Virus record (IMG/VR): IMGVR_UViG_3300025645_000083
Location: 1-58,834 of that record
Length of the DNA stretch: 58,834 nt
Direction: 5' to 3' (one strand)
Source: a virus
Shown: in pieces, positions 1 to 58,834 of the stretch
Numbering within the stretch: the stretch's first letter is position 1
How the letters are laid out: every line of letters starts with the position of its first letter
Translations under genes and position numbers: made by a program
The notes under the pieces: model-generated
What the model saw: the letters and a program-made list of their open reading frames with translations, nothing else
What the model was told of the DNA's origin: nothing
Database searches by the model: none

Positions 1-2
1 AA

Positions 3-2726
3 GAATCAACATTACTTAAATACGATTACAAAACATCTACTGAAGAAGGATTTGATTTCCTACACGTAATAGTCAATGGAGTTATAGTTAGAAGATACAC
101 TGGAACTAATGGTTGGACTTCAGATCAAGTTTATATACATGGTATAGGTAGTAATACTATAAAATTTGTATATTTTAAAGACGGTAGTGCCGATGGAGGA
201 ACTGATGAAGTATGGGTTGATAATGTAGGGTTGTATAATGTTGAAGAAGCTGCTATATCTAATACTCAAACAAAATTCAATGAATCTGTAACATTCATGG
301 ATGATCTCATTATAAAAGGGAATATTACTCTAAATGCTCCAGATATTAATGGTGATTTATCAATGTTCAACCCTGAGGGTTACAAAACTGTTAGACTAAC
401 TAATAAATCAGGTGGTAGTGTGTTTCAACAATATGCACCTGGAGAGCCTAGTCCTGGAACATCTATGATTACTACTAGTACTTCTACAGGTATTGGAATA
501 TTAAAACCATCTACAGGAACAGAATTAGCTAAATTAGGATCTTCGATAGGTGGAGCTTTAGATGATGGTTTTTTCTTTGCCTCTCAACTAGGATTCCAAT
601 TTAGATTAGGAGAATTTGCAGGATCAGATGCAACTAAAATATTAGTAGTTAATGGCCAATCATTATTTAGAGATGAAGTTGAATCAACTGCCTTTGTAAC
701 TACAAGTGGAACAGCGTCTCAATTCGTAAAAGGTAATGGTACGTTAGATAATAACACGTATTTAACTTCGTTTACAGAAACAGACCCTATATTCCAAGCT
801 CACGTTTCATCAGGAATTGTCGCTCAAGATATTACTAATTGGTACACAGCTTTTGGATGGGGAAATCATGCCACTCAAGGTTATTTAACATCAGAGACAG
901 ACTCACAGACATTGTCATTTGGTTTTTCTACGGGGCAACTGACGATAAGTAACGGTAATACAATATCTTTAGACGGAAGGTATCTACAGTCGTTTGATAT
1001 AACAACTCAAACAGACGCTAAGTATTTAAGAAGTGATGTAGCTGATACAGCATTAGGTGCGATTACTTTTAACAATGGAACAACTCATATTAGTGATATC
1101 AATCTTAATGAAAATGTAAAAGTTGTATTTGATATAGATGGTGATGACTTTAATAGTATAGTATATGATTCAACAGCATCTGCTATGACCTATTATTCAA
1201 CAGGTAATCACATATTTAAAAATGGAGAAGATGACGGGTATGAAACATTAGTCGCTACAGGTTATAGTACGTTTGGAGGAACTTCTAGTCAGTTCTTAAA
1301 GGCTAATGGTACATTAGATAGTAACACATATTTATTAGATACAACAGATACACTTACCGGAACATTAACGGTTACTACTGCTGTTAATAATGATACTTAT
1401 AACGCTGAAAATGGTGGTCACATCGTTTCAAAATGGGGAACTTCCGGAGTTAAGATAGGATTGAACGATGGGTTAGCTATTGGAGCGGGTGAATGGTATG
1501 GCCAACTAGTTGGTAATCAACCATCAGCAACAGAGGTCGTCTCTATTGGCTCTGAAAATGGGCTTAATATATACTCTAATACCGGAAGTAACGTGGCTAA
1601 TTGGGCTACAAGGCACACCATTACAATGAACGCTAATACCTTTACCTATGGAGGATTTGACATATATCATGAAGGTAATGCACAGTTTTTAAGCAGAAAG
1701 GTATCTGTTGCTGTTAGTCCAGGATCAACAACAAACACTTGGGTAAAAGTTGCACAAGTTGTGGGTTCTGCGTTTAAAGGAACAGGAGGTACTTACGAAA
1801 TAGTTGGTGGATCTGATTATGGTGGATCTGCCATAATCAACTGGAACATAAGATGGTCTTCTGACGGAACAATGGCAGTAGACTCAAACTCATGGATGAG
1901 AATAATGTCTAGGTCAAATAACGGATCTAGTTATGGTTCCGTACCAACTAGTGTTAAGATGGTGAGTAATGGTTCTTTTACTGCAGAATTATGGGTTAAG
2001 AATACAGGAAACTATAAAAGAGCATGCACTTGGGTTCGCTCAGAAACTGTCGATGGAACTTTTACATACTTTGATGGCTTTACACCAACTACAACAGAGC
2101 CTACTGGAACTTCATCATTTTTTGGTTCTTGGCCAAGTAAATCTGCACTCGATGTTCGTATAGAGTCTTCATCAAACACCTATCCATTAATTGTACAAAA
2201 CTCTTTGACGGCTACAAATTCTTGGACTGGAATTGAATTTAGAGTCGGCACTAGTGATTACGGAAATATAGAAGTCAAGAATACTGGCCTTGGATATGCT
2301 AATATGACATTCAGAACGAGGGCACAATCTTCTCAGATAGAACGTATAAAAATATGGGGACAACAGAATACTGTTAGTATTGGATTTCAATCTGTTGCTC
2401 CTACCGATAAGTTACAGGTAAATGGTACAGGCAAGTTTACCTCAACGGTAACTGCAACTAACTTTATATTAAGTTCAGATAAAAGACTTAAGCATAAAAT
2501 AAAAGATGTAGATTATGATGATTATATCAAAATGGACGTTAAAACTTATGAATTAAAATCTGAAAAAGGAGTTAAGAGAACGGGTGTAATAGCACAAGAA
2601 CTTGAAGTTAATCATCCTGAGTTTGTAAGAACAGATTCTGAAGGAATGAAGTCAGTAGCATACACAGATTTATTAATGGCTAAGATTGCAGAGTTAGAAG
2701 CAAGATTAGAAAAACTAGAAAAATAA
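3..2726 (+). CDS. Tail fibre/spike with C-terminal S74 intramolecular chaperone peptidase (5' partial)
   Basis: The reading frame is open through the left window edge, so the N-terminus is missing; a TTG at 231 is only an internal codon. The first visible part has a jelly-roll-like ending (SADGGTDEVWVDNVGL) seen in bacterial surface and carbohydrate-binding domains. The middle holds beta-rich fibre repeats: SQFVKGNGTLDNNTYL near 715 recurs as SQFLKANGTLDSNTYL near 1285. The last ~85 residues are a Peptidase_S74 domain: SSDKRLKHKIKDVD at 2472 with the expected Ser and Lys, then TGVIAQELEVNHPEFV and a coiled-coil end rich in Leu and Glu. In this family the domain trimerises the fibre and cuts itself off at its N-terminal serine. 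The role is host binding at the tail or capsid surface. The receptor-binding part cannot be assigned. Confidence 0.85.
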   Translation, partial: ESTLLKYDYKTSTEEGFDFLHVIVNGVIVRRYTGTNGWTSDQVYIHGIGSNTIKFVYFKDGSADGGTDEVWVDNVGLYNVEEAAISNTQTKFNESVTFMDDLIIKGNITLNAPDINGDLSMFNPEGYKTVRLTNKSGGSVFQQYAPGEPSPGTSMITTSTSTGIGILKPSTGTELAKLGSSIGGALDDGFFFASQLGFQFRLGEFAGSDATKILVVNGQSLFRDEVESTAFVTTSGTASQFVKGNGTLDNNTYLTSFTETDPIFQAHVSSGIVAQDITNWYTAFGWGNHATQGYLTSETDSQTLSFGFSTGQLTISNGNTISLDGRYLQSFDITTQTDAKYLRSDVADTALGAITFNNGTTHISDINLNENVKVVFDIDGDDFNSIVYDSTASAMTYYSTGNHIFKNGEDDGYETLVATGYSTFGGTSSQFLKANGTLDSNTYLLDTTDTLTGTLTVTTAVNNDTYNAENGGHIVSKWGTSGVKIGLNDGLAIGAGEWYGQLVGNQPSATEVVSIGSENGLNIYSNTGSNVANWATRHTITMNANTFTYGGFDIYHEGNAQFLSRKVSVAVSPGSTTNTWVKVAQVVGSAFKGTGGTYEIVGGSDYGGSAIINWNIRWSSDGTMAVDSNSWMRIMSRSNNGSSYGSVPTSVKMVSNGSFTAELWVKNTGNYKRACTWVRSETVDGTFTYFDGFTPTTTEPTGTSSFFGSWPSKSALDVRIESSSNTYPLIVQNSLTATNSWTGIEFRVGTSDYGNIEVKNTGLGYANMTFRTRAQSSQIERIKIWGQQNTVSIGFQSVAPTDKLQVNGTGKFTSTVTATNFILSSDKRLKHKIKDVDYDDYIKMDVKTYELKSEKGVKRTGVIAQELEVNHPEFVRTDSEGMKSVAYTDLLMAKIAELEARLEKLEK
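712..1334 (+). repeat. Two copies of a fibre repeat inside the S74 fibre gene
   Basis: A 54-base unit at 712-765 recurs at 1281-1334. The encoded peptides share SQF(V/L)K(G/A)NGTLD(N/S)NTYL. This motif is common in S74-type fibres and marks repeated shaft segments. The DNA copies have diverged at third positions, so the duplication is old. Confidence 0.7.
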
Positions 2727-2732
2727 AAAATT

Positions 2733-2993
2733 ATGAAAGAACTAAAATTAAAATTAGCAAAACTAGTACCAAACGATAAGTTAAACCACTTCTTTTATGG
2801 AAGTCTAATAGCTAATGCAATCACAATGATTCCAAGAATAAGACTTTGGGATGCAATGATATTAATGACTATCCTAGCGATAGCCATTGAGGTTCGTGAC
2901 TATACTCAACCAAAAGGAAGGTTCTCAGTATTGGATGTTATATTTACAATAGCACCAATGGTATTTATATTAATACGTAGCTACATAAGATAA
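2733..2993 (+). CDS. Small two- to three-span membrane protein, function unknown
   Basis: This 86-residue protein has a basic start (KELKLKLAKLV), then NDKLNHFFYGSLIANAIT, a hydrophobic stretch MILMTILAIAIEV, the loop RDYTQPKGRFS and a final hydrophobic segment DVIFTIAPMVFILI. The DKLxHFxxG arrangement resembles small VanZ/DUF2279-like membrane proteins found in phages. It sits between two fibre genes, six bases after the first, and its stop overlaps the next start as TAATG, so the two are translationally coupled. A lysis-accessory role is possible because a holin and endolysin follow about 1 kb downstream, but nothing in the sequence proves it. Confidence 0.6.
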   Translation: MKELKLKLAKLVPNDKLNHFFYGSLIANAITMIPRIRLWDAMILMTILAIAIEVRDYTQPKGRFSVLDVIFTIAPMVFILIRSYIR

Positions 2994-3787
2994 TGGCAGT
3001 GCCAGACACAACAACATTTACATTTCACGATGTAACTACAGAATTATATGGAGATACAGCTGTAGGCAGGAATTTAGTTTCCTGTTTTGCTGACGCTATA
3101 GCAGGAAGCTTTGATTCTAACTACAATCCAAATGTAGACGGGACGAACAATAATCTTTTAAATTTTAGAAATTATGGAGCAACCCCAACCCCTTACGTTA
3201 GAACCGTAGTTGGTTACACTACAACAACATCAAAAACAGTTGTATACAATATTACATCGCTAGATGTTGTAGCTTTTTTACAATTAAATGTTGATAGTGA
3301 TGACTACTCGGCCGGCATTGGCACTGTAACCGTGTCTGATTCATCAGGTGCAACATGGACTAAACTAAGCGGAGGCACTAACGGTAACGTATGGTACACA
3401 ACAAATCTAACAACAACGGGTAATAGAACTATTACTGTAACACTTACAGCAACTAGCCTAGCTATAGGTGGTTTAACAATAGCTAATTGTACCACCGATG
3501 TGAGTAATAACGTTCACGCGTTTGCGGTAGCAGATACCGTTACTGTTCCGGTAACATATACAGCATTAGGTAATGTAGCGTTAAAATTTGGAGGGAGCAA
3601 CTATGGAGTTCTGTCCTCATCGGGAACTCAAGTAGTACAACAAGGCAGCGGTACTGTAATAGGCTCCGTTGAGGTTTGGGTAAGAGAAATTACTATAATA
3701 CCCGGTGGGAGCGAACTCATGGGGGCAGTAATAGGTGGTGCTTTGGAAGACCTTGACTTTTGGGTTATTGAACTAGTCAAGAGTTAA
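2993..3787 (+). CDS. Virion appendage/fibre-like protein
   Basis: This 264-residue protein is rich in Thr, Val, Ser and Gly and has no catalytic motif. The N-terminal part (about 1-60) contains NNNLLNFRNYG, an arrangement common in appendage proteins of Bacteroidota phages and prophages. The remainder (about 65-260) is a Thr/Ser-rich beta sandwich with alternating hydrophobic residues (RTITVTLTATSLAIGGLTI). It starts on the TAATG overlap with the preceding membrane protein. It is most likely an exposed virion or tail decoration. Confidence 0.5.
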   Translation: MAVPDTTTFTFHDVTTELYGDTAVGRNLVSCFADAIAGSFDSNYNPNVDGTNNNLLNFRNYGATPTPYVRTVVGYTTTTSKTVVYNITSLDVVAFLQLNVDSDDYSAGIGTVTVSDSSGATWTKLSGGTNGNVWYTTNLTTTGNRTITVTLTATSLAIGGLTIANCTTDVSNNVHAFAVADTVTVPVTYTALGNVALKFGGSNYGVLSSSGTQVVQQGSGTVIGSVEVWVREITIIPGGSELMGAVIGGALEDLDFWVIELVKS

Positions 3788-3943
3788 ATAATATACCTAT
3801 CTTTGTATAAACAGGATTACTTTCATCCATTATTGAAATAAGAGTATATCCATAGTGTAATATTACATTATAGCCATAATGTGAATTAAATAAATGGACT
3901 TGTGTTTTGTATTTTTACATATTACAAGTCCTAAAATAAAACA
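3788..3943 (+). promoter_or_regulatory. Intergenic control region before the lysis cassette
   Basis: This 156-base non-coding gap holds three things. There is a small hairpin, ACATTAT-agcc-ATAATGT, at 3865-3882. A GTATTTTTACAT box lies at 3909-3920. An 8-bp inverted repeat GGACTTGT/ACAAGTCC (3896-3903 and 3923-3930) surrounds that box. The first element and the box recur with almost the same spacing upstream of the scaffold gene at 12,005-12,060. A TATCTTTG (3798-3805) matches the Bacteroidota -7 box, but it has no TTG at the usual ~20-base spacing. A promoter for holin and endolysin is the likely content. Confidence 0.5.
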
Positions 3944-4495
3944 ATGAAATCAATATCTTTATTTTTTGGCAAAATGACTTTAGAGAAAAAAGCATTATTA
4001 CTAACGTTAACCCCAATCCTCACTGTCTTGCTAAATACAAAACCAATGCTAATAGGTCTTGGTATCCTTATCATTATAGATATGGTTACTGGAATCAGAA
4101 AAAGCTTACACGAAAAAAAACTTAGTTTTAATCCATTTAAATCTCACTTCTGGAAAACTGTTCATTCTAAGGGAATGAGAGATACTTGGCGCAAGACATA
4201 TGAGTATGGCGTTGGCGTCATAGTATTTGCTGTATTTGAAAGTATGGTACTTAAGTTAGATCCATTTTCAATTCAAGGAATAAGTCTTACTTTAACTGAA
4301 TTAGCAGTAGTGACTGCAACGTTAGTTGAGATATATTCCATATTTGAAAATATGGAAGCAGTTAGTGGAAATAATATTCTGAAGAGAATAACGTTTTTGC
4401 TTCCTGCCCCAATAAAGAAACTGCTTGGAATAAAAGAAAATGAAGAATCTGTTGTTAATGTTGACCATGATGTTCAACATGATTTTGAAGACTAA
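3944..4495 (+). CDS. Holin (Cph1/phage_holin_4-type)
   Basis: This 183-residue membrane protein shows a hydrophobic segment at about 18-48 (LLTLTPILTVLL, then LIGLGILIIIDMVTGIRKS), the IDMVTGIRKSL turn typical of the toxin-secretion/phage-lysis holin family, a second membrane region near 90-105 (YGVGVIVFAVFESMV) and a third with the family signature VTATLVEIYSIFENME. The C-terminus is charged (VVNVDHDVQHDFED). Holins of this family form the inner-membrane lesions that time lysis and release endolysin. The endolysin gene follows after four bases, which supports the call. Confidence 0.8.
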   Translation: MKSISLFFGKMTLEKKALLLTLTPILTVLLNTKPMLIGLGILIIIDMVTGIRKSLHEKKLSFNPFKSHFWKTVHSKGMRDTWRKTYEYGVGVIVFAVFESMVLKLDPFSIQGISLTLTELAVVTATLVEIYSIFENMEAVSGNNILKRITFLLPAPIKKLLGIKENEESVVNVDHDVQHDFED

Positions 4496-4499
4496 AAAG

Positions 4500-4973
4500 A
4501 TGAGATATAAATTTGGATCAAATAGCGCAAAGAGATTAGCAACTTGTCATCCTGATATACAAAAGGTATTTAACCTAGTTATATCAAGAAGTAAAGTTGA
4601 CTTTGGTGTATCTGAGGGTCATAGAGATGTATCTAAACAACAGGCTTATTATGCAATAGGCAGGACTGTTCAATTACACAGAAGTACTATTACAAATGTA
4701 GATGGGATAATTAAGAAGGGTAAACATAATTATCAACCTTCACAAGCAATAGATATATACGTATATCATGCTGATAAGGCTACAAGAAAGAAAATATCTT
4801 ATGATGGTATGCATTTAAGCTACATAGCTGGCTTAATAGATTCATGTTCACAAGAATTATTTAATAAAGGAGAAATAACACATAAAGTTAGATGGGGAGG
4901 AAATTGGGATTCTGATGGAATTATAATATTTGATCAAAATTTAGATGATATGCCTCATTTTGAGATAGTATAA
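4500..4973 (+). CDS. Endolysin, M15 (VanY/L-Ala-D-Glu type) peptidase
   Basis: ATG 4500, four bases after the holin stop, is preferred; the frame extends further upstream inside the holin but that part encodes an unlikely Met/Leu-rich leader. The 157-residue product has the M15 layout: CHPDIQKV near the start, SEGHRDVSKQQAYYAIGR, the zinc-binding H76-x8-D85 in KHNYQPSQAIDIYVY, and the late GGNWDSD then MPHFEI with H153 as third zinc ligand. Family members cut peptide bonds in peptidoglycan. There is no signal peptide, in keeping with release through the upstream holin. Confidence 0.85.
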   Translation: MRYKFGSNSAKRLATCHPDIQKVFNLVISRSKVDFGVSEGHRDVSKQQAYYAIGRTVQLHRSTITNVDGIIKKGKHNYQPSQAIDIYVYHADKATRKKISYDGMHLSYIAGLIDSCSQELFNKGEITHKVRWGGNWDSDGIIIFDQNLDDMPHFEIV

Positions 4974-4974
4974 A

Positions 4975-5871
4975 ATGAAATTAACGCAAAATCAATTTAC
5001 CGGAAAAGATGAGGAGAAAGACGGTAGGTCAATACCTGGTTCAATATATGTTGCGGTAGATACTAAGAAAATATATATTTACGACGTAAATGGCGTTCCT
5101 AAATTAATAAATTCTAACGCTCTTTCTGGAGCAAATCTTGTTGTTGACTTTTATTCAGACTTACCATCAGGAGTTGATGAAGAATCAATTGCTTTTGTTT
5201 TATATAGCCAGGGTACTCAATGGCTTCCTGGATCATTAGGAGGGACTTATTATCCATCAGGATGGTACATATATACCGCAGGAGCGTGGAAGCATAGTAG
5301 AGAGCTTGTTGACCAACAATTAGAAATATATGATGACCTAATAGCTGCAAATACAGCTTTAATTAATGGCCATATAAACAATATAGCAAATCCACATCAG
5401 GTAGACAAAAATGATGTTGGATTAGGAAATGTAGATAATACATCTGACCTAAACAAACCTGTCAGTACTGCTGTAACAAATGCATTATCAAGCAAGTCTG
5501 AGATTGGACATACTCATCTTAAGATTGATATAACTGATTTCAGTGATAGTGATTACGCTACTAATGCACAAGGCATATTGGCTAATACTGCATTACAACC
5601 AGGAGATGATATCTCTCAGCTGTTTAATGATGAAGTTTATTTACAACCTTCTGATAATATATCAGCATTAACAAATGATGCTGGTTATTTAATACCTAAT
5701 TCTGTAACAAGTTACAGAAGTGATGTAGAAGTTACCACTGTTTATAGTGGATACTTATTAAACTCAGTTATTACAATTAAAAGATGTACTGACGGAGTTG
5801 TTGCTTACGCAACAGGATTGACTGATCTAGAAACAGATTGGACAAATAGATTTAGTTTGACGTACATATAG
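4975..5871 (+). CDS. Fibre/collar protein with GLGNVDNTSD repeat
   Basis: This 298-residue structural protein begins with a short beta domain (residues 1-110, including GSIYVAVDTKKIYIYDVNG). It continues with NIANPHQVDKNDVGLGNVDN followed by TSDLNKPVSTA, a motif repeated in many phage tail-fibre shafts, and with SEIGHTHLKIDITDF. The end is a small beta domain (SVITIKRCTDGVVAYATGL). The start follows the endolysin stop by one base. It is probably a trimeric fibre on the tail or capsid. The attachment partner is not evident. Confidence 0.65.
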   Translation: MKLTQNQFTGKDEEKDGRSIPGSIYVAVDTKKIYIYDVNGVPKLINSNALSGANLVVDFYSDLPSGVDEESIAFVLYSQGTQWLPGSLGGTYYPSGWYIYTAGAWKHSRELVDQQLEIYDDLIAANTALINGHINNIANPHQVDKNDVGLGNVDNTSDLNKPVSTAVTNALSSKSEIGHTHLKIDITDFSDSDYATNAQGILANTALQPGDDISQLFNDEVYLQPSDNISALTNDAGYLIPNSVTSYRSDVEVTTVYSGYLLNSVITIKRCTDGVVAYATGLTDLETDWTNRFSLTYI

Positions 5872-5922
5872 TTGTACTTTAGATATATATATATAAATAA
5901 TTAATTAAACAAAGAAACAATT

Positions 5923-7635
5923 ATGGCATTCGTAGCATTAGATTGGAGTATTACAAGGAACGGAGGAGCACTGGATGTTCGCTATATTGGCGATACACAC
6001 GCTGGAGCCTCCCCTTCATACGCCACAACAATTGAGCTCCACAGAGCTTTGGGAGATTTTGCTGATCAAGAGCAAGATTCCGGAGATGATGAATTATCCA
6101 TCATCAACAAAACACCGTCCGATAGGGGTGGTGCAGATACAAACATCACGTTATTAAACGGATGTAATTTAGATGACGCATCAGTAGAGTACATCTACGA
6201 TGGATCATTAACTCAAGACGCGGGTAATACTATCTATGATGGTATTCAGACGTTTGGTAACTCATCTAGTATTCAAGTACTACAAGATGGAGCAAGATTA
6301 GTTAATGATTTCTGGAATGAGGTTAAAATGAAAGCTGCTGTATCAGATGCATTATCTTCTACAACTCACAGATTCTTAGTTAAAGTAAGAACAGGTGGTG
6401 CTGATATAGATGGACGTAGGTTAATTGGTACTCAGAGAGTATTAGGAACAGCTTATACAGAATTCTCTATTGGTGGTGGAACAAACAGAGGTAACAACAC
6501 ATTAGCACTTACTGCCAACACGGATGGGAACAACCAGACTGCAGAAGGTACTATTGCTACTTGGACTGATATTGTAAATGACAAAGAAGGTTATTCTGCA
6601 ATTGATGCTGATGGTAATACTGTAAATGAATTTTACTACTCTGATTGGGAACTTGGTTCAAGAACTAAGAATAACTTCTATGAAAGAGGTAAATGGATTC
6701 AACGTGAAGGTTCAGCAGAAACTATATATGGTCTTGATGGTGATATCTTTAGAGGTATTACTCACCAGATTGAAATAGACAGTCCAACTGGAACATTTGT
6801 AGAGCCAGAAGCTTTATCATGGACGGGTGGTACTGGACAATTGTTGGCAATTGATTCTGTAACAGCAGGTACTCAAATGTGGATTCAATTACTTTCGGGT
6901 GTTGTTCCAACAGATGGTCAAGTGATAACAGGAGTTTCGACTGCAACAGCAACAATGAATGTTACCATAACACCTAGACTTGTACCAGCTACATTTGTAG
7001 GAACATCTACTGGTACTGCTATTAATCCAGCAGCTTATGGTGTTGGTATTGGTTCAGATGATTTAACTCAGAATGATCTTCTTGAAGATTTAACTGGAAC
7101 TAACAGAACTCCTCCAAACAACATTAGTTACTCTGTAAATAATACTGTTGCAGGAGATTATGTTATAACATCTAATAACTCAGGAGGAGACTTTGATTTA
7201 ACTCAATTGTCTATAACCAATGCAGAAGTTGGAGCATCAGTAACGTCAATAGTTTTTGATGAAACAATAACTTCAGACACTCCAAGACCAGGAGGTACTG
7301 TTCGTGTAGAGCAAGTTAATGGAAGTTATAGAAGAATAGCTTATACAAGTATTACAACTACTTCTATTACAGATGATACGATAAACTTCACAGCATTAGA
7401 TTTTTCTGGTGTAGGTGCAGGTTTGGCAATTGGTGGTAACGGATTCGTTACCTATATTGATAGAGTAGCAACTGGAACAACTGAAAGTGTTACTTATGTA
7501 TATAATGCTCCAAGAACATTATTTACTAGAGTAAGAAACGCTAATCCAGGTGTTGAGATTAAGACATTTGAAACAACTGCAGCGGTTGGATCAGGTGGTG
7601 GTGCCTCTACTGTTGGTCGTATTGATGACTTTTAA
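5923..7635 (+). CDS. Large virion structural protein, unknown role
   Basis: This 570-residue, Thr/Gly/Asp-rich beta protein has no transmembrane segment or enzyme motif. The N-terminal region (about 1-300) has a compact module with YDGSLTQDAGNTIYDGIQTF and a helical FWNEVKMKAAVSDAL, followed by TKNNFYERGKWIQREGS. Residues 300-570 look like linked beta-sandwich modules. Similar N-terminal modules are found in minor structural proteins of environmental phages. The ATG has an A-rich leader (AAACAAAGAAACAATT) instead of a Shine-Dalgarno sequence. It lies in the run of fibre genes and ends before a hairpin at 7655. Head fibre or tail decoration are both possible. Confidence 0.55.
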   Translation: MAFVALDWSITRNGGALDVRYIGDTHAGASPSYATTIELHRALGDFADQEQDSGDDELSIINKTPSDRGGADTNITLLNGCNLDDASVEYIYDGSLTQDAGNTIYDGIQTFGNSSSIQVLQDGARLVNDFWNEVKMKAAVSDALSSTTHRFLVKVRTGGADIDGRRLIGTQRVLGTAYTEFSIGGGTNRGNNTLALTANTDGNNQTAEGTIATWTDIVNDKEGYSAIDADGNTVNEFYYSDWELGSRTKNNFYERGKWIQREGSAETIYGLDGDIFRGITHQIEIDSPTGTFVEPEALSWTGGTGQLLAIDSVTAGTQMWIQLLSGVVPTDGQVITGVSTATATMNVTITPRLVPATFVGTSTGTAINPAAYGVGIGSDDLTQNDLLEDLTGTNRTPPNNISYSVNNTVAGDYVITSNNSGGDFDLTQLSITNAEVGASVTSIVFDETITSDTPRPGGTVRVEQVNGSYRRIAYTSITTTSITDDTINFTALDFSGVGAGLAIGGNGFVTYIDRVATGTTESVTYVYNAPRTLFTRVRNANPGVEIKTFETTAAVGSGGGASTVGRIDDF

Positions 7636-7654
7636 TAGTAATAAATAAACAATC

Positions 7655-7682
7655 ATACCGTCCCATTCGTTTGGGGCGGTAT
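7655..7682 (+). terminator. Stem-loop after the 5923 gene
   Basis: ATACCGTCCC pairs with GGGGCGGTAT (one G-U wobble) around an 8-base loop, giving a 10-bp stem. It is followed by A-rich sequence, not a T tract, so it may be a weak terminator, an mRNA 3'-end stabiliser or a processing site. It lies 20 bases past the stop and 20 bases before the next ATG. Confidence 0.55.
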
Positions 7683-7701
7683 AACTAAAAAATAGGATAG
7701 A

Positions 7702-9498
7702 ATGGCAGTACCTACATATACAACAGACTTAGCAACAATAAACCTCATGACAGGATCTCATGTAGAGCTTACGGGTGCGTTAGAAGGTAGGATTACTGAT
7801 AACGATCCAGACAACTACATTGCTGGTACAAATTGTGCAACGTCACAAACACGTACTGGAGGTAATGTGTCGATAGCTCATCCGTCAAATACAGTTACAA
7901 TACCAGCAGGTGCTGCTGTTTTTTCATGGACTTATCACGGAGCAATGCCAACGGTAGATACATTTGTTAATGATGGTATGAGAATATGTATAGGAAACTC
8001 ATCTGCCAATTATAACCAATTTACTATTTATGGTAGAGACACTCTTCCAAAAGGAGGGTGGTATAGTTCTGCAGTAGATCCAACAAGCACTCCGGATTTA
8101 ACACAAGGAAGTCCAACGTCAGTTACCAGCACTTTTGGCTCAAGAACTTTTATGACTTCATCAGTAAGTAAAGGTAATCCATTCGCTATTGATTATTCAA
8201 GATATGGAAGAAGTATAATAGTAGATGATGGAGAAATTGCTAACCCAGGAACTTTTCTAGGAGCAGCAACTCAAAATGATTTAGTAGCTAATAAATGGGG
8301 ATTGTTTGAAGTATCTGCAGGTGGTTTTTCACATAAAGGTTTATTTCAAATTGGAACAGTTGCATCATTAGCTTACTTTGAGGATAGTAATCAAAGTATA
8401 GTTTTAGAAGATAATATTCATTGTGCTGCAGGATTTACAGAATATGAAGTACTAAACGCAGGGTCAACAGTAAAGTGGACAGGTATTCAAATATCTGCAC
8501 TGGGAGCTACTACTAGAGGTTTGTTTACAGTAACTGATAATGCCACAGTAGAAATAACTGACTGCACTTTTAACGACATGTTAGACTTTAGTTTTCTTTC
8601 TAACACAACAGTTGTAGGGACTGTTTTTAGAAGATGCAACTTAGTTACTCAATCAGGCTCATCTATAACTAGCTCTACTTTTACAAATAGTACAGCTACA
8701 ACTTCTTTACTTGCTGACAACATGTTGTTAGTAACAGGAAATAGCTTTGTATCAGACGGATCTAATCATGCTGTAGAAATAACCAGCATTGGTGGAGGAT
8801 CATTAGATTGGGACAATCAATTGTCTGGATATGTAGCTGGAGTAGCAGCATCACCAGTTACTGCAACCTCAACAGGAAATGAAGCAATATACGTAAACGT
8901 AGCTTCAGGAACTTTAACTATAAATGTAACAGCAGGTGCATCAGTACCATCAATAAGATCAGCAGGAGCAGTAGTTAATGTTGTGGCAGGAGCAGTAACA
9001 TATAAAATAACAGTACAAGACACAGAAGGTGCAGTGATACAAGATGCAAGAGTATTCTTTCCAGTAGCAGCTGGAGGTCCTTTGTTCTTTCAAGCGTCTG
9101 TAACAATAACAAGAGTTGGTACTGTAGCAACAGTAACTCACACTGCTCATGGATTAGCAAATGGAGATAAAGTAGTAATAAGGTCAGTTGATCAAAGTGA
9201 ATATTATGGAATACATACAGTTTCAAATGTTACAACAAACACTTATGATTATACAGTAGCTGGTTCTCCCACTACTCCAGCAACAGGAACTATAACATCA
9301 ACTTATGTTCTTATTAGTGCACTAACAGATGTGTTAGGTGTAGTTCAAGGGTCTAAGACATTTGCAACAAATCAACCAATTGGAGGGAATGTTAGAAAAT
9401 CTTCTGCATCTCCTTACTATAAGACTGGGGCTATTGTTGGAACAATAAATAAGGATACAGGTTTAGACTTAACTATCACTCTTTTGAGTGACGAATAA
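7702..9498 (+). CDS. Fibre/decoration protein with beta-helix-like middle
   Basis: This 598-residue protein is rich in Thr, Ala, Val and Ser. Its start MAVPTYTTDLATINLMT resembles fibre-anchoring starts. Residues 220-400 contain short alternating strand repeats with polar turns (VEITDCTFNDMLDFSFLSNT, GTVFRRCNLVTQSGSSIT), typical of a right-handed beta-helix. A C-terminal module has a small SH3-like patch (TVTHTAHGLANGDKVVIRSV), which is common in phage baseplate and fibre proteins. No catalytic residues can be named. The neighbouring gene at 9508 has a similar beta-helix pattern, so the two may form one appendage. Confidence 0.55.
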   Translation: MAVPTYTTDLATINLMTGSHVELTGALEGRITDNDPDNYIAGTNCATSQTRTGGNVSIAHPSNTVTIPAGAAVFSWTYHGAMPTVDTFVNDGMRICIGNSSANYNQFTIYGRDTLPKGGWYSSAVDPTSTPDLTQGSPTSVTSTFGSRTFMTSSVSKGNPFAIDYSRYGRSIIVDDGEIANPGTFLGAATQNDLVANKWGLFEVSAGGFSHKGLFQIGTVASLAYFEDSNQSIVLEDNIHCAAGFTEYEVLNAGSTVKWTGIQISALGATTRGLFTVTDNATVEITDCTFNDMLDFSFLSNTTVVGTVFRRCNLVTQSGSSITSSTFTNSTATTSLLADNMLLVTGNSFVSDGSNHAVEITSIGGGSLDWDNQLSGYVAGVAASPVTATSTGNEAIYVNVASGTLTINVTAGASVPSIRSAGAVVNVVAGAVTYKITVQDTEGAVIQDARVFFPVAAGGPLFFQASVTITRVGTVATVTHTAHGLANGDKVVIRSVDQSEYYGIHTVSNVTTNTYDYTVAGSPTTPATGTITSTYVLISALTDVLGVVQGSKTFATNQPIGGNVRKSSASPYYKTGAIVGTINKDTGLDLTITLLSDE

Positions 9499-9507
9499 TA
9501 AAGATAT

Positions 9508-11376
9508 ATGGCTACCACAATAGATTGGGCTAACAAAATTATAAGCGTACCAAGAGCTGACATGACTTTATTACAGTCTGTTCCTGTTGAGGTTAGAGAA
9601 CTGAATCTTAATTCATTTAGACTGGAGCTAAAAGATCTAGAAGATGATATTGAGGGAATGGCATTTATAGATACACACTCACATAACACTGAAGTATTAC
9701 TTGGTGGTATTGTGTATGCGAGAGTACTTGAAATAATAAATGGTTATACTATAACTTTTGAAGATGGACAATATGCTGTTAATTTGGTTGGTGCAAACTC
9801 TAATGTTGGTGACAACGTTAATGTAAATCAAGTATCAGTAAGGTCTGCAAATGCTGCAGGTCTTATATCTAATTCAGCAATTGAGTACTCATCTTTTAAT
9901 GGAGCTGTAACAATTGATGTCACTTCTGGCATTACTGGTACAACATTTCCAAAAGGAACTGCACAAGCACCTGTGAATAATACTACAGATGCATTGTTGA
10001 TAGCAGAGTTTAGAGGTATTACGAGTATTCATGTTATTGGAGATATTACTTTTGATACTGGAGATGATATGAGCCACTTTGACATTCATGGAGAGCACGA
10101 AGAATCTAGTACTATAACAGTAAATCCTGGAGCCAATGTAGCTGACTCTGCCTTTAATAACTGTACACTACAGGGTTCTATGGATGGATCTACTACTATT
10201 TCTCACTGTAAGTTGTTAGACGTATCAATAGTTTCAGGACTTATTGAGAAATCTATATTGGGTGGAACTTTAACTCTTGACGGATCAGGAAATACAAATA
10301 TAATTGATTGCTATAGTGGACTTGCAGGAGAAGAAACCCCTACAATTGATTTTAATGGAACTGGATCTGGATTGATAATGAGAAACTATAGTGGTGGTAT
10401 AGAACTAACTAACAAGGCAGGAACAGAAGCTGTCAGTGTAGATTTAATATCAGGGCAGGTAAAGTTAACAAATACCATAACAGCAGGTGCAATAACCTTA
10501 AGAGGTGTTGGTAAGTTGACAAATGAATCAGCAGGTGCAACCATTAATGAAGAGATGTTAGATTCAAAAAATCTAAACAGAACTTTATTTACAAATGGAT
10601 TTGTATTTCTAGATTCAACTTCAACAATAACAGGAACTGAATTCCCAAAAGGAACTCAAGGATTCCCAGTAAACAATTTATCAGATGCTTTAGCAATTGA
10701 ACTTAATAATGGTTTACATGGAATTGAAATGCTAGGATTCTTTACAGCAACTGCAGCTCACAATTTAGATAAAACAATGATACATGGAGGCACAGGTAGC
10801 TCAAATGTATTGGTGTTAGCTGGAGCTAGTACAGATCAATCTGCTTTCATGAATTTAATCTTGACAGGGGCTCTTAATGGGCTGTCTAGAATTAGTAACT
10901 GTATACTAGGAACAACAGGTCTTGGTGGCTTTACAGAAGTAGAAGGAAGGATTAAAGATTGCATTATTAATAACAGTGCAGGAATAATACAAAAGAGTAC
11001 AGGTGCAGGAACACTGTTTGATAACTGTAGCTTTATTGCTCCAGACGATCCACAGATAACACTCAATGCAAATGGGAAGGGTTTATCTTTAAGAGATTGT
11101 ACAGGTAATATTTTGTTAACAAACAAAACAGACATTGAAGATGACCAATTGCACATTATAGGTGCAAGATTAGAATTAGCAGCTTCTTGTACAGCAGGTG
11201 GCTTCACAATAGATGGTAACGGAGTATTGACAGATAACAGTGTAGGAACTACTGTAGTTAGCAATCTTTCTTCTGGAGGTGGAAGTACAGTTTGGACGAC
11301 AGCAGAAAAAGATGAATCATTAGCTTACGGTAAGAAAGCAAGTGATAATGCAGAGCAAGCAAATTTAAAATTATAA
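9508..11376 (+). CDS. Fibre protein with duplicated beta-helix domain
   Basis: This 622-residue protein has a conserved virion-anchoring N-terminus (residues 1-120), including PRADMTLLQ, FRLELKDLEDDIEGM and INGYTITFEDGQYAVNLVGA. Very similar N-termini occur in structural proteins of many unrelated tailed phages. Two copies of a ~230-residue beta-helix module follow, each opening with ITGT(T/E)FPKGT, PVNN and DAL, and each ending in a Gly-rich CTAGGFTIDGNGVLT-type strand. The C-terminal tail (KASDNAEQANLKL) is helical. The stop overlaps the next start as TAATGG. It is probably a surface fibre. The sugar- or protein-binding specificity is unknown. Confidence 0.65.
   Translation: MATTIDWANKIISVPRADMTLLQSVPVEVRELNLNSFRLELKDLEDDIEGMAFIDTHSHNTEVLLGGIVYARVLEIINGYTITFEDGQYAVNLVGANSNVGDNVNVNQVSVRSANAAGLISNSAIEYSSFNGAVTIDVTSGITGTTFPKGTAQAPVNNTTDALLIAEFRGITSIHVIGDITFDTGDDMSHFDIHGEHEESSTITVNPGANVADSAFNNCTLQGSMDGSTTISHCKLLDVSIVSGLIEKSILGGTLTLDGSGNTNIIDCYSGLAGEETPTIDFNGTGSGLIMRNYSGGIELTNKAGTEAVSVDLISGQVKLTNTITAGAITLRGVGKLTNESAGATINEEMLDSKNLNRTLFTNGFVFLDSTSTITGTEFPKGTQGFPVNNLSDALAIELNNGLHGIEMLGFFTATAAHNLDKTMIHGGTGSSNVLVLAGASTDQSAFMNLILTGALNGLSRISNCILGTTGLGGFTEVEGRIKDCIINNSAGIIQKSTGAGTLFDNCSFIAPDDPQITLNANGKGLSLRDCTGNILLTNKTDIEDDQLHIIGARLELAASCTAGGFTIDGNGVLTDNSVGTTVVSNLSSGGGSTVWTTAEKDESLAYGKKASDNAEQANLKL
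9877..11270 (+). repeat. Tandem ~0.7-kb intragenic duplication in the 9508 fibre gene
   Basis: The module beginning with the ITGTTFPKGT codons near 9930 recurs near 10,626 as ITGTEFPKGT, about 696 bases later. The following order of strands and turns is kept (PVNN..DAL, an early GxT strand series, LTNK, TAGAITL or TAGGFTI). The DNA is now strongly diverged, so this is a domain duplication and not a recent repeat. Confidence 0.7.
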
Positions 11377-12002
11377 TGGATAAAATCAAGAACTACACAA
11401 TACTAATACTTTTAGTGTTTTCAGGAGTAATGATCTACCTACATACTAGGCCTGAAGTTATTCCAGATCCTATTACAATTACTATTCCAGGTTCCTCAGG
11501 AACCTCAGGATTAGTACAAATAGATACTGTTGAGGTTATAAAAGAGGTTAAAGTGTACTTGCCTGGAAAGAAAGAAATAGTAGTTGATAACTCGTATAAG
11601 GAAGCTTATGAGAGAGCTATTGAAGACAATGATGATTTAACTGCTAAGAATCTATTCTTAGAGTCTATTAGAATTAAAGAGTATAATGAGATTGCAATTG
11701 ACAATGATACTATTAAGGTTGACCTATATGCTAAGACTAGAGGAACTCTATTAGCATATAAGATTGATTACAATATAAAAGATAAGGAATTTACGTATAC
11801 ACCAGAGGTAATGCATATAAGACCTAAGATGACTGTTCTACTTGGATTAGAGGCAGTATTACCACCAATAGGATCTGGTACGCCAGCGCTAAAGCTTGAT
11901 TTAGGATTTCAAGGACAAGGTGGAGATATATGGTCAGGAGGTATAGATACGCAAGGAAACAAGTATGTTGGCTTTAAAAAGTCTTTTACTATATTTAAAT
12001 AG
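11376..12002 (+). CDS. Membrane-anchored, spanin-like protein
   Basis: This 208-residue protein has a short basic N-terminus, one transmembrane helix (about 6-24, YTILILLVFSGVMIYL) and then a periplasmic Pro/Ser/Gly-rich hinge. Residues 65-100 are a helical stretch (NSYKEAYERAIEDNDDLTA). The remainder is beta-rich (IAIDNDTIKVDLYAKTRGTL, then PKMTVLLGLEAVLPPIGS). This layout of an N-terminal anchor plus extended periplasmic domain recurs next to lysis or structural genes in Bacteroidota phages and resembles a unimolecular or inner-membrane spanin. No outer-membrane lipobox is present, so the spanin reading is inference. It starts on the TAATGG overlap with the fibre gene. Confidence 0.5.
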   Translation: MDKIKNYTILILLVFSGVMIYLHTRPEVIPDPITITIPGSSGTSGLVQIDTVEVIKEVKVYLPGKKEIVVDNSYKEAYERAIEDNDDLTAKNLFLESIRIKEYNEIAIDNDTIKVDLYAKTRGTLLAYKIDYNIKDKEFTYTPEVMHIRPKMTVLLGLEAVLPPIGSGTPALKLDLGFQGQGGDIWSGGIDTQGNKYVGFKKSFTIFK

Positions 12003-12004
12003 TT

Positions 12005-12060
12005 ACATTTTAGCTATAATGCGTACTAGAATATAGTGATTTCATTCCGTATTTTCGTAT
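12005..12060 (+). promoter_or_regulatory. Putative promoter/activator site before scaffold and capsid genes
   Basis: ACATTTTAGCTATAATGCG (12,005-12,023) matches 16 of 19 bases of 3865-3883. The downstream box GTATTTTCGTAT (12,049-12,060) lines up with GTATTTTTACAT at 3909-3920, with spacing differing by one base. Both copies lie in intergenic gaps directly upstream of late genes. This is most likely a phage late promoter or regulator-binding site. Confidence 0.55.
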
Positions 12061-12087
12061 GCAAGGAGAATATATTATATATAAAAC

Positions 12088-13182
12088 ATGGAAGGATTAA
12101 CATTAGATGATCTTGCTTTTGACGAGAATGGTACAGACGGACTATTCGAAACGTTCAAAGCAAGTGACAAAGATTTAGAGAACCTAGGCAATGCCGGTGG
12201 AACTAAAGAAGAAAAAATTAAACCCAATAGTGATGGCGTAAGCCAAGAGAGCGTAGCTGCGGGAAAAGACAAACAAGTTCAGGGAGGTAAAACACCCGGT
12301 AATGATGACGGAAGCAATTCTTCCTCTCCTAAACCGAATGATACTGAACAGCTTTATTCAAACCTAGCTACCCAATTCAAAACTAGCGGAGTTTTACCTG
12401 GACTTGAAGATACATCAGAAATTAAGACCTTAGATGATCTTAATTCTGCAATTCAAAAAGAAGTAGATTCTAGATTGACTGACACACAGAGAACAATCAA
12501 AGAAGCTTCAGAAGCTGGCCTAGATGCCAGTGCAGTTTCAAAGCAACTTAATGTTGTTTCGAAGCTTAAATCTGTTTCAGAAGAGTATATCTCTTCAGAT
12601 GCAAACCTAGAATTCCGTAAAGGAGTTATTGCTCAAGATTTCTTAAGCAGAGGTTACAATAAAGAAAGGGCTGAAATTATGGCTCAGAGAAGTATTGATG
12701 CAGGCAGTGATGTAGAGGATGCTAAATTAGCACTTACTAGTATCATTGGAATAGAAGAAAAGAAAATAGCTGATGCAATTCAATCAGCTAAAGATGACGA
12801 GAATGACTCAATAAATGATATCAAATCTCATCTTGAAAAAACTGAAGAGGTAGTCCCAGGAATTAAACTCACACAAGAACAGAAAGATGAGTTATATAAA
12901 CAAATGACTACTGACTTAGGGAATAAAGAAAATGCTTTTATAAAATCTCAAAAGGAAGATCCTATCGGATCCAGAATTAAGTTAGAAGCAATATTCTTTA
13001 TAACAAAGGGATTAACTGATTTCTCAGTATTTGGTAATGCTAAAGAAACAGACATCTCTAAAAATATTGAATCTCTCTTAAGAGGAGCTGATTTCACTGA
13101 AAATGGACGTATCAATACTGATATGCCAGATGACAATGGAACTTTTACATTAGCTGATCTTAAAGATTTACAAATAGAATAG
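12088..13182 (+). CDS. Scaffolding protein candidate
   Basis: This 364-residue protein is acidic, low in aromatic residues and rich in Asp, Glu, Lys and Ser, with a disordered N-terminal 100 residues and long predicted helices from about 115 onward (VDSRLTDTQRTIKEASEAGL, then KKIADAIQSAKDDENDSIND). Position is the main argument: it lies directly upstream of the major capsid gene, where tailed phages encode the internal scaffold. It has no protease signature. It ends with TAG and is 26 bases from the capsid gene. An alternative would be an abundant internal head protein. Confidence 0.65.
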   Translation: MEGLTLDDLAFDENGTDGLFETFKASDKDLENLGNAGGTKEEKIKPNSDGVSQESVAAGKDKQVQGGKTPGNDDGSNSSSPKPNDTEQLYSNLATQFKTSGVLPGLEDTSEIKTLDDLNSAIQKEVDSRLTDTQRTIKEASEAGLDASAVSKQLNVVSKLKSVSEEYISSDANLEFRKGVIAQDFLSRGYNKERAEIMAQRSIDAGSDVEDAKLALTSIIGIEEKKIADAIQSAKDDENDSINDIKSHLEKTEEVVPGIKLTQEQKDELYKQMTTDLGNKENAFIKSQKEDPIGSRIKLEAIFFITKGLTDFSVFGNAKETDISKNIESLLRGADFTENGRINTDMPDDNGTFTLADLKDLQIE

Positions 13183-13208
13183 TAACAACTTTTTTAAACA
13201 ATTAATAA

Positions 13209-14708
13209 ATGCAATTAGGTAGATTTCAGGTAACTGACGCAAAGGCTTTTGCAGGAATGATTAATCCAGAAAACACTTTAGGTGCTATTTGGAAAGCATC
13301 TCCTCAAAAGATTAACGACGCAATGATCAAACTTTTGGCAATTCACAGAGGTAAGTCTTTGGAGAATATGCTGAACATGTTTGAGACAAAGTATGTAGAA
13401 AACGATAATGAATTCTATTGGGAACTTATAGGTAGTTCTCGTAGAAATATCCCATTATTCGAGGCACGCTATAAAGGTGCAACTGTAACAAGTGGTGATT
13501 CAAACATTGGTGAAGGTGGAACAACTTTTGAGTTGGCATTCCCTGAGCAATGGTTCTTCAAAGGAGAAATCATCGTTGGTGAGAAAAATGAGGTATATCC
13601 AATCCGTGTGATTGATGATGGTCAAGCAGAAGGTAGTCTTTATGTCTACACATGTGAGACTGCAGGATCAAGCAGAGATGGTATTCCAGGTGAAGAATTA
13701 GTATCAGGTAAAAGATTCAACGAAGAGTTCGCTCCAGTTGGAAAAGGACTTTCTAGAGAAGTTGGTGGTGTTCGTAGAGTAACTCCAGTTTCAATGAGAG
13801 GTGAGCTTACTACTATTCGTATCGACCACAAATTACCAGGTGATGCAACAGGTAAAAAAGTAGCTATGGGTATTCCTGTACTTACTAAGTCTGGAGAAAA
13901 GAAAGTTTTCCCAACATTAGCTCTTTACGAAGACTGGTTGGTTGAGCAAGAATTCTCAATGTACAAAAACAAATACTTGCTTTATGGTAAGTCTAACAGA
14001 ACTGCTGATGGTGAATACCACAACAAAGATGTATCTGGAAGATCTATCAAAATTGGATCTGGTATCCGAGAACAAATGGAGCAATCAAATACTTACTACT
14101 ATAATGACTTCTCTATCGAGATGTTAGAAGAAATCCTTTTTGGATTGTCTGAAGGTAAATTAGGATTTGATCAACGTGTGTTTATCTTACGTACTGGTGA
14201 AAGAGGTGCTGCTGAATTCCACAAAGCTGTCTTACAGACAACTTCAGGATGGGCTGCTCATATGTCTACACCGGGAACTAATCCGTCAACTATCAAGAGT
14301 ACTAACTCTGAGTTACATAGTAACGCAATGAGTGCAGGATTCCAGTTCACAGAATACATGGCGCCAAATGGTGTAACTGTTAAGTTAGAAGTAGATGATT
14401 TCTACGATGACAAAGTACGTAACACTATACGTATCCCAGGAAGTAATGGTGTAGCTGAATCTTATAGATTCGATATATTTTACATCGGTACTCCAGAAGA
14501 GCCAAACATCCAATGTGTTAAGGTAAAAGGTAAAGAAGAAATCAGAGGCTACCAATGGGGCTTCAGAAATCCTTTCACTGGTGCTGTAAACAACGGTAAC
14601 ATGGGAACTTTAGAGGATGCAGGTACTATTACTAAATTCTGTCAGTTAGGTGTTGTGGTTTATGACCCAACTCGTACTGCTCAGCTTATACCATACGTAT
14701 TAGCATAA
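13209..14708 (+). CDS. Major capsid protein (crAss-like, HK97 fold)
   Basis: This 499-residue protein has the length of crAss-like capsid proteins. Recognisable parts are the early MLNMFETKYVENDNEFYWEL, the charged loop with VGGVRRVTPVSMRGELTTIR, YGKSNRTADGEYHNKD, then SGIREQMEQ, FILRTGERGAAEFHKAVLQ, and a C-terminal strand ending DPTRTAQLIPYVLA. The last two features are characteristic of the crAss family from memory. Codon use shifts to more C-ending codons (AAC, TTC, CGT) than neighbours, as expected for the most abundant protein. The leader AAACAATTAATAA lacks a Shine-Dalgarno sequence. A hairpin follows the stop. Roughly 400 or more copies form the icosahedral shell. Confidence 0.88.
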   Translation: MQLGRFQVTDAKAFAGMINPENTLGAIWKASPQKINDAMIKLLAIHRGKSLENMLNMFETKYVENDNEFYWELIGSSRRNIPLFEARYKGATVTSGDSNIGEGGTTFELAFPEQWFFKGEIIVGEKNEVYPIRVIDDGQAEGSLYVYTCETAGSSRDGIPGEELVSGKRFNEEFAPVGKGLSREVGGVRRVTPVSMRGELTTIRIDHKLPGDATGKKVAMGIPVLTKSGEKKVFPTLALYEDWLVEQEFSMYKNKYLLYGKSNRTADGEYHNKDVSGRSIKIGSGIREQMEQSNTYYYNDFSIEMLEEILFGLSEGKLGFDQRVFILRTGERGAAEFHKAVLQTTSGWAAHMSTPGTNPSTIKSTNSELHSNAMSAGFQFTEYMAPNGVTVKLEVDDFYDDKVRNTIRIPGSNGVAESYRFDIFYIGTPEEPNIQCVKVKGKEEIRGYQWGFRNPFTGAVNNGNMGTLEDAGTITKFCQLGVVVYDPTRTAQLIPYVLA

Positions 14709-14722
14709 TAAAAATAGGTGTT

Positions 14723-14742
14723 CCCCTACTCTCGGGTAGGGG
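14723..14742 (+). terminator. GC-rich stem-loop after the capsid gene
   Basis: CCCCTAC pairs perfectly with GTAGGGG around the 6-base loop TCTCGG. It begins 14 bases past the capsid stop and is followed by ATTAATCC, not a T tract. It may partly terminate transcription or protect the abundant capsid mRNA end. Confidence 0.65.
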
Positions 14743-14761
14743 ATTAATCCTAAAAGCTTTA

Positions 14762-14789
14762 GTGGAATATTGGGCTTTACCAAATCCAC
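14762..14789 (+). other. Second nested hairpin in the capsid-downstream gap
   Basis: GTGGA (14,762-14,766) pairs with TCCAC (14,785-14,789), enclosing TTGG/CCAA around a 6-base loop. With the hairpin at 14,723 it makes a two-stem RNA element in the 134-base gap between the capsid gene and the 14,843 gene. An AAGGAGG at 14,798-14,804 follows but is ~40 bases from the next ATG. Confidence 0.4.
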
Positions 14790-14842
14790 AATGTCATAAG
14801 GAGGCAAAAGGAAGAATTATTTATATTAAAAATTAGGAAAAC

Positions 14843-15745
14843 ATGGCTGTAAAAGCAAAAGTAAAGGTATCAGAGAATGTTGTTAAGGACGAAGTTCCAA
14901 TGACAGATTTTTTAAAGAACGAAACAGTAACTGTTAAGTATTTGTTAAAGACAAATGCTAATATTAAAGACCCAAAGCATGTTGGGTACGGTGGATTATT
15001 TAACGGAACAGAAATAGCAATTCCTGCTCCAACATTAGATAATAAAAAGATGAAAAACATCTTAACCGATAAAGAGAAAAATGGATTAGAATTTGCCTTA
15101 GGCGGAGAGAATCTATCAATATATTCTGAATTCTGGAAAGAAGGAGGAAAGGGTAATGGAATTTTTCCTATTTATTTAGGTAAGCAGGATTTAGTATTAG
15201 ACTTATCTGATCCATATGATTATATTAAATATAAAGTTTTAAAGATTAGCCCTCTAGTTGCTGGTGGATTAGATGAAATCAGAAACAAAGCTACATACAG
15301 ATTTGTATTAGTTGCAGAAGGTGAGCAAACTTTAAAAGATAAAGCTGCAGTTGGAAATAAAGTATTAGCATTCGAAAAGTATGTTGAATTTAAGAACAAC
15401 AAGCCAGTGTTAAGATATATTTTAAGAAACCTAGGTAGATATACTAGTAAAAGTCAAAAGATTGACTTCTTGCAGATAGAAGCTGCAAAGATGATTGAAA
15501 AAGACGCTAACTTGTTTGTGGCAATTACAAATGACAAATACATTGGAACTAAGGTTCTTTTAGAAGAGTGTCATGAGTACAATGTAATTGATAATAAAGA
15601 CAAAAAGTTTTATACTAAAGATGGAGAGCCAATCTCAGAGGGTGATACGCCAACGTTAGAAGTGGCATCAGCGTATTTATCAAGTCCATTAGGACAAGAG
15701 ATGAGGTTGACTTTAGAAGCAAAATTAAAGAATACTAAAGAGTAA
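14843..15745 (+). CDS. Conserved head-proximal protein, unknown function
   Basis: This 300-residue soluble protein is Lys-rich (MAVKAKVKVSENVVKDEVP). It carries an N-terminal stretch that reads like a ligand list (VKYLLKTNANIKDPKHVGYG), a central alpha/beta part (about 100-220) with LAFEKYVEFKNNKPVLRYIL, and a C-terminal ASAYLSSPLGQEMRLTLEAK helix. No enzymatic motif is seen. It follows the capsid gene and precedes other small structural genes, so a neck, head-completion or capsid-associated role is likely. It is eight bases from the next gene. I do not recognise the family. Confidence 0.5.
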   Translation: MAVKAKVKVSENVVKDEVPMTDFLKNETVTVKYLLKTNANIKDPKHVGYGGLFNGTEIAIPAPTLDNKKMKNILTDKEKNGLEFALGGENLSIYSEFWKEGGKGNGIFPIYLGKQDLVLDLSDPYDYIKYKVLKISPLVAGGLDEIRNKATYRFVLVAEGEQTLKDKAAVGNKVLAFEKYVEFKNNKPVLRYILRNLGRYTSKSQKIDFLQIEAAKMIEKDANLFVAITNDKYIGTKVLLEECHEYNVIDNKDKKFYTKDGEPISEGDTPTLEVASAYLSSPLGQEMRLTLEAKLKNTKE

Positions 15746-15752
15746 CAACTAA

Positions 15753-16493
15753 ATGACAACACCAGAGTTTATCTCAGAATTTGATTTAGGATATAACAAC
15801 ATACTAGGGGAAGGTGCACCAGGTCTTGACAATTATGAAAGATCGGTGTACTTAACCACATCTCAAGAAGAGTTAGTTAAGGGGTTATATAGCGGTAATA
15901 ATAATTCTAGGCAAAGTTTCGAAGATACAGAAAGAAACAGACGAGCTCTAAATGAACTTGTAATAGATAGCAAATCAGTTGATCTTGCTACTACATCAAA
16001 AGGATTAGTTGCAGACTCAAAGTTCTTTATAGTACCAAGTGATATTATGTTTATCATTGCAGAGACTGCTACAATTTCAAGTACAGATTCGTGCTTGAAT
16101 GGAAAAATTATAACAGTTAAGCCTATTACTCATGATGAGTTCATGGTAAGTTATAAAAATCCATTTAGAAAGCCTAATGCTAATAAAGTGTTTAGACTTG
16201 ATATTTCAAAGGTAGGAAGCTCAAAAGTAGTAGAATTAGTATCATCTGAATTATTAAGTCAATATAATTTAAGATATGTTAAGTACCCTAATCCAATCAT
16301 AGTCAGTGATTTAACTACTGATACACAAGTTGGAGGATTAGGTTTAACAATAAATGGTCTCACAGCAGTTGCAGGTTCGGAATTAAATTCGTATCTTCAC
16401 AGAGAGATAGTTAACAGAGCGGTAGAATTAGCTGTAAGAGATTATAGAGAAAACACGCTTAAAGCTAGAATAGAAACAAATAATAGAGTATAA
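15753..16493 (+). CDS. Neck/ring protein candidate
   Basis: This 246-residue protein has an N-terminal acidic patch (TTPEFISEFDLGYNNIL), a helical YLTTSQEELVKGLYSG, a mixed core with DIMFIIAETATISSTDS and ITHDEFMVSYKNPFRKPN, and a terminal helix HREIVNRAVELAVRDYRE. The size, position two genes after the capsid, and a terminal helix of this type fit the ring/adaptor proteins that stack below the portal in crAss-like particles. The assignment rests on context. The start is ATG 15,753, eight bases after the previous stop. Confidence 0.45.
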   Translation: MTTPEFISEFDLGYNNILGEGAPGLDNYERSVYLTTSQEELVKGLYSGNNNSRQSFEDTERNRRALNELVIDSKSVDLATTSKGLVADSKFFIVPSDIMFIIAETATISSTDSCLNGKIITVKPITHDEFMVSYKNPFRKPNANKVFRLDISKVGSSKVVELVSSELLSQYNLRYVKYPNPIIVSDLTTDTQVGGLGLTINGLTAVAGSELNSYLHREIVNRAVELAVRDYRENTLKARIETNNRV

Positions 16494-16513
16494 ATTAAAA
16501 ACAATTAAACATT

Positions 16514-17482
16514 ATGGGATTAGCTGGTCAAAACCAAGTTAGACAATTTTATCCAGGATTAGACTTTCCTGGACACGCAACAATTACAGCCTTAAAGGGT
16601 GGTACAGTAGGAGATTTAGCCTGCTTATCAGCTGACGGAACAGTAGCTGCTGCTGGAGAACCTGTTAAAATATTTAATCTTAATGCGGCTGGTAACCTAG
16701 TTGCTTCTGACAGTATTAAAGCAAGTAATTTAGTATATGCAAAATCTGTTGCTTATACGGCTCCAATTTTAGGATCTGTAACATTTAGTGCATTAGCTGC
16801 ACCAACGGTAGGTGAATTAGTAACGGTAGAAATAGTAATCAAAGGATTTGGTTCTTATTCTCCGGAAGATGAGTATGTAAAGAAAGCTTTTTACAAAGTA
16901 GTTACAGGAGATGATCAAGAAGCTGTCGTAGACGGACTTATTACTTCATTGAATCGTAATTTCTCTCGTGAAGTTGGAGCAACTGCAACATCAAACCCTT
17001 CTTTCGCATTCACTAAAACTGGATCAACAACTACTGCTGCTTTAGTTATCACTGAAAAAGATCAAATCTTAAACTACGTAGTAGGTAAGAAAGAAAGAGT
17101 AAATATTGATTTTTCAGCAGATATGAAGTCAACAGTATTACCAACCAAAACAGTTGTATCTTCAACTCAAGGAATTGGTTCTGGTAAAACAGTAGCTTCT
17201 ATGGAGTGGTACTTGAAAGGTGAAAGAAATGATTTCTACCGCGAGGCAGGATATCCACATAACTTAGAGAACTCTTACGAGATTAATCCTGCGGGAACTT
17301 ACAATCTTATCGAGTTAGCTTACTATGATGAAGGAAGAGACGAAGCGAAGAAAAGTAATAAACAAATTACTATTGCTATGCCTTTTACAAATTTAGCTGG
17401 AAATGCAGCAATCAATTTGCTTATTGCAGAATTGAATACAGCATTAGGAGCTGGTACTTTAGATGCTCTAGCAGTAATCTAA
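16514..17482 (+). CDS. Abundant virion protein, auxiliary capsid candidate
   Basis: This 322-residue Ala/Thr/Val/Gly-rich protein has a start GLAGQNQVRQFYPGLDFPGH, two beta domains (about 20-110 and 110-215), and a C-terminal domain with EWYLKGERNDFYREAGYPHN and YNLIELAYYDEGRDEAKKSN. C-ending codons are frequent as in the capsid gene, suggesting high expression. The leader AAAAACAATTAAACATT is A-rich without a Shine-Dalgarno sequence. It is followed by the strongest terminator of the plus strand. A capsid decoration/auxiliary protein fits, but a tail-tube role cannot be excluded. Confidence 0.5.
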   Translation: MGLAGQNQVRQFYPGLDFPGHATITALKGGTVGDLACLSADGTVAAAGEPVKIFNLNAAGNLVASDSIKASNLVYAKSVAYTAPILGSVTFSALAAPTVGELVTVEIVIKGFGSYSPEDEYVKKAFYKVVTGDDQEAVVDGLITSLNRNFSREVGATATSNPSFAFTKTGSTTTAALVITEKDQILNYVVGKKERVNIDFSADMKSTVLPTKTVVSSTQGIGSGKTVASMEWYLKGERNDFYREAGYPHNLENSYEINPAGTYNLIELAYYDEGRDEAKKSNKQITIAMPFTNLAGNAAINLLIAELNTALGAGTLDALAVI

Positions 17483-17505
17483 GAATCAAAATAAATTTAA
17501 TAACC

Positions 17506-17545
17506 AAGAGGGGTAAGGAGTTAATCTCTTTACCTCTTTTTTTTT
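17506..17545 (+). terminator. Rho-independent terminator closing the capsid operon
   Basis: AAGAGGGGTAAGGAG pairs over its whole length (with G-U wobbles) with the CTCTTTACCTCTTTT arm across a TTAAT loop, and a run of nine T residues (17,537-17,545) follows. It lies 24 bases past the stop of the 16,514 gene and 13 bases before the next ATG. Confidence 0.9.
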
Positions 17546-17558
17546 ACTTCAAAATAAA

Positions 17559-18131
17559 ATGGCAATAACAGTTAAAACATTTATAGTATCTAATGACAAA
17601 TTAACAATTGATGTTGATTTAGAAGTTGGTGCTGGTCAACTATTCACAGGGGTCACTCTATGGACAGAGGCAACATATAAGAGTCCAACTACTGGCGTGG
17701 ACTTAAGCTCTCTATTAGCGGGAGCAACAAATACAGAGACATTTACTATTACAGCTGCTGACGTAGGTGTTAGTACTTTTGAGGGTATTTATATTGCAGA
17801 AATCACAAGTGATGATCCATTAGCTGTTATAGTAGCTACTGCTCCATTGGCTAAATACTATGCCGTTATGGCAACATTACTAGCTAACGTAGACTTATCA
17901 TGCTTAAGTTGTAATACAAACTTTCAGAACGCATTGCTATTAGACCTATATGTTGAAGCAATGAGACAGGCTTTAATACTTGGAAGATTCCAAGACGCAA
18001 TAACATACTTACAAAGAATAAATCTATATACATCAACATCATGTGATTCTTGTGACAATATTGACCCAGTGGTATCATCTGCCGGCAGTATAGTTTCAGT
18101 TGGAGTGATTGATTGTATTTTAACATCATAA
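17559..18131 (+). CDS. Virion-associated protein with paired CxxC motifs
   Basis: This 190-residue protein has an N-terminal beta domain (about 1-105, IDVDLEVGAGQLFTGVTLW) and a C-terminal helical part. The latter is bracketed by C115-LS-C118 and C162-DS-C165, with LYVEAMRQALILGRFQDAI between. A further Cys lies near the end (VGVIDCIL). Two CxxC pairs 43 residues apart suggest a zinc-knitted helical hairpin. The gene begins directly after the strong terminator, so it depends on read-through or an unseen promoter. The next gene starts two bases after its stop. Function is unknown; a head-surface or neck role is plausible. Confidence 0.5.
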   Translation: MAITVKTFIVSNDKLTIDVDLEVGAGQLFTGVTLWTEATYKSPTTGVDLSSLLAGATNTETFTITAADVGVSTFEGIYIAEITSDDPLAVIVATAPLAKYYAVMATLLANVDLSCLSCNTNFQNALLLDLYVEAMRQALILGRFQDAITYLQRINLYTSTSCDSCDNIDPVVSSAGSIVSVGVIDCILTS

Positions 18132-18133
18132 AC

Positions 18134-19096
18134 ATGACGCCAAACAATGCAAACGTATTCTTGTCATCTGTTGCTAGAACTGATAAAAGGTTTAAGTATT
18201 ACGGAACAGGAAGCATAGAAAATATCAGCCTATTAAAAATGATTTATAAGTATGCTTGTTATGCTGGGGATTATGATACATTACAGAAGTTAGATAGACT
18301 TGTTAGCTTATTGCAACAAATGGATCCAGATATCTGTGTCAATGTTCATAATGCTGTTGGATCAGGATTCTTCCCAGAGGATAATCCAGATGTATCTATA
18401 CCAGATACTAGTAACAATACTGCTCCTACAATAACAGTAGGATCAGTTACTGTTGGTGCCGATGATAACACTTATAGTGTATTTGTTATAGGTGATTTTA
18501 CTAATTCATTTTCTGATGCTGATGGAGATGGCATTGGAGATGTAGTTATTAAAACACTACCAGCTAATGGTACGTTAACTTACAACTCAATAGATGTTAC
18601 TACTAATCAAGTTATACCAAAAGAATCAATAGGAAGTTTAGTTTATACAAGAAATTCAACTCTTGGTTATAGCACTAACTTTAACTATGCCGTGTATGAT
18701 GACAACCAAAATCCTTTACAATCTAATACGGTACAAATGGCAATTGAGGTTATTGTTGCAAGTAATCAGCCTGCTACAATAGGTGATAACACAATTTACT
18801 CTGACAATAGAGAGGTAACTATACTTACCTTAGCTATGTTTACTTCCGGACTAACGGCTCCATATAATGATCCAGAAGCGGATCTTATTGATGCTATTAG
18901 AATAGATGATATATCATCTACAAATGTAGGTGTATTTAAACTAAATGGAATAGCTATATCAGAGTTAGATATTATAACTAGAGAACAATTGAATGCTAGC
19001 TTATTCACGCACGAAGGACCAAATCAAGATACTATTAGTTCTGATGTGTTTGGATTTTCAGCACGAGATGAAGGCTCTTTAATCTGGGTACAATAA
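18134..19096 (+). CDS. Surface protein with Ig/cadherin-like repeats
   Basis: ATG 18,134, two bases after the previous stop, is preferred over an in-frame ATG at 18,113 inside it. The product has 320 residues. Residues 1-75 are helical (SLLKMIYKYACYAGDYDTLQ), likely the virion anchor. Two beta modules follow, of the kind FSDADGDGIGDVVIKTLPAN, then GTLTYNSIDVTTNQVIP and LVYTRNSTLGYSTNFNYAVY, typical of cadherin-like/CSPG repeats on cell-surface and phage proteins. Such modules often hold weak carbohydrate contacts. The next large gene carries two more copies. The likely role is capsid or neck decoration aiding attachment. Confidence 0.6.
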   Translation: MTPNNANVFLSSVARTDKRFKYYGTGSIENISLLKMIYKYACYAGDYDTLQKLDRLVSLLQQMDPDICVNVHNAVGSGFFPEDNPDVSIPDTSNNTAPTITVGSVTVGADDNTYSVFVIGDFTNSFSDADGDGIGDVVIKTLPANGTLTYNSIDVTTNQVIPKESIGSLVYTRNSTLGYSTNFNYAVYDDNQNPLQSNTVQMAIEVIVASNQPATIGDNTIYSDNREVTILTLAMFTSGLTAPYNDPEADLIDAIRIDDISSTNVGVFKLNGIAISELDIITREQLNASLFTHEGPNQDTISSDVFGFSARDEGSLIWVQ

Positions 19097-19137
19097 TGGC
19101 AATATTCACAATAACAAATACAGGCACTAAGCCTTAA
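19096..19137 (+). pseudogene. 13-codon vestigial copy of the start of the next gene
   Basis: ATG overlaps the preceding stop (TAATGG) and encodes MAIFTITNTGTKP before TAA at 19,135-19,137. The next gene begins MAKFNVTNVSSINLPP four bases later. The matching pattern (MAxFxxTN) suggests that this is the leftover front end of a tandem duplicate whose body was deleted, or a re-initiation leader. It is too short to be a domain. Confidence 0.35.
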
Positions 19138-19140
19138 TAC

Positions 19141-19887
19141 ATGGCAAAATTTAATGTAACAAATGTTAGCTCTATCAACCTGCCTCCAACCGAGGTGGGT
19201 GATATTACAATTAATATAGTTTTTGCAGTGGGCACACATGTGTTTACTCCAGCTAATTTCACGACAGAGACAGTTCCTGTTTATTCTGACCCAGAGGGAG
19301 ATGATGTATTTACAGTTAAAATTACTGCTCTTCCTACCTTAGGGTCATTAGAACTAAGTGCTGTTGCTGTTAATGTTAATGATGAGATAACTTTAGCGGA
19401 TATAACAGCGGGTAATCTTACTTACGATATTGCTGTTGCTGAGACTGCTGGATATTCTGATTCAGATATGACATTCAATATAGCTGATGATGGATCTGAA
19501 ACTTATGGAGTCATAACTGATGGTATTGTAACTTTCGCCGTGACATCTGAAATTAATTTACCTCCTAGTGATGTTGGGGACAATATCATAAACTTAACAA
19601 ATGGTGAGTTTTACACGTTTACATCAGCTAACTTTACAACAGAAACTACACCAGCGTATGTTGATCCAGAAGGAGATGCACCTTATAAGGTAAAAATACT
19701 TACTCTTCCTGCAAATGGAACATTAAAATTTAATGGAACTAATGTTATTGTAAATCAAGAAGTAACTGTTGCAGAAATTGATGCTGGACTTCTTACGTAT
19801 GTTCCAGATGTTTCAATCAAAACTGTACAATCACTTACCTTTGACTTTGCAGTATCGGATGTTGGGTCGGAAGGTTTTACTAGTTAA
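19141..19887 (+). CDS. Two-repeat Ig/cadherin-like surface protein
   Basis: This 248-residue protein is almost entirely two tandem ~115-residue modules. Both begin INLPP(T/S)(E/D)VGD and continue with a FT(P/S)ANFTTET strand, a YxDPEGD turn, and (A/T)LPxxGxL followed by a T(Y/V)D- or TYVPD-type ending. The DPEGD turn is a probable calcium site by analogy with cadherin-like repeats. It has no signal peptide or anchor of its own, so it probably docks on the virion through the first module or the 18,134 product. It ends 86 bases before a separately promoted gene. Confidence 0.6.
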   Translation: MAKFNVTNVSSINLPPTEVGDITINIVFAVGTHVFTPANFTTETVPVYSDPEGDDVFTVKITALPTLGSLELSAVAVNVNDEITLADITAGNLTYDIAVAETAGYSDSDMTFNIADDGSETYGVITDGIVTFAVTSEINLPPSDVGDNIINLTNGEFYTFTSANFTTETTPAYVDPEGDAPYKVKILTLPANGTLKFNGTNVIVNQEVTVAEIDAGLLTYVPDVSIKTVQSLTFDFAVSDVGSEGFTS

Positions 19888-19921
19888 TGAAATGTATATC
19901 AGAAGATAATGATATAAAAAC

Positions 19922-19952
19922 TTGACTTGTATAATATAAAATCGTATATTTA
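19922..19952 (+). promoter_or_regulatory. Bacteroidota-type promoter before the phosphoesterase gene
   Basis: TTG at 19,922-19,924 and TATATTTA at 19,945-19,952 are separated by 20 bases. This fits the Bacteroidota housekeeping consensus TTG-N(19-21)-TAnnTTTG with one mismatch at the last base. It lies in the 85-base gap before ATG 19,973 and would give a leader of about 15 bases. Confidence 0.65.
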
Positions 19953-19972
19953 CAAAAACAATATATTTTTAT

Positions 19973-20977
19973 ATGAGTTCAAACATCAGTAAAATTAAAG
20001 AATTTTTAGGGAGAAGACAAGGTTATTTAAAATGTGGTAATCAAAGGATTGCAGACGCTTTAGATGCTGAATACGGAGGCTTCAACTTATTTAAGCTTAA
20101 TGATATAAAGAGCGTAAAAAAACAGCTTAAAAGACGCGGAGTAAAGGCCATGGTTAAAGTAGCTAAAAGCACATCCTCAGACAGTGATATGAAAAGACAA
20201 CTGCAAGAGATGGCGAGTAAATTAGGAATGAAAGTAGTGGACAGTGAACCACAACAAATTAAACCTGGAAATGCATACTCAAGTAGAGACATTTCAAGAC
20301 TAAAACCTTATAAGAAAGGTAATATAGATAATATTCTAATTATAGGTGACTTACATGAGCCATTTTGTTTAGATGAATATTTGTTCTTTTGTAGAGAGCA
20401 ACAAGAAAAATACGATTGCGGAACAGTAATCTTTATAGGAGATGTGATTGATAATCACTATTCCAGTTATCATGAGCAAGATCCAGATGGCTATGCGGCT
20501 GGTGAGGAGCTTGATAGAGCAATTGATAGAATATCTGATTGGCATGCTATCTTTCCAAAAGCTACTGTTATAATAGGCAACCATGATAGAATGGCTTATA
20601 GAAAAGCTACAACTGCAGGTCTATCTAGAAAATGGGTAAGAGCATATAGTGATGTTCTTAATACGCCAGGTTGGGATTTTGTAGAGAACATTGAATTGTT
20701 TAATATAAACTTTAATCACGGTGAAGGCGGAACTGCAAGAACAAGAATAAAAAATGAATTGCAGTCACAAGTACAAGGACACTTGCACTCTCAATTTTAT
20801 GTTGAGTTTATAGCAGGCATGAACTTCTTGATATTTGGAATGCAAGTAGGATGTGGAGTAGACAGAGAAGCCTATGCAATGGCTTACGGAAGGAATTACA
20901 AAAAGCCCATTATTGGATGTGGAGTAGTTCTTGATAAAGGTACAATGCCAATTCCATTACCTATGAAAATGAAGTAG
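19973..20977 (+). CDS. Calcineurin-like metallophosphoesterase
   Basis: This 334-residue protein has all five metallophosphoesterase motifs in order: D126-L-H128 in IIGDLHEPF, GD157-VID160 in IFIGDVIDNH, GNH204-D205 in VIIGNHDRM, H249 in NFNHGEGG, and GH270-L-H272 in VQGHLHSQF. These bind two metals. The N-terminal 110 residues are a separate basic helical domain (KIKEFLGRRQGYLKCGNQRI, then VKKQLKRRGVKAMVKVA), possibly DNA- or protein-binding. Family members hydrolyse phosphomono- or diesters; the substrate here is unknown. It sits inside the virion block but has its own promoter, so it may be a moron or a DNA-end-processing enzyme. An A-rich leader precedes the ATG. Confidence 0.85.
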   Translation: MSSNISKIKEFLGRRQGYLKCGNQRIADALDAEYGGFNLFKLNDIKSVKKQLKRRGVKAMVKVAKSTSSDSDMKRQLQEMASKLGMKVVDSEPQQIKPGNAYSSRDISRLKPYKKGNIDNILIIGDLHEPFCLDEYLFFCREQQEKYDCGTVIFIGDVIDNHYSSYHEQDPDGYAAGEELDRAIDRISDWHAIFPKATVIIGNHDRMAYRKATTAGLSRKWVRAYSDVLNTPGWDFVENIELFNINFNHGEGGTARTRIKNELQSQVQGHLHSQFYVEFIAGMNFLIFGMQVGCGVDREAYAMAYGRNYKKPIIGCGVVLDKGTMPIPLPMKMK

Positions 20978-20982
20978 AAACA

Positions 20983-21297
20983 ATGAATGAACATATCATA
21001 ATTGGCTCAATAACACTACCATATAGCCTCTCAAACACTGAGAGGCTTTTGTGGTTAGAAGACTGGATGTACGAATGCGCAGAAGGAATATTGGTAAATA
21101 GAATTATTGAAGTCATATTTACTAGAAAAGAAGCCATAGAAGACTCAATTGAATTTTTGGTAAAAAACAATACACACTGGATCCTTATGAAGGATAATGA
21201 ATTCTTAGCACCAAATGGTATAATAGTTAGATTTCATTATGACGAAGAAGGAGACAAATTATTAAGTCAAATAAGAAACACATACAAGAATGACTAA
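20983..21297 (+). CDS. Small unknown protein
   Basis: This 104-residue protein is acidic, with two helices (NTERLLWLEDWMYECAEGIL, RKEAIEDSIEFLVKNNT) and a final strand part (GIIVRFHYDEEGDKLL). It starts five bases after the phosphoesterase and its last eight bases overlap the next gene, so the three are probably cotranscribed. No family is recognised. Confidence 0.5.
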   Translation: MNEHIIIGSITLPYSLSNTERLLWLEDWMYECAEGILVNRIIEVIFTRKEAIEDSIEFLVKNNTHWILMKDNEFLAPNGIIVRFHYDEEGDKLLSQIRNTYKND

Positions 21298-21970
21298 GAA
21301 AGAATTAATATACACAGTCTTTGAGAAACTAAAAGTTAACTCTGATGATATGGATATCACAGAAGAGTTTGTTAGCTTCTTGATTGATAGCAAGCGCGCA
21401 ATGCTACTCAAGCAAAGATTTGATGCTAAGCCCTGGGCTATGCCGATAGAGACTAAACAAGAGCTTTGCTTAAGCCTAGAGGTTGTTTCTAAGGTAGCAG
21501 ACATGCCATGCTTTGGAAGAATAGTAAGAACAACTGTATCTTTACCTCCAAGTATTAAGATTAAAGGAAAAGAAGGCCCACTAACTGTTAGAAAATATGA
21601 TAGCTCAGCAATACATGTTAATATCATTCCATTAGAGAGAATACCTTTTATTGGAAACAATCAATTCACTGCCTCTATGATATATGGTACAATTGACTAT
21701 GATAATAACTTCTATTTAGTATCAGGGTCAGATAAGCTAAATCTTATGACTGAAATTAAGATAGCTGATATCTTTGAGAAGCCTGGTAATGCCGCTCTAT
21801 TAGAATGTGGTGCAGCAGATGAGGATTGTGAAGTATGGGAAAGAGAGTATCCAGTTGAACTATCCATGGTAGATGATCTGGTTAAAATAGTTGTACAAGA
21901 TTTGTCAAGAACATTTAATATTCCTGATGATAGTACTAATGATGCAGATGGCGAAAGAAAAGGACAATAG
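21290..21970 (+). CDS. Virion ring/adaptor candidate
   Basis: This 226-residue protein has an N-terminal helical bundle (MTKKELIYTVFEKLKVNSDD, then FVSFLIDSKRAMLLKQRF). A beta core follows with FGRIVRTTVSLPPSIKIKG and IIPLERIPFIGNNQFTASMI. The C-terminus is helical and acidic (DDLVKIVVQDLSRTFNIPDD). This order of a helical start, a beta barrel and a helical end, next to two similar genes and the muzzle gene, fits the stacked ring proteins of crAss-like tails. The call is by context and general fold only. Confidence 0.5.
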   Translation: MTKKELIYTVFEKLKVNSDDMDITEEFVSFLIDSKRAMLLKQRFDAKPWAMPIETKQELCLSLEVVSKVADMPCFGRIVRTTVSLPPSIKIKGKEGPLTVRKYDSSAIHVNIIPLERIPFIGNNQFTASMIYGTIDYDNNFYLVSGSDKLNLMTEIKIADIFEKPGNAALLECGAADEDCEVWEREYPVELSMVDDLVKIVVQDLSRTFNIPDDSTNDADGERKGQ

Positions 21971-22457
21971 GAGTCATATAGTTAAAGCTGATTACGGCAC
22001 AAATGACTATTATAGATACTATAAAAAAAAGTATAGAACAAATGTATCTAGACTTGTTTATGGTCAAATCATAAGAGAGTTCAATGAGCACACTAGAGAT
22101 AGGTTGTCACATAAAGGAGCTGGATGTATTATACCTTCTGGATTAGGAAAAATAGAACTGCGGAAGGTAAAGACTGAGGTTAAAATAGATGAAGATGGAT
22201 CTATAATCAACCACTTACCAACTAACTGGAAAGAAACAAGAAAACTCTGGGCTGACAATCCTAAGGCAAGAGAAAAAAGAATAAAGATTAAATTTACCAA
22301 CGAGCACACTGATGGGCATATGTTCAGAATAGTGTACTTAAGATCTAAAGCAATATATAAAAACAAAAGCGTATATAAGATGAGGTTTAATAGAACTATG
22401 AAGAGGGATCTCTCTAAGTCTATATTCCAAGGTCGTATTGATGCATTCTTAAAATAA
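21948..22457 (+). CDS. Conserved structural-block protein, unknown function
   Basis: ATG 21,948 is preferred: the frame runs back to 21,891, but that part only re-reads the end of the previous gene. The 169-residue product is very basic (about one quarter Lys or Arg). Its recognisable course is YYRYYKKKYRTNVSRLVYGQ, AGCIIPSGLGKIELRKVKTE, then NWKETRKLWADNPKAREKRI and NEHTDGHMFRIVYLRSKAIY. This pattern recurs in many Bacteroidota phages beside tail-adaptor genes. The charge suggests contact with DNA, perhaps where it passes the neck. It overlaps the upstream gene by 23 bases. Confidence 0.55.
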   Translation: MAKEKDNRSHIVKADYGTNDYYRYYKKKYRTNVSRLVYGQIIREFNEHTRDRLSHKGAGCIIPSGLGKIELRKVKTEVKIDEDGSIINHLPTNWKETRKLWADNPKAREKRIKIKFTNEHTDGHMFRIVYLRSKAIYKNKSVYKMRFNRTMKRDLSKSIFQGRIDAFLK

Positions 22458-22463
22458 CACACA

Positions 22464-23183
22464 ATGGCAAACACCGGAAGATTAGTAAGTATTAAAATGA
22501 TAGCTGATAGGCTAATGAGAAATCCTGTCTTAAAAGACTTAAGCTGGGAATTCATTGTTGACAATGCTATTGAAGTAATGCGCATACTAGAAACTCCTGC
22601 TCTATTTATCTCTAAGCAAGAAGCTGTTGAGATATCAAATTTCAAAGGAACTCTTCCTATTGATATAATGAAGGTAGAAGCAGTGTATAGACAAGATACT
22701 GATACTAGTGATCTTATCCCATTAAGGACTGGAACTGACACACTACACAACCACTATGATTCATATAATGATGCAACATCAGGAACTAATGGTGGTCAAA
22801 CATACACAATGAACAATAGTAAGATATTCGCTAACTTTGAGACTGGTACAGCTGTAATAGTTTATAAGGCCATAGCAATGGATGAGGAATGCTACCCTTT
22901 GGTTCTAGATAATGCAGTGTTACTTAGGTGTATTGAAAGTTATATAAAATATAGATGGTTTGACATCCTTAATGACATGGAACAAATCTCTGATAGAAAA
23001 CTAAACAAAGCTGAAGTAGACTATTTAGCTAATGTTGCGCAAGCTGATACTAATTTGAAACTACCTTCTGATGATGAGATGGAAACAATAGTTAATCAGA
23101 TCACTCAGCTAATACCATCAAGAACTCAATTTCAAGATAGATTTGCATTTTTAGGTGCACAAGAACACTTACGTATACACTAA
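22464..23183 (+). CDS. Tail adaptor/ring protein candidate
   Basis: This 239-residue protein is largely helical, starting ANTGRLVSIKMIADRLMRNP and FIVDNAIEVMRILETPALFI. A short beta insert follows (VEAVYRQDTDTSDLIPLRTG, IFANFETGTAVIVYKAIAMD), then a helical C-terminal half (LLRCIESYIKYRWFDILND, VDYLANVAQADTNLKLPSDD). Helical proteins of this size immediately before the muzzle gene form the ring just under the portal in crAss-like phages and recall the gp4/gp11-type adaptors of other podoviruses. It starts six bases after the preceding gene and ends three bases before the muzzle gene. Confidence 0.6.
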   Translation: MANTGRLVSIKMIADRLMRNPVLKDLSWEFIVDNAIEVMRILETPALFISKQEAVEISNFKGTLPIDIMKVEAVYRQDTDTSDLIPLRTGTDTLHNHYDSYNDATSGTNGGQTYTMNNSKIFANFETGTAVIVYKAIAMDEECYPLVLDNAVLLRCIESYIKYRWFDILNDMEQISDRKLNKAEVDYLANVAQADTNLKLPSDDEMETIVNQITQLIPSRTQFQDRFAFLGAQEHLRIH

Positions 23184-23186
23184 GAC

Positions 23187-26100
23187 ATGATTAAACAACA
23201 ACTACTTGGCTACAAAGGAATGTCAAAGGATCTTGCTAAAAGCAAGCAATCTGACAAATACTTTGATGCTAAAAACATAAGAATACTAGCTACTGATCAA
23301 CAAAGTTCTTTCTCTGTAACGAATGAGCATGGGAATTCTCAGGTCTTTGCTATTCCTACTCCAGTGTTCAATATTACGGATACTAGTATTGATTATACTG
23401 TTGGAACAACTGCTAAGAGTTTAGCTTACAAAACTAACACCTCTGTTATACCACGTTGTGATTTAGAGGCTAATTTCTATGGCGCCGCAGGACCGGTAGA
23501 AACTTCTGGCACACAAGTGATCATAGGAGTAAAAGAATTAAGAGATTCAGCTATCATTGTAACAACTGATAGCTCTGGCTTTGATTGCTTCTGGGAGTTA
23601 ACTAATGTAAACTCTGGATTGTTTGACTTAGAGTTGCTTTACATGAATGACCTAGGTCTTAATAAGACAAACCTAGTTCAGGTAGAGTATAACTACGAGA
23701 ATTCAATCATACAAAAAATATACTTTGTAGATGGTAAGAATCAATTAAGAACAATGAATATACGTCAAAGTATAGCTGTTGGTGACTCTAAAAATTTAAT
23801 AGATGTGCCGTCTACTGCAATTGATACAGTATCTACATTTGACTTATCTCAAGCCGTTGTTGATTCTGTAGTATCTGGTGGTGGTCACACTGCTGGAATG
23901 GTTCAATACGCGTATGGATTATATATTTTAAATGGATCACAGACTACTATATCTCCATTGTCTGAATTAGTGTCTCTTGACAAGGGTATTGGACTTGGGG
24001 GTGGTGATGTTAACGAGAATGTTGGTAGAGCAGTGATTGTAAATGTGCCGGACATTGACCAGACATTCACACATATTAGAATATACGCTATTAAATACAC
24101 TTCTTATAATGAAGAGCCTGAGGCTTCGCTTATTGCGGACAAGGAAATAGATAATTTCTCAACCTTCACATATTATGATGATGGTTCACGGGTATCAAGT
24201 ATTTCGTTAGCTGCATTCGTGTTTTTAGGATCAGATCCTATTATACCAAAACACATAGCTACTAAAGATAATAGATTATACCCAATAAACATTAAAGAAA
24301 ATACATTTGATTTTGAACTTGACACAAGATGTTATGGTCATAATTCATTTGGTCACATGTCTGTATGGGAAAATATATACTTAAATACATCTAATAATCT
24401 TAGTGGAAATATACTTCCAATAAATGGACCTTCTATTGATTATACATTAGTTCGAGAAAGACATGATTCTATTAATAGGGACTATGATGATTACAAGTAT
24501 CAATCTGATGGAACTACATTAGGCGCAGAAGGAAAGTACTTTAAAGTTGAAGTTGATCAATCTACTTTAACTGATTCAGAGGCGCTTGATAAGCAATTCT
24601 TAAAAGATAGAGAGATATATAGAATAGGAATTCAATTATACAATAGACGTGGCCAAAAGAGTGAGCCTAGTTGGATGTGTGATCTTAAAATACCTGATGG
24701 AAATCTATCAGGAAATTACAATAAGCTTAGAGTAACTTTAAAAGCTGACTTCTATGTTTGGCTAAATACTTCATCTAATTTTGATACTCCGGACGATATA
24801 CCTACTGGATATAAAGTATTAAGGGCTGATAGAACTATTACTGATAAAACAATACTTACTCAAGGTATTATAAACCCAATGGTTGCTAATATTCAGCACA
24901 CTACTAAGCATACAAATCGTTCTGAAAGAAAAACTGATGTAAATACTTCAGAGACAGATAAAATGCCTAGTGTTATTAGAACTTTTCAAACTAATGTTCC
25001 TTTTGTTAAATGTAAAGATTATCATGAGACAGCTTGGAAGGATAGTAATGATTCTACTTTTAGTGACTTAGGAAGAGGTAGAGATAGAGAAGGATTTAAA
25101 GGCGCAGCCTCAAGTGATTGGCGTGCGCAAACATTCCAGCACAATAGACTGCTTCAGATGTTTTCTCCTGAAATATTATTTACTGACATTAGCATTGACT
25201 CTTCTTATGAATTAGAGATTGTAGGACTAATGGAAGAAGATTATTCAGCTAATTGGTCAACAGAAACTAATCCAACTAGTGGTGTACATGGTCAAGAAGC
25301 TAAATTTATAAATGGATTCACATCCGATTCACCTGGCGTTACAATTAACACAATAAAAGGCAATGCTGGATACCTTAGTGATAAGGCATTTTTTGGTCCA
25401 ACCAATGACGATCATAATGTAGCAACACATCAGATGTACAGGCAGTTTAAAGGAGATTTTAGTGTAGCAACTGGTACTCGTAGATATGAACTATATGGAA
25501 CTCCAGAAGTAACAGAGAAAGGGTCAGACTTTACTACATATAATGGTGATACAAACATAAGGTATTCTAATCATCTTAAGAGTCATTTAATTGATGATTT
25601 TAGAGATAGTGATAACGCTAAAGATAATGGTGGTGATAATGCAATTCAAATATTAGGTATTACATCAGAAGGAGCTAAATGCGTTACATTCATGGAAGGT
25701 CCTGATGATAATACATATGATTTAGAAAATAGAACTCCAATTGAAGACATGCATTCTGCATCAGGTATAGCAGAAACAAATGGTATACTTGTGGCTGAAT
25801 TCGCTAAAGATAACAATACAATATATATAGGATCTATATATGGAGGTATGACATTTGAAGCTAAATCTATTAGTTCGTATATTGGTATTGGCACTTACAC
25901 GCCAATAGCCACTGATTCTATATTAATTCAATCTCCTGGAGATACCTTTGTTAACACGTTTACATTTACAAAAATAGCTAAGCAAGATACTGAAGAGACA
26001 TCACAAGCTTACAATAGAGTATGTGAAATAGTGTCAGTTAAATTAGAATCTAGTATAGATTTAAGAAATAGAAATGATTTATCTCTTTCAGAATGGGATA

Positions 26101-27266
26101 ACAGATACCAGCCTAGATACGAAGAGTATCAAAGCTATAACAGAGTTTATTCTCAGCAACCTTCATTAGTTAAGAGTTCAGAGACTGGATTTAAATCTAA
26201 AAAGATACAGGAGTTTGACACAAGACTAATGGCGTCAAAAGAAAAAATACCTGGAGAGAGTGTAGATTCTTGGACAGATTTCTTACAAAATGAAACTATG
26301 GACCTAGATGGTCAATATGGCCCAATAAACGCCGTAGTAAATGCAAATGATGAGATATATTGTTTACAGGATTCAGGTGTTGCGCATATATCAGTAAACC
26401 CTAGAGTTCAAACCTCAGGAGCTGATGGAGTTGCGATAGAGCTTGGTGTTGGTGGTATACTTCATGATTATCAATATGTAACAACTAAATCCGGATGTTT
26501 AAATAAATGGGGCGTAGTTGCTACACAAACAGGATTCTATTACATAGATATCCTTAATAAAGGGATCATACAGTTTAATGGACAAATTAAAGGCTTATCT
26601 GATCAAGAAGGGTTTCATGCTGAGTTCAACAACTCAATGATATACAATGACCTTGTGTTAGACAATGCTGTAAACTCTTTTGGAGTTGCAACAGGATACA
26701 ATAGTGTAAATAATGATGTTTACTTTTCTATGAAAATGTCAACAGGAAGCTTTACAATAGCATACAACGAAGCTACTGGCAGTTTTGTAAGCTATTATGA
26801 TTATATTCCAGCCTGGTATATAAATAAGGGGGCTCGAATGATTACATCAAATCCTGCTAATACACAAATATGGGAGCACTTCCAAGGCTCTAAGAATCAC
26901 TTTTATGGTGTACATTATCCTTCTACAATAGAATTTAATGTTTCTCCACAAGGAGAAAGAGACGTTGTGTTTAATAATGCTTCTTATAAGATGGAAATGA
27001 TTAATAGTGCTGGATCTGACCAACCTAATACTGGCCTTACTAAAGTAAGAGTGTACAATGACTATCAGGATAGTGGTGAAATAGCACTTGCTCTTAGAGA
27101 CAACATGTTTAAGAAATTCAGATCTTGGAAGGTTAACTTGCCAAGAAATGCTGGATCAAGAGATAGAATAAGAAACCCTTGGAGTTTTATTGAATTTACA
27201 TTTGATAACACCTCAGGCAACAGTATGGTCTTGCATGACATGACTATTCATTACACAGAGTATTAA
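23187..27266 (+). CDS. Tail 'muzzle'/stabilisation protein of crAss-like type
   Basis: This 1,359-residue protein has no membrane segments and mixed beta-rich content. The N-terminus reads GYKGMSKDLAKSKQSDKYFD, then AKNIRILATDQQ and TNEHGNSQVF, the usual opening of the large tail-barrel protein of crAss phages and of podovirus stabilisation proteins. A beta-propeller-like middle has phrases such as GVAHISVNPRVQTSG and GVATGYNSVNNDVYFSM. The C-terminus has RDRIRNPWSFIEFTFDNTSG and ends HDMTIHYTEY. In the known crAss virion this protein forms the outer barrel that closes the tail tip. Size and position directly after the adaptor genes agree. Confidence 0.75.
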   Translation: MIKQQLLGYKGMSKDLAKSKQSDKYFDAKNIRILATDQQSSFSVTNEHGNSQVFAIPTPVFNITDTSIDYTVGTTAKSLAYKTNTSVIPRCDLEANFYGAAGPVETSGTQVIIGVKELRDSAIIVTTDSSGFDCFWELTNVNSGLFDLELLYMNDLGLNKTNLVQVEYNYENSIIQKIYFVDGKNQLRTMNIRQSIAVGDSKNLIDVPSTAIDTVSTFDLSQAVVDSVVSGGGHTAGMVQYAYGLYILNGSQTTISPLSELVSLDKGIGLGGGDVNENVGRAVIVNVPDIDQTFTHIRIYAIKYTSYNEEPEASLIADKEIDNFSTFTYYDDGSRVSSISLAAFVFLGSDPIIPKHIATKDNRLYPINIKENTFDFELDTRCYGHNSFGHMSVWENIYLNTSNNLSGNILPINGPSIDYTLVRERHDSINRDYDDYKYQSDGTTLGAEGKYFKVEVDQSTLTDSEALDKQFLKDREIYRIGIQLYNRRGQKSEPSWMCDLKIPDGNLSGNYNKLRVTLKADFYVWLNTSSNFDTPDDIPTGYKVLRADRTITDKTILTQGIINPMVANIQHTTKHTNRSERKTDVNTSETDKMPSVIRTFQTNVPFVKCKDYHETAWKDSNDSTFSDLGRGRDREGFKGAASSDWRAQTFQHNRLLQMFSPEILFTDISIDSSYELEIVGLMEEDYSANWSTETNPTSGVHGQEAKFINGFTSDSPGVTINTIKGNAGYLSDKAFFGPTNDDHNVATHQMYRQFKGDFSVATGTRRYELYGTPEVTEKGSDFTTYNGDTNIRYSNHLKSHLIDDFRDSDNAKDNGGDNAIQILGITSEGAKCVTFMEGPDDNTYDLENRTPIEDMHSASGIAETNGILVAEFAKDNNTIYIGSIYGGMTFEAKSISSYIGIGTYTPIATDSILIQSPGDTFVNTFTFTKIAKQDTEETSQAYNRVCEIVSVKLESSIDLRNRNDLSLSEWDNRYQPRYEEYQSYNRVYSQQPSLVKSSETGFKSKKIQEFDTRLMASKEKIPGESVDSWTDFLQNETMDLDGQYGPINAVVNANDEIYCLQDSGVAHISVNPRVQTSGADGVAIELGVGGILHDYQYVTTKSGCLNKWGVVATQTGFYYIDILNKGIIQFNGQIKGLSDQEGFHAEFNNSMIYNDLVLDNAVNSFGVATGYNSVNNDVYFSMKMSTGSFTIAYNEATGSFVSYYDYIPAWYINKGARMITSNPANTQIWEHFQGSKNHFYGVHYPSTIEFNVSPQGERDVVFNNASYKMEMINSAGSDQPNTGLTKVRVYNDYQDSGEIALALRDNMFKKFRSWKVNLPRNAGSRDRIRNPWSFIEFTFDNTSGNSMVLHDMTIHYTEY

Positions 27267-27285
27267 CTTTGTGTGATAGTCAATA

Positions 27286-27316
27286 TTGGAATTAGGTGTT
27301 GTTTTTAATATATTTG
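27286..27316 (+). promoter_or_regulatory. Consensus Bacteroidota promoter for the ejection-protein block
   Basis: TTG at 27,286-27,288 and a perfect -7 box TATATTTG at 27,309-27,316 are separated by 20 bases. The start of transcription would fall within about six bases of ATG 27,322, so the first message would be leaderless or nearly so. The box lies in the 55-base gap after the muzzle gene. Confidence 0.75.
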
Positions 27317-27321
27317 TAACT

Positions 27322-28005
27322 ATGAGAAAGATTAAAGCGTGTATAAATTGGTTTGTTGGGTTCTTTTTTTCTGGAGCATTAGGCTTATTAACTGAGTGGT
27401 TAATGTTCCCAATAGCCTGGTTATTCAAGGGGTACGGTAAGAAGTCACCTTTCTGGATATGGATGGATGACTCAAGATTTAATGATGGAACATATAATGG
27501 TTTCATGCCTGATTACTCATCGTATTTAATTCTTAATGGGTCAGAAGATGAAGAAACCTTTCTAATTGCTTACAAATGGCACTTAAGAAATTCTGTTTGG
27601 AACTTAAAAAGTCTACTTAAACCAACTATGCTTCCTTTTAAAACGGACGGAAACAATAATATAATTATAATTGAGACCATAATAGACGAGTTATATACTT
27701 ATAATGATAATTGGATACCACAAGATGGTAAGTGGGAATCTATTGCAGGATTGAAATACATCCCAATAGACCCTAATCAAGACAAGTGGCAAGTTAATCA
27801 AGGAGATGAGATCTCAATTGAAACATCTATACTAGGTACCGGATTCATTTGGTATGAGGTTCTAGGTGATTTGTCATTTAAATACTCTCAATGCATAGAA
27901 GTTAACTATCTATTCTGGAAAGGATATAGAACAATACAATTAGGAACCAGTCAATCTGGATTCAGATTCACAATAAAGCATCAGGCTATTAAACCCTGGA
28001 AATAA
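27322..28005 (+). CDS. DUF7338-like membrane-anchored phage protein
   Basis: ATG 27,322 is preferred; an upstream TTG at 27,286 is part of the promoter. The 227-residue product has a short basic start and one or two membrane helices (FVGFFFSGALGLLTEWLMFP, IAWLF). A soluble domain follows, containing PFWIWMDDSRFNDGTYNGFM, then AYKWHLRNSVWNLKSLL and a late GFIWYEVLGDLSFKYSQC. This order of membrane start, WxWxDD, then RNxxWN is shared by a phage family that I recall as DUF7338. The biochemical role is unknown. The stop overlaps the next start (TAATG). Confidence 0.6.
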   Translation: MRKIKACINWFVGFFFSGALGLLTEWLMFPIAWLFKGYGKKSPFWIWMDDSRFNDGTYNGFMPDYSSYLILNGSEDEETFLIAYKWHLRNSVWNLKSLLKPTMLPFKTDGNNNIIIIETIIDELYTYNDNWIPQDGKWESIAGLKYIPIDPNQDKWQVNQGDEISIETSILGTGFIWYEVLGDLSFKYSQCIEVNYLFWKGYRTIQLGTSQSGFRFTIKHQAIKPWK

Positions 28006-29897
28006 TGTCAGACAAGAAAGATAAAGATAAAGGATTTGATAGAGAGGCATTTAAACGTGCTATTGCTCATGTGGAGTCTAGTGGTGGAAAGTACTTAAGT
28101 AATCCAACTAGCTCTGCTGCCGGTAGATATCACTTCTTATATAGATATATAAAAAATACTCCTATACTAAAGGGTGTAACTATACGTGAATTTATAAATA
28201 GACCCGAGCTTCAAGAGAAGATTATGGATATGGCCATAGACGGTACATTACCTGGATACCCTAGTTATAGTGGATATGCGCAAGAATTAAAGTCTAAGTT
28301 TAATTTAGACATGGATCTTCATGAGATTGCAGCTCTTACTCATTTCCTAGGTAAAGGTGGTGCAAAGAAGTACTTGTCTAATCCATCAGGATTTGTCGTA
28401 CCTGGAAAGAATGCTAGTGTACAACAATATATTACTAAGTTTAATAAAGCTTTTGGGCCCAAAGCCCCTGGAAATAAAAATGTAATTAAAAAGATTTCAC
28501 CTGAAGAGGCAGGTCATAATGTAAAAGTACAAGATAAGACAGCTGTTAAGCAACCTAAGGAGAGTAAAATAATTAGAACTGATACATTTCAAGCAGGAAG
28601 TGACGAGTATATAGAATACTTGAATAGTCAAGGCGTAAGCAAAGAAGCACCAGAAGTTTCTGAAGAGGGTGAAAAACCTGGTCCCACTGTCCAACCTGAA
28701 ACAGCTGAGCCAACTATAACAGATGAGCCAATAAATGAAGAGGCTGAATCAATTGCTAGATTAATTCCAAATGAGCCTAAAAGGATGGCTCCTGTCTCTG
28801 GTGAACTAGCTGGCAAACCAATGGAGGATCAGCTTGGATTCATGAATACACTTGCAATGGGTGGATTCGCTGGTCTTAATGGAGAAAAAGAAATTATACC
28901 AATAGAGAATGGTGGTACACACGAGCAGAATCCTTACGGAGGAGTTCCTATGGGAACAGGGTCCAATGGTAAAATGAATACTGTTGAAGAAGGTGAAGTA
29001 AAGTTCGGAGACTATATATTCTCGAATAGACTTGCTTTAGGTGGATTTATGAAAAGTGTAGAAGATGCAGATCCTAACGTATTTGCTACTGGTGGTGATT
29101 TAACAGATCCAAAAGAACCAGTTGGTAATCCTATTACTGACCCAATATTTGGACCAGGTAAGGAACTTAAGTTTACTAAGTCTGAAATGAAGCCAGTTGG
29201 ATTAGGATTAAAGAAAGTATCAGAAGAATTCACTGTACCGGATGTGAGAGAAGATTTCATGGATAAGAATTATGTATCAACAGGACCTCAAGATACTGTA
29301 AACTTCCAGAGCGCAGTGCAAGATGAAGGAGGTATGGAGTTCTTAAATAGATACAATGATCCTAAGACTAGAAAGCTTATGATGGAGCAAACTGGTCTTA
29401 GTAGTAATGATATAGATAACATGATACTACGTGGTTTATCTCCTGAAAAAGTAATAGGTGGTAATGAACCAGACTCTAAAGCTTCTGTCAACAGAGAGGG
29501 TAACATCATCAATGTTGCTGAGAAGTATAACAATGCTCCTGGTGTTGAAACACACGAAAGAGTTCACTCTTCTATGTTTGACGCCGCGCAAGGTGAAAAC
29601 TTGCTTGATGTATTAGGAAGCCCTTTTCAACAAGAAGGTAAAAATACATTTAATAAATTTAAGAGTTATATGAAGCTTCCACACGAAGCTTACGGTAACT
29701 TCTCAGAATTCAGAGAAAAGATTGGTCTTAAGCCAGGTGAACAAATCACTGAAAAAGAATTAAAGAAAAGAGTAAAAGCAAAAGGTCTTGATGATGAGAA
29801 CTTTTACAAGGTATTCAATGATAAAAATATAACTAAAGCATTAAACACAATAGCTTCAACAGGTGGTCAATCTGATGATGAATATAGATTAGCATAA
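28005..29897 (+). CDS. Ejection protein: lysozyme-like domain plus zincin-like domain
   Basis: This 630-residue, three-part protein starts with a lysozyme/transglycosylase-like fold at about 8-155, with catalytic-type E24 in AHVESSGGKYLSNPTSSAAG and RYHFLYRYI. Residues 165-260 are an acidic Pro/Glu-rich linker. Residues 275-345 carry GGTHEQNPYGGVPMGTGSNG and VEEGEVKFGDYIFSNRLALG, a module that recurs in internal proteins of Bacteroidota phages. The C-terminal part has H517-ERV-H521, an HExxH zinc-peptidase motif, with a helix HEAYGNFSEFREKIGL about 40 residues later that could supply the third ligand. It probably cuts peptidoglycan during DNA entry and may cleave a partner protein. Confidence 0.7.
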   Translation: MSDKKDKDKGFDREAFKRAIAHVESSGGKYLSNPTSSAAGRYHFLYRYIKNTPILKGVTIREFINRPELQEKIMDMAIDGTLPGYPSYSGYAQELKSKFNLDMDLHEIAALTHFLGKGGAKKYLSNPSGFVVPGKNASVQQYITKFNKAFGPKAPGNKNVIKKISPEEAGHNVKVQDKTAVKQPKESKIIRTDTFQAGSDEYIEYLNSQGVSKEAPEVSEEGEKPGPTVQPETAEPTITDEPINEEAESIARLIPNEPKRMAPVSGELAGKPMEDQLGFMNTLAMGGFAGLNGEKEIIPIENGGTHEQNPYGGVPMGTGSNGKMNTVEEGEVKFGDYIFSNRLALGGFMKSVEDADPNVFATGGDLTDPKEPVGNPITDPIFGPGKELKFTKSEMKPVGLGLKKVSEEFTVPDVREDFMDKNYVSTGPQDTVNFQSAVQDEGGMEFLNRYNDPKTRKLMMEQTGLSSNDIDNMILRGLSPEKVIGGNEPDSKASVNREGNIINVAEKYNNAPGVETHERVHSSMFDAAQGENLLDVLGSPFQQEGKNTFNKFKSYMKLPHEAYGNFSEFREKIGLKPGEQITEKELKKRVKAKGLDDENFYKVFNDKNITKALNTIASTGGQSDDEYRLA

Positions 29898-29898
29898 T

Positions 29899-31461
29899 AT
29901 GAAAAAGAAACAAGACAGCATAATGGATAAGTTTAATCTTCCTTCTTATACAAAAGGTAAGACTTTTGCTGAAGCGAGCAAGGCCATTGCTAAGAAATTT
30001 GAAGGCAGAAAGGACAAAGAGTCTACTGAGACACTTCAGGAGCTTCAAGGAAGATTACAACAAGCTCAAGAGTACGTTAAGGCTAAGTCACAGCCACAAC
30101 AAGCTCCACAACAAGCTCCACAACAAGAACAGCCTCAAGATCCAATGTCTATGGGTGGTCAAATTGGTGGAGAGTCTAATGATTACTTCCTAGGGGGTAT
30201 CATGAGTAGTCTTGGTGGTGCTGGAGGTGCAGCTGCAGGCGCGGCGGGAGCGGGAGCAGCAGCAGGCGGTGCATCTGGATTACTAGGTAAAGTTGGTGGA
30301 GGTGCTATTCCTGGAATGGGATTACTAAGTAAAGCTCCAGAAGCTATTGGTCATTTTAAGTCTGGTAATGCTGCAAAAGGCATAATGAGTGCAGCTAGTG
30401 GTGCGGCTAGTATGATTCCTGGTGTAGGAGCGATAGCTTCTCCAATTTTAGATATGGCAACAAAATTTGTTGGTAATGGACAGGCGAAGCAAGAAGCACA
30501 AGATTTAGCAGTTAATGATACTGCAACTAAAGCCAAGCAATTTAACAATCCTTTTGCTAATGGTGGATTTATGGATAGTACAGATCCAAATGAACTAATT
30601 AGTATGTTAGGTGAAACAGATCCAACTAAAGATTATTTTGCAGGTCAAGCAGATAAAAGGGCTGCATTTGATGCTAGTAATGATATGTTTGCCGGAGAAG
30701 CTGATAAAAGAGCGGCATTTGACGCAAGTAATAATTATTTTGCAGGTGAGGCTGATAAAAAAGCAATGTCAGATTCTAAAGATGCGGCACATAGCGCAAG
30801 TAATGATGCTTTTGCTGCTGAGGCTGATGCTAGAAAAGCTGCAAATTATAGTACTGAAGAAGAAGGTAATGTAGAAGGTAATGTAGAAGGTAAATATGAC
30901 CCTTCTAGTTTGTTAAGATACGCTCCTGCAGTTACAGATGCTTATCAATTAGCTACATTAGATAAACCTGATCAAGTGTCAAGAAACAAACTTGGAAATA
31001 CTTATGATCCACAAAGAGTAGATGAGAGACAATTAGTTAAAGGAGTTCAAGAAGGTGTAAACAATCAAAGAGATGCTATTCTAGGATCTTCTGGTGGTTC
31101 TCAAGCAGCTGCTAGAGCCAACTTACTTGGATTAAGCTTACAGGGAACTAAAGCTTTATCTAGTGCAATGGCACAAGCTGGTTCAGAAAATAGACAAGAG
31201 AATAGAGCAGGACAACAATTCAATTTAGGAGTTGATCAAACTAATCTTCAACAATCTAATGCTGAGCAATTAGCTAATGAACAAAACAAAGGAGCATATG
31301 ATGCTCAAAAGAGTCAGTTAATATCTCAATTAGGTTCTAATCTTGGAGAAGTTGGAAAAGAACAGTTGTTTAAAAAGTATCCTGAGTTAATGGGTATGGA
31401 CTTTGATGCACTTGGTAAATACATGAAAACTAAGAATAAAAAGAAAAAAGGTAAACTATAA
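29899..31461 (+). CDS. Internal virion (ejection) protein with 17-residue repeats
   Basis: This 520-residue protein has a basic N-terminus, a Gln/Pro-rich segment (QAPQQAPQQEQPQDP) and a hydrophobic Gly/Ala-rich stretch (about 95-190, GGAGGAAAGAAGAGAAAGGA, MIPGVGAIASPILDMA) able to insert in membranes. An Ala/Asp/Lys repeat (about 245-315) and a helical C-terminus (KYDPSSLLRYAPAVTDAYQL, then ANLLGLSLQGTKALSSAMAQ) follow, and the end is Lys-rich. This resembles pore-forming ejection proteins that podoviruses release from the head. It starts one base after the previous stop. Confidence 0.6.
   Translation: MKKKQDSIMDKFNLPSYTKGKTFAEASKAIAKKFEGRKDKESTETLQELQGRLQQAQEYVKAKSQPQQAPQQAPQQEQPQDPMSMGGQIGGESNDYFLGGIMSSLGGAGGAAAGAAGAGAAAGGASGLLGKVGGGAIPGMGLLSKAPEAIGHFKSGNAAKGIMSAASGAASMIPGVGAIASPILDMATKFVGNGQAKQEAQDLAVNDTATKAKQFNNPFANGGFMDSTDPNELISMLGETDPTKDYFAGQADKRAAFDASNDMFAGEADKRAAFDASNNYFAGEADKKAMSDSKDAAHSASNDAFAAEADARKAANYSTEEEGNVEGNVEGKYDPSSLLRYAPAVTDAYQLATLDKPDQVSRNKLGNTYDPQRVDERQLVKGVQEGVNNQRDAILGSSGGSQAAARANLLGLSLQGTKALSSAMAQAGSENRQENRAGQQFNLGVDQTNLQQSNAEQLANEQNKGAYDAQKSQLISQLGSNLGEVGKEQLFKKYPELMGMDFDALGKYMKTKNKKKKGKL
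30631..30849 (+). repeat. In-frame 51-base repeats (17 residues) in the 29,899 gene
   Basis: Units begin at 30,631, 30,682 and 30,733, with a longer last one from 30,805. They encode DYFAGQADKRAAFDASN, DMFAGEADKRAAFDASN, NYFAGEADKKAMSDSKD and DAFAAEADARKAANYS. The first two differ at a handful of bases, showing fairly recent tandem expansion. A helical or coiled structure with a 17-residue period is expected. Confidence 0.85.
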
Positions 31462-31473
31462 TAAACAAATAAG

Positions 31474-31665
31474 ATGACAAGAGCGTATTTATTATTACTC
31501 AATATAGTAGATAATGACGATATCTACATAGATCACAAGAAGAAAAGATTCGTACTCACCTACAATGATGAAAAAATTGTCATCAATCGTGAGGATGTTA
31601 AGGATTTTATAACTATATTTATGAACGATAAAGACGCACTGTTAGAAAAGCTTAACAATAATTAA
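31474..31665 (+). CDS. Small unknown protein between ejection genes
   Basis: This 63-residue protein has a hydrophobic start (TRAYLLLLNIVDNDD), then IYIDHKKKRFVLTYNDEKIV and an acidic helix (REDVKDFITIFMNDKDALLE). The leader ATAAACAAATAAG matches other A-rich starts, and the stop is one base before the next ATG. No family is recognised. Its location suggests a small cargo, chaperone or assembly factor. Confidence 0.55.
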   Translation: MTRAYLLLLNIVDNDDIYIDHKKKRFVLTYNDEKIVINREDVKDFITIFMNDKDALLEKLNNN

Positions 31666-31666
31666 T

Positions 31667-33955
31667 ATGGCAAATAGATTTAGTAACATAACAACAGCAG
31701 GATTTAAAGGTCTTTCTCTAGATGAGATAATGGCAGTGCCTTTAGCTAAACAAGCTAGGCAAGATGCTTCATTGGCTGCAACTGATGAGCTAGAGGCTCT
31801 TGAGACAAAAAGACTTGAAGGTGATGCAGGTGTTGTTGATGCAGAATTAGAAAGAATCAGAAAGGAATCTGAGCAGATATCCAAAGATTTGATGGATCGT
31901 GGAGTAGACAGAGGTTTGTCAAATAAGCTTCGTAAATTGAGATCATCTCAAAAGAAATCTTTCGGTGCTTCTGGCGTTGTAGGTCAAGCTAAAGCTAATT
32001 ACACTTCTGCACAGAAATATATAAATGATCTTGCCACTAAGAAAATATCACAAGCAGGTTGGTCACCACAAGAGGCAAAAGTATGGGCTACAAAGCAAGT
32101 AAGTGATTTTGGTAGTTCTTTTGATGAGTTAGGTAATTTTAAACAGTTTTCAGGAACTGGCCTATCTACTAAAGTTGGTACTAATGATTGGATTAACAAA
32201 AATTTAAAGCTTGTACAGGCAGATGCCTCGCAAGATGCAATGAAATATACAGGTAACTTAGATCAGTTTACACAGGCTTATGCTTCTGGTATAATAAAAG
32301 AAAGAGATTTCAATAAGATTATGTCTTCCTTAACCACTATGGCTTCTAATGATCCTGATTTACAGGCCTCATTGAAACAACAACAATTCTTTGACCCTAA
32401 TGCAGGTGATGCTAGAAATATAGGTAAGTGGGAAGTTAGATATAGAGCTGACGGAACTAAGAAAGATGTATTTATTCCAGGTAATCAATTTGGTAGACAA
32501 CTATTTGGAGCCGCTGCAGGTGGGCAATCTAGAGAGCAAAGTTTAAAATATCACTTTAATACTGATACAGCAGCTAAAGAGTTACACGAAAGAGGACTTG
32601 ATGCTAGAGAAGCTGCTGATCTGGTTAGAGCTGCTAATGGTGTTCTTACCACAGTTACACCTGATAATATTGATGAAATTAAAGAAAATACAGGATTGGC
32701 CCTTAATGAGCTTGAGAGACAGACATCAGAAAATAATGCATTTTGGGGAACTGATGAACAAATGCTTGACCCTAACTTTGATAAAGCCAAGAAAGATGAA
32801 TTTGAAGCTAGAAGAAAGTCTAATCCTGTTGCTTTTGAACAAGCTAAAAAAGAACTTAATGATTCTAAAGTAAAGTATCATAAATTAAACAACCTTATTA
32901 ATAGAGTTGAAACTAAAGCGTTAGAAGGTTTTACAGATGAAGAAAAGAAAGAATACGAATTTGCTGAACAAATAAGTGAGCTTAGAACTCAAGATGAAGC
33001 TACTAAAGTTGACTACTTAGAAAAAGAGCTTATTAAGCTTGGGGTTAATCCTGATGATTTAGATATAACTGGAGAAGGGAGAGTATTAAATAATAAAACT
33101 GGTAATTATAATATTGTTCCGGTAAATAAATCTGATGAGTTACTTAGGCATTATTTAGATAAAAAGAATATAACTAACAGATTTGTTGGAAATGAATTAG
33201 ATCCTAGAGGGGCTTGGGAATCATTTGATGATATTAAAAGTAGAGCTAATGATCTCGTAAGAAAGCATTTAGAGTCTAGTCAGAACTTATACTCTGAGTC
33301 ATATACAGAATTCAGTGCTCTTAATAATGGTAAGTACTCAAGTAAGATTGGTGGATTGAATGAAGTATTGAGTGATGGATTTAAGGGATCAGGTTATTCA
33401 GAAGCTTATTCAGGTAAAGATATGTTCTCTTACTTGTCTGAGACTTATCCACCGGATCCAAGTACTGGTGAAGCTAAAGTTGATTATGATGTTAGGGTAA
33501 CTGATGGACATGATGAAAAAGGATATCCTATTGAGCACTTAGTTGTTAAGGATAAGAATGGATCTGTAATAGAGGTTAAAACTATAACAAGAGGAGATCT
33601 TGGTAAATCAACACAACTTAGTGCTGGAAAAGAACTAGCTGTTTCTAGTGACCCAGGATTAGCTGCTAAAGGCAGAAAGATGATTGCCAGTGCAGAATAC
33701 ATGCCTAAGATTAAAGCTTCTGAAATAAGAAGTGGCAATATTGAAGGAACAGTGCAAGGTAAGAATATAAAAATAAAAGGAGTTGAAACTCCAATTTCTT
33801 GGGTTAAGGCTCAAGTTGGTTCCAGAGATGTCTGGAGAATAAAAGTTGGAGAATTCCAATCAAGAGAGTTGTTTGGAGAGGCAGATATGGCTACGTATTT
33901 GTATGAAGAATTAGTAAAAGACTTAAAGAAACAAAATGGCGGAAACACAGAATAA
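31667..33955 (+). CDS. Internal virion/cargo protein
   Basis: This 762-residue, highly helical protein is rich in Lys, Glu, Ala and Asp with no membrane segment. The first 110 residues are coiled-coil-like (ELEALETKRLEGDAGVVDAE, then ERIRKESEQISKDLMDRGVD). A mid region holds RNIGKWEVRYRADGTKKDVF, and a beta part near 600-740 holds VDYDVRVTDGHDEKGYPIEH and KVGEFQSRELFGEADMATYL. It overlaps the next gene by 20 bases. Its place between the ejection proteins and the virion RNA polymerase points to a cargo protein packaged in the head and ejected with DNA. Confidence 0.55.
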   Translation: MANRFSNITTAGFKGLSLDEIMAVPLAKQARQDASLAATDELEALETKRLEGDAGVVDAELERIRKESEQISKDLMDRGVDRGLSNKLRKLRSSQKKSFGASGVVGQAKANYTSAQKYINDLATKKISQAGWSPQEAKVWATKQVSDFGSSFDELGNFKQFSGTGLSTKVGTNDWINKNLKLVQADASQDAMKYTGNLDQFTQAYASGIIKERDFNKIMSSLTTMASNDPDLQASLKQQQFFDPNAGDARNIGKWEVRYRADGTKKDVFIPGNQFGRQLFGAAAGGQSREQSLKYHFNTDTAAKELHERGLDAREAADLVRAANGVLTTVTPDNIDEIKENTGLALNELERQTSENNAFWGTDEQMLDPNFDKAKKDEFEARRKSNPVAFEQAKKELNDSKVKYHKLNNLINRVETKALEGFTDEEKKEYEFAEQISELRTQDEATKVDYLEKELIKLGVNPDDLDITGEGRVLNNKTGNYNIVPVNKSDELLRHYLDKKNITNRFVGNELDPRGAWESFDDIKSRANDLVRKHLESSQNLYSESYTEFSALNNGKYSSKIGGLNEVLSDGFKGSGYSEAYSGKDMFSYLSETYPPDPSTGEAKVDYDVRVTDGHDEKGYPIEHLVVKDKNGSVIEVKTITRGDLGKSTQLSAGKELAVSSDPGLAAKGRKMIASAEYMPKIKASEIRSGNIEGTVQGKNIKIKGVETPISWVKAQVGSRDVWRIKVGEFQSRELFGEADMATYLYEELVKDLKKQNGGNTE

Positions 33956-36900
33956 TCAAGATTTTGCTGGCACACCAGATGCTATTGTAGTGGAGAATGA
34001 ATTCACTGAATTAGACAAGACAGAGCCTGTAAAAGACACTGCTGACATATCTATTGTTGATACTGATCCAGTCGAGGTTGAGAAAACTGATCCTAAAGAT
34101 GATGAGATTTCAATTGTAGACGACGGTCCTAGTATCATGGAGGATAACAGGTACGAAGGTTTAGATGTAGAGGATTACACTGATTATCTTGGTAGTACTA
34201 TATTTATGCCTACTGGTGGCGTTGAAGAATTAAATAGACGTCGTGGTGAGTTACAATCAGGATGGCAACAAGCTGGTAATATGATTGGTCAAGCTGTTGT
34301 TGGTGAGATAATTGGTGGTACTGTTGAAGGATTAGGTTACTTACTTGACTTAGGCAGTGTTATGGATTACATGACTGGTAACGAGACTGAGTGGGGAAAC
34401 TTTATGACAGATGCTGGTAAAGGGTTAAGAACATGGGGACAAGACGCTATGGCTATTCATCAAAAAGCACCTGGTAAGTTCGATCCTTCTGATTCAGGAT
34501 GGTGGTTCAGTAACGGAGTATCTGTTGCTAGTACATTAAGCATGCTTATACCTTCTATGGCTGCAACTAAAGCTTTAGGATTTCTAGGTAAGGGAGCTTC
34601 AAAGCTTGGTGGAAAATTTTCTCGCGTACTAGATGTTGCTGAAAACATGGGTAAAAAGTCTACATGGATGACAGAGGGTATATCCCAAGCTGTTGTATCT
34701 AGACACATAGAAAACTCTATGGAAGCATCCGGTACATTTGAATCTAAACGTGAAGAGTTATTAAATAAAATAGATAAAGAAACAGGCTTACCTTTCACAG
34801 AAGAGAAAGCTACTCAAATAGCATCAACAGCTGCGTCTGATAACTATAATAAAGGTTGGGCCATGTTATTACAAGATATTCCTCAATATCTAGCACTTGG
34901 TAAGATATTCAATCCTCACACTAGTAGGATGGAGAATGCTTTGTCTAAAGCATCTAGTAGAGGTCTTGGAGTTAAAATGAAACCTTGGATGCAAAAAGTT
35001 TCAGGTGGAGTAGGTACTTTCGTTTCAGAAGGTGCTGAAGAATCTTATCAATACTTAATTGCTGAGAATGCCAAAGCTATGGCTGATCTTAATGCTGGGA
35101 TTATTACAAGGGAAAAGTATGACGAAATAATGGAAGATGCCATGGGCTCAGATGAAATGAAAACATCTGCATTCTTTGGTGGTCTTGGTGGTAACTTATT
35201 TCATTTTGCAGGTAAAGGTTTGAGTGAACTTAAAAAGGGAAAGAAAAAAAGAACCTTTGAAAAAGAATATGAGAAAACATATGCTACGACTCTAAATGAT
35301 AGAGCTCGTAACTTTATGTCTATGCAACAAAAATTATCAGATGCTGATAATAACAACAATCTTGAAGCAAGAGAGATGGTATTGGATGAGATGATGTTAA
35401 TGATGACTACTGATTCATTACATCGCGGTAAATTCGATCAACATATTGAAGCTTTAGAAGGTATTGCAAGCATGACTAAAGAAGAGGCTGCTGCTTTAAA
35501 AGAACAAGGAGGTAGTGATTTCAACCTAGAGTTAGCTAAGAAAAATATACCATCTGTTATTAAAAAGTCTGAAGAGATGAGGATGGATTATTTAAAATTC
35601 TCTAATAAGTATGATGCTAACATTGCGGCTAAAATGGCCCAAAACAATTATAGAACAAAAAGATTTGTAGAGAACTCTGCCAAGATGGATGAAAAGATTC
35701 AGAAGGTTACTTATGGAGTTCCTAATGCTAGTGCTATATCGACTACTCAAATGGAAAAGATTGAGGGTCTTATGAAGGTTAAGGCTTTGACTCAAATGAA
35801 TGAGACATTTAAGAAACAACTTGAACAAGAAGGTGTTAGTGAGTTAAGAAAACCACATATTGAGAAATTAATAAAAGACAATGAGAAGCGTATTGCTAAG
35901 ATGACGCTTGACTATCAGGCTATCAAAGGTGATGACCCACGAGATGCTGAACAAAAAAGAAAAGATGCTAGACTTGCTCAAGGCTTCGATGAAGACGTTA
36001 CTGCTGAACTAACAGAGGCTTACATGATTAAGGAGCGTAACAACGCAGAGATATCACTTAATCAATCAGAGAATGGAGATATTCGTAAAGAGTCTTATAG
36101 AAAAGGTCTTAAAAAGCAAGAGCTAACTCATAGAGTTAATACTCCACTTGAAACTGAAGAGCAAGGACAAGAACTTCAGAAAGAAATAGAGGAGTCTGAT
36201 TTTTTAACTAAAGATGAGAAGATTAAGAATGCAGCTGTTGTTAATGAAAACATAGAAGAGCTTGCTAATGAAGAAGCTGTTGCAAGAGAGTATGCTAATG
36301 ACGATGCCAGAGAGGCTGAAAGATTAGCTGAAGAAGCTGCTAGATCTGCTAATACAACAACTGTAAGTAACGCTAACAAAGCTAGTGTTGCAGATAATAT
36401 TGAAGATGAGCATGCAGAAGACTCAACAAATGTAACTAAGACTACTAAGTCTCAAGAGAAAGGAAAGGATAGAGCTATTAATACGGATAAAGTTAGTAGT
36501 AATATCAAGGTTCCTTTATACGCTAACTTAAATGGACCAGGCTGGAAAGACTGGGTATTTAATGGTAAAGATAAAACAGGAGCTAAAGATGGTAAGCCAG
36601 TATTGCTTGACTATGTTGTTGGAACTCCTGGTGGAATACATTCTAAACTAGGACAACAAGCTATTGAGATATTCAATAAAGCCAAGAAGAATCCTAAGAT
36701 AAAATTAACAGCTGAAGAGAAAGATATTTTATTTAATCATCTTCCTATTAAGATACAACTTACTGATGATATATGGTCACATATACCTGCTTATAGTAAG
36801 ACAAATGCATTTTATAAAACTAATGAACTTCCTAAAAGAGAGAATATCATTAGACAAATGTTCTTGGGTAATACTCAAACACAAGTTACTCATCAATTTG

Positions 36901-39068
36901 GTGGTAATTTAAATGTTCAGGAAATTAAAGAAGAGAATGGCGCTATACCTGAAAACAATGTAATGCAATTTCCATTTATTAATGGAAGTATGGGTAAGGT
37001 TGACTTAATGGTTACAAATGAGCACGGCACTTTAGTTAGAGCTAGTGACAAGTCTGATCATCCTGACTTTGAAGGATTACAAATAGATGTAATAGGTGTT
37101 CAAGATGATAATACAAACCCGGTTCCTTATAAAGGCGGAGTGTTTTTAAACATTCCTAAGGCTAATGGTGATCCTTTTCCATTGAAACTTAATCTTAGAA
37201 AGCCTAATATAGCAGAGTCTACTTTTGTAGCAGATATATTGATAGCTATTATGCTTAAAAAGATTGGAAAAGAAGCATTATTAAGTAGTGATGCTGATTT
37301 ATTCAAAACATTTAAAGAAGATCATCCTAATGAATTTGCTGTACTAGGTAAAGATGCTAAAGTTATGGATGTAGCTAAGCTATTTGTTCATATGACATCT
37401 GAAACTGCAGGTAAAGCCACACATTTACATTTAAGTGGTGAATGGATTAGATATGGTTTAGACCCTGATACTGAAGGTGGTTTTAAAGGTATTGTTACAC
37501 CTGATAATGTTGGTGATAATAGAGAAGCTTTAATAGGCTTTATAATGAATGAGAAGAGACGTCAGCTGAATCTTAATCAATGGAACCATGGTAGTTATGG
37601 AGCTAAGTACAGAGAAATGATGCTTAACACTGTTATATCTACTGATGCTGTTGTTGGGTCTGAAAATACTACTTTCTCAGAGAATGAAACTATTGGTCGT
37701 GAAAATGAACTAGGAGCATTCAAGTCTGATATTATGTTCAAGGTACCTGACGGAACTCCTGAGGCAACAAAGGTTGTGCCTAAGAACCCAACAGCTGTTA
37801 ATAAGAAAGTTTCCGAAAGAGAAGCTCTATCTAACAAGGCTGGTGTAGTTAATGAAAGAGAAAAAGGCTTTGCCGGTGTATTCTTTGATAAACAAAGAAA
37901 TAGAATTCCTGTATACGGAAAGAATGAAGCACATGTTAAAGAACTTATTAAAGCTAGATATGATGCAGAGAGATTAGATGCTCCTGCTCAGAAAGCTGCA
38001 ACTGTCATTAAAGAAGTTCCCGATAGTGAAACTGATGAGAGCTTATATGAGAGAGCTAAGAAAATAGTCATTGATGCCGCTAGTGCTAGTGCATCTCTAA
38101 TTCAGAGAAAACTACAAATAGGATACGAGCAAGCTGGTAGAATAATGGATCTTCTTGAAAAAAGAGGTATTGTTTCTAAGTTTGATGGGGCTAAAGGTAG
38201 AACAGTAGTTGGTAATTTAGATGTGGCAAATGATGCAAGAGATTCTGAGTTAGATAAATTTAAAAAAGCTAAAGAAGATAGAGCTAAAGTTGAAATAGAT
38301 AAAATAGAAGCTGAAAGAAAAGCTGAGTTAAAACAATATCCTTACTATATAATTGTAAAGGATAGTGATGCAAGTATGCCGAATTCAAAGCATTATAGCT
38401 TGATGAGTACTTCTGACAATCATAGACCAGATACAACTCCAACTTATAGTTCATTAGAAGCTGGTAATTTCTCGTATGAACCAAAATTTTCTCCTTATCT
38501 AAAAAATAAAGAAGAATTTAATAAAGCAATTAGTTCTAAAACAATTAAAAAAATAAATGAAATCAATACTAAGTATGATGCTAAAATAGCTGCTTTAGAA
38601 CCAACACAACAAACTAGTGGGGTTGTTAAAGAGTCTCCTGAATATGAAGGATTTGATGAATCTTTTGATGGATTCGCTGCAGAAAGAGCTAAAAGTAATG
38701 AACCAATATCAAATGATATCTGGAAGAAGTTTGTAGACAATGGCACCGTATCTAAAATGCAGTTAAATAAGATTGCTAATAAAATTATGTCGAATGATTT
38801 GCTTTCTACCAGAGAAAAGGCTATATTTACAGACAAGACTGCTGAGGTTAATAAAATACTAGTTGATCTTAAAGCAAAAGATGAAGTAATAGCTAGAAAC
38901 AAGATGGCAGAAAGAGAGATGAAGATTAAGCAAACAAATATTGAGTTTGAGTCTGCTAATGAAGCTAAACAAGCTGAAGAAATAAGTAAAGAAAGAAAAA
39001 TTAAAGAAGAAGATCCTAATAAAGACGAAGGTTTCACTGAACAAGGTGAGTGGGATTGTATATTATAA
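33936..39068 (+). CDS. Giant internal virion protein with FtsK-gamma-like winged helix
   Basis: This 1,710-residue protein begins with an acidic Asp/Glu/Val N-terminus (1-65). A Gly/Ala-rich amphipathic region (about 110-245, ALGFLGKGASKLGGKF) includes VGTFVSEGAEESYQYLIAEN near 365. A long helical coiled-coil zone spans about 430-850. A folded domain at about 860-1130 has YANLNGPGWKDWVFNGKD and GGVFLNIPKANGDPFPLKLN, which recurs beside the polymerase in crAss phages as I recall it. Residues 1367-1427 read ESLYERAKKIVIDAASASAS then LIQRKLQIGYEQAGRIMDLL, closely matching the DNA-binding gamma domain of FtsK. The C-terminus is Lys/Glu-rich. It is probably packaged and ejected with DNA and polymerase. 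It starts inside the preceding gene. Confidence 0.7.
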   Translation: MAETQNNQDFAGTPDAIVVENEFTELDKTEPVKDTADISIVDTDPVEVEKTDPKDDEISIVDDGPSIMEDNRYEGLDVEDYTDYLGSTIFMPTGGVEELNRRRGELQSGWQQAGNMIGQAVVGEIIGGTVEGLGYLLDLGSVMDYMTGNETEWGNFMTDAGKGLRTWGQDAMAIHQKAPGKFDPSDSGWWFSNGVSVASTLSMLIPSMAATKALGFLGKGASKLGGKFSRVLDVAENMGKKSTWMTEGISQAVVSRHIENSMEASGTFESKREELLNKIDKETGLPFTEEKATQIASTAASDNYNKGWAMLLQDIPQYLALGKIFNPHTSRMENALSKASSRGLGVKMKPWMQKVSGGVGTFVSEGAEESYQYLIAENAKAMADLNAGIITREKYDEIMEDAMGSDEMKTSAFFGGLGGNLFHFAGKGLSELKKGKKKRTFEKEYEKTYATTLNDRARNFMSMQQKLSDADNNNNLEAREMVLDEMMLMMTTDSLHRGKFDQHIEALEGIASMTKEEAAALKEQGGSDFNLELAKKNIPSVIKKSEEMRMDYLKFSNKYDANIAAKMAQNNYRTKRFVENSAKMDEKIQKVTYGVPNASAISTTQMEKIEGLMKVKALTQMNETFKKQLEQEGVSELRKPHIEKLIKDNEKRIAKMTLDYQAIKGDDPRDAEQKRKDARLAQGFDEDVTAELTEAYMIKERNNAEISLNQSENGDIRKESYRKGLKKQELTHRVNTPLETEEQGQELQKEIEESDFLTKDEKIKNAAVVNENIEELANEEAVAREYANDDAREAERLAEEAARSANTTTVSNANKASVADNIEDEHAEDSTNVTKTTKSQEKGKDRAINTDKVSSNIKVPLYANLNGPGWKDWVFNGKDKTGAKDGKPVLLDYVVGTPGGIHSKLGQQAIEIFNKAKKNPKIKLTAEEKDILFNHLPIKIQLTDDIWSHIPAYSKTNAFYKTNELPKRENIIRQMFLGNTQTQVTHQFGGNLNVQEIKEENGAIPENNVMQFPFINGSMGKVDLMVTNEHGTLVRASDKSDHPDFEGLQIDVIGVQDDNTNPVPYKGGVFLNIPKANGDPFPLKLNLRKPNIAESTFVADILIAIMLKKIGKEALLSSDADLFKTFKEDHPNEFAVLGKDAKVMDVAKLFVHMTSETAGKATHLHLSGEWIRYGLDPDTEGGFKGIVTPDNVGDNREALIGFIMNEKRRQLNLNQWNHGSYGAKYREMMLNTVISTDAVVGSENTTFSENETIGRENELGAFKSDIMFKVPDGTPEATKVVPKNPTAVNKKVSEREALSNKAGVVNEREKGFAGVFFDKQRNRIPVYGKNEAHVKELIKARYDAERLDAPAQKAATVIKEVPDSETDESLYERAKKIVIDAASASASLIQRKLQIGYEQAGRIMDLLEKRGIVSKFDGAKGRTVVGNLDVANDARDSELDKFKKAKEDRAKVEIDKIEAERKAELKQYPYYIIVKDSDASMPNSKHYSLMSTSDNHRPDTTPTYSSLEAGNFSYEPKFSPYLKNKEEFNKAISSKTIKKINEINTKYDAKIAALEPTQQTSGVVKESPEYEGFDESFDGFAAERAKSNEPISNDIWKKFVDNGTVSKMQLNKIANKIMSNDLLSTREKAIFTDKTAEVNKILVDLKAKDEVIARNKMAEREMKIKQTNIEFESANEAKQAEEISKERKIKEEDPNKDEGFTEQGEWDCIL

Positions 39069-39093
39069 ACAAATTTAAACGCTATAAAAACAA

Positions 39094-42000
39094 ATGGGTA
39101 ATAAATCGAATTGTATAGGCGCCATGAAATTTGAAGAGAAGTTGGTTGATGTTCTAGGTACACTAGAGTTAGCTAATGCAGAGGCACGTAAAATTGCATC
39201 TGACGAATTCAAAGAAGTATTTGGTGACTGGGAAGGAAACAAAGAAGCAAACTGGGTTGATAAGTACGGTGCTTTAAGACAGGATGACAATGGTTATCCT
39301 AAATTATACAAGTCTGGTAATGAACACTACTACAAACTTGCAGACGGGAAGAAACATTTTTTAAATAAAATTAAGTTTCCTGAAATAGATCCTGATGATG
39401 TTTACGAAATTACTAATCAACTTAAGTATGAATTATTCTCAACTAAAGAAGGGTTTGATTTCAATAACATTGATGAGATTAAGGGTCTTAAAATAGGTGA
39501 ATCAATACAATCTAGTATTGACTCTTACAGGTCAGAGAATGCAGGAGATCCTGACGCAATACAACGGGCAGATCTAGTCCAAAAATACAAAGAAGATTTT
39601 ATAATTGAAGTAAGAACTCAGATAGAAGACATGGGTCTTACATCTAGCAAGCGTATTAAAGCAGGAGCTAGAAAAGATCAGATTCAAGATCTTACTGATG
39701 AGCAGGGTAATCCTGAAAGTGAAATATCTGAAGAGGATAAATCTACTGGTATGAACTTTGCTGAAAACTTCACAAAGAACTCTAAAGATAGCGCATCTGT
39801 AAATGTAAAATTATTATTATCTACCGTATTAGATTCAGAAGTTGTTGTTAGAAAGAATGCTGACGGCAGTGTATATATAAATAATAATGGCAAGACTGAA
39901 GCTAAACTTGATACTGTTTCAGGTAGGTTTCTAGGTAAGCCTCAATTTGTTGAATTCGATGATGTATGGACTACATTGGAGCCTATGTTATCTGATTTAG
40001 TAAACTTTAACTTAGGTGGAGATGTTCAAGACGTATTTGACCTTATGGTTGAGAAAATTGATGGATTAAAATTAGTTAAGCCATGGACTAAGGGATTAGC
40101 TGATAGGTTAAGAGAGTTAAACACTTCTGATAAGATTGGTGAGAGAAACAAAATCACTGAATTCTTTCAAGCGTTTTCAAAAGCAAGCCTTACATATTAT
40201 GTAACTGAAGTTGATGGTAGAAATATTAAAGTAATCAACGCTTCTGCTACTAACTCTAGAACTAGTAAGCTTAAAGGTGAATGGGGACGTGGATTTAGAA
40301 AAAAGTTCTTAACCAATAAGGGTAAGATGAAAAAGGCTCTTGATGTAGATCAAATTTCAGATCTAATTACCGAGTCTAAGAATAAGTTTATTAAACAAGC
40401 TGGTACTAGAGGTACTGCTGCTTCTCAAATAAAAAGTATTAGTGAGAATCTACCTATATTAATGCAAGCTATGAACGCTCTTGGTATTAATGTTAATAGC
40501 CTTGACATGCGTAATTTTATACTTCAAGTTGCTGATCCTAAAAAGAGATATGGAGAAGTAAAAGCATTGTATGAAGGAATGGAGGAAACTATGAAGCATA
40601 TAAAAGATGAGAAATCTCCTTTTGTAACTACTGTTGGTGAATTCAAAAATCCATTTGACTTTCAGAAAGTATTAAGTAGAGTTGCTGGTGCTCAAGCATT
40701 AAGTGCTATACAATTATCTGAGAATACAATAGTAGGTAATGAAGGTAAGACATATTGGACCTATTCTTCTTTAAGCTATTTACATAACAAAATAAATGCC
40801 TGGAAACAGCAAGCTGGAGATGATAGTACAATTGATATCAAAGAACTAGCTGGTCAAACATATAACAAAAACTCTAGATGGTTGAAGTTCTTATTAGCTT
40901 CTGACATAGTTAATGACAGTGAAAGAGAAGCAAAATCATTAGAAAGAATAAAATCTGTTGAAATAAGTCTATCTAGTTCTATTAAATCTAAAAATAAGAA
41001 TGATGGTGTTGACAATACCAAGATAACAATTGCTGATGCTATTAATGATAGTATGGTAAAGATTCTTGGTAAGAAAGGTACATTACAAAAATCTATCTTT
41101 CCTACTATTGTTCCAGCGGACAAGTCCCGTAAGATGGATATTGGTGGATTTGACATGCATCAAACTGGGATAGTATATACTAAAGGGAAGGGTGTGAGCA
41201 TTGATAATGCTACTATTGAAATCTTTGTAGACTATTTTGAAGATGAGTATAACAGAATGTCTGAGGCAGCTGATGAGATAGCTAACTTACCTGATTCAGA
41301 AAAGATAGAGCACTATCATACTAAAAGCATGAATGCGCTTAAGTCTCAACTATTTCCAGAATTTAATCCTTCTGAAGCTGAGCCTAAACTTAAGGCCATC
41401 TTATATGATAAGAATGGACATCCTAAGAAGTCTACAATGACTGGTTTAACTAGTTCTCAAAAAGAAGCATTAAAGCCATTTGTTGAACAAGCTATTAAAG
41501 ACAGGATGAAAGAAACTCTTGTTGAATTAAGAACAAATAGAATCATAGAAGTAAATCCTAAAGCAAAAGGCGAATTGAAACCACTTACTATTGATAACAC
41601 CTTGATGGAAAGTTATGGGACACAAGAATCTCCTATTCACACTATGGTAGGTGACTATGTTGTAAATGGATTAATATCTACAATTGAATATACTAAGTTA
41701 TTTTCAGGTGACCAAGCTTATTACAAGAATCAAAGTGATTTAATTAAGCGTGTACCTGCTACATATACTGATGGACTACAATTAAGACTTAGTAAGAATG
41801 ATCACAAGTACTTTAACCAGGCTACTGTTAATGGAGTCGAGGTTGCTTCTTCTTATATTAAGGAGATTCAAGATTCACTTACTGACAAAAGCTTAATAGA
41901 GGCATATAAGAACATTAACACTACTGATGCTCAAGCATGGATAACTCCTCATAGATGGAAGTTTCTTAAAGAGAGATTAGGTAAATGGGGTGCTCAGCAT

Positions 42001-45000
42001 GAAAAGGTATTTGATAAGATGATGGCAGGTAAAGAGTTAGAGCCTAAGGAGCTTAAACTTGCTGCACAACCACTTAAGGGTGTATACTTTGAAATTAATG
42101 AGGGACGTCCCGTATATTTGAAATATTCTCAAGCTGTACTAGTTCCTAGTTTAGTCAAAAATACTCCAATGCAGAAGATGTATGATAAGATGACTATTGA
42201 TCCTGCAACTAAGAAGCCTTATGAGAATAAGAAAGATGAACTTCATGAGGTTATTACTCGAGATGGTGTAAAAGTTGGAGCAAAGGGTATTACAGATATA
42301 CATAAGCCAGGTACACTGGAATTAATGGATGAATTCGAACTTAATTCAACACCTTTACTTAATGGTGGATGGAAGTTACAACAAGATTTACCTACTAAAC
42401 TTATACATGATACTTTAACTGGATCTCAAATTCAGAAAAATATATTAGCTGGTATTGATTTAACATCCGGTGATGCTAATTATGAGTTGAATGGTGAACC
42501 TAAGACTGGTGGAGAAATTATGGAGTTAATTCATGATACTATTGGTTCTTTAGTTAGCGAAGGCAGAGCCTCACTGCAAGAAAGGTTTGGAATAGGAGAA
42601 GATAATAAGATTACTGACATGACTGGAGTCTATGATGCGCTAATTGATGAATTTAAATCAAGAGGTGGAGATGAAAATATCATCTCAGCATTAGAGAAGG
42701 AAATGAGATTTGATGCAATACCTCAATTATCAGGTAGAGTGCAGAGCATCTTTATGTCTATTTTTAACAAAGAACTTGTTAAAGTTAAAACCAATGGCGG
42801 TAGTTTTATTCAGGTATCTCCATTTGGACTTGAGTCTGTACAAGAAATTGTAAAAGATTCGTCCGGTAAAGGACCAGCTAAAGTACTTAGATCAGGTATA
42901 AAAATAGTTAGTGATAACTACGATGGTAAAGGTTTAAAACCACCACGTATAGAAAATGGTAAAGTATTGCCAGGACAAGCTATGTTGCCTTACAGTGCAA
43001 TAAGAGCTACAATTGATAAGCATAATAGATCATTAGAGAAAGGTGATCTTAACAAGATTGAGGATCACCCAGACTTTATCAAGCCATGGAACATGACGGC
43101 TGAGAAGCTTAAAGAAATCTTAGACCCTAGCGCTCTACAAATGGTTTCATATAGGATACCTAATCAAGGTATGAGTTCGAATGATGCTTTAGAAATTGTA
43201 GGTATACTTCCTCCAGAGCTTGGAGATAGTATAATTGCTTACGATGCGGTGCCAGGTAAGACAGGTTCAGATTTTGATATTGATAAGATGTATGTTATGA
43301 CTCATCACCTTGAGGTGAAAGATGGTAAAATACAGAAAATACCAAGTAATACTGATTCTAAGAAAGGTAAACAGAACATGTTAGTAGATTTATATTCTAG
43401 TGTGTTGTTGTCACCTCATACCTATGATGCAATGATGACTTCAATTGACGCAGGTTTCTTGAAAGATGACATGCAGGATCTTTTTCCTGCACCAGAAATG
43501 AAGTCTCTTCAGTTTATGAGCCCTATACAACAAATTAAAACTAAGTTTCAATACTTAAGTGGTAAGTTTGGTGTAGCTATGATTGCTAATCAATTAGTTG
43601 ATCACGCTTCTAATCAGAGTTTAAATATAAGTCTTCAAGGTTATTTAGGCATTGGACATAAAGATTCTAAAGGTCATACTAAATTTGATAGAACACACGA
43701 TACAAATGGTAAGAATAGTGTTAGTGATGTGTTATCTGCATTCTTGAATGCATATGTTGATATAGCTAAAGATCCTTATATATCTAGAGGTAATCATAAT
43801 ATAACTACATCCAATGTAACATCTATGCTTATACGCGCAGGTGCCCCTATATCATGGGTTAATAGACTTATAGGACAGCCTATACTTAAAGATCTTGTTG
43901 AGATAATCAACATGTCTGAAGGTAAGACTGCTCAAAGACTAGTATTCCAAAAAGATGGTAAAGGAAAGACTGTTACTCCTTATGAGTATGTAAGATTAAA
44001 GTATAAAGTGAATGAGTCTGAGGCTAACGAGATAGATGTAGCTGGTTTAAGTGAGTCTAAAATGGAGGCTGCTATAAGAAGAACAGGACCATTAACTACT
44101 GAACAGAAAATTGAACAAGGTAAGATATTAGATATATTTGAGTTCTTACAAGATCATTCTAAATCTTTTAGCGCTTCTGTTAACGCGGCAAAAGCTGATA
44201 CCAAAGGTAACGGAGGTGGAGTTGTAGCTAGACAGATTGCTGAGAACAAAGTTAACGAGGTTCTTAATTCTGGAAGAATACTAGGATTTGAAACTAAAGG
44301 ATTCACTGGTAAGCATCTTAATGAAACAATGATGGGTCATTATTACAAACAAGCAGTATTGTGGGTTGGTGATATATTACAAGCTAGTGATTTATTCTTA
44401 GTTGGTAAGAATGAGGTATTAAGTGCTTTCAATGAGATATCTATAACGCTTGGAAAAGGAGTATTAAAAGACCCAGAGCTTGGAAGAGTTTTAGAAGCTT
44501 CTTTTAGAAGTTATTCTATGTCAGGATTATCTGTGTTTAAGAACAACAATGCTGATCATGATTACTTATTTAAACAATTACCTGAAAAGATACATGCTTT
44601 AAAAGAGGCTGGTTCTACTAATTTTCTAGTTAAGGAATTAAGAATAGACTCTTCTGGAGGATATGAATTCTTAGGTATAGATTCTAGAGCTGCAACTAAG
44701 AGTTTTAATAATAAAATGTACAGAGCATGGTCTAGGTTACTTAATTCTTCTGATCCAAGTGAGAAAGAACTTGGAATAGATTTGATAAGATACGCTTACT
44801 CCCAGTCAGGGTTTAACAATAATCTTAATCAATTCTTTGCTCACATACCTCATAACTTTTTTGCGGAGAATGGTATTAATAGAGAGATTGATGAGATGTT
44901 TAGAACTGCTGACAAGATTGTTGGAGGTGAGGATTTTCAAGACCAAATGATAAGACATCAGTGGGATAACAAGACTATTGGGTACAAGCTAGTTCCTGAA

Positions 45001-48000
45001 TTAAGATTTGATAGAGTTAAAGGATTTGGAGGAACATATAGTAATGGAACAGGATTCATAAGTGATGAATCTAAATCATCAATAGCTCTTGAAGAAGACA
45101 AAGATACTGGAATAAAATTATTTCCTAAATTTGTTAAAGTAGATATTAGTGAAAGAGATGCTTCAATGCCAAACTATGCCTTGTTTATCTTTAGAGGAGA
45201 AAAAGAAGGGAATCCTATATACACTCGTACTCATAAGTTAGGACATAAGTCTGGTAAAGGAAGTATCTTTGAATATAATGAAAAGAACACTCCTGCTAAG
45301 TCTGTAATAGAAGGAAACAATATACCTGTTGCTATTAATAAAGAGATTACGAAAGTGATGTCTGAACTTAGAAGTGATCCTTTATTTTGGGAGGGCTCAG
45401 CTACTATCACTAAAGATACAGCTCCTTCTAAGAATGTTCGTGAAATATCTACAATGGTATTAGATCCTAATGATATAACTGCATTTAAAAATTATCTTTC
45501 AAAGTCTGGAGGAAAGTTTCCTAAAACATTCTTTACTAATATGACTAAGTTTGCTGAAATTAAAGATAGCAAAACTGAAGGTAAAGGTAAAATGCTAGAT
45601 AGTCATTTATGGATGATTAATAAGAACGAGAGATATGACATGATTGACCAGATTACTGGTGAGTTCGTAGTAGTTGATGTTGATTTACAAACTGGATTAC
45701 AATACACAGAAGTTAAACTTGATGACTTAAGTGATGGAGTTCAAGAGGAAAGAATGCTATCTAGTAGCAATGATTACCTTCTTGAAGAGCTTAGTGTGTT
45801 TAATGCTAAGATTGCTCATATGCAAAAAAGCATGAATGTAGAAGTTATCATGGATCCTACAATCCCTACTTCAAGGGTATTATCCGCTAATGACCCAAGA
45901 ACTATTGCTGCAGGAAAACCTGTTATACTTATTAATCCAAAAGCTGTATTCAAGACGACTGCAATACATGAGTTTGCTCACGTTTTCATTGATGCATTTC
46001 CAGGTGGACTTAAAAATAAAAGGCTTCAGAGAGCTTTAAAAGACCTTGAAGGAACTGCTTTATATGACGAAGTTAAGGAAGCGTATCCTGAATTAGATAA
46101 TGAAATGTTCCAGAAAGAACTTTTAGCTACTGCAATTGGTAGAGAGGGTGCTGATATATGGGATAGTAAAGAAAAAGAGAGTATGTGGACAGCATTCAAG
46201 GATTGGTTCTTTGACTTCTTACGCAGAACTTTTAACTTGAAACAAAGTGAGGTTACAAGTCTTACTAAAGAGTTATTGAGTAATACTGTTAAGTCTGATT
46301 TATTAGATAATTTATCTAATTTTGCTCAGCAAGAAAAGAACTTTGGACAGAAAAAGAAAGATCCAGAAGCGGTAATTTTAGATAATACATATGAGCAAAT
46401 CATATCGTCTATATCTAACTTAAGACAAGCTATTGAGCCTCGTACTAAGAATGAAATTGCTGCTGAAGAGCTCAAAAAAGCTGGTCTAGATAAAGGTGAG
46501 AAAACTAAATTTCAAGAAGTTAAAGACTTAGATAAGAAATTGACTGAAGAGATGGATAAGCTTAATAATACAGCTAACGCTAGAGCTATGATTAGGTATG
46601 TTGACTTCTCTGAGAAGAGTGTCAATCAATATAAAGCTCTTGTTAGTAGATTAGCTGAAAGAGGTAAACTTACACCTGAGGAAATAAAAAACATCAAGTT
46701 CTTTACTTCTGTATTTACTATGATTCCGGATGTTAAGCAATTAATGCTTGAACAGTATAATAAAGGATATCTTAAGAATGATAATGGTCAGAAGAAAAAG
46801 AGAATGGACGTATTGGATAAGATTATTGCTGATTATGATACTTTAAATCAAGAGATGCTAGGTGTTTCTAGAAGAATCTATGCTAAAACAATGGTAGATA
46901 ATTCTAATGAACATGTTACAGTATGGAGAACTAAGTATGAAAAAGAATATGCTGAGTTAGAAGCTAAGAATTCTAAGCCTGATGAAAGTATTCATGTTTG
47001 GGTTAATGAAAAGATGATAGCTAATGCTGATACAATACAAGCAGAAGCATTCGAATTCTATGAAGAACAAGCTAAAAAGAGTTTGTCTGATATACACGCG
47101 TCAACAGGTTGGTTAGTTTCTGAAAAGAATATTGCTAATGCTGAGATTCAAACAGTATCTGCAATGATAGATGCTGCAGATTTCGAAGTTGATAGATGGG
47201 TCCAGTCTCAAGCTAAATTAGTTGAAGAAGCTTATGAGAATTTCTCTAAAGCATACCCTAGTTCAATTGGAAGCGAAGAGAGATATAGAAAATTTATTGA
47301 TCAAACTGATGAGGGCTCGTATTTAATATCTGAATATAACCCAGGTTTCCTATCTAAATACTATGAGGCTAACTCGTGGATGAACAGGTCTGTATATGAG
47401 GAGAAATTTAAAGGAATAGAGATATCAGAAGATGGCTCATACACATTGAATGGAGAAAAGAAAAGCCTTCATTTACCAAGTAATGGATTAAAGGTAGAAG
47501 GTACTCATGTGTTTTATACCGAAGCTGGAATAGTTTACTCAATGACCTTGGAAGAGGCCATAGGAAAGACTGAGCGTGCTAACTGGATTGAAGCTAATAC
47601 TGATTCTAAAAAGACTACATATGGTCTAGATATTAAACCTAAAAAGAAACTTTGGTCTAATAAGGCTTATGATGCTTTATCTGTAAAAGATAGAGAACAT
47701 CTTAAGGCTATGAAGAAGATGATAGTTGATGCTAATGTATTGACTGGAGGTAAGCAGAGTTTAATAGAGAAAGCAGGCGTGGTAGACTTTTATAGATTAC
47801 CAGGTATAACTAGATCTAGTCAAGCTCGAGCTATTGCAGGTGATTTAAAATCTCTTGTTAGTGACAGTGTGACTGACATGTTTAAGAAGAAAGAAGATGA
47901 ATTCGAATTAGAAGATACAGGAACTAAAGCTGAAAATAAAGGAAAAGATTCTATTAAAAGAATGGCTGACTTAACTAATAAGCAGAAGTTTGATGTGCCT

Positions 48001-49671
48001 ATTCCTTTTAGATCTAAATTAGCTAAGTCTGATCAGAGTTTAGATGTACATACTATTTTACTTATGAACCTGAAAGAGGCTAAGAATTATGAGCAGAAAA
48101 AGAAACTTGAGGCTCAAGTACATGTTATGATTGATGTAATGAGTAATAGACTTATTCCTAATCATTCAGGATTACAGAAGCTTGCGGTAATGCACGGGTT
48201 CAGTAGAGATAAAGAGATACAGATGCATTTACCTAAGGAGCAATTACCTGAGGATGTTAAGACTCTTATTTCTATAATGGAAAGTAGAATCTATGGTATA
48301 AAAGAGAAAGATGCAGGTAGCGCGGCTGGTGTAAATATGCAGAAGGCAACTACTACTCTCTTGAAATATTCTGGTTCTGTTGCACTTATTGGTAACTTCG
48401 TTAACTCATTTGTGAATGCTACTACTGGTACAGTAAATAACTTAATAGAAGCATGGGGCGGTGAAACATACGGTATGAAGAACTGGAAAAATGCAGGACT
48501 TAAGTACTGGAAAGATGCAAAAGGTTTAGTAGGAGATATGGGTAGTAATACTCACTCATCTAGAACTAACATGATGCTAGATATATTCAACGTACTTGGA
48601 TCAAGAGAAAGTTTAAATAACAACTTCGAGGATAACTCTAGACTTAAGTCTATGATAAAAACAAGCAAGTTAAGACCTATTGCACAGGGTGGTGAACATA
48701 TGATGCAGGCTAAAGTAATGTACGCGGTCTTGGATAGAATTAAAGTCCTTAACAAGAAGGGGGAATTTTTAACAAAGGACGGCAAAGTGACAAAAGATGT
48801 CGACAAGGCTGCTACATTAGATGAAGTGATGTATTTTGAGAAAGATAAGAAAGGTGAAGCACACATGAAGTTGCCTAAATGGGCCGCTGCTACAACTTTT
48901 TCTCCTCAACCAGGTAAACAAGATGATATTCTTACAGAGGCTAGGGGACTGATCAAAAAGAAAATTATAGATCTTCACGGTAACTATGACAATGACTTAA
49001 AAAATCAAGCTCAGAGAGAATGGTGGGGTAAATTACTTTTCTTCTTAAAGAAATGGATGGAGTCAACTACTCTTCGTAGATTCAGAGGATATGCTACGGC
49101 ACTTAAAGCTTCTGAAGAATTACGCGATGTTGATAGGTTCTATTCTGAAGATATGAAGCAATATCAAGAAGGTTATTATGTAACAGCATTTAGATTTCTA
49201 AAGCACACATTACCTCAAGCAGTAAAAGAGTTTAAGTTTGAAGTAATTACAGGTAACTATAAAAACTTATCTAAGCATGAGAAAGCTAATATTCGTAGAA
49301 TAACGGCAGAGTTTGGTATGATGGCATTAACTCTGTTAGCTTATACTGCTATGGGAGGATTTGATGAAGAGCCAGATGATGATACTTTACTTGCTAGGTA
49401 TTACCTAAGAAGAGAACTATCAGAACTTACTTTCTATCTTAATCCTGCAGAGACCATTAAGCTAATGAAGAATCCAACAGCAAGTATCTCTGTTATAGAG
49501 AGATTTACTAAGATTTTAGGCCAGATGACATCTCCTACTGAAGTATATCAACAAGGTAAGAATGAAGGTAGGCTTAAACTATGGGTTAAGACTAAGAAAG
49601 CTTTTCCATGGTGGGCCCAAACTGAGAAGGATTACAAAGCATCGTTACGATTCTTACAGATCATGGACTAA
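39094..49671 (+). CDS. Giant virion RNA polymerase polyprotein (crAss-type)
   Basis: This 3,525-residue protein shows PPELGDSIIAYDAVPGKTGS followed by D1393-F-D-I-D1397-KMY, the DFDID metal-binding loop known from the Cellulophaga phage phi14:2 virion polymerase (a two-barrel RNA polymerase). Upstream, ALQMVSYRIPNQGMSSNDAL belongs to the same barrel region. Near residue 2290, AIHEFAHVFIDAFPGG carries HExxH (H2292-H2296), with ELLATAIGREG about 50 residues on, as in zincin peptidases. Residues ~2400-2900 are coiled-coil. Residues ~3080-3450 have hydrophobic helices (LIGNFVNSFVNATTGTVNNL; MMALTLLAYTAMGG). In crAss phages the enzyme is packaged and ejected to transcribe early genes. ATG 39,094 has the better A-rich leader; ATG 39,124 is an alternative. 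The phi14:2 enzyme is about 2,180 residues, so this is a fusion. Confidence 0.85.
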   Translation: MGNKSNCIGAMKFEEKLVDVLGTLELANAEARKIASDEFKEVFGDWEGNKEANWVDKYGALRQDDNGYPKLYKSGNEHYYKLADGKKHFLNKIKFPEIDPDDVYEITNQLKYELFSTKEGFDFNNIDEIKGLKIGESIQSSIDSYRSENAGDPDAIQRADLVQKYKEDFIIEVRTQIEDMGLTSSKRIKAGARKDQIQDLTDEQGNPESEISEEDKSTGMNFAENFTKNSKDSASVNVKLLLSTVLDSEVVVRKNADGSVYINNNGKTEAKLDTVSGRFLGKPQFVEFDDVWTTLEPMLSDLVNFNLGGDVQDVFDLMVEKIDGLKLVKPWTKGLADRLRELNTSDKIGERNKITEFFQAFSKASLTYYVTEVDGRNIKVINASATNSRTSKLKGEWGRGFRKKFLTNKGKMKKALDVDQISDLITESKNKFIKQAGTRGTAASQIKSISENLPILMQAMNALGINVNSLDMRNFILQVADPKKRYGEVKALYEGMEETMKHIKDEKSPFVTTVGEFKNPFDFQKVLSRVAGAQALSAIQLSENTIVGNEGKTYWTYSSLSYLHNKINAWKQQAGDDSTIDIKELAGQTYNKNSRWLKFLLASDIVNDSEREAKSLERIKSVEISLSSSIKSKNKNDGVDNTKITIADAINDSMVKILGKKGTLQKSIFPTIVPADKSRKMDIGGFDMHQTGIVYTKGKGVSIDNATIEIFVDYFEDEYNRMSEAADEIANLPDSEKIEHYHTKSMNALKSQLFPEFNPSEAEPKLKAILYDKNGHPKKSTMTGLTSSQKEALKPFVEQAIKDRMKETLVELRTNRIIEVNPKAKGELKPLTIDNTLMESYGTQESPIHTMVGDYVVNGLISTIEYTKLFSGDQAYYKNQSDLIKRVPATYTDGLQLRLSKNDHKYFNQATVNGVEVASSYIKEIQDSLTDKSLIEAYKNINTTDAQAWITPHRWKFLKERLGKWGAQHEKVFDKMMAGKELEPKELKLAAQPLKGVYFEINEGRPVYLKYSQAVLVPSLVKNTPMQKMYDKMTIDPATKKPYENKKDELHEVITRDGVKVGAKGITDIHKPGTLELMDEFELNSTPLLNGGWKLQQDLPTKLIHDTLTGSQIQKNILAGIDLTSGDANYELNGEPKTGGEIMELIHDTIGSLVSEGRASLQERFGIGEDNKITDMTGVYDALIDEFKSRGGDENIISALEKEMRFDAIPQLSGRVQSIFMSIFNKELVKVKTNGGSFIQVSPFGLESVQEIVKDSSGKGPAKVLRSGIKIVSDNYDGKGLKPPRIENGKVLPGQAMLPYSAIRATIDKHNRSLEKGDLNKIEDHPDFIKPWNMTAEKLKEILDPSALQMVSYRIPNQGMSSNDALEIVGILPPELGDSIIAYDAVPGKTGSDFDIDKMYVMTHHLEVKDGKIQKIPSNTDSKKGKQNMLVDLYSSVLLSPHTYDAMMTSIDAGFLKDDMQDLFPAPEMKSLQFMSPIQQIKTKFQYLSGKFGVAMIANQLVDHASNQSLNISLQGYLGIGHKDSKGHTKFDRTHDTNGKNSVSDVLSAFLNAYVDIAKDPYISRGNHNITTSNVTSMLIRAGAPISWVNRLIGQPILKDLVEIINMSEGKTAQRLVFQKDGKGKTVTPYEYVRLKYKVNESEANEIDVAGLSESKMEAAIRRTGPLTTEQKIEQGKILDIFEFLQDHSKSFSASVNAAKADTKGNGGGVVARQIAENKVNEVLNSGRILGFETKGFTGKHLNETMMGHYYKQAVLWVGDILQASDLFLVGKNEVLSAFNEISITLGKGVLKDPELGRVLEASFRSYSMSGLSVFKNNNADHDYLFKQLPEKIHALKEAGSTNFLVKELRIDSSGGYEFLGIDSRAATKSFNNKMYRAWSRLLNSSDPSEKELGIDLIRYAYSQSGFNNNLNQFFAHIPHNFFAENGINREIDEMFRTADKIVGGEDFQDQMIRHQWDNKTIGYKLVPELRFDRVKGFGGTYSNGTGFISDESKSSIALEEDKDTGIKLFPKFVKVDISERDASMPNYALFIFRGEKEGNPIYTRTHKLGHKSGKGSIFEYNEKNTPAKSVIEGNNIPVAINKEITKVMSELRSDPLFWEGSATITKDTAPSKNVREISTMVLDPNDITAFKNYLSKSGGKFPKTFFTNMTKFAEIKDSKTEGKGKMLDSHLWMINKNERYDMIDQITGEFVVVDVDLQTGLQYTEVKLDDLSDGVQEERMLSSSNDYLLEELSVFNAKIAHMQKSMNVEVIMDPTIPTSRVLSANDPRTIAAGKPVILINPKAVFKTTAIHEFAHVFIDAFPGGLKNKRLQRALKDLEGTALYDEVKEAYPELDNEMFQKELLATAIGREGADIWDSKEKESMWTAFKDWFFDFLRRTFNLKQSEVTSLTKELLSNTVKSDLLDNLSNFAQQEKNFGQKKKDPEAVILDNTYEQIISSISNLRQAIEPRTKNEIAAEELKKAGLDKGEKTKFQEVKDLDKKLTEEMDKLNNTANARAMIRYVDFSEKSVNQYKALVSRLAERGKLTPEEIKNIKFFTSVFTMIPDVKQLMLEQYNKGYLKNDNGQKKKRMDVLDKIIADYDTLNQEMLGVSRRIYAKTMVDNSNEHVTVWRTKYEKEYAELEAKNSKPDESIHVWVNEKMIANADTIQAEAFEFYEEQAKKSLSDIHASTGWLVSEKNIANAEIQTVSAMIDAADFEVDRWVQSQAKLVEEAYENFSKAYPSSIGSEERYRKFIDQTDEGSYLISEYNPGFLSKYYEANSWMNRSVYEEKFKGIEISEDGSYTLNGEKKSLHLPSNGLKVEGTHVFYTEAGIVYSMTLEEAIGKTERANWIEANTDSKKTTYGLDIKPKKKLWSNKAYDALSVKDREHLKAMKKMIVDANVLTGGKQSLIEKAGVVDFYRLPGITRSSQARAIAGDLKSLVSDSVTDMFKKKEDEFELEDTGTKAENKGKDSIKRMADLTNKQKFDVPIPFRSKLAKSDQSLDVHTILLMNLKEAKNYEQKKKLEAQVHVMIDVMSNRLIPNHSGLQKLAVMHGFSRDKEIQMHLPKEQLPEDVKTLISIMESRIYGIKEKDAGSAAGVNMQKATTTLLKYSGSVALIGNFVNSFVNATTGTVNNLIEAWGGETYGMKNWKNAGLKYWKDAKGLVGDMGSNTHSSRTNMMLDIFNVLGSRESLNNNFEDNSRLKSMIKTSKLRPIAQGGEHMMQAKVMYAVLDRIKVLNKKGEFLTKDGKVTKDVDKAATLDEVMYFEKDKKGEAHMKLPKWAAATTFSPQPGKQDDILTEARGLIKKKIIDLHGNYDNDLKNQAQREWWGKLLFFLKKWMESTTLRRFRGYATALKASEELRDVDRFYSEDMKQYQEGYYVTAFRFLKHTLPQAVKEFKFEVITGNYKNLSKHEKANIRRITAEFGMMALTLLAYTAMGGFDEEPDDDTLLARYYLRRELSELTFYLNPAETIKLMKNPTASISVIERFTKILGQMTSPTEVYQQGKNEGRLKLWVKTKKAFPWWAQTEKDYKASLRFLQIMD

Positions 49672-49695
49672 CAGCTAAAAGTAGTTGTGGACAAT

Positions 49696-49736
49696 AAAAA
49701 AAAACTCTGTTGGTTATAAGCCTTCAGAGTTTTTTT
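49696..49736. terminator. Bidirectional terminator between converging operons
   Basis: A run of A residues plus CTCTG (49,696-49,709) pairs with CAGAG plus a T run (49,725-49,736), giving a stem usable from both strands with T tracts on each. It lies 24 bases past the polymerase stop and spans the stop codon of the HNH gene on the other strand. Confidence 0.88.
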
Positions 49737-50337
49737 GTATTTTATAATTAAGCTTGTCTCCTTTACGTAAATTATCTTCAGCCCATAAAGGCTGTAAATT
49801 CGTATAGTGACAGAGTTTTGCCAATTCTTCTTCAGTCTTAGCTGAAGCTAATGGTATTATGTGGTCAATGTGCCACTCAGATCTATTGTCCCAAGACATA
49901 CCTTCTGTAAATTGTTTTTCTATATGTTTATGTGCTGTTTTAAAATCACATCCTAACATTGATAAATTGCTTGAATTTTTTATCCATTTTTTTGACTTAA
50001 AAGCCCTTAGAGTTCTCCTCCTTATTCTAGATGTCAGATTGTATAAGCTGTCTTCTTTGTGTCTTTTTCTTCTGTGTTTATTTCTTGCATCTTTTACTTT
50101 TTTAGATTTTCTATATTTTTTCATATATTCTAATCTTTCCTTTTTTCTTTCATTTGAAAAATCCTTGTATGATGGAAATTTTACACCATCATTTTTCATT
50201 TTAATATATTTTTTACTATTTATTTTTTTCATGCAGTATTTGCAAATTGAATATACACCTCCTTTTCCATAATCATTTTTACTAAACTCACTTAATTCTT
50301 TTTCTTCATTACAATTTGTACATGTCTTCTTCTCCAT
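49714..50337 (-). CDS. Free-standing HNH endonuclease
   Basis: This 207-residue, Lys-rich protein starts with a zinc knuckle (CTNCNEEK and ICKYCMKK), followed by a long basic helical stretch (KKERLEYMKKYRKSKKVKD, then NKHRRKRHKEDS). The HNH core is WHIDHIIPLASAKTEEELAK then CHYTNLQPLWAEDNLRKGDK, including the His-Asp-His near residues 156-159 and the Asn of NLQPL. Such enzymes nick or cut DNA and often behave as homing genes in phages. It sits alone downstream of a terminator, at the meeting point of the two transcription units, a usual insertion place. The start is ATG 50,337 with an AAAGAGAGA purine run before it. Confidence 0.88.
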   Translation of the reverse strand: MEKKTCTNCNEEKELSEFSKNDYGKGGVYSICKYCMKKINSKKYIKMKNDGVKFPSYKDFSNERKKERLEYMKKYRKSKKVKDARNKHRRKRHKEDSLYNLTSRIRRRTLRAFKSKKWIKNSSNLSMLGCDFKTAHKHIEKQFTEGMSWDNRSEWHIDHIIPLASAKTEEELAKLCHYTNLQPLWAEDNLRKGDKLNYKIQKNSEGL

Positions 50338-50357
50338 TCTCTCTTTCGTCTTTAATT

Positions 50358-50387
50358 AAAAAACCCCAAGATTTCTCTCAGGGTTTT
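50358..50387 (-). terminator. Terminator of the small-gene operon (minus strand)
   Basis: Read leftward, AAAACCC pairs with GGGTTTT around a ~15-base loop, and the descending arm runs into TTTTTT. It lies ~60 bases past the stop of the 50,450 gene and before the HNH gene. Confidence 0.65.
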
Positions 50388-50449
50388 AGCGGTCTTTCAA
50401 AACACAGCCAAGGAACTACTTAGTAGTCCCGAGTATTCCATCTATATTT

Positions 50450-50938
50450 TTATTTATTGAATAATTTTTTTAAAAAGCCTCCTGTTTTAGTTTCTGGAGG
50501 TGTTGGCGCTTGTGGTGGTAACTGTATAGGTTGATTGCGTGGATTTATTGCTGTCGCGGCTTTAACAAGACCATTAACATTCTTTGTCATACCTGCCATC
50601 ATAGATTGTGCTGCCTGAGCAACATCTGCTTCTTCTGATTTCTTTACAATTCCTCTTTCTTCCAGGTCTGACCATGTTGTTTTGTGTTTTAATAACACAA
50701 CTCTACCACCATCTTGAGATGCTCTTATTGCTGCTTTAAAGTTCATAACACCAAAATGTTCCTCATCTAAACTCAATATACCTGTCCCAGGTTCATACCT
50801 ATATATTCCTTCAGGAACACCTTTGAATTCTTTAACATGAACATGTGTTATATCATAACTTTTTGTGACTACTTCACAGTCATCTAAGAAGTAGTCGTTG
50901 TAAGCCCCATATGACTTCTTTTCTTTTTTTTTTAACAT
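50450..50938 (-). CDS. Unknown protein of the small-gene operon
   Basis: This 162-residue protein has a basic start LKKKEKKSYGAYND, shared in style with neighbouring genes that begin MLKKK. A compact alpha/beta part (about 20-95) contains GVPEGIYRYEPGTGILSLDE and KAAIRASQDGGRVVLLKHKT. A Met/Ala helix (VAQAAQSMMAGMTKNVNGLV) and a Pro-rich linker (PIQLPPQAPTPPETKTG) follow, with the C-terminal tail GGFLKKLFNK. Short basic FLKKLF tails often bind a partner protein or membrane. Its ATG shares one base with the stop of the upstream gene. No family is recognised. Confidence 0.6.
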   Translation of the reverse strand: MLKKKEKKSYGAYNDYFLDDCEVVTKSYDITHVHVKEFKGVPEGIYRYEPGTGILSLDEEHFGVMNFKAAIRASQDGGRVVLLKHKTTWSDLEERGIVKKSEEADVAQAAQSMMAGMTKNVNGLVKAATAINPRNQPIQLPPQAPTPPETKTGGFLKKLFNK

Positions 50939-51204
50939 TATTTTTCTAATTTACTATCTAATTTGAACCATTCTCTGTAAGAGTGATGATCTTCATCAGC
51001 TACTATATTAAATGAATGATCCATGTACATTTCGTCTATAATAAAGAACTCATCTTCTGTTCTTTTTGTTATCTTGTATGCTTTACCGGAATAGGAAAAT
51101 TTATATCCACTTCCTTTCATAACACCATCTTTTATTGCTATAAGATGTGTTGCTGTCGCTTCGTGTGGATCTAATACTGCTTTCTTTTTTCTTAATCCTA
51201 CCAT
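50938..51204 (-). CDS. Small unknown protein
   Basis: This 88-residue protein has a basic start VGLRKKKAVLDPHEATATH. It continues as a single beta domain (GYKFSYSGKAYKITKRTEDE, FFIIDEMYMDHSF) and ends YREWFKLDSKLEK. The ATG overlaps the upstream gene by seven bases and the stop overlaps the downstream ATG, so translation is coupled. The fold reads like a small SH3- or OB-like barrel, as does its neighbour at 51,198. Confidence 0.55.
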   Translation of the reverse strand: MVGLRKKKAVLDPHEATATHLIAIKDGVMKGSGYKFSYSGKAYKITKRTEDEFFIIDEMYMDHSFNIVADEDHHSYREWFKLDSKLEK

Positions 51205-51509
51205 AGTTCATCTGAATTATCTCTTGTTATATACCCTTTAGCAAATTTAGATTTCACTATGTACTTTCTTGTTTCTAAATTCATTGTTGCAGTACACGCG
51301 TTCTCATGAACTGAATCAAACATATTTAATATGAATAAATAATCATCGTCTATATTATACATCCCTAATATTCTTACTACTTTTCCAGCAACATAACCAT
51401 GTGTATCATCGAAATTATCCCACCAGTATGCCACGCACTTATCTTGAACCTCCTTAAATATATGATAAGGTGGAGCGGTATCATATATACTTCTTTTCTT
51501 CTTTAACAT
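51198..51509 (-). CDS. Small unknown protein
   Basis: This 103-residue protein starts LKKKRSIYDTAPPYHIFKEV, followed by YWWDNFDDTHGYVAGKVVRI, LGMYNIDDDYLFILNMFD and ETRKYIVKSKFAKGYITRDN. The alternating pattern suggests a five- to six-strand small barrel. It resembles the 50,938 product in layout (basic start, one beta domain, acidic end), so the pair could be distant duplicates. It is two bases from the upstream gene. Confidence 0.5.
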   Translation of the reverse strand: MLKKKRSIYDTAPPYHIFKEVQDKCVAYWWDNFDDTHGYVAGKVVRILGMYNIDDDYLFILNMFDSVHENACTATMNLETRKYIVKSKFAKGYITRDNSDELW

Positions 51510-51511
51510 AA

Positions 51512-51838
51512 TTATTTTTTTAAGTTATAAATTCTCTCATATTCAGCATCTATAACCGCTATATAAGAAATTACTTCATTAGGTTCATTTTGATTATATT
51601 CTATGTCATTAAGTGGTAAAAACTTTTCTCCTTTCTGTTTAAATACCTTAATATAGGAACTATTGTGTGCTTGTGCCGCTGCATATAAGGTAAATCCCTC
51701 TTTATTGCACCAGAGCTGAGCCTCTATGTTCCTATGATAGTATCTTCTTTTCTCTTCAGCCTTTATAGCTTCTTCTTTACGGCGTTGCTGTTGCTTTTGC
51801 TTTGAAGTCATACGTGTTTTTAGGCATAAACTTATCAT
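51512..51838 (-). CDS. Small unknown protein with Lys/Gln/Arg helix
   Basis: This 108-residue protein has a strongly charged helix at about 10-40 (MTSKQKQQQRRKEEAIKAEE then KRRYYHRN). A beta domain follows with WCNKEGFTLYAAAQAHNSSY and an acidic C-terminal strand-helix (VISYIAVIDAEYERIYNLKK). ATG 51,838 overlaps the stop of the 31-codon gene (TAATG). A second in-frame ATG at 51,811 (MTSKQ) would be an equally natural protein start. No family is recognised. Confidence 0.5.
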   Translation of the reverse strand: MISLCLKTRMTSKQKQQQRRKEEAIKAEEKRRYYHRNIEAQLWCNKEGFTLYAAAQAHNSSYIKVFKQKGEKFLPLNDIEYNQNEPNEVISYIAVIDAEYERIYNLKK

Positions 51839-51933
51839 TAAATCCTTTCATTGCTCTCTCTTGTTTCTTCTTCTTCAATAGATTCATCTTCACATATTTT
51901 TATCACCTCATCTAATGTTAATTGTTTTCCCAT
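51838..51933 (-). CDS. Very small acidic protein (31 residues)
   Basis: ATG 51,933 to TAA 51,838 encodes a peptide starting GKQLTLDEVIKICEDESIEE, with a Glu-rich tail. The start lies 15 bases before the upstream gene's stop and the stop overlaps the next ATG as TAATG. Without it there would be a 79-base gap in an otherwise gap-free operon. That geometry supports real translation, possibly as a coupling leader or a small binding peptide. Confidence 0.5.
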   Translation of the reverse strand: MGKQLTLDEVIKICEDESIEEEETRESNERI

Positions 51934-52364
51934 TTTAATGAAATATTCTTTTTGTCTAAATTATAATTACTGTTAGAGGTCTCTATTACTTGTCTAAATC
52001 TTCCTGCTTGATAAGATATAACAGAGTCTCTCTCTCTCCATCCATTAACGAGTAAAGTTAATTTACTCTTACTTACAGTGAATGATTTTTTCTTTTGAGC
52101 TGACATTAATGCCTTTTCTGCCCAATAACCATCTCCGTCGAATGATAAAGGTAGGACTCTACATAAGTCTTCTTGATCAAATACGTCGGTATCTACTACA
52201 TATAATACATCTGCATCAGCTAAGTGTATAAACTTAGTATTCCATTGTTGTCCATTATTTGATAGGTAGTTTTTCTTTTTTTTCATTTCTTTTTTTAAAT
52301 CATCTGGTATAATACAAAATGATCCTTGACCAACCGGTCTCATTGCTTTTTTACTTAAAAACAT
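51918..52364 (-). CDS. Unknown protein of the small-gene operon
   Basis: This 148-residue, Lys-rich protein starts FLSKKAMRPVGQGSFCIIPD. An alpha/beta middle reads WNTKFIHLADADVLYVVDTD and VFDQEDLCRVLPLSFDGDGY, followed by KKKSFTVSKSKLTLLVNGWR. It is the first gene after the reductase terminator and starts 23 bases beyond that stem, so it is expressed by read-through or from an unseen start. No family is recognised. Confidence 0.55.
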   Translation of the reverse strand: MFLSKKAMRPVGQGSFCIIPDDLKKEMKKKKNYLSNNGQQWNTKFIHLADADVLYVVDTDVFDQEDLCRVLPLSFDGDGYWAEKALMSAQKKKSFTVSKSKLTLLVNGWRERDSVISYQAGRFRQVIETSNSNYNLDKKNISLKWENN

Positions 52365-52382
52365 ATTCTTTCTATTATGTTA

Positions 52383-52413
52383 AAAATAGGGATGGCATTA
52401 CACCATCCCTATA
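52383..52413 (-). terminator. Rho-independent terminator after the ribonucleotide reductase gene
   Basis: Read leftward, ATAGGGATGG pairs perfectly with CCATCCCTAT around a 7-base loop and is followed by TTTT. It begins 10 bases past the reductase stop and separates the DNA-metabolism operon from the small-gene run. Confidence 0.85.
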
Positions 52414-52422
52414 AAATTAAAA

Positions 52423-54327
52423 TTACTTAATTGGGCATCCTCCGATACCACATGCACCTAAGTCTTCGATGTCATCTTCATTAATCTCTACTGAGGTTAT
52501 TGGGACAACTCTTTCCATTAAGTACTTATATTGCTCCTTAGTAATAGATTCTTCAGGTATTTGCTTAAATCCTGAAGCAGATCCTTTTAATAAGAAACTA
52601 AGCGTTTTGAAGTTTTCAGAAAAATTCTCTTCTACATACTCCTTTAACGCCGGTAAATCCTCTTTGGAATAGTAAGCAGTAACTGATACAGAGTTATCTG
52701 ACCAATTCTTCTGCATAAATTTAACTGTATCTAATTGCTCAAATACTGTCATATCCTCAAATGATACTACTCCGTCCGGGTATTTACAAGGAAATTCCAC
52801 TATCATGCTAGATCTATCTAGAGTACCGTCAAAGTTTTCTTTATACTCAACATGGAATCCATGAGACTTACATACCTCTATTAAAGGTGATGTTGATCCT
52901 ATGGTTATTCTTCTAATGTAATATTGCCCTGCAACTGAGGGATGTACTCCCGGTGTTACTCCTGCTAATAATGATAATGTTCCACTTGGTTTTACCGTAG
53001 TAAGCTTAATGCTTTCTGGGAATCCCATCGCCTTAGAGTATGTTTTATCATATTCTCTTAAGTACGTGTATCCTGGATCTAACCAACTTAATTGCTCATC
53101 TGAGCTCATCATTACTCCTGTTATGCCAATTCCCATTCTCATATTGGTATTCACTACTTTCTGAGTCTCTGGGTGATGACATTTTAAAGCTAACGAATGT
53201 TTGTTAACTCTATATAGCATAGTCATTACCTCCTTAAACCTTTCGTAGGTTTTAATATTAGGTAAGTAAATTTCTGCTAAACAGCATGTTTCTTTATCCT
53301 CTAATGATTGCTCAGCACAAGGATTGTATCCCTCTACTCTTGGATCAGGATACTTAAAATCTCCTGTTCTCCCAATCTTTTTTGATAAAGCTACATTAAC
53401 TAGACCATAAGGTTCGCCCTGCTTATACGTATCCCAAAACTCTTGAGGTAGTAATTTTGCATCTGGGCAATCAACAGAATTATTAGACATATTTCTCCAA
53501 TTCGGCACTTGGCCAAGGTCCCACCTTTTGGCTCTTAAAAACTCTAGGTCATCGTAATCACCTATTGCTATTTGAGCGGAACGTCTAACATTTCCTGCTA
53601 CAACTATACTTCCAATGATGTTCATAATATCTAAACAATCAATAGGATGCAGTTGCTTACCTCTTCTATTTTGTAGGACTGTGATAATCTTATCAAGTCC
53701 TTCTACAAGAATAGTAGGTCCAGAAGCTACTCCACCAAATCCTTGTATATCTTCACCATAGCCACGTATTAATTGACAGCTATAAGTGAATCCCTTACCG
53801 CCATAAAAGTGTGCCTTAAGTACTTTTCCAAGTAACTTAACCCATCCTTCTCTAGTATCTGGGACTATGTAATCAGCTTGCTTGTCATCAAACCTCTCTA
53901 TTTTTAACTTTTTGTTATTCACTTTTGGTAATTTATAAACATGCTCACGCTTTATAGAGTAACCTACTCCACTTCCTAGCATTAACATGTCCATACACCA
54001 TGTGAATGGTCTTATAGGATCATCTACAACAGTAAAGGCACAGTTTTGTAGACTAGGCAAACCTAATTCATCAACTGTTTTTGTACCTAACTGCCACATG
54101 AATCTTCCTGCCACAGATCCTTCCATATTGTGTCTCATGTCTCGGTAGAATTCCTTCTCCTCATCATTAAGAGTAAGTTTCAACTGCCGAGAAATTCCCG
54201 TTAGTTCGCGCTCAACACCTTCTGTAAAAGTTTCTTTACTTCCATCTTTTTTTGTTCTAGAATATGTTCTAGCATGGGTGATGTAACCCAATGGGCCCCA
54301 TTTAACTTTTCTCTCCTTCATTTTCAT
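52423..54327 (-). CDS. nrdJ: Adenosylcobalamin-dependent (class II) ribonucleotide reductase, monomeric type
   Basis: This 634-residue enzyme reduces ribonucleotides to deoxyribonucleotides with coenzyme B12. Visible features are C96 in LQNCAF, GSGVGYSI, the N-x-C337-x-E339 thiyl-radical motif in YNPCAEQSLED, its redox partner C348 eleven residues on, TVKPSGTLSLLAGVTPGVHP, and the C-terminal pair C626/C631 (CGIGGCPIK). The spacings of 11 and 5 match those of the Lactobacillus leichmannii triphosphate reductase (C408/C419 and C731/C736). No separate small subunit or activase is needed. It is shorter than the ~740-residue prototype. It overlaps the upstream gene by 26 bases and is followed by a terminator. 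It should act in the host cytoplasm to supply DNA synthesis. Confidence 0.92.
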   Translation of the reverse strand: MKMKERKVKWGPLGYITHARTYSRTKKDGSKETFTEGVERELTGISRQLKLTLNDEEKEFYRDMRHNMEGSVAGRFMWQLGTKTVDELGLPSLQNCAFTVVDDPIRPFTWCMDMLMLGSGVGYSIKREHVYKLPKVNNKKLKIERFDDKQADYIVPDTREGWVKLLGKVLKAHFYGGKGFTYSCQLIRGYGEDIQGFGGVASGPTILVEGLDKIITVLQNRRGKQLHPIDCLDIMNIIGSIVVAGNVRRSAQIAIGDYDDLEFLRAKRWDLGQVPNWRNMSNNSVDCPDAKLLPQEFWDTYKQGEPYGLVNVALSKKIGRTGDFKYPDPRVEGYNPCAEQSLEDKETCCLAEIYLPNIKTYERFKEVMTMLYRVNKHSLALKCHHPETQKVVNTNMRMGIGITGVMMSSDEQLSWLDPGYTYLREYDKTYSKAMGFPESIKLTTVKPSGTLSLLAGVTPGVHPSVAGQYYIRRITIGSTSPLIEVCKSHGFHVEYKENFDGTLDRSSMIVEFPCKYPDGVVSFEDMTVFEQLDTVKFMQKNWSDNSVSVTAYYSKEDLPALKEYVEENFSENFKTLSFLLKGSASGFKQIPEESITKEQYKYLMERVVPITSVEINEDDIEDLGACGIGGCPIK

Positions 54328-54889
54328 CCTTGTTTAAAAATTGATCAATACTGAACTTTGTTACACTACAAAAATTAGAAAAATCCTCATTATTTAAATC
54401 AGGTTTACTTGACAATTCATGATTAGGATCTATTTTGACCTTTAATGCCTGATTCATCTTTATTCGTAACCCTTCATCTCTTGAGAGTATTTTCATAATC
54501 TTAGCCCTATTAGAGGCTCCTTTCTTTTTCAAGAAATTATCTATTGCAGTCTTGTGTTCGTCACTGAACATACTATATTTTCCATTAATAAATAAAGTCT
54601 TTGCATCCTTCATATTTGATGATAATCTGAACTTATAAAGTACCATATTATCATAGTCTTCATGACCAATATAAAGATGACTTTCCATTAATTCTTTTTC
54701 CCATGCTGTGTATTGTGGATTTGAACTCCATTCATACAACACGCAAAACTCATCTAATTCTCCATTACTTAAATACGAATTTCTAAGTAAATGTAAGTAT
54801 TTGAAGTCTATTTGTGCATCAACCATAGGTAGAAAATAAGTAAGACTTTTATTAAGAATGATTTCTATTTTATTCTTCTTTATATTCAT
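54302..54889 (-). CDS. Unknown protein upstream of the reductase
   Basis: This 195-residue, mostly helical protein runs DFKYLHLLRNSYLSNGELDE, FCVLYEWSSNPQYTAWEKEL, then a Lys-rich DNFLKKKGASNRAKIMKILS and an acidic tail with FSIDQFLNKDENEGEKS. The tail FSIDQFLNKDENE could be a partner-binding peptide such as a clamp- or single-strand-binding-protein-type tail, but no consensus is met. It overlaps both neighbours (20 and 26 bases) inside the DNA-metabolism operon, so a role in replication or recombination is likely. Confidence 0.5.
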   Translation of the reverse strand: MNIKKNKIEIILNKSLTYFLPMVDAQIDFKYLHLLRNSYLSNGELDEFCVLYEWSSNPQYTAWEKELMESHLYIGHEDYDNMVLYKFRLSSNMKDAKTLFINGKYSMFSDEHKTAIDNFLKKKGASNRAKIMKILSRDEGLRIKMNQALKVKIDPNHELSSKPDLNNEDFSNFCSVTKFSIDQFLNKDENEGEKS

Positions 54890-55964
54890 CTACTATTCCA
54901 TCTAACATTATTCTTCCTTCATTTTCATACACCTCTTGCAAGTACTCACAATATCTGCCATCTTTGCAGTTATAGTAATCCTCTAAAAGGCTAGTCACTC
55001 CTCTATGTTTATACCCAAATACATCTTTAAAACCATTCATGGCATTCACATGTAATTCTTCAGGCATAACCCAGACGATTGGCTTATATGGATTCATTTT
55101 AGAGATATAAAGAAATTCAAACTCCTCTACTGTATATCCAACAAGGTCAGGGTCATTAGCCACAATAGTACGCAAGGCCTCTTTGTATAGAGCTCCTTGA
55201 ATGTAATACTTGTGTATAAGAATAACTTCATTAAACTTTTCAGCAGGAGATTCTCCTGTCTTTAAATCTACTGGATAGATTTTCTTTTCATTGTGGTCTA
55301 TCATAACACAATCTAGCATGCCTTTACATTGCACACCTCCTACTTCAGTAACAAACTTATATTGGTATATAAGATCAATGCCACTTTGATTCTGATCAAA
55401 ATACTTTGAAGAGAAATCATGCGTAATAAGAGTTTGTGCTGTCTCATAGGCTAATGCCCACATTTCAGGCTTAATTAACATCTTACCTCTTGCTTGTAAT
55501 TTATCTTTAAAATAATCTTTTCCATTGTTGACTGCCTCTAATGTTTTTGTGACAGTGTAATTTTTGTAAATTCCTAACGAAGTTGCTATATCACAAATTT
55601 GTTGTTTATAGTCATCTAAGTTATCTGTTACTACTTGTGATTTTTTACCTCCTAATATACCACTAGTACTATTAAAATCTCCTATTGGAGCATTAATAGT
55701 ATCAAGTAGAGCATCAAGTATGTTCTTAACATTTGTGGTAGGATTCTTTACTGACTTTCCGGTATAATACTTGCTAGATAACGTAAGTGGTTCGAAACAC
55801 ATATCATCTACTAAGCTACCAAATTTCAATACAAATCCTCCTGTTTTAATGCCATTAACGACATCAACTCCATGTTTAGATATAGATGCAAGCATACTAT
55901 AAGATGGTAAATCCAAGTCCCTATACTCCGATACCGGAATATTTAAATTGTGATCTTCTATCAT
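54870..55964 (-). CDS. PD-(D/E)XK exonuclease (RecE/Exo VIII-like)
   Basis: This 364-residue protein has the nuclease core at about 215-236: GMLD218CVMIDHNEKKIYPVD233-L-K235-TGE, with the second acid, hydrophobic strand and D-x-K of PD-(D/E)XK enzymes. A preceding helix with KMLIKPEMWALAYETAQTLI and a following FNEVILIHKYYIQGALYKEA match the order of phage RecE/Cas4-like nucleases. The opening VSEYRDLDLPSYSMLASISK is typical of the Exo VIII-like family. The likely role is resection of double-strand ends for phage recombination, in line with the resolvase two genes upstream. It overlaps the upstream gene by four bases (ATGA) and the downstream gene by 20. Confidence 0.75.
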   Translation of the reverse strand: MIEDHNLNIPVSEYRDLDLPSYSMLASISKHGVDVVNGIKTGGFVLKFGSLVDDMCFEPLTLSSKYYTGKSVKNPTTNVKNILDALLDTINAPIGDFNSTSGILGGKKSQVVTDNLDDYKQQICDIATSLGIYKNYTVTKTLEAVNNGKDYFKDKLQARGKMLIKPEMWALAYETAQTLITHDFSSKYFDQNQSGIDLIYQYKFVTEVGGVQCKGMLDCVMIDHNEKKIYPVDLKTGESPAEKFNEVILIHKYYIQGALYKEALRTIVANDPDLVGYTVEEFEFLYISKMNPYKPIVWVMPEELHVNAMNGFKDVFGYKHRGVTSLLEDYYNCKDGRYCEYLQEVYENEGRIMLDGIVDEYKEE

Positions 55965-56212
55965 CTCTCTTCTTCATATTGTGTAACAGCATTATCGAAG
56001 TTTCTACAATGCTTATAATGATCAAATAACACGAAGTCACAGTCACCTTTATAAACACTATCTAATACCTCATCCTGAGCTAAGAATAATTTCTTCTCAG
56101 ATATCCTCATTAGAATTTTAATTTGATCATTTGTAATCAAATCTAATACTTCATTCCAATCCTCTTTATAGAAGATCTTTGCTGCTAATTGTAATAATTG
56201 TTTTTTTTCCAT
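55961..56212 (-). CDS. Small unknown acidic protein in the recombination operon
   Basis: This 83-residue, helical protein begins EKKQLLQLAAKIFYKEDWNE, continues VLDLITNDQIKILMRISEKK and ends YKHCRNFDNAVTQYEEER. It shares one base with the resolvase stop and four with the nuclease start. It has no Cys or His cluster beyond HYKHC, which is insufficient for a zinc site. An accessory or inhibitor role for the adjoining nuclease is conceivable but unproven. Confidence 0.5.
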   Translation of the reverse strand: MEKKQLLQLAAKIFYKEDWNEVLDLITNDQIKILMRISEKKLFLAQDEVLDSVYKGDCDFVLFDHYKHCRNFDNAVTQYEEER

Positions 56213-56721
56213 TAAAATATTTTTAAATATACTCCTGGATTCTCTTTATCGACAGAGTAGAATTCTTCATTTGCTCTTATATTCTTAGCATTAGGTAGTT
56301 CACCCTTAATTGTCATTGGGACAGGAAACACAAACTTAACATTATCATCTTCTATGAACCCGTGAGCAGTTAATAAATCCTGTATTATCTCTACGCTGTT
56401 ACTAAAATCAAACAATCTCTTGCTGTTTCTTACTTGGTGATACCCAATTACTATTGGATCACTTTTTCCTGCTTTCATTGCCGCAAATTGCGACCTCAAA
56501 GCTTCAAATTGATTAGGCCTAAGTGGATCAGCATATCCTTTTACCTCCTGTTTAGAGGATGAGAATTTCTGTATACCTAGTTTCCTAATATATTTGTTTA
56601 CAGTAGGAGAACTAAATATTCCTCTACTAGTCTTTACTTTACTGTTCTTTAATGAGGGCACATTCCCCGGGATGAATATCATCTCAGGGAATTTTACCTC
56701 TTTCTTATTCTTCTTTAACAT
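56212..56721 (-). CDS. RusA-like Holliday-junction resolvase
   Basis: This 169-residue protein begins, after a basic start, with FIPGNVPSLKNSKVKTSRGI, the RusA-type opening strand and loop. Near residue 107 it has KRLFDFSNSVEIIQDLLTAH then GFIEDDNVKFVFPVPMTIKG, the family's D-x-x-N...D-x-L...G-x-x-x-DD arrangement of acidic metal ligands. RusA enzymes cut four-way junctions as dimers. The insert between these parts (about 35-100) is longer than in E. coli RusA (120 residues). Its position next to an exonuclease supports a recombination or packaging-clean-up role. Confidence 0.7.
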   Translation of the reverse strand: MLKKNKKEVKFPEMIFIPGNVPSLKNSKVKTSRGIFSSPTVNKYIRKLGIQKFSSSKQEVKGYADPLRPNQFEALRSQFAAMKAGKSDPIVIGYHQVRNSKRLFDFSNSVEIIQDLLTAHGFIEDDNVKFVFPVPMTIKGELPNAKNIRANEEFYSVDKENPGVYLKIF

Positions 56722-56724
56722 AAA

Positions 56725-58179
56725 TTATTTAGTTACATAATCAAACTTATTTGCACCACTATTATATGTTACACACTGTCTCATGGATTTGTAAGTAGCA
56801 AAAGCGCCTTCTCCACCCCAACCATGAAATTGTGTTCCACCAACACCAACCCAGAAAATATTTTTCTTATAATCAGAAACAGAATCTTCTCCGTCTGTGA
56901 TTACAACAGAATTTCTTCCATTTTGTGCGCATTGTAGTGTGACGTTGTCAAAGTTAGTTCCACCAGATCTATCAAAACCTAATATAGTAAACTCATTAAT
57001 GTTCTTGATCTCATAAATTTGAGAATCAAAGAAATATAACTTGTCTATCATATTCATTCTGTATAGAACCATTGCAATACCTTTAACGAGGTCAATCATT
57101 CTTATGTTAGTTCCTTCAAATTTCTCGTGTGAGCCCATTGAACCTGAGCAATCTAAATATAAATCTAGTTTGCCTTTGTATACCCTTGTTGCGTTACCAG
57201 GTGAAAGAAGCTCAGCATTTCTGAATATTGGGTGTAGAAATTCTAAACCAAATAAATCATCAAACTGCTCTGCCTCAAACAAGGTTTCTTCAACGGTATG
57301 GAACTTTTGTGAGAAATAGTTTTGAGACTCATCTAGGATCTTAACAAGAACTTGCTTAATGCTTTCTTTGTTTATAGATACTCTATCTAATGCCCCTTTA
57401 ATTTTCTCAATGCTGTTTAAGAAATCAGCGTCATTATTAGCTAAATCCGCTAAAGCCTCTTCTCCTAATTTCTCTGTAAGATCTTTCATAATCTTATCAG
57501 CATTATTCATAGCTTGTTCTAGTTGTTGCTCATTTTGAGCACTATCTAAAACTTTATCAGCCATGTCCTCCAAGTCTCCGTGTTTACCTTTGTTGTGGTC
57601 TTTTGATACTCCTTTACCTCCAGGCGTTTGCCCTTGGCCTTCTTCATCTCCATCACCAGGTTCTCCTTCTCCTTGTCCTTGTCCATCATCTTCCCCTTCG
57701 TCGTCTCCGTCGAAAGGTGATCCTGAACCTCCACCATTTTTCTCTTGTTCCTCTTTGAGTTCTCTCTCAATCTTTTGCATATACATAGCAAGTTCACGAG
57801 TTAAAACTTGTGAGAACAATGGTGAGTCTTCTGTTACAACCTTAGTTAAAGAATTATATACTTTATCCATTACCTTTTGCTTAACAACATTGGTTCTGTC
57901 AACAGGCTTTCTCTTGATATCTTTGTTGACGTACATTGAATATACATCATCAATCATATGCTGAGGAAGAGTACACTCTTCACCTGTTTTTTCTTCTACA
58001 TAATCTTTAATCTTTGTAAGCCTGAGTGACTCCCAGCTTGTTACGCCGGGAAGTATCACATGCTTATCTTTTTTCATTCCTAGGAATCCACTACCAGCTG
58101 AACTCCAGGTTCCGTAAGGATCCCAGCTAGGAGCTTTGAACTTCTCCCCGCTGTTTTCCCTTTTGCTGAATAGACTCAT
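56725..58179 (-). CDS. von Willebrand factor A (VWA) protein with acidic linker
   Basis: This 484-residue protein has an N-terminal helical part (1-155) and a low-complexity Gly/Asp/Glu/Gln linker (about 158-205). A helical stretch follows (DSAQNEQQLEQAMNNADKIM). The C-terminal VWA domain has a full metal-ion adhesion site: D343-C-S-G-S347-MG, the Thr of RSGGTNFDNV and D429 of VVITDGED. The acidic linker before the VWA resembles CobT/BatA/YehP-type proteins, which usually act with MoxR or other AAA+ ATPases. No ATPase is in the window, but one may lie just beyond the right edge. The function in phages is unknown; chaperone-like assembly or metal insertion is possible. Confidence 0.85.
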   Translation of the reverse strand: MSLFSKRENSGEKFKAPSWDPYGTWSSAGSGFLGMKKDKHVILPGVTSWESLRLTKIKDYVEEKTGEECTLPQHMIDDVYSMYVNKDIKRKPVDRTNVVKQKVMDKVYNSLTKVVTEDSPLFSQVLTRELAMYMQKIERELKEEQEKNGGGSGSPFDGDDEGEDDGQGQGEGEPGDGDEEGQGQTPGGKGVSKDHNKGKHGDLEDMADKVLDSAQNEQQLEQAMNNADKIMKDLTEKLGEEALADLANNDADFLNSIEKIKGALDRVSINKESIKQVLVKILDESQNYFSQKFHTVEETLFEAEQFDDLFGLEFLHPIFRNAELLSPGNATRVYKGKLDLYLDCSGSMGSHEKFEGTNIRMIDLVKGIAMVLYRMNMIDKLYFFDSQIYEIKNINEFTILGFDRSGGTNFDNVTLQCAQNGRNSVVITDGEDSVSDYKKNIFWVGVGGTQFHGWGGEGAFATYKSMRQCVTYNSGANKFDYVTK

Positions 58180-58180
58180 A

Positions 58181-58834
58181 CTAGATGTTGTTAGCCATTT
58201 CAGTTAATACATCTTCCTCTTTCTTAAGGAATTCTAACTTATCCTCTTGCTCATCAACTCTGTTCTTGATATCAGCGACATCATCTGGCTGTACATAAAA
58301 TCTTCCTCTACCTGCATTAAACATTGATTCAATCTCTGCCTTATCACGTGGCCTGGCAGGTTTAAGTTTTATAGTTGCAACTAATTTTTCAGGAAAATCC
58401 TCAATAGTATTAGCACCTTCAAATGCTATATCACAATCTGTCATTGCAAGATTTCCTAATACCATAATAGGATTAAGTGGATTACCAACAGTAAGGTGCC
58501 ATTGGCCCGTAGGATCACCTGTTAATAATGATTGTGCGGCCTGTCCTCCTCCTGGTGTATTAAACATTTTCATTAACGGTCCACCTATTAGGTTGTTTAG
58601 CATTTTATTCTTTCCTAGATTCTTCCAATTTGCCGGATCAAGTACACTTTCAAAGGTTTTACCTAAATCCTCAATAACGGATCCTAGGAAACCCGCATAG
58701 TCACCTGATTTAAGTTTATTAAGATTACCAAGTGGTGGAACTACTGATCCTCCGGATCCACCTCCAACATATCTAACAGAACCTCCCCAAAAGGGTGCAT
58801 TGTTATATGTTAGTGCCAATAGATTTGCCAACTG
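58181..58834 (-). CDS. Unknown, possibly structural protein (5' partial)
   Basis: The frame runs through the right window edge, so the N-terminus may be missing; the TTG at 58,831 is just a codon. At least 217 residues are seen. A Gly-rich start (PFWGGSVRYVGGGSGGSVVP) is followed by LTGDPTGQWHLTVGNPLNPI then MVLGNLAMTDCDIAFEG, and EKLVATIKLKPARPRDKAEI then ESMFNAGRGRFYVQ. It ends with a short coiled coil (RVDEQEDKLEFLKKEEDVL). The GQWHLTVGNPLNPI part resembles virion-associated proteins of other large Bacteroidota phages that I cannot name. It lies one base upstream of the VWA gene, so the two are coexpressed. Confidence 0.5.
   Translation of the reverse strand, partial: QLANLLALTYNNAPFWGGSVRYVGGGSGGSVVPPLGNLNKLKSGDYAGFLGSVIEDLGKTFESVLDPANWKNLGKNKMLNNLIGGPLMKMFNTPGGGQAAQSLLTGDPTGQWHLTVGNPLNPIMVLGNLAMTDCDIAFEGANTIEDFPEKLVATIKLKPARPRDKAEIESMFNAGRGRFYVQPDDVADIKNRVDEQEDKLEFLKKEEDVLTEMANNI

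Follow-up and report, generated by a model that had tools for sequence, protein, structure and literature searches.

Genomic context of the predicted cargo protein

The window, by which we mean the whole stretch of DNA that was analysed (58.8 kb, IMG/VR record IMGVR_UViG_3300025645_000083), is a genome fragment of a crAss-like phage near Steigviridae, whose relatives reach ~98 kb. The hosts of crAss-like phages are Bacteroidota. The open reading frame at the centre of this work starts with ATG, has no internal stops and encodes 1710 amino acids. The features discussed below all lie on the plus strand; residue numbers of the inner features are those of the 1710-residue protein.

13209..14708, +, major capsid protein, ~51% identity to Steigviridae (crAss001, cr106_1) by sequence comparison
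23187..27266, +, muzzle protein (crAss001 gp44; phi14:2 gp082, 41.6% identity), by blastp
28005..29897, +, cargo protein 1 homologue (crAss_CARG1 PF25725, 2.5e-18)
33936..39068, +, homologue of phi14:2 gp078 / p-crAssphage gp45, predicted cargo ejected with the RNA polymerase (ORF, blastp)
38031..38558, +, variable stretch, residues 1366-1541, with gamma in its first part; not alignable to ~70%-identical relatives
38034..38210, +, FtsK_gamma winged-helix domain, residues 1367-1425 (PF09397, PDB phmmer, AlphaFold2/Foldseek)
38094..38153, +, gamma helices 2-3, SLIQRKLQIGYEQAGRIMDL, residues 1387-1406, holding the counterparts of E. coli Gln1288-Glu1303 by alignment
38217..38333, +, long charged helix after gamma, residues 1428-1466, including KAKEDRAKVEIDKIEAERKAEL; predicted hairpin arm (AlphaFold2 H94-132)
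38508..38597, +, second predicted helical arm with the INTKYDAKIAAL motif, residues 1525-1554 (AlphaFold2 H191-220)
39094..49671, +, virion RNA polymerase ORF, 3525 aa, equivalent to phi14:2 gp077 + gp076 (blastp, DFDID motif)

Blastp matched the 1710-residue protein to gp078 of Cellulophaga phage phi14:2 (1e-16) and to gp45 of p-crAssphage, annotated as 'RNAP associated protein' (7e-28). The genes between 23187 and 49671 are colinear with phi14:2 gp082-gp076 (muzzle, cargo 1, gp080, gp079, gp078, gp077+gp076), and these phi14:2 orthologues, gp078 included, are annotated as structural from MS/MS. Both homology and position directly before the RNA polymerase gene place the protein among the RNAP-associated cargo. 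The polymerase ORF carries the catalytic DFDID at residue 1393 (43270-43284), and in it the counterparts of gp077 and gp076 are fused into one frame. Virions of crAss001 contain the RNAP-associated proteins gp47, gp49 and gp50 by mass spectrometry, at an estimated 6 or so copies of each per virion, and these proteins are modelled as ejected (PMC10172136). From the orthologues we infer that the window protein would likewise be packaged and ejected; its predicted placement beside the polymerase in an ejected virion protein, already proposed in the initial annotation, is supported by orthology and synteny. A zincin protease role was considered and rejected, the HExxH of the Intestiviridae homologues being absent from the window protein.

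The protein contains an FtsK gamma domain

Domains of the FtsK gamma type let bacteria sort their chromosomes. One had been annotated at 38034-38216 (residues ~1367-1427), and it is real. When the whole protein was scanned with Pfam-A, FtsK_gamma (PF09397) matched residues 1367-1425 at an E-value of 1.1e-20; the score, 73.5 bits, exceeds the gathering threshold of 30.6 bits. The match covers positions 3-61 of the 63 in the profile and is the only Pfam family above cut-off in the protein; a six-frame search of the record found gamma at 38034-38210 and nowhere else. Six gamma-containing phage families in PHROGs also matched (best 2.9e-14), as did, with phmmer, PDB chains of P. aeruginosa and E. 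coli FtsK gamma (4e-9 to 1e-6, with 2j5o and 2ve8/2ve9 at ~4e-9). We modelled residues 1335-1566 with AlphaFold2 and obtained a pLDDT of 88-97 for the gamma domain, a fold to be expected from an input alignment of 31 gamma domains and not independent evidence. Superposition of the model gave the same answer: in Foldseek the top rank went to 2ve9, a gamma bound to KOPS (rmsd 1.0 A over 57 columns), and the best matches, 2ve9/2ve8, had rmsd values of 0.8-1.1 A over 57 columns and TM(target) of 0.80-0.89. For the identity of the domain, the sequence evidence is decisive by itself.

The domain is an insert at a hypervariable site

The proteins of two relatives (L003:7944-12656 and L004:7965-13661) are ~70% identical to the window protein up to residue ~1365 and ~50% identical over the last ~170-190 residues. 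For residues 1366-1541 we found nothing clearly alignable in either, and the gamma domain is absent from both, in the protein and anywhere in their records. Compared with each other, L003 and L004 show 95% identity before the site and 85% after it. What they carry at the site is unrelated, 46 residues in L003 (1385-1430) and 370 in L004 (1388-1757); no Pfam or PHROG family above cut-off was found in these alternative modules, and the L004 module, modelled with AlphaFold2 with no alignment supplied, reached a mean pLDDT of 47. In phi14:2 gp078 the corresponding interval holds about 60 residues. Judged by these alignments, the gamma domain is an insert specific to this lineage, at a site whose hypervariability belongs, as far as seen, to this clade. 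We considered and rejected the idea that all Steigviridae have such a site, since orthologues of crAss001 gp47 can be aligned over their full length even at 38% identity.

A second IMG/VR contig (L002, 51,708 bases) is 100% identical to the window across 21,130 bases and has different ends, so the insertion is not an assembly error of one contig; the two contigs still represent a single phage lineage. None of 6 other Crassvirales records scanned contains the gamma domain, and in a tblastn search of 50,697 phage records, which gave a gamma match in 364 (some of them short contigs resembling bacterial FtsK with its motor), no crAss organism was among the matches listed. An alignment-based scan of viral contigs with the window protein brought up nothing but these relatives and one further record. 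Since close relatives do without the domain, its role would be accessory, not core to ejection or transcription. The GC and GC3 of the domain resemble those of the remainder of the gene.

Beyond gamma, two helices are predicted in the variable stretch, each with a motif that recurs: one of the IEAERKAEL / IERRRQEEL type and one of the INTKYDAKIAAL / INAKYDAELAAL type. The relatives carry IDAQKAEIERRRQEEL, a motif comparable to the KAKEDRAKVEIDKIEAERKAEL of the post-gamma helix, and the arm with the INTKYDAKIAAL motif is common to L003, L004 and phi14:2 gp078. Both motifs are duplicated in L004, and a tblastn search for the linker motif elsewhere in phages gave no match. The cargo protein 1 homologue of L004 (L004:1315-3996) has an insertion of ~230 residues (residues ~367-601), absent from L003 and the window, in which no recognised domain was found. 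The polymerase ORF of L003 (L003:12670-20361) has an insertion of ~133 residues (residues ~1306-1440) with respect to the window, near window residue 1262.

Recognition surface and origin of the domain

In E. coli FtsK, Arg1300, Glu1303 and Glu1306 contribute to the reading of KOPS, and the triple alanine mutant was constructed as a KOPS-blind FtsK (PMC2680272). KOPS is bound by three gammas, a single gamma surface serves both KOPS and XerD, and Asn1296 forms a hydrogen bond with Glu119 of XerD (PMC5052618). We compared the window domain, in E. coli numbering, with 70 distinct Bacteroidota FtsK gammas fetched by profile, which is the fairer comparison, and with 64 other FtsK fetched with peptide patterns from the same region, in which conservation is partly built in. 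The KOPS-reading residues are all kept in the window (Arg1300, Asp1303, Glu1306), with Asp for Glu at 1303, as in 70/70 Bacteroidota gammas. Also retained are Gln1288, Arg1289, Ile1293 and Gly1294, and the window has Gly1299, found in 39/70 Bacteroidota and in 0/64 of the pattern-fetched set. Three positions depart from this picture. Arg1292 is Gln, a residue seen in only 2/70 Bacteroidota. Asn1296 is replaced by Glu (Glu1398 of the window protein), which occurs at 1296 in no compared set. Arg1297, present in 70/70 Bacteroidota and in 61/64 of the partly pre-selected other FtsK, is replaced by Gln (Gln1399). A nearly invariant Arg1297 next to a small or polar 1296, a common and non-defining feature of gamma domains, is therefore lacking in the window, and the resulting pair (GYEQ) occurs in 0 of ~149 other distinct gammas.

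The loss of recognition-helix residues, named in the initial annotation as grounds to drop the assignment, is partial: the three KOPS-reading residues stand, while two neighbouring ones are changed. The net charge across residues 1366-1427 is +3. Read from sequence, the surface argues for DNA contact being kept, with altered affinity or preference, and argues against XerD activation. Binding of double-stranded DNA by the insert is what its fold, net charge and retained residues would predict.

The sequence nearest to the window domain is a Bacteroidota FtsK gamma (56% identity), and the domain was likely captured from a Bacteroidota host lineage. In a FastTree analysis of 59 columns the node of the window had a support of 0.25 and a branch of 0.81; as this tree is unresolved, the proposed origin rests on the nearest sequences and the diagnostic residues only. 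Stand-alone gamma proteins from Asticcacaulis genomes or a viral record (L007:7974-8729, L087:5974-6729, L037:5821-6777) have Ser at 1300, and they share it with the FtsK of their host; a mobile gamma can thus track the residue that its host uses for reading. A Bacteroidota chromosomal protein (L022:5608-6495) combines a leucine-rich-repeat-like N-terminus, an FtsK gamma and a C-terminal TM-like segment, and has no motor.

Search for a motor, KOPS and dif

The Pfam scan found no motor family, RecA-like or other, in the 1710-residue ORF upstream of gamma or elsewhere, and with no motor domain the protein cannot steer translocation as FtsK does. We looked for candidate binding sites within the 58.8-kb window, for a domain known from one lineage. 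There is no excess of GGGNAGGG there (3 copies on the coding strand where 1.85 are expected, 0 on the other where 0.05 are), and the octamer check suggested earlier, run on the same window, found no enriched skewed octamer (best z 2.7 against Markov expectation). The idea that KOPS-like sites direct the pull-in of the genome is not borne out by any of these three results. The best dif-like site in the window has 2 mismatches to a generic dif consensus; this is close to chance, as 2 mismatches were reached in 1/20 shuffles and 3 mismatches in 16/20.

Relation to known gamma domains

The window domain resembles the gamma of FtsK/SpoIIIE (PF09397; 2ve9, 2j5p, 5dcf) in its winged helix, its profile match and its Arg1300, Asp/Glu1303 and Glu1306, and differs from it in being motor-less, in the replacement of Asn1296 and Arg1297, and in lying inside a predicted virion cargo protein. 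Gamma domains in phages are already known. In polyvalent proteins, which are thought to be delivered along with the DNA of a phage or plasmid, Iyer et al. list the FtsK wHTH among the rare DNA-binding domains; crAss phages are not mentioned in their study (PMC5512222). Such proteins (e.g. Cupriavidus WP_029307715) share with ours an FtsK wHTH in a large protein predicted to enter the cell with DNA; however, they combine disparate activities, whereas the window protein shows no other Pfam domain and is a crAss RNAP-associated protein. The small terminases of Sam46 and Sam112 carry a gamma fusion whose DNA-binding site is reported to be highly conserved (PMC8190038). Here too gamma is fused to a phage morphogenesis protein, and the BFVD fold match is close (0.7 A, 57 columns, 44% identity), but a small terminase is a packaging protein. 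Other phage gammas (PHROG 13700 and others, in Gordonia, Mycobacterium, Pseudomonas and Vibrio phages) also lack the translocase motor; unlike the window domain, they are separate proteins of ~100-470 aa, several of them encoded beside RusA, RecT, exonuclease or replication genes, and not virion cargo.

The statement in the initial annotation that no role had been described for such a domain in a virion protein therefore needs narrowing: injected proteins with the FtsK wHTH (PMC5512222) and the Sam46/Sam112 terminases (PMC8190038) precede it. For crAss phage proteins and virion RNAP-associated proteins, we found no gamma domain described in the mainly open-access literature searched.

Possible functions of the insert

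The most economical reading, to which we give about even chances, is that the insert serves as an accessory double-stranded-DNA-binding tether. After the polymerase-associated cargo protein is ejected and refolds, gamma would keep it, and perhaps also the virion polymerase next to it, attached to DNA as infection starts. The profile, PDB and fold matches, the KOPS-reading triad and the colinear cargo context are consistent with this role, and binding to double-stranded DNA was predicted by Iyer et al. for the FtsK wHTH in other injected proteins (PMC5512222). On the other side, Glu1296 and Gln1297 would put negative charge at the DNA/XerD contacts, which may weaken or abolish DNA binding, and FtsK uses three gammas on KOPS, while the window protein gives no apparent sign of oligomerising.

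The main dull alternative is that gamma is a captured module at an insert-tolerant site, functionally neutral or decaying. The site is hypervariable even between relatives that are 95% identical, two well conserved residues of the domain are changed, and it is found in a single lineage; but its frame is open, its hydrophobic core and triad are intact and its base composition matches the rest of the gene, and we consider a mere passenger rather unlikely. More interesting, and unlikely to a slightly greater degree, is sequence-specific recruitment, in which gamma would read an octamer, either host KOPS or a phage site, and either bring the ejected complex to defined DNA or give the virion polymerase a promoter preference. 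The conserved triad agrees with this, as does the Ser1300 that the Asticcacaulis stand-alone gammas share with host FtsK; the window, however, lacks both an enriched octamer and an GGGNAGGG excess, the beginning of the recognition helix is altered, and gamma is missing from close relatives, whose polymerase must be of the same type. We think it improbable, though worth stating, that the site takes swappable payloads, the one here being a captured host domain for reading chromosomes. What is left of its KOPS-type recognition would then position the ejected polymerase complex on selected DNA as infection begins, and relatives would carry other, unrecognised payloads at this site.

An action against the host also has to be weighed. 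The protein could compete with host FtsK or bind XerD, disturbing chromosome dimer resolution and division, given that one gamma surface serves both KOPS and XerD (PMC5052618) and that Gln1288, Arg1289, Ile1293 and Gly1294 are kept. However, Arg1292 is Gln and the partner of XerD Glu119 is now Glu, and the copy number estimated for such cargo in crAss001 is too low for titration of KOPS sites (PMC10172136), which speaks against the interference with host segregation suggested in the initial annotation and makes this reading very improbable. Activation of XerCD, which FtsK gamma brings about at dif, fares no better. By analogy with XafT of TLCphi, which, as cited in PMC9765430, is a phage factor replacing FtsK at XerD, the domain might activate host XerCD, so that phage genomes are circularised or resolved. 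Such a strategy has a precedent in XafT, but the window shows no dif-like site beyond shuffled expectation and the XerD contact residue is altered, and we regard this as the remotest of the readings.

Crassviruses are among the most abundant human gut phages, and to our knowledge little has been described of what their multi-megadalton ejected cargo does apart from transcription. Finding a recognisable domain of the DNA-reading kind in that cargo provides a specific handle on its function, and the adjoining hypervariable site suggests that the lineage changes what it delivers. The reuse of FtsK gamma by phages, in early proteins, a small terminase and polyvalent proteins, now extends to an accessory protein of a virion polymerase.
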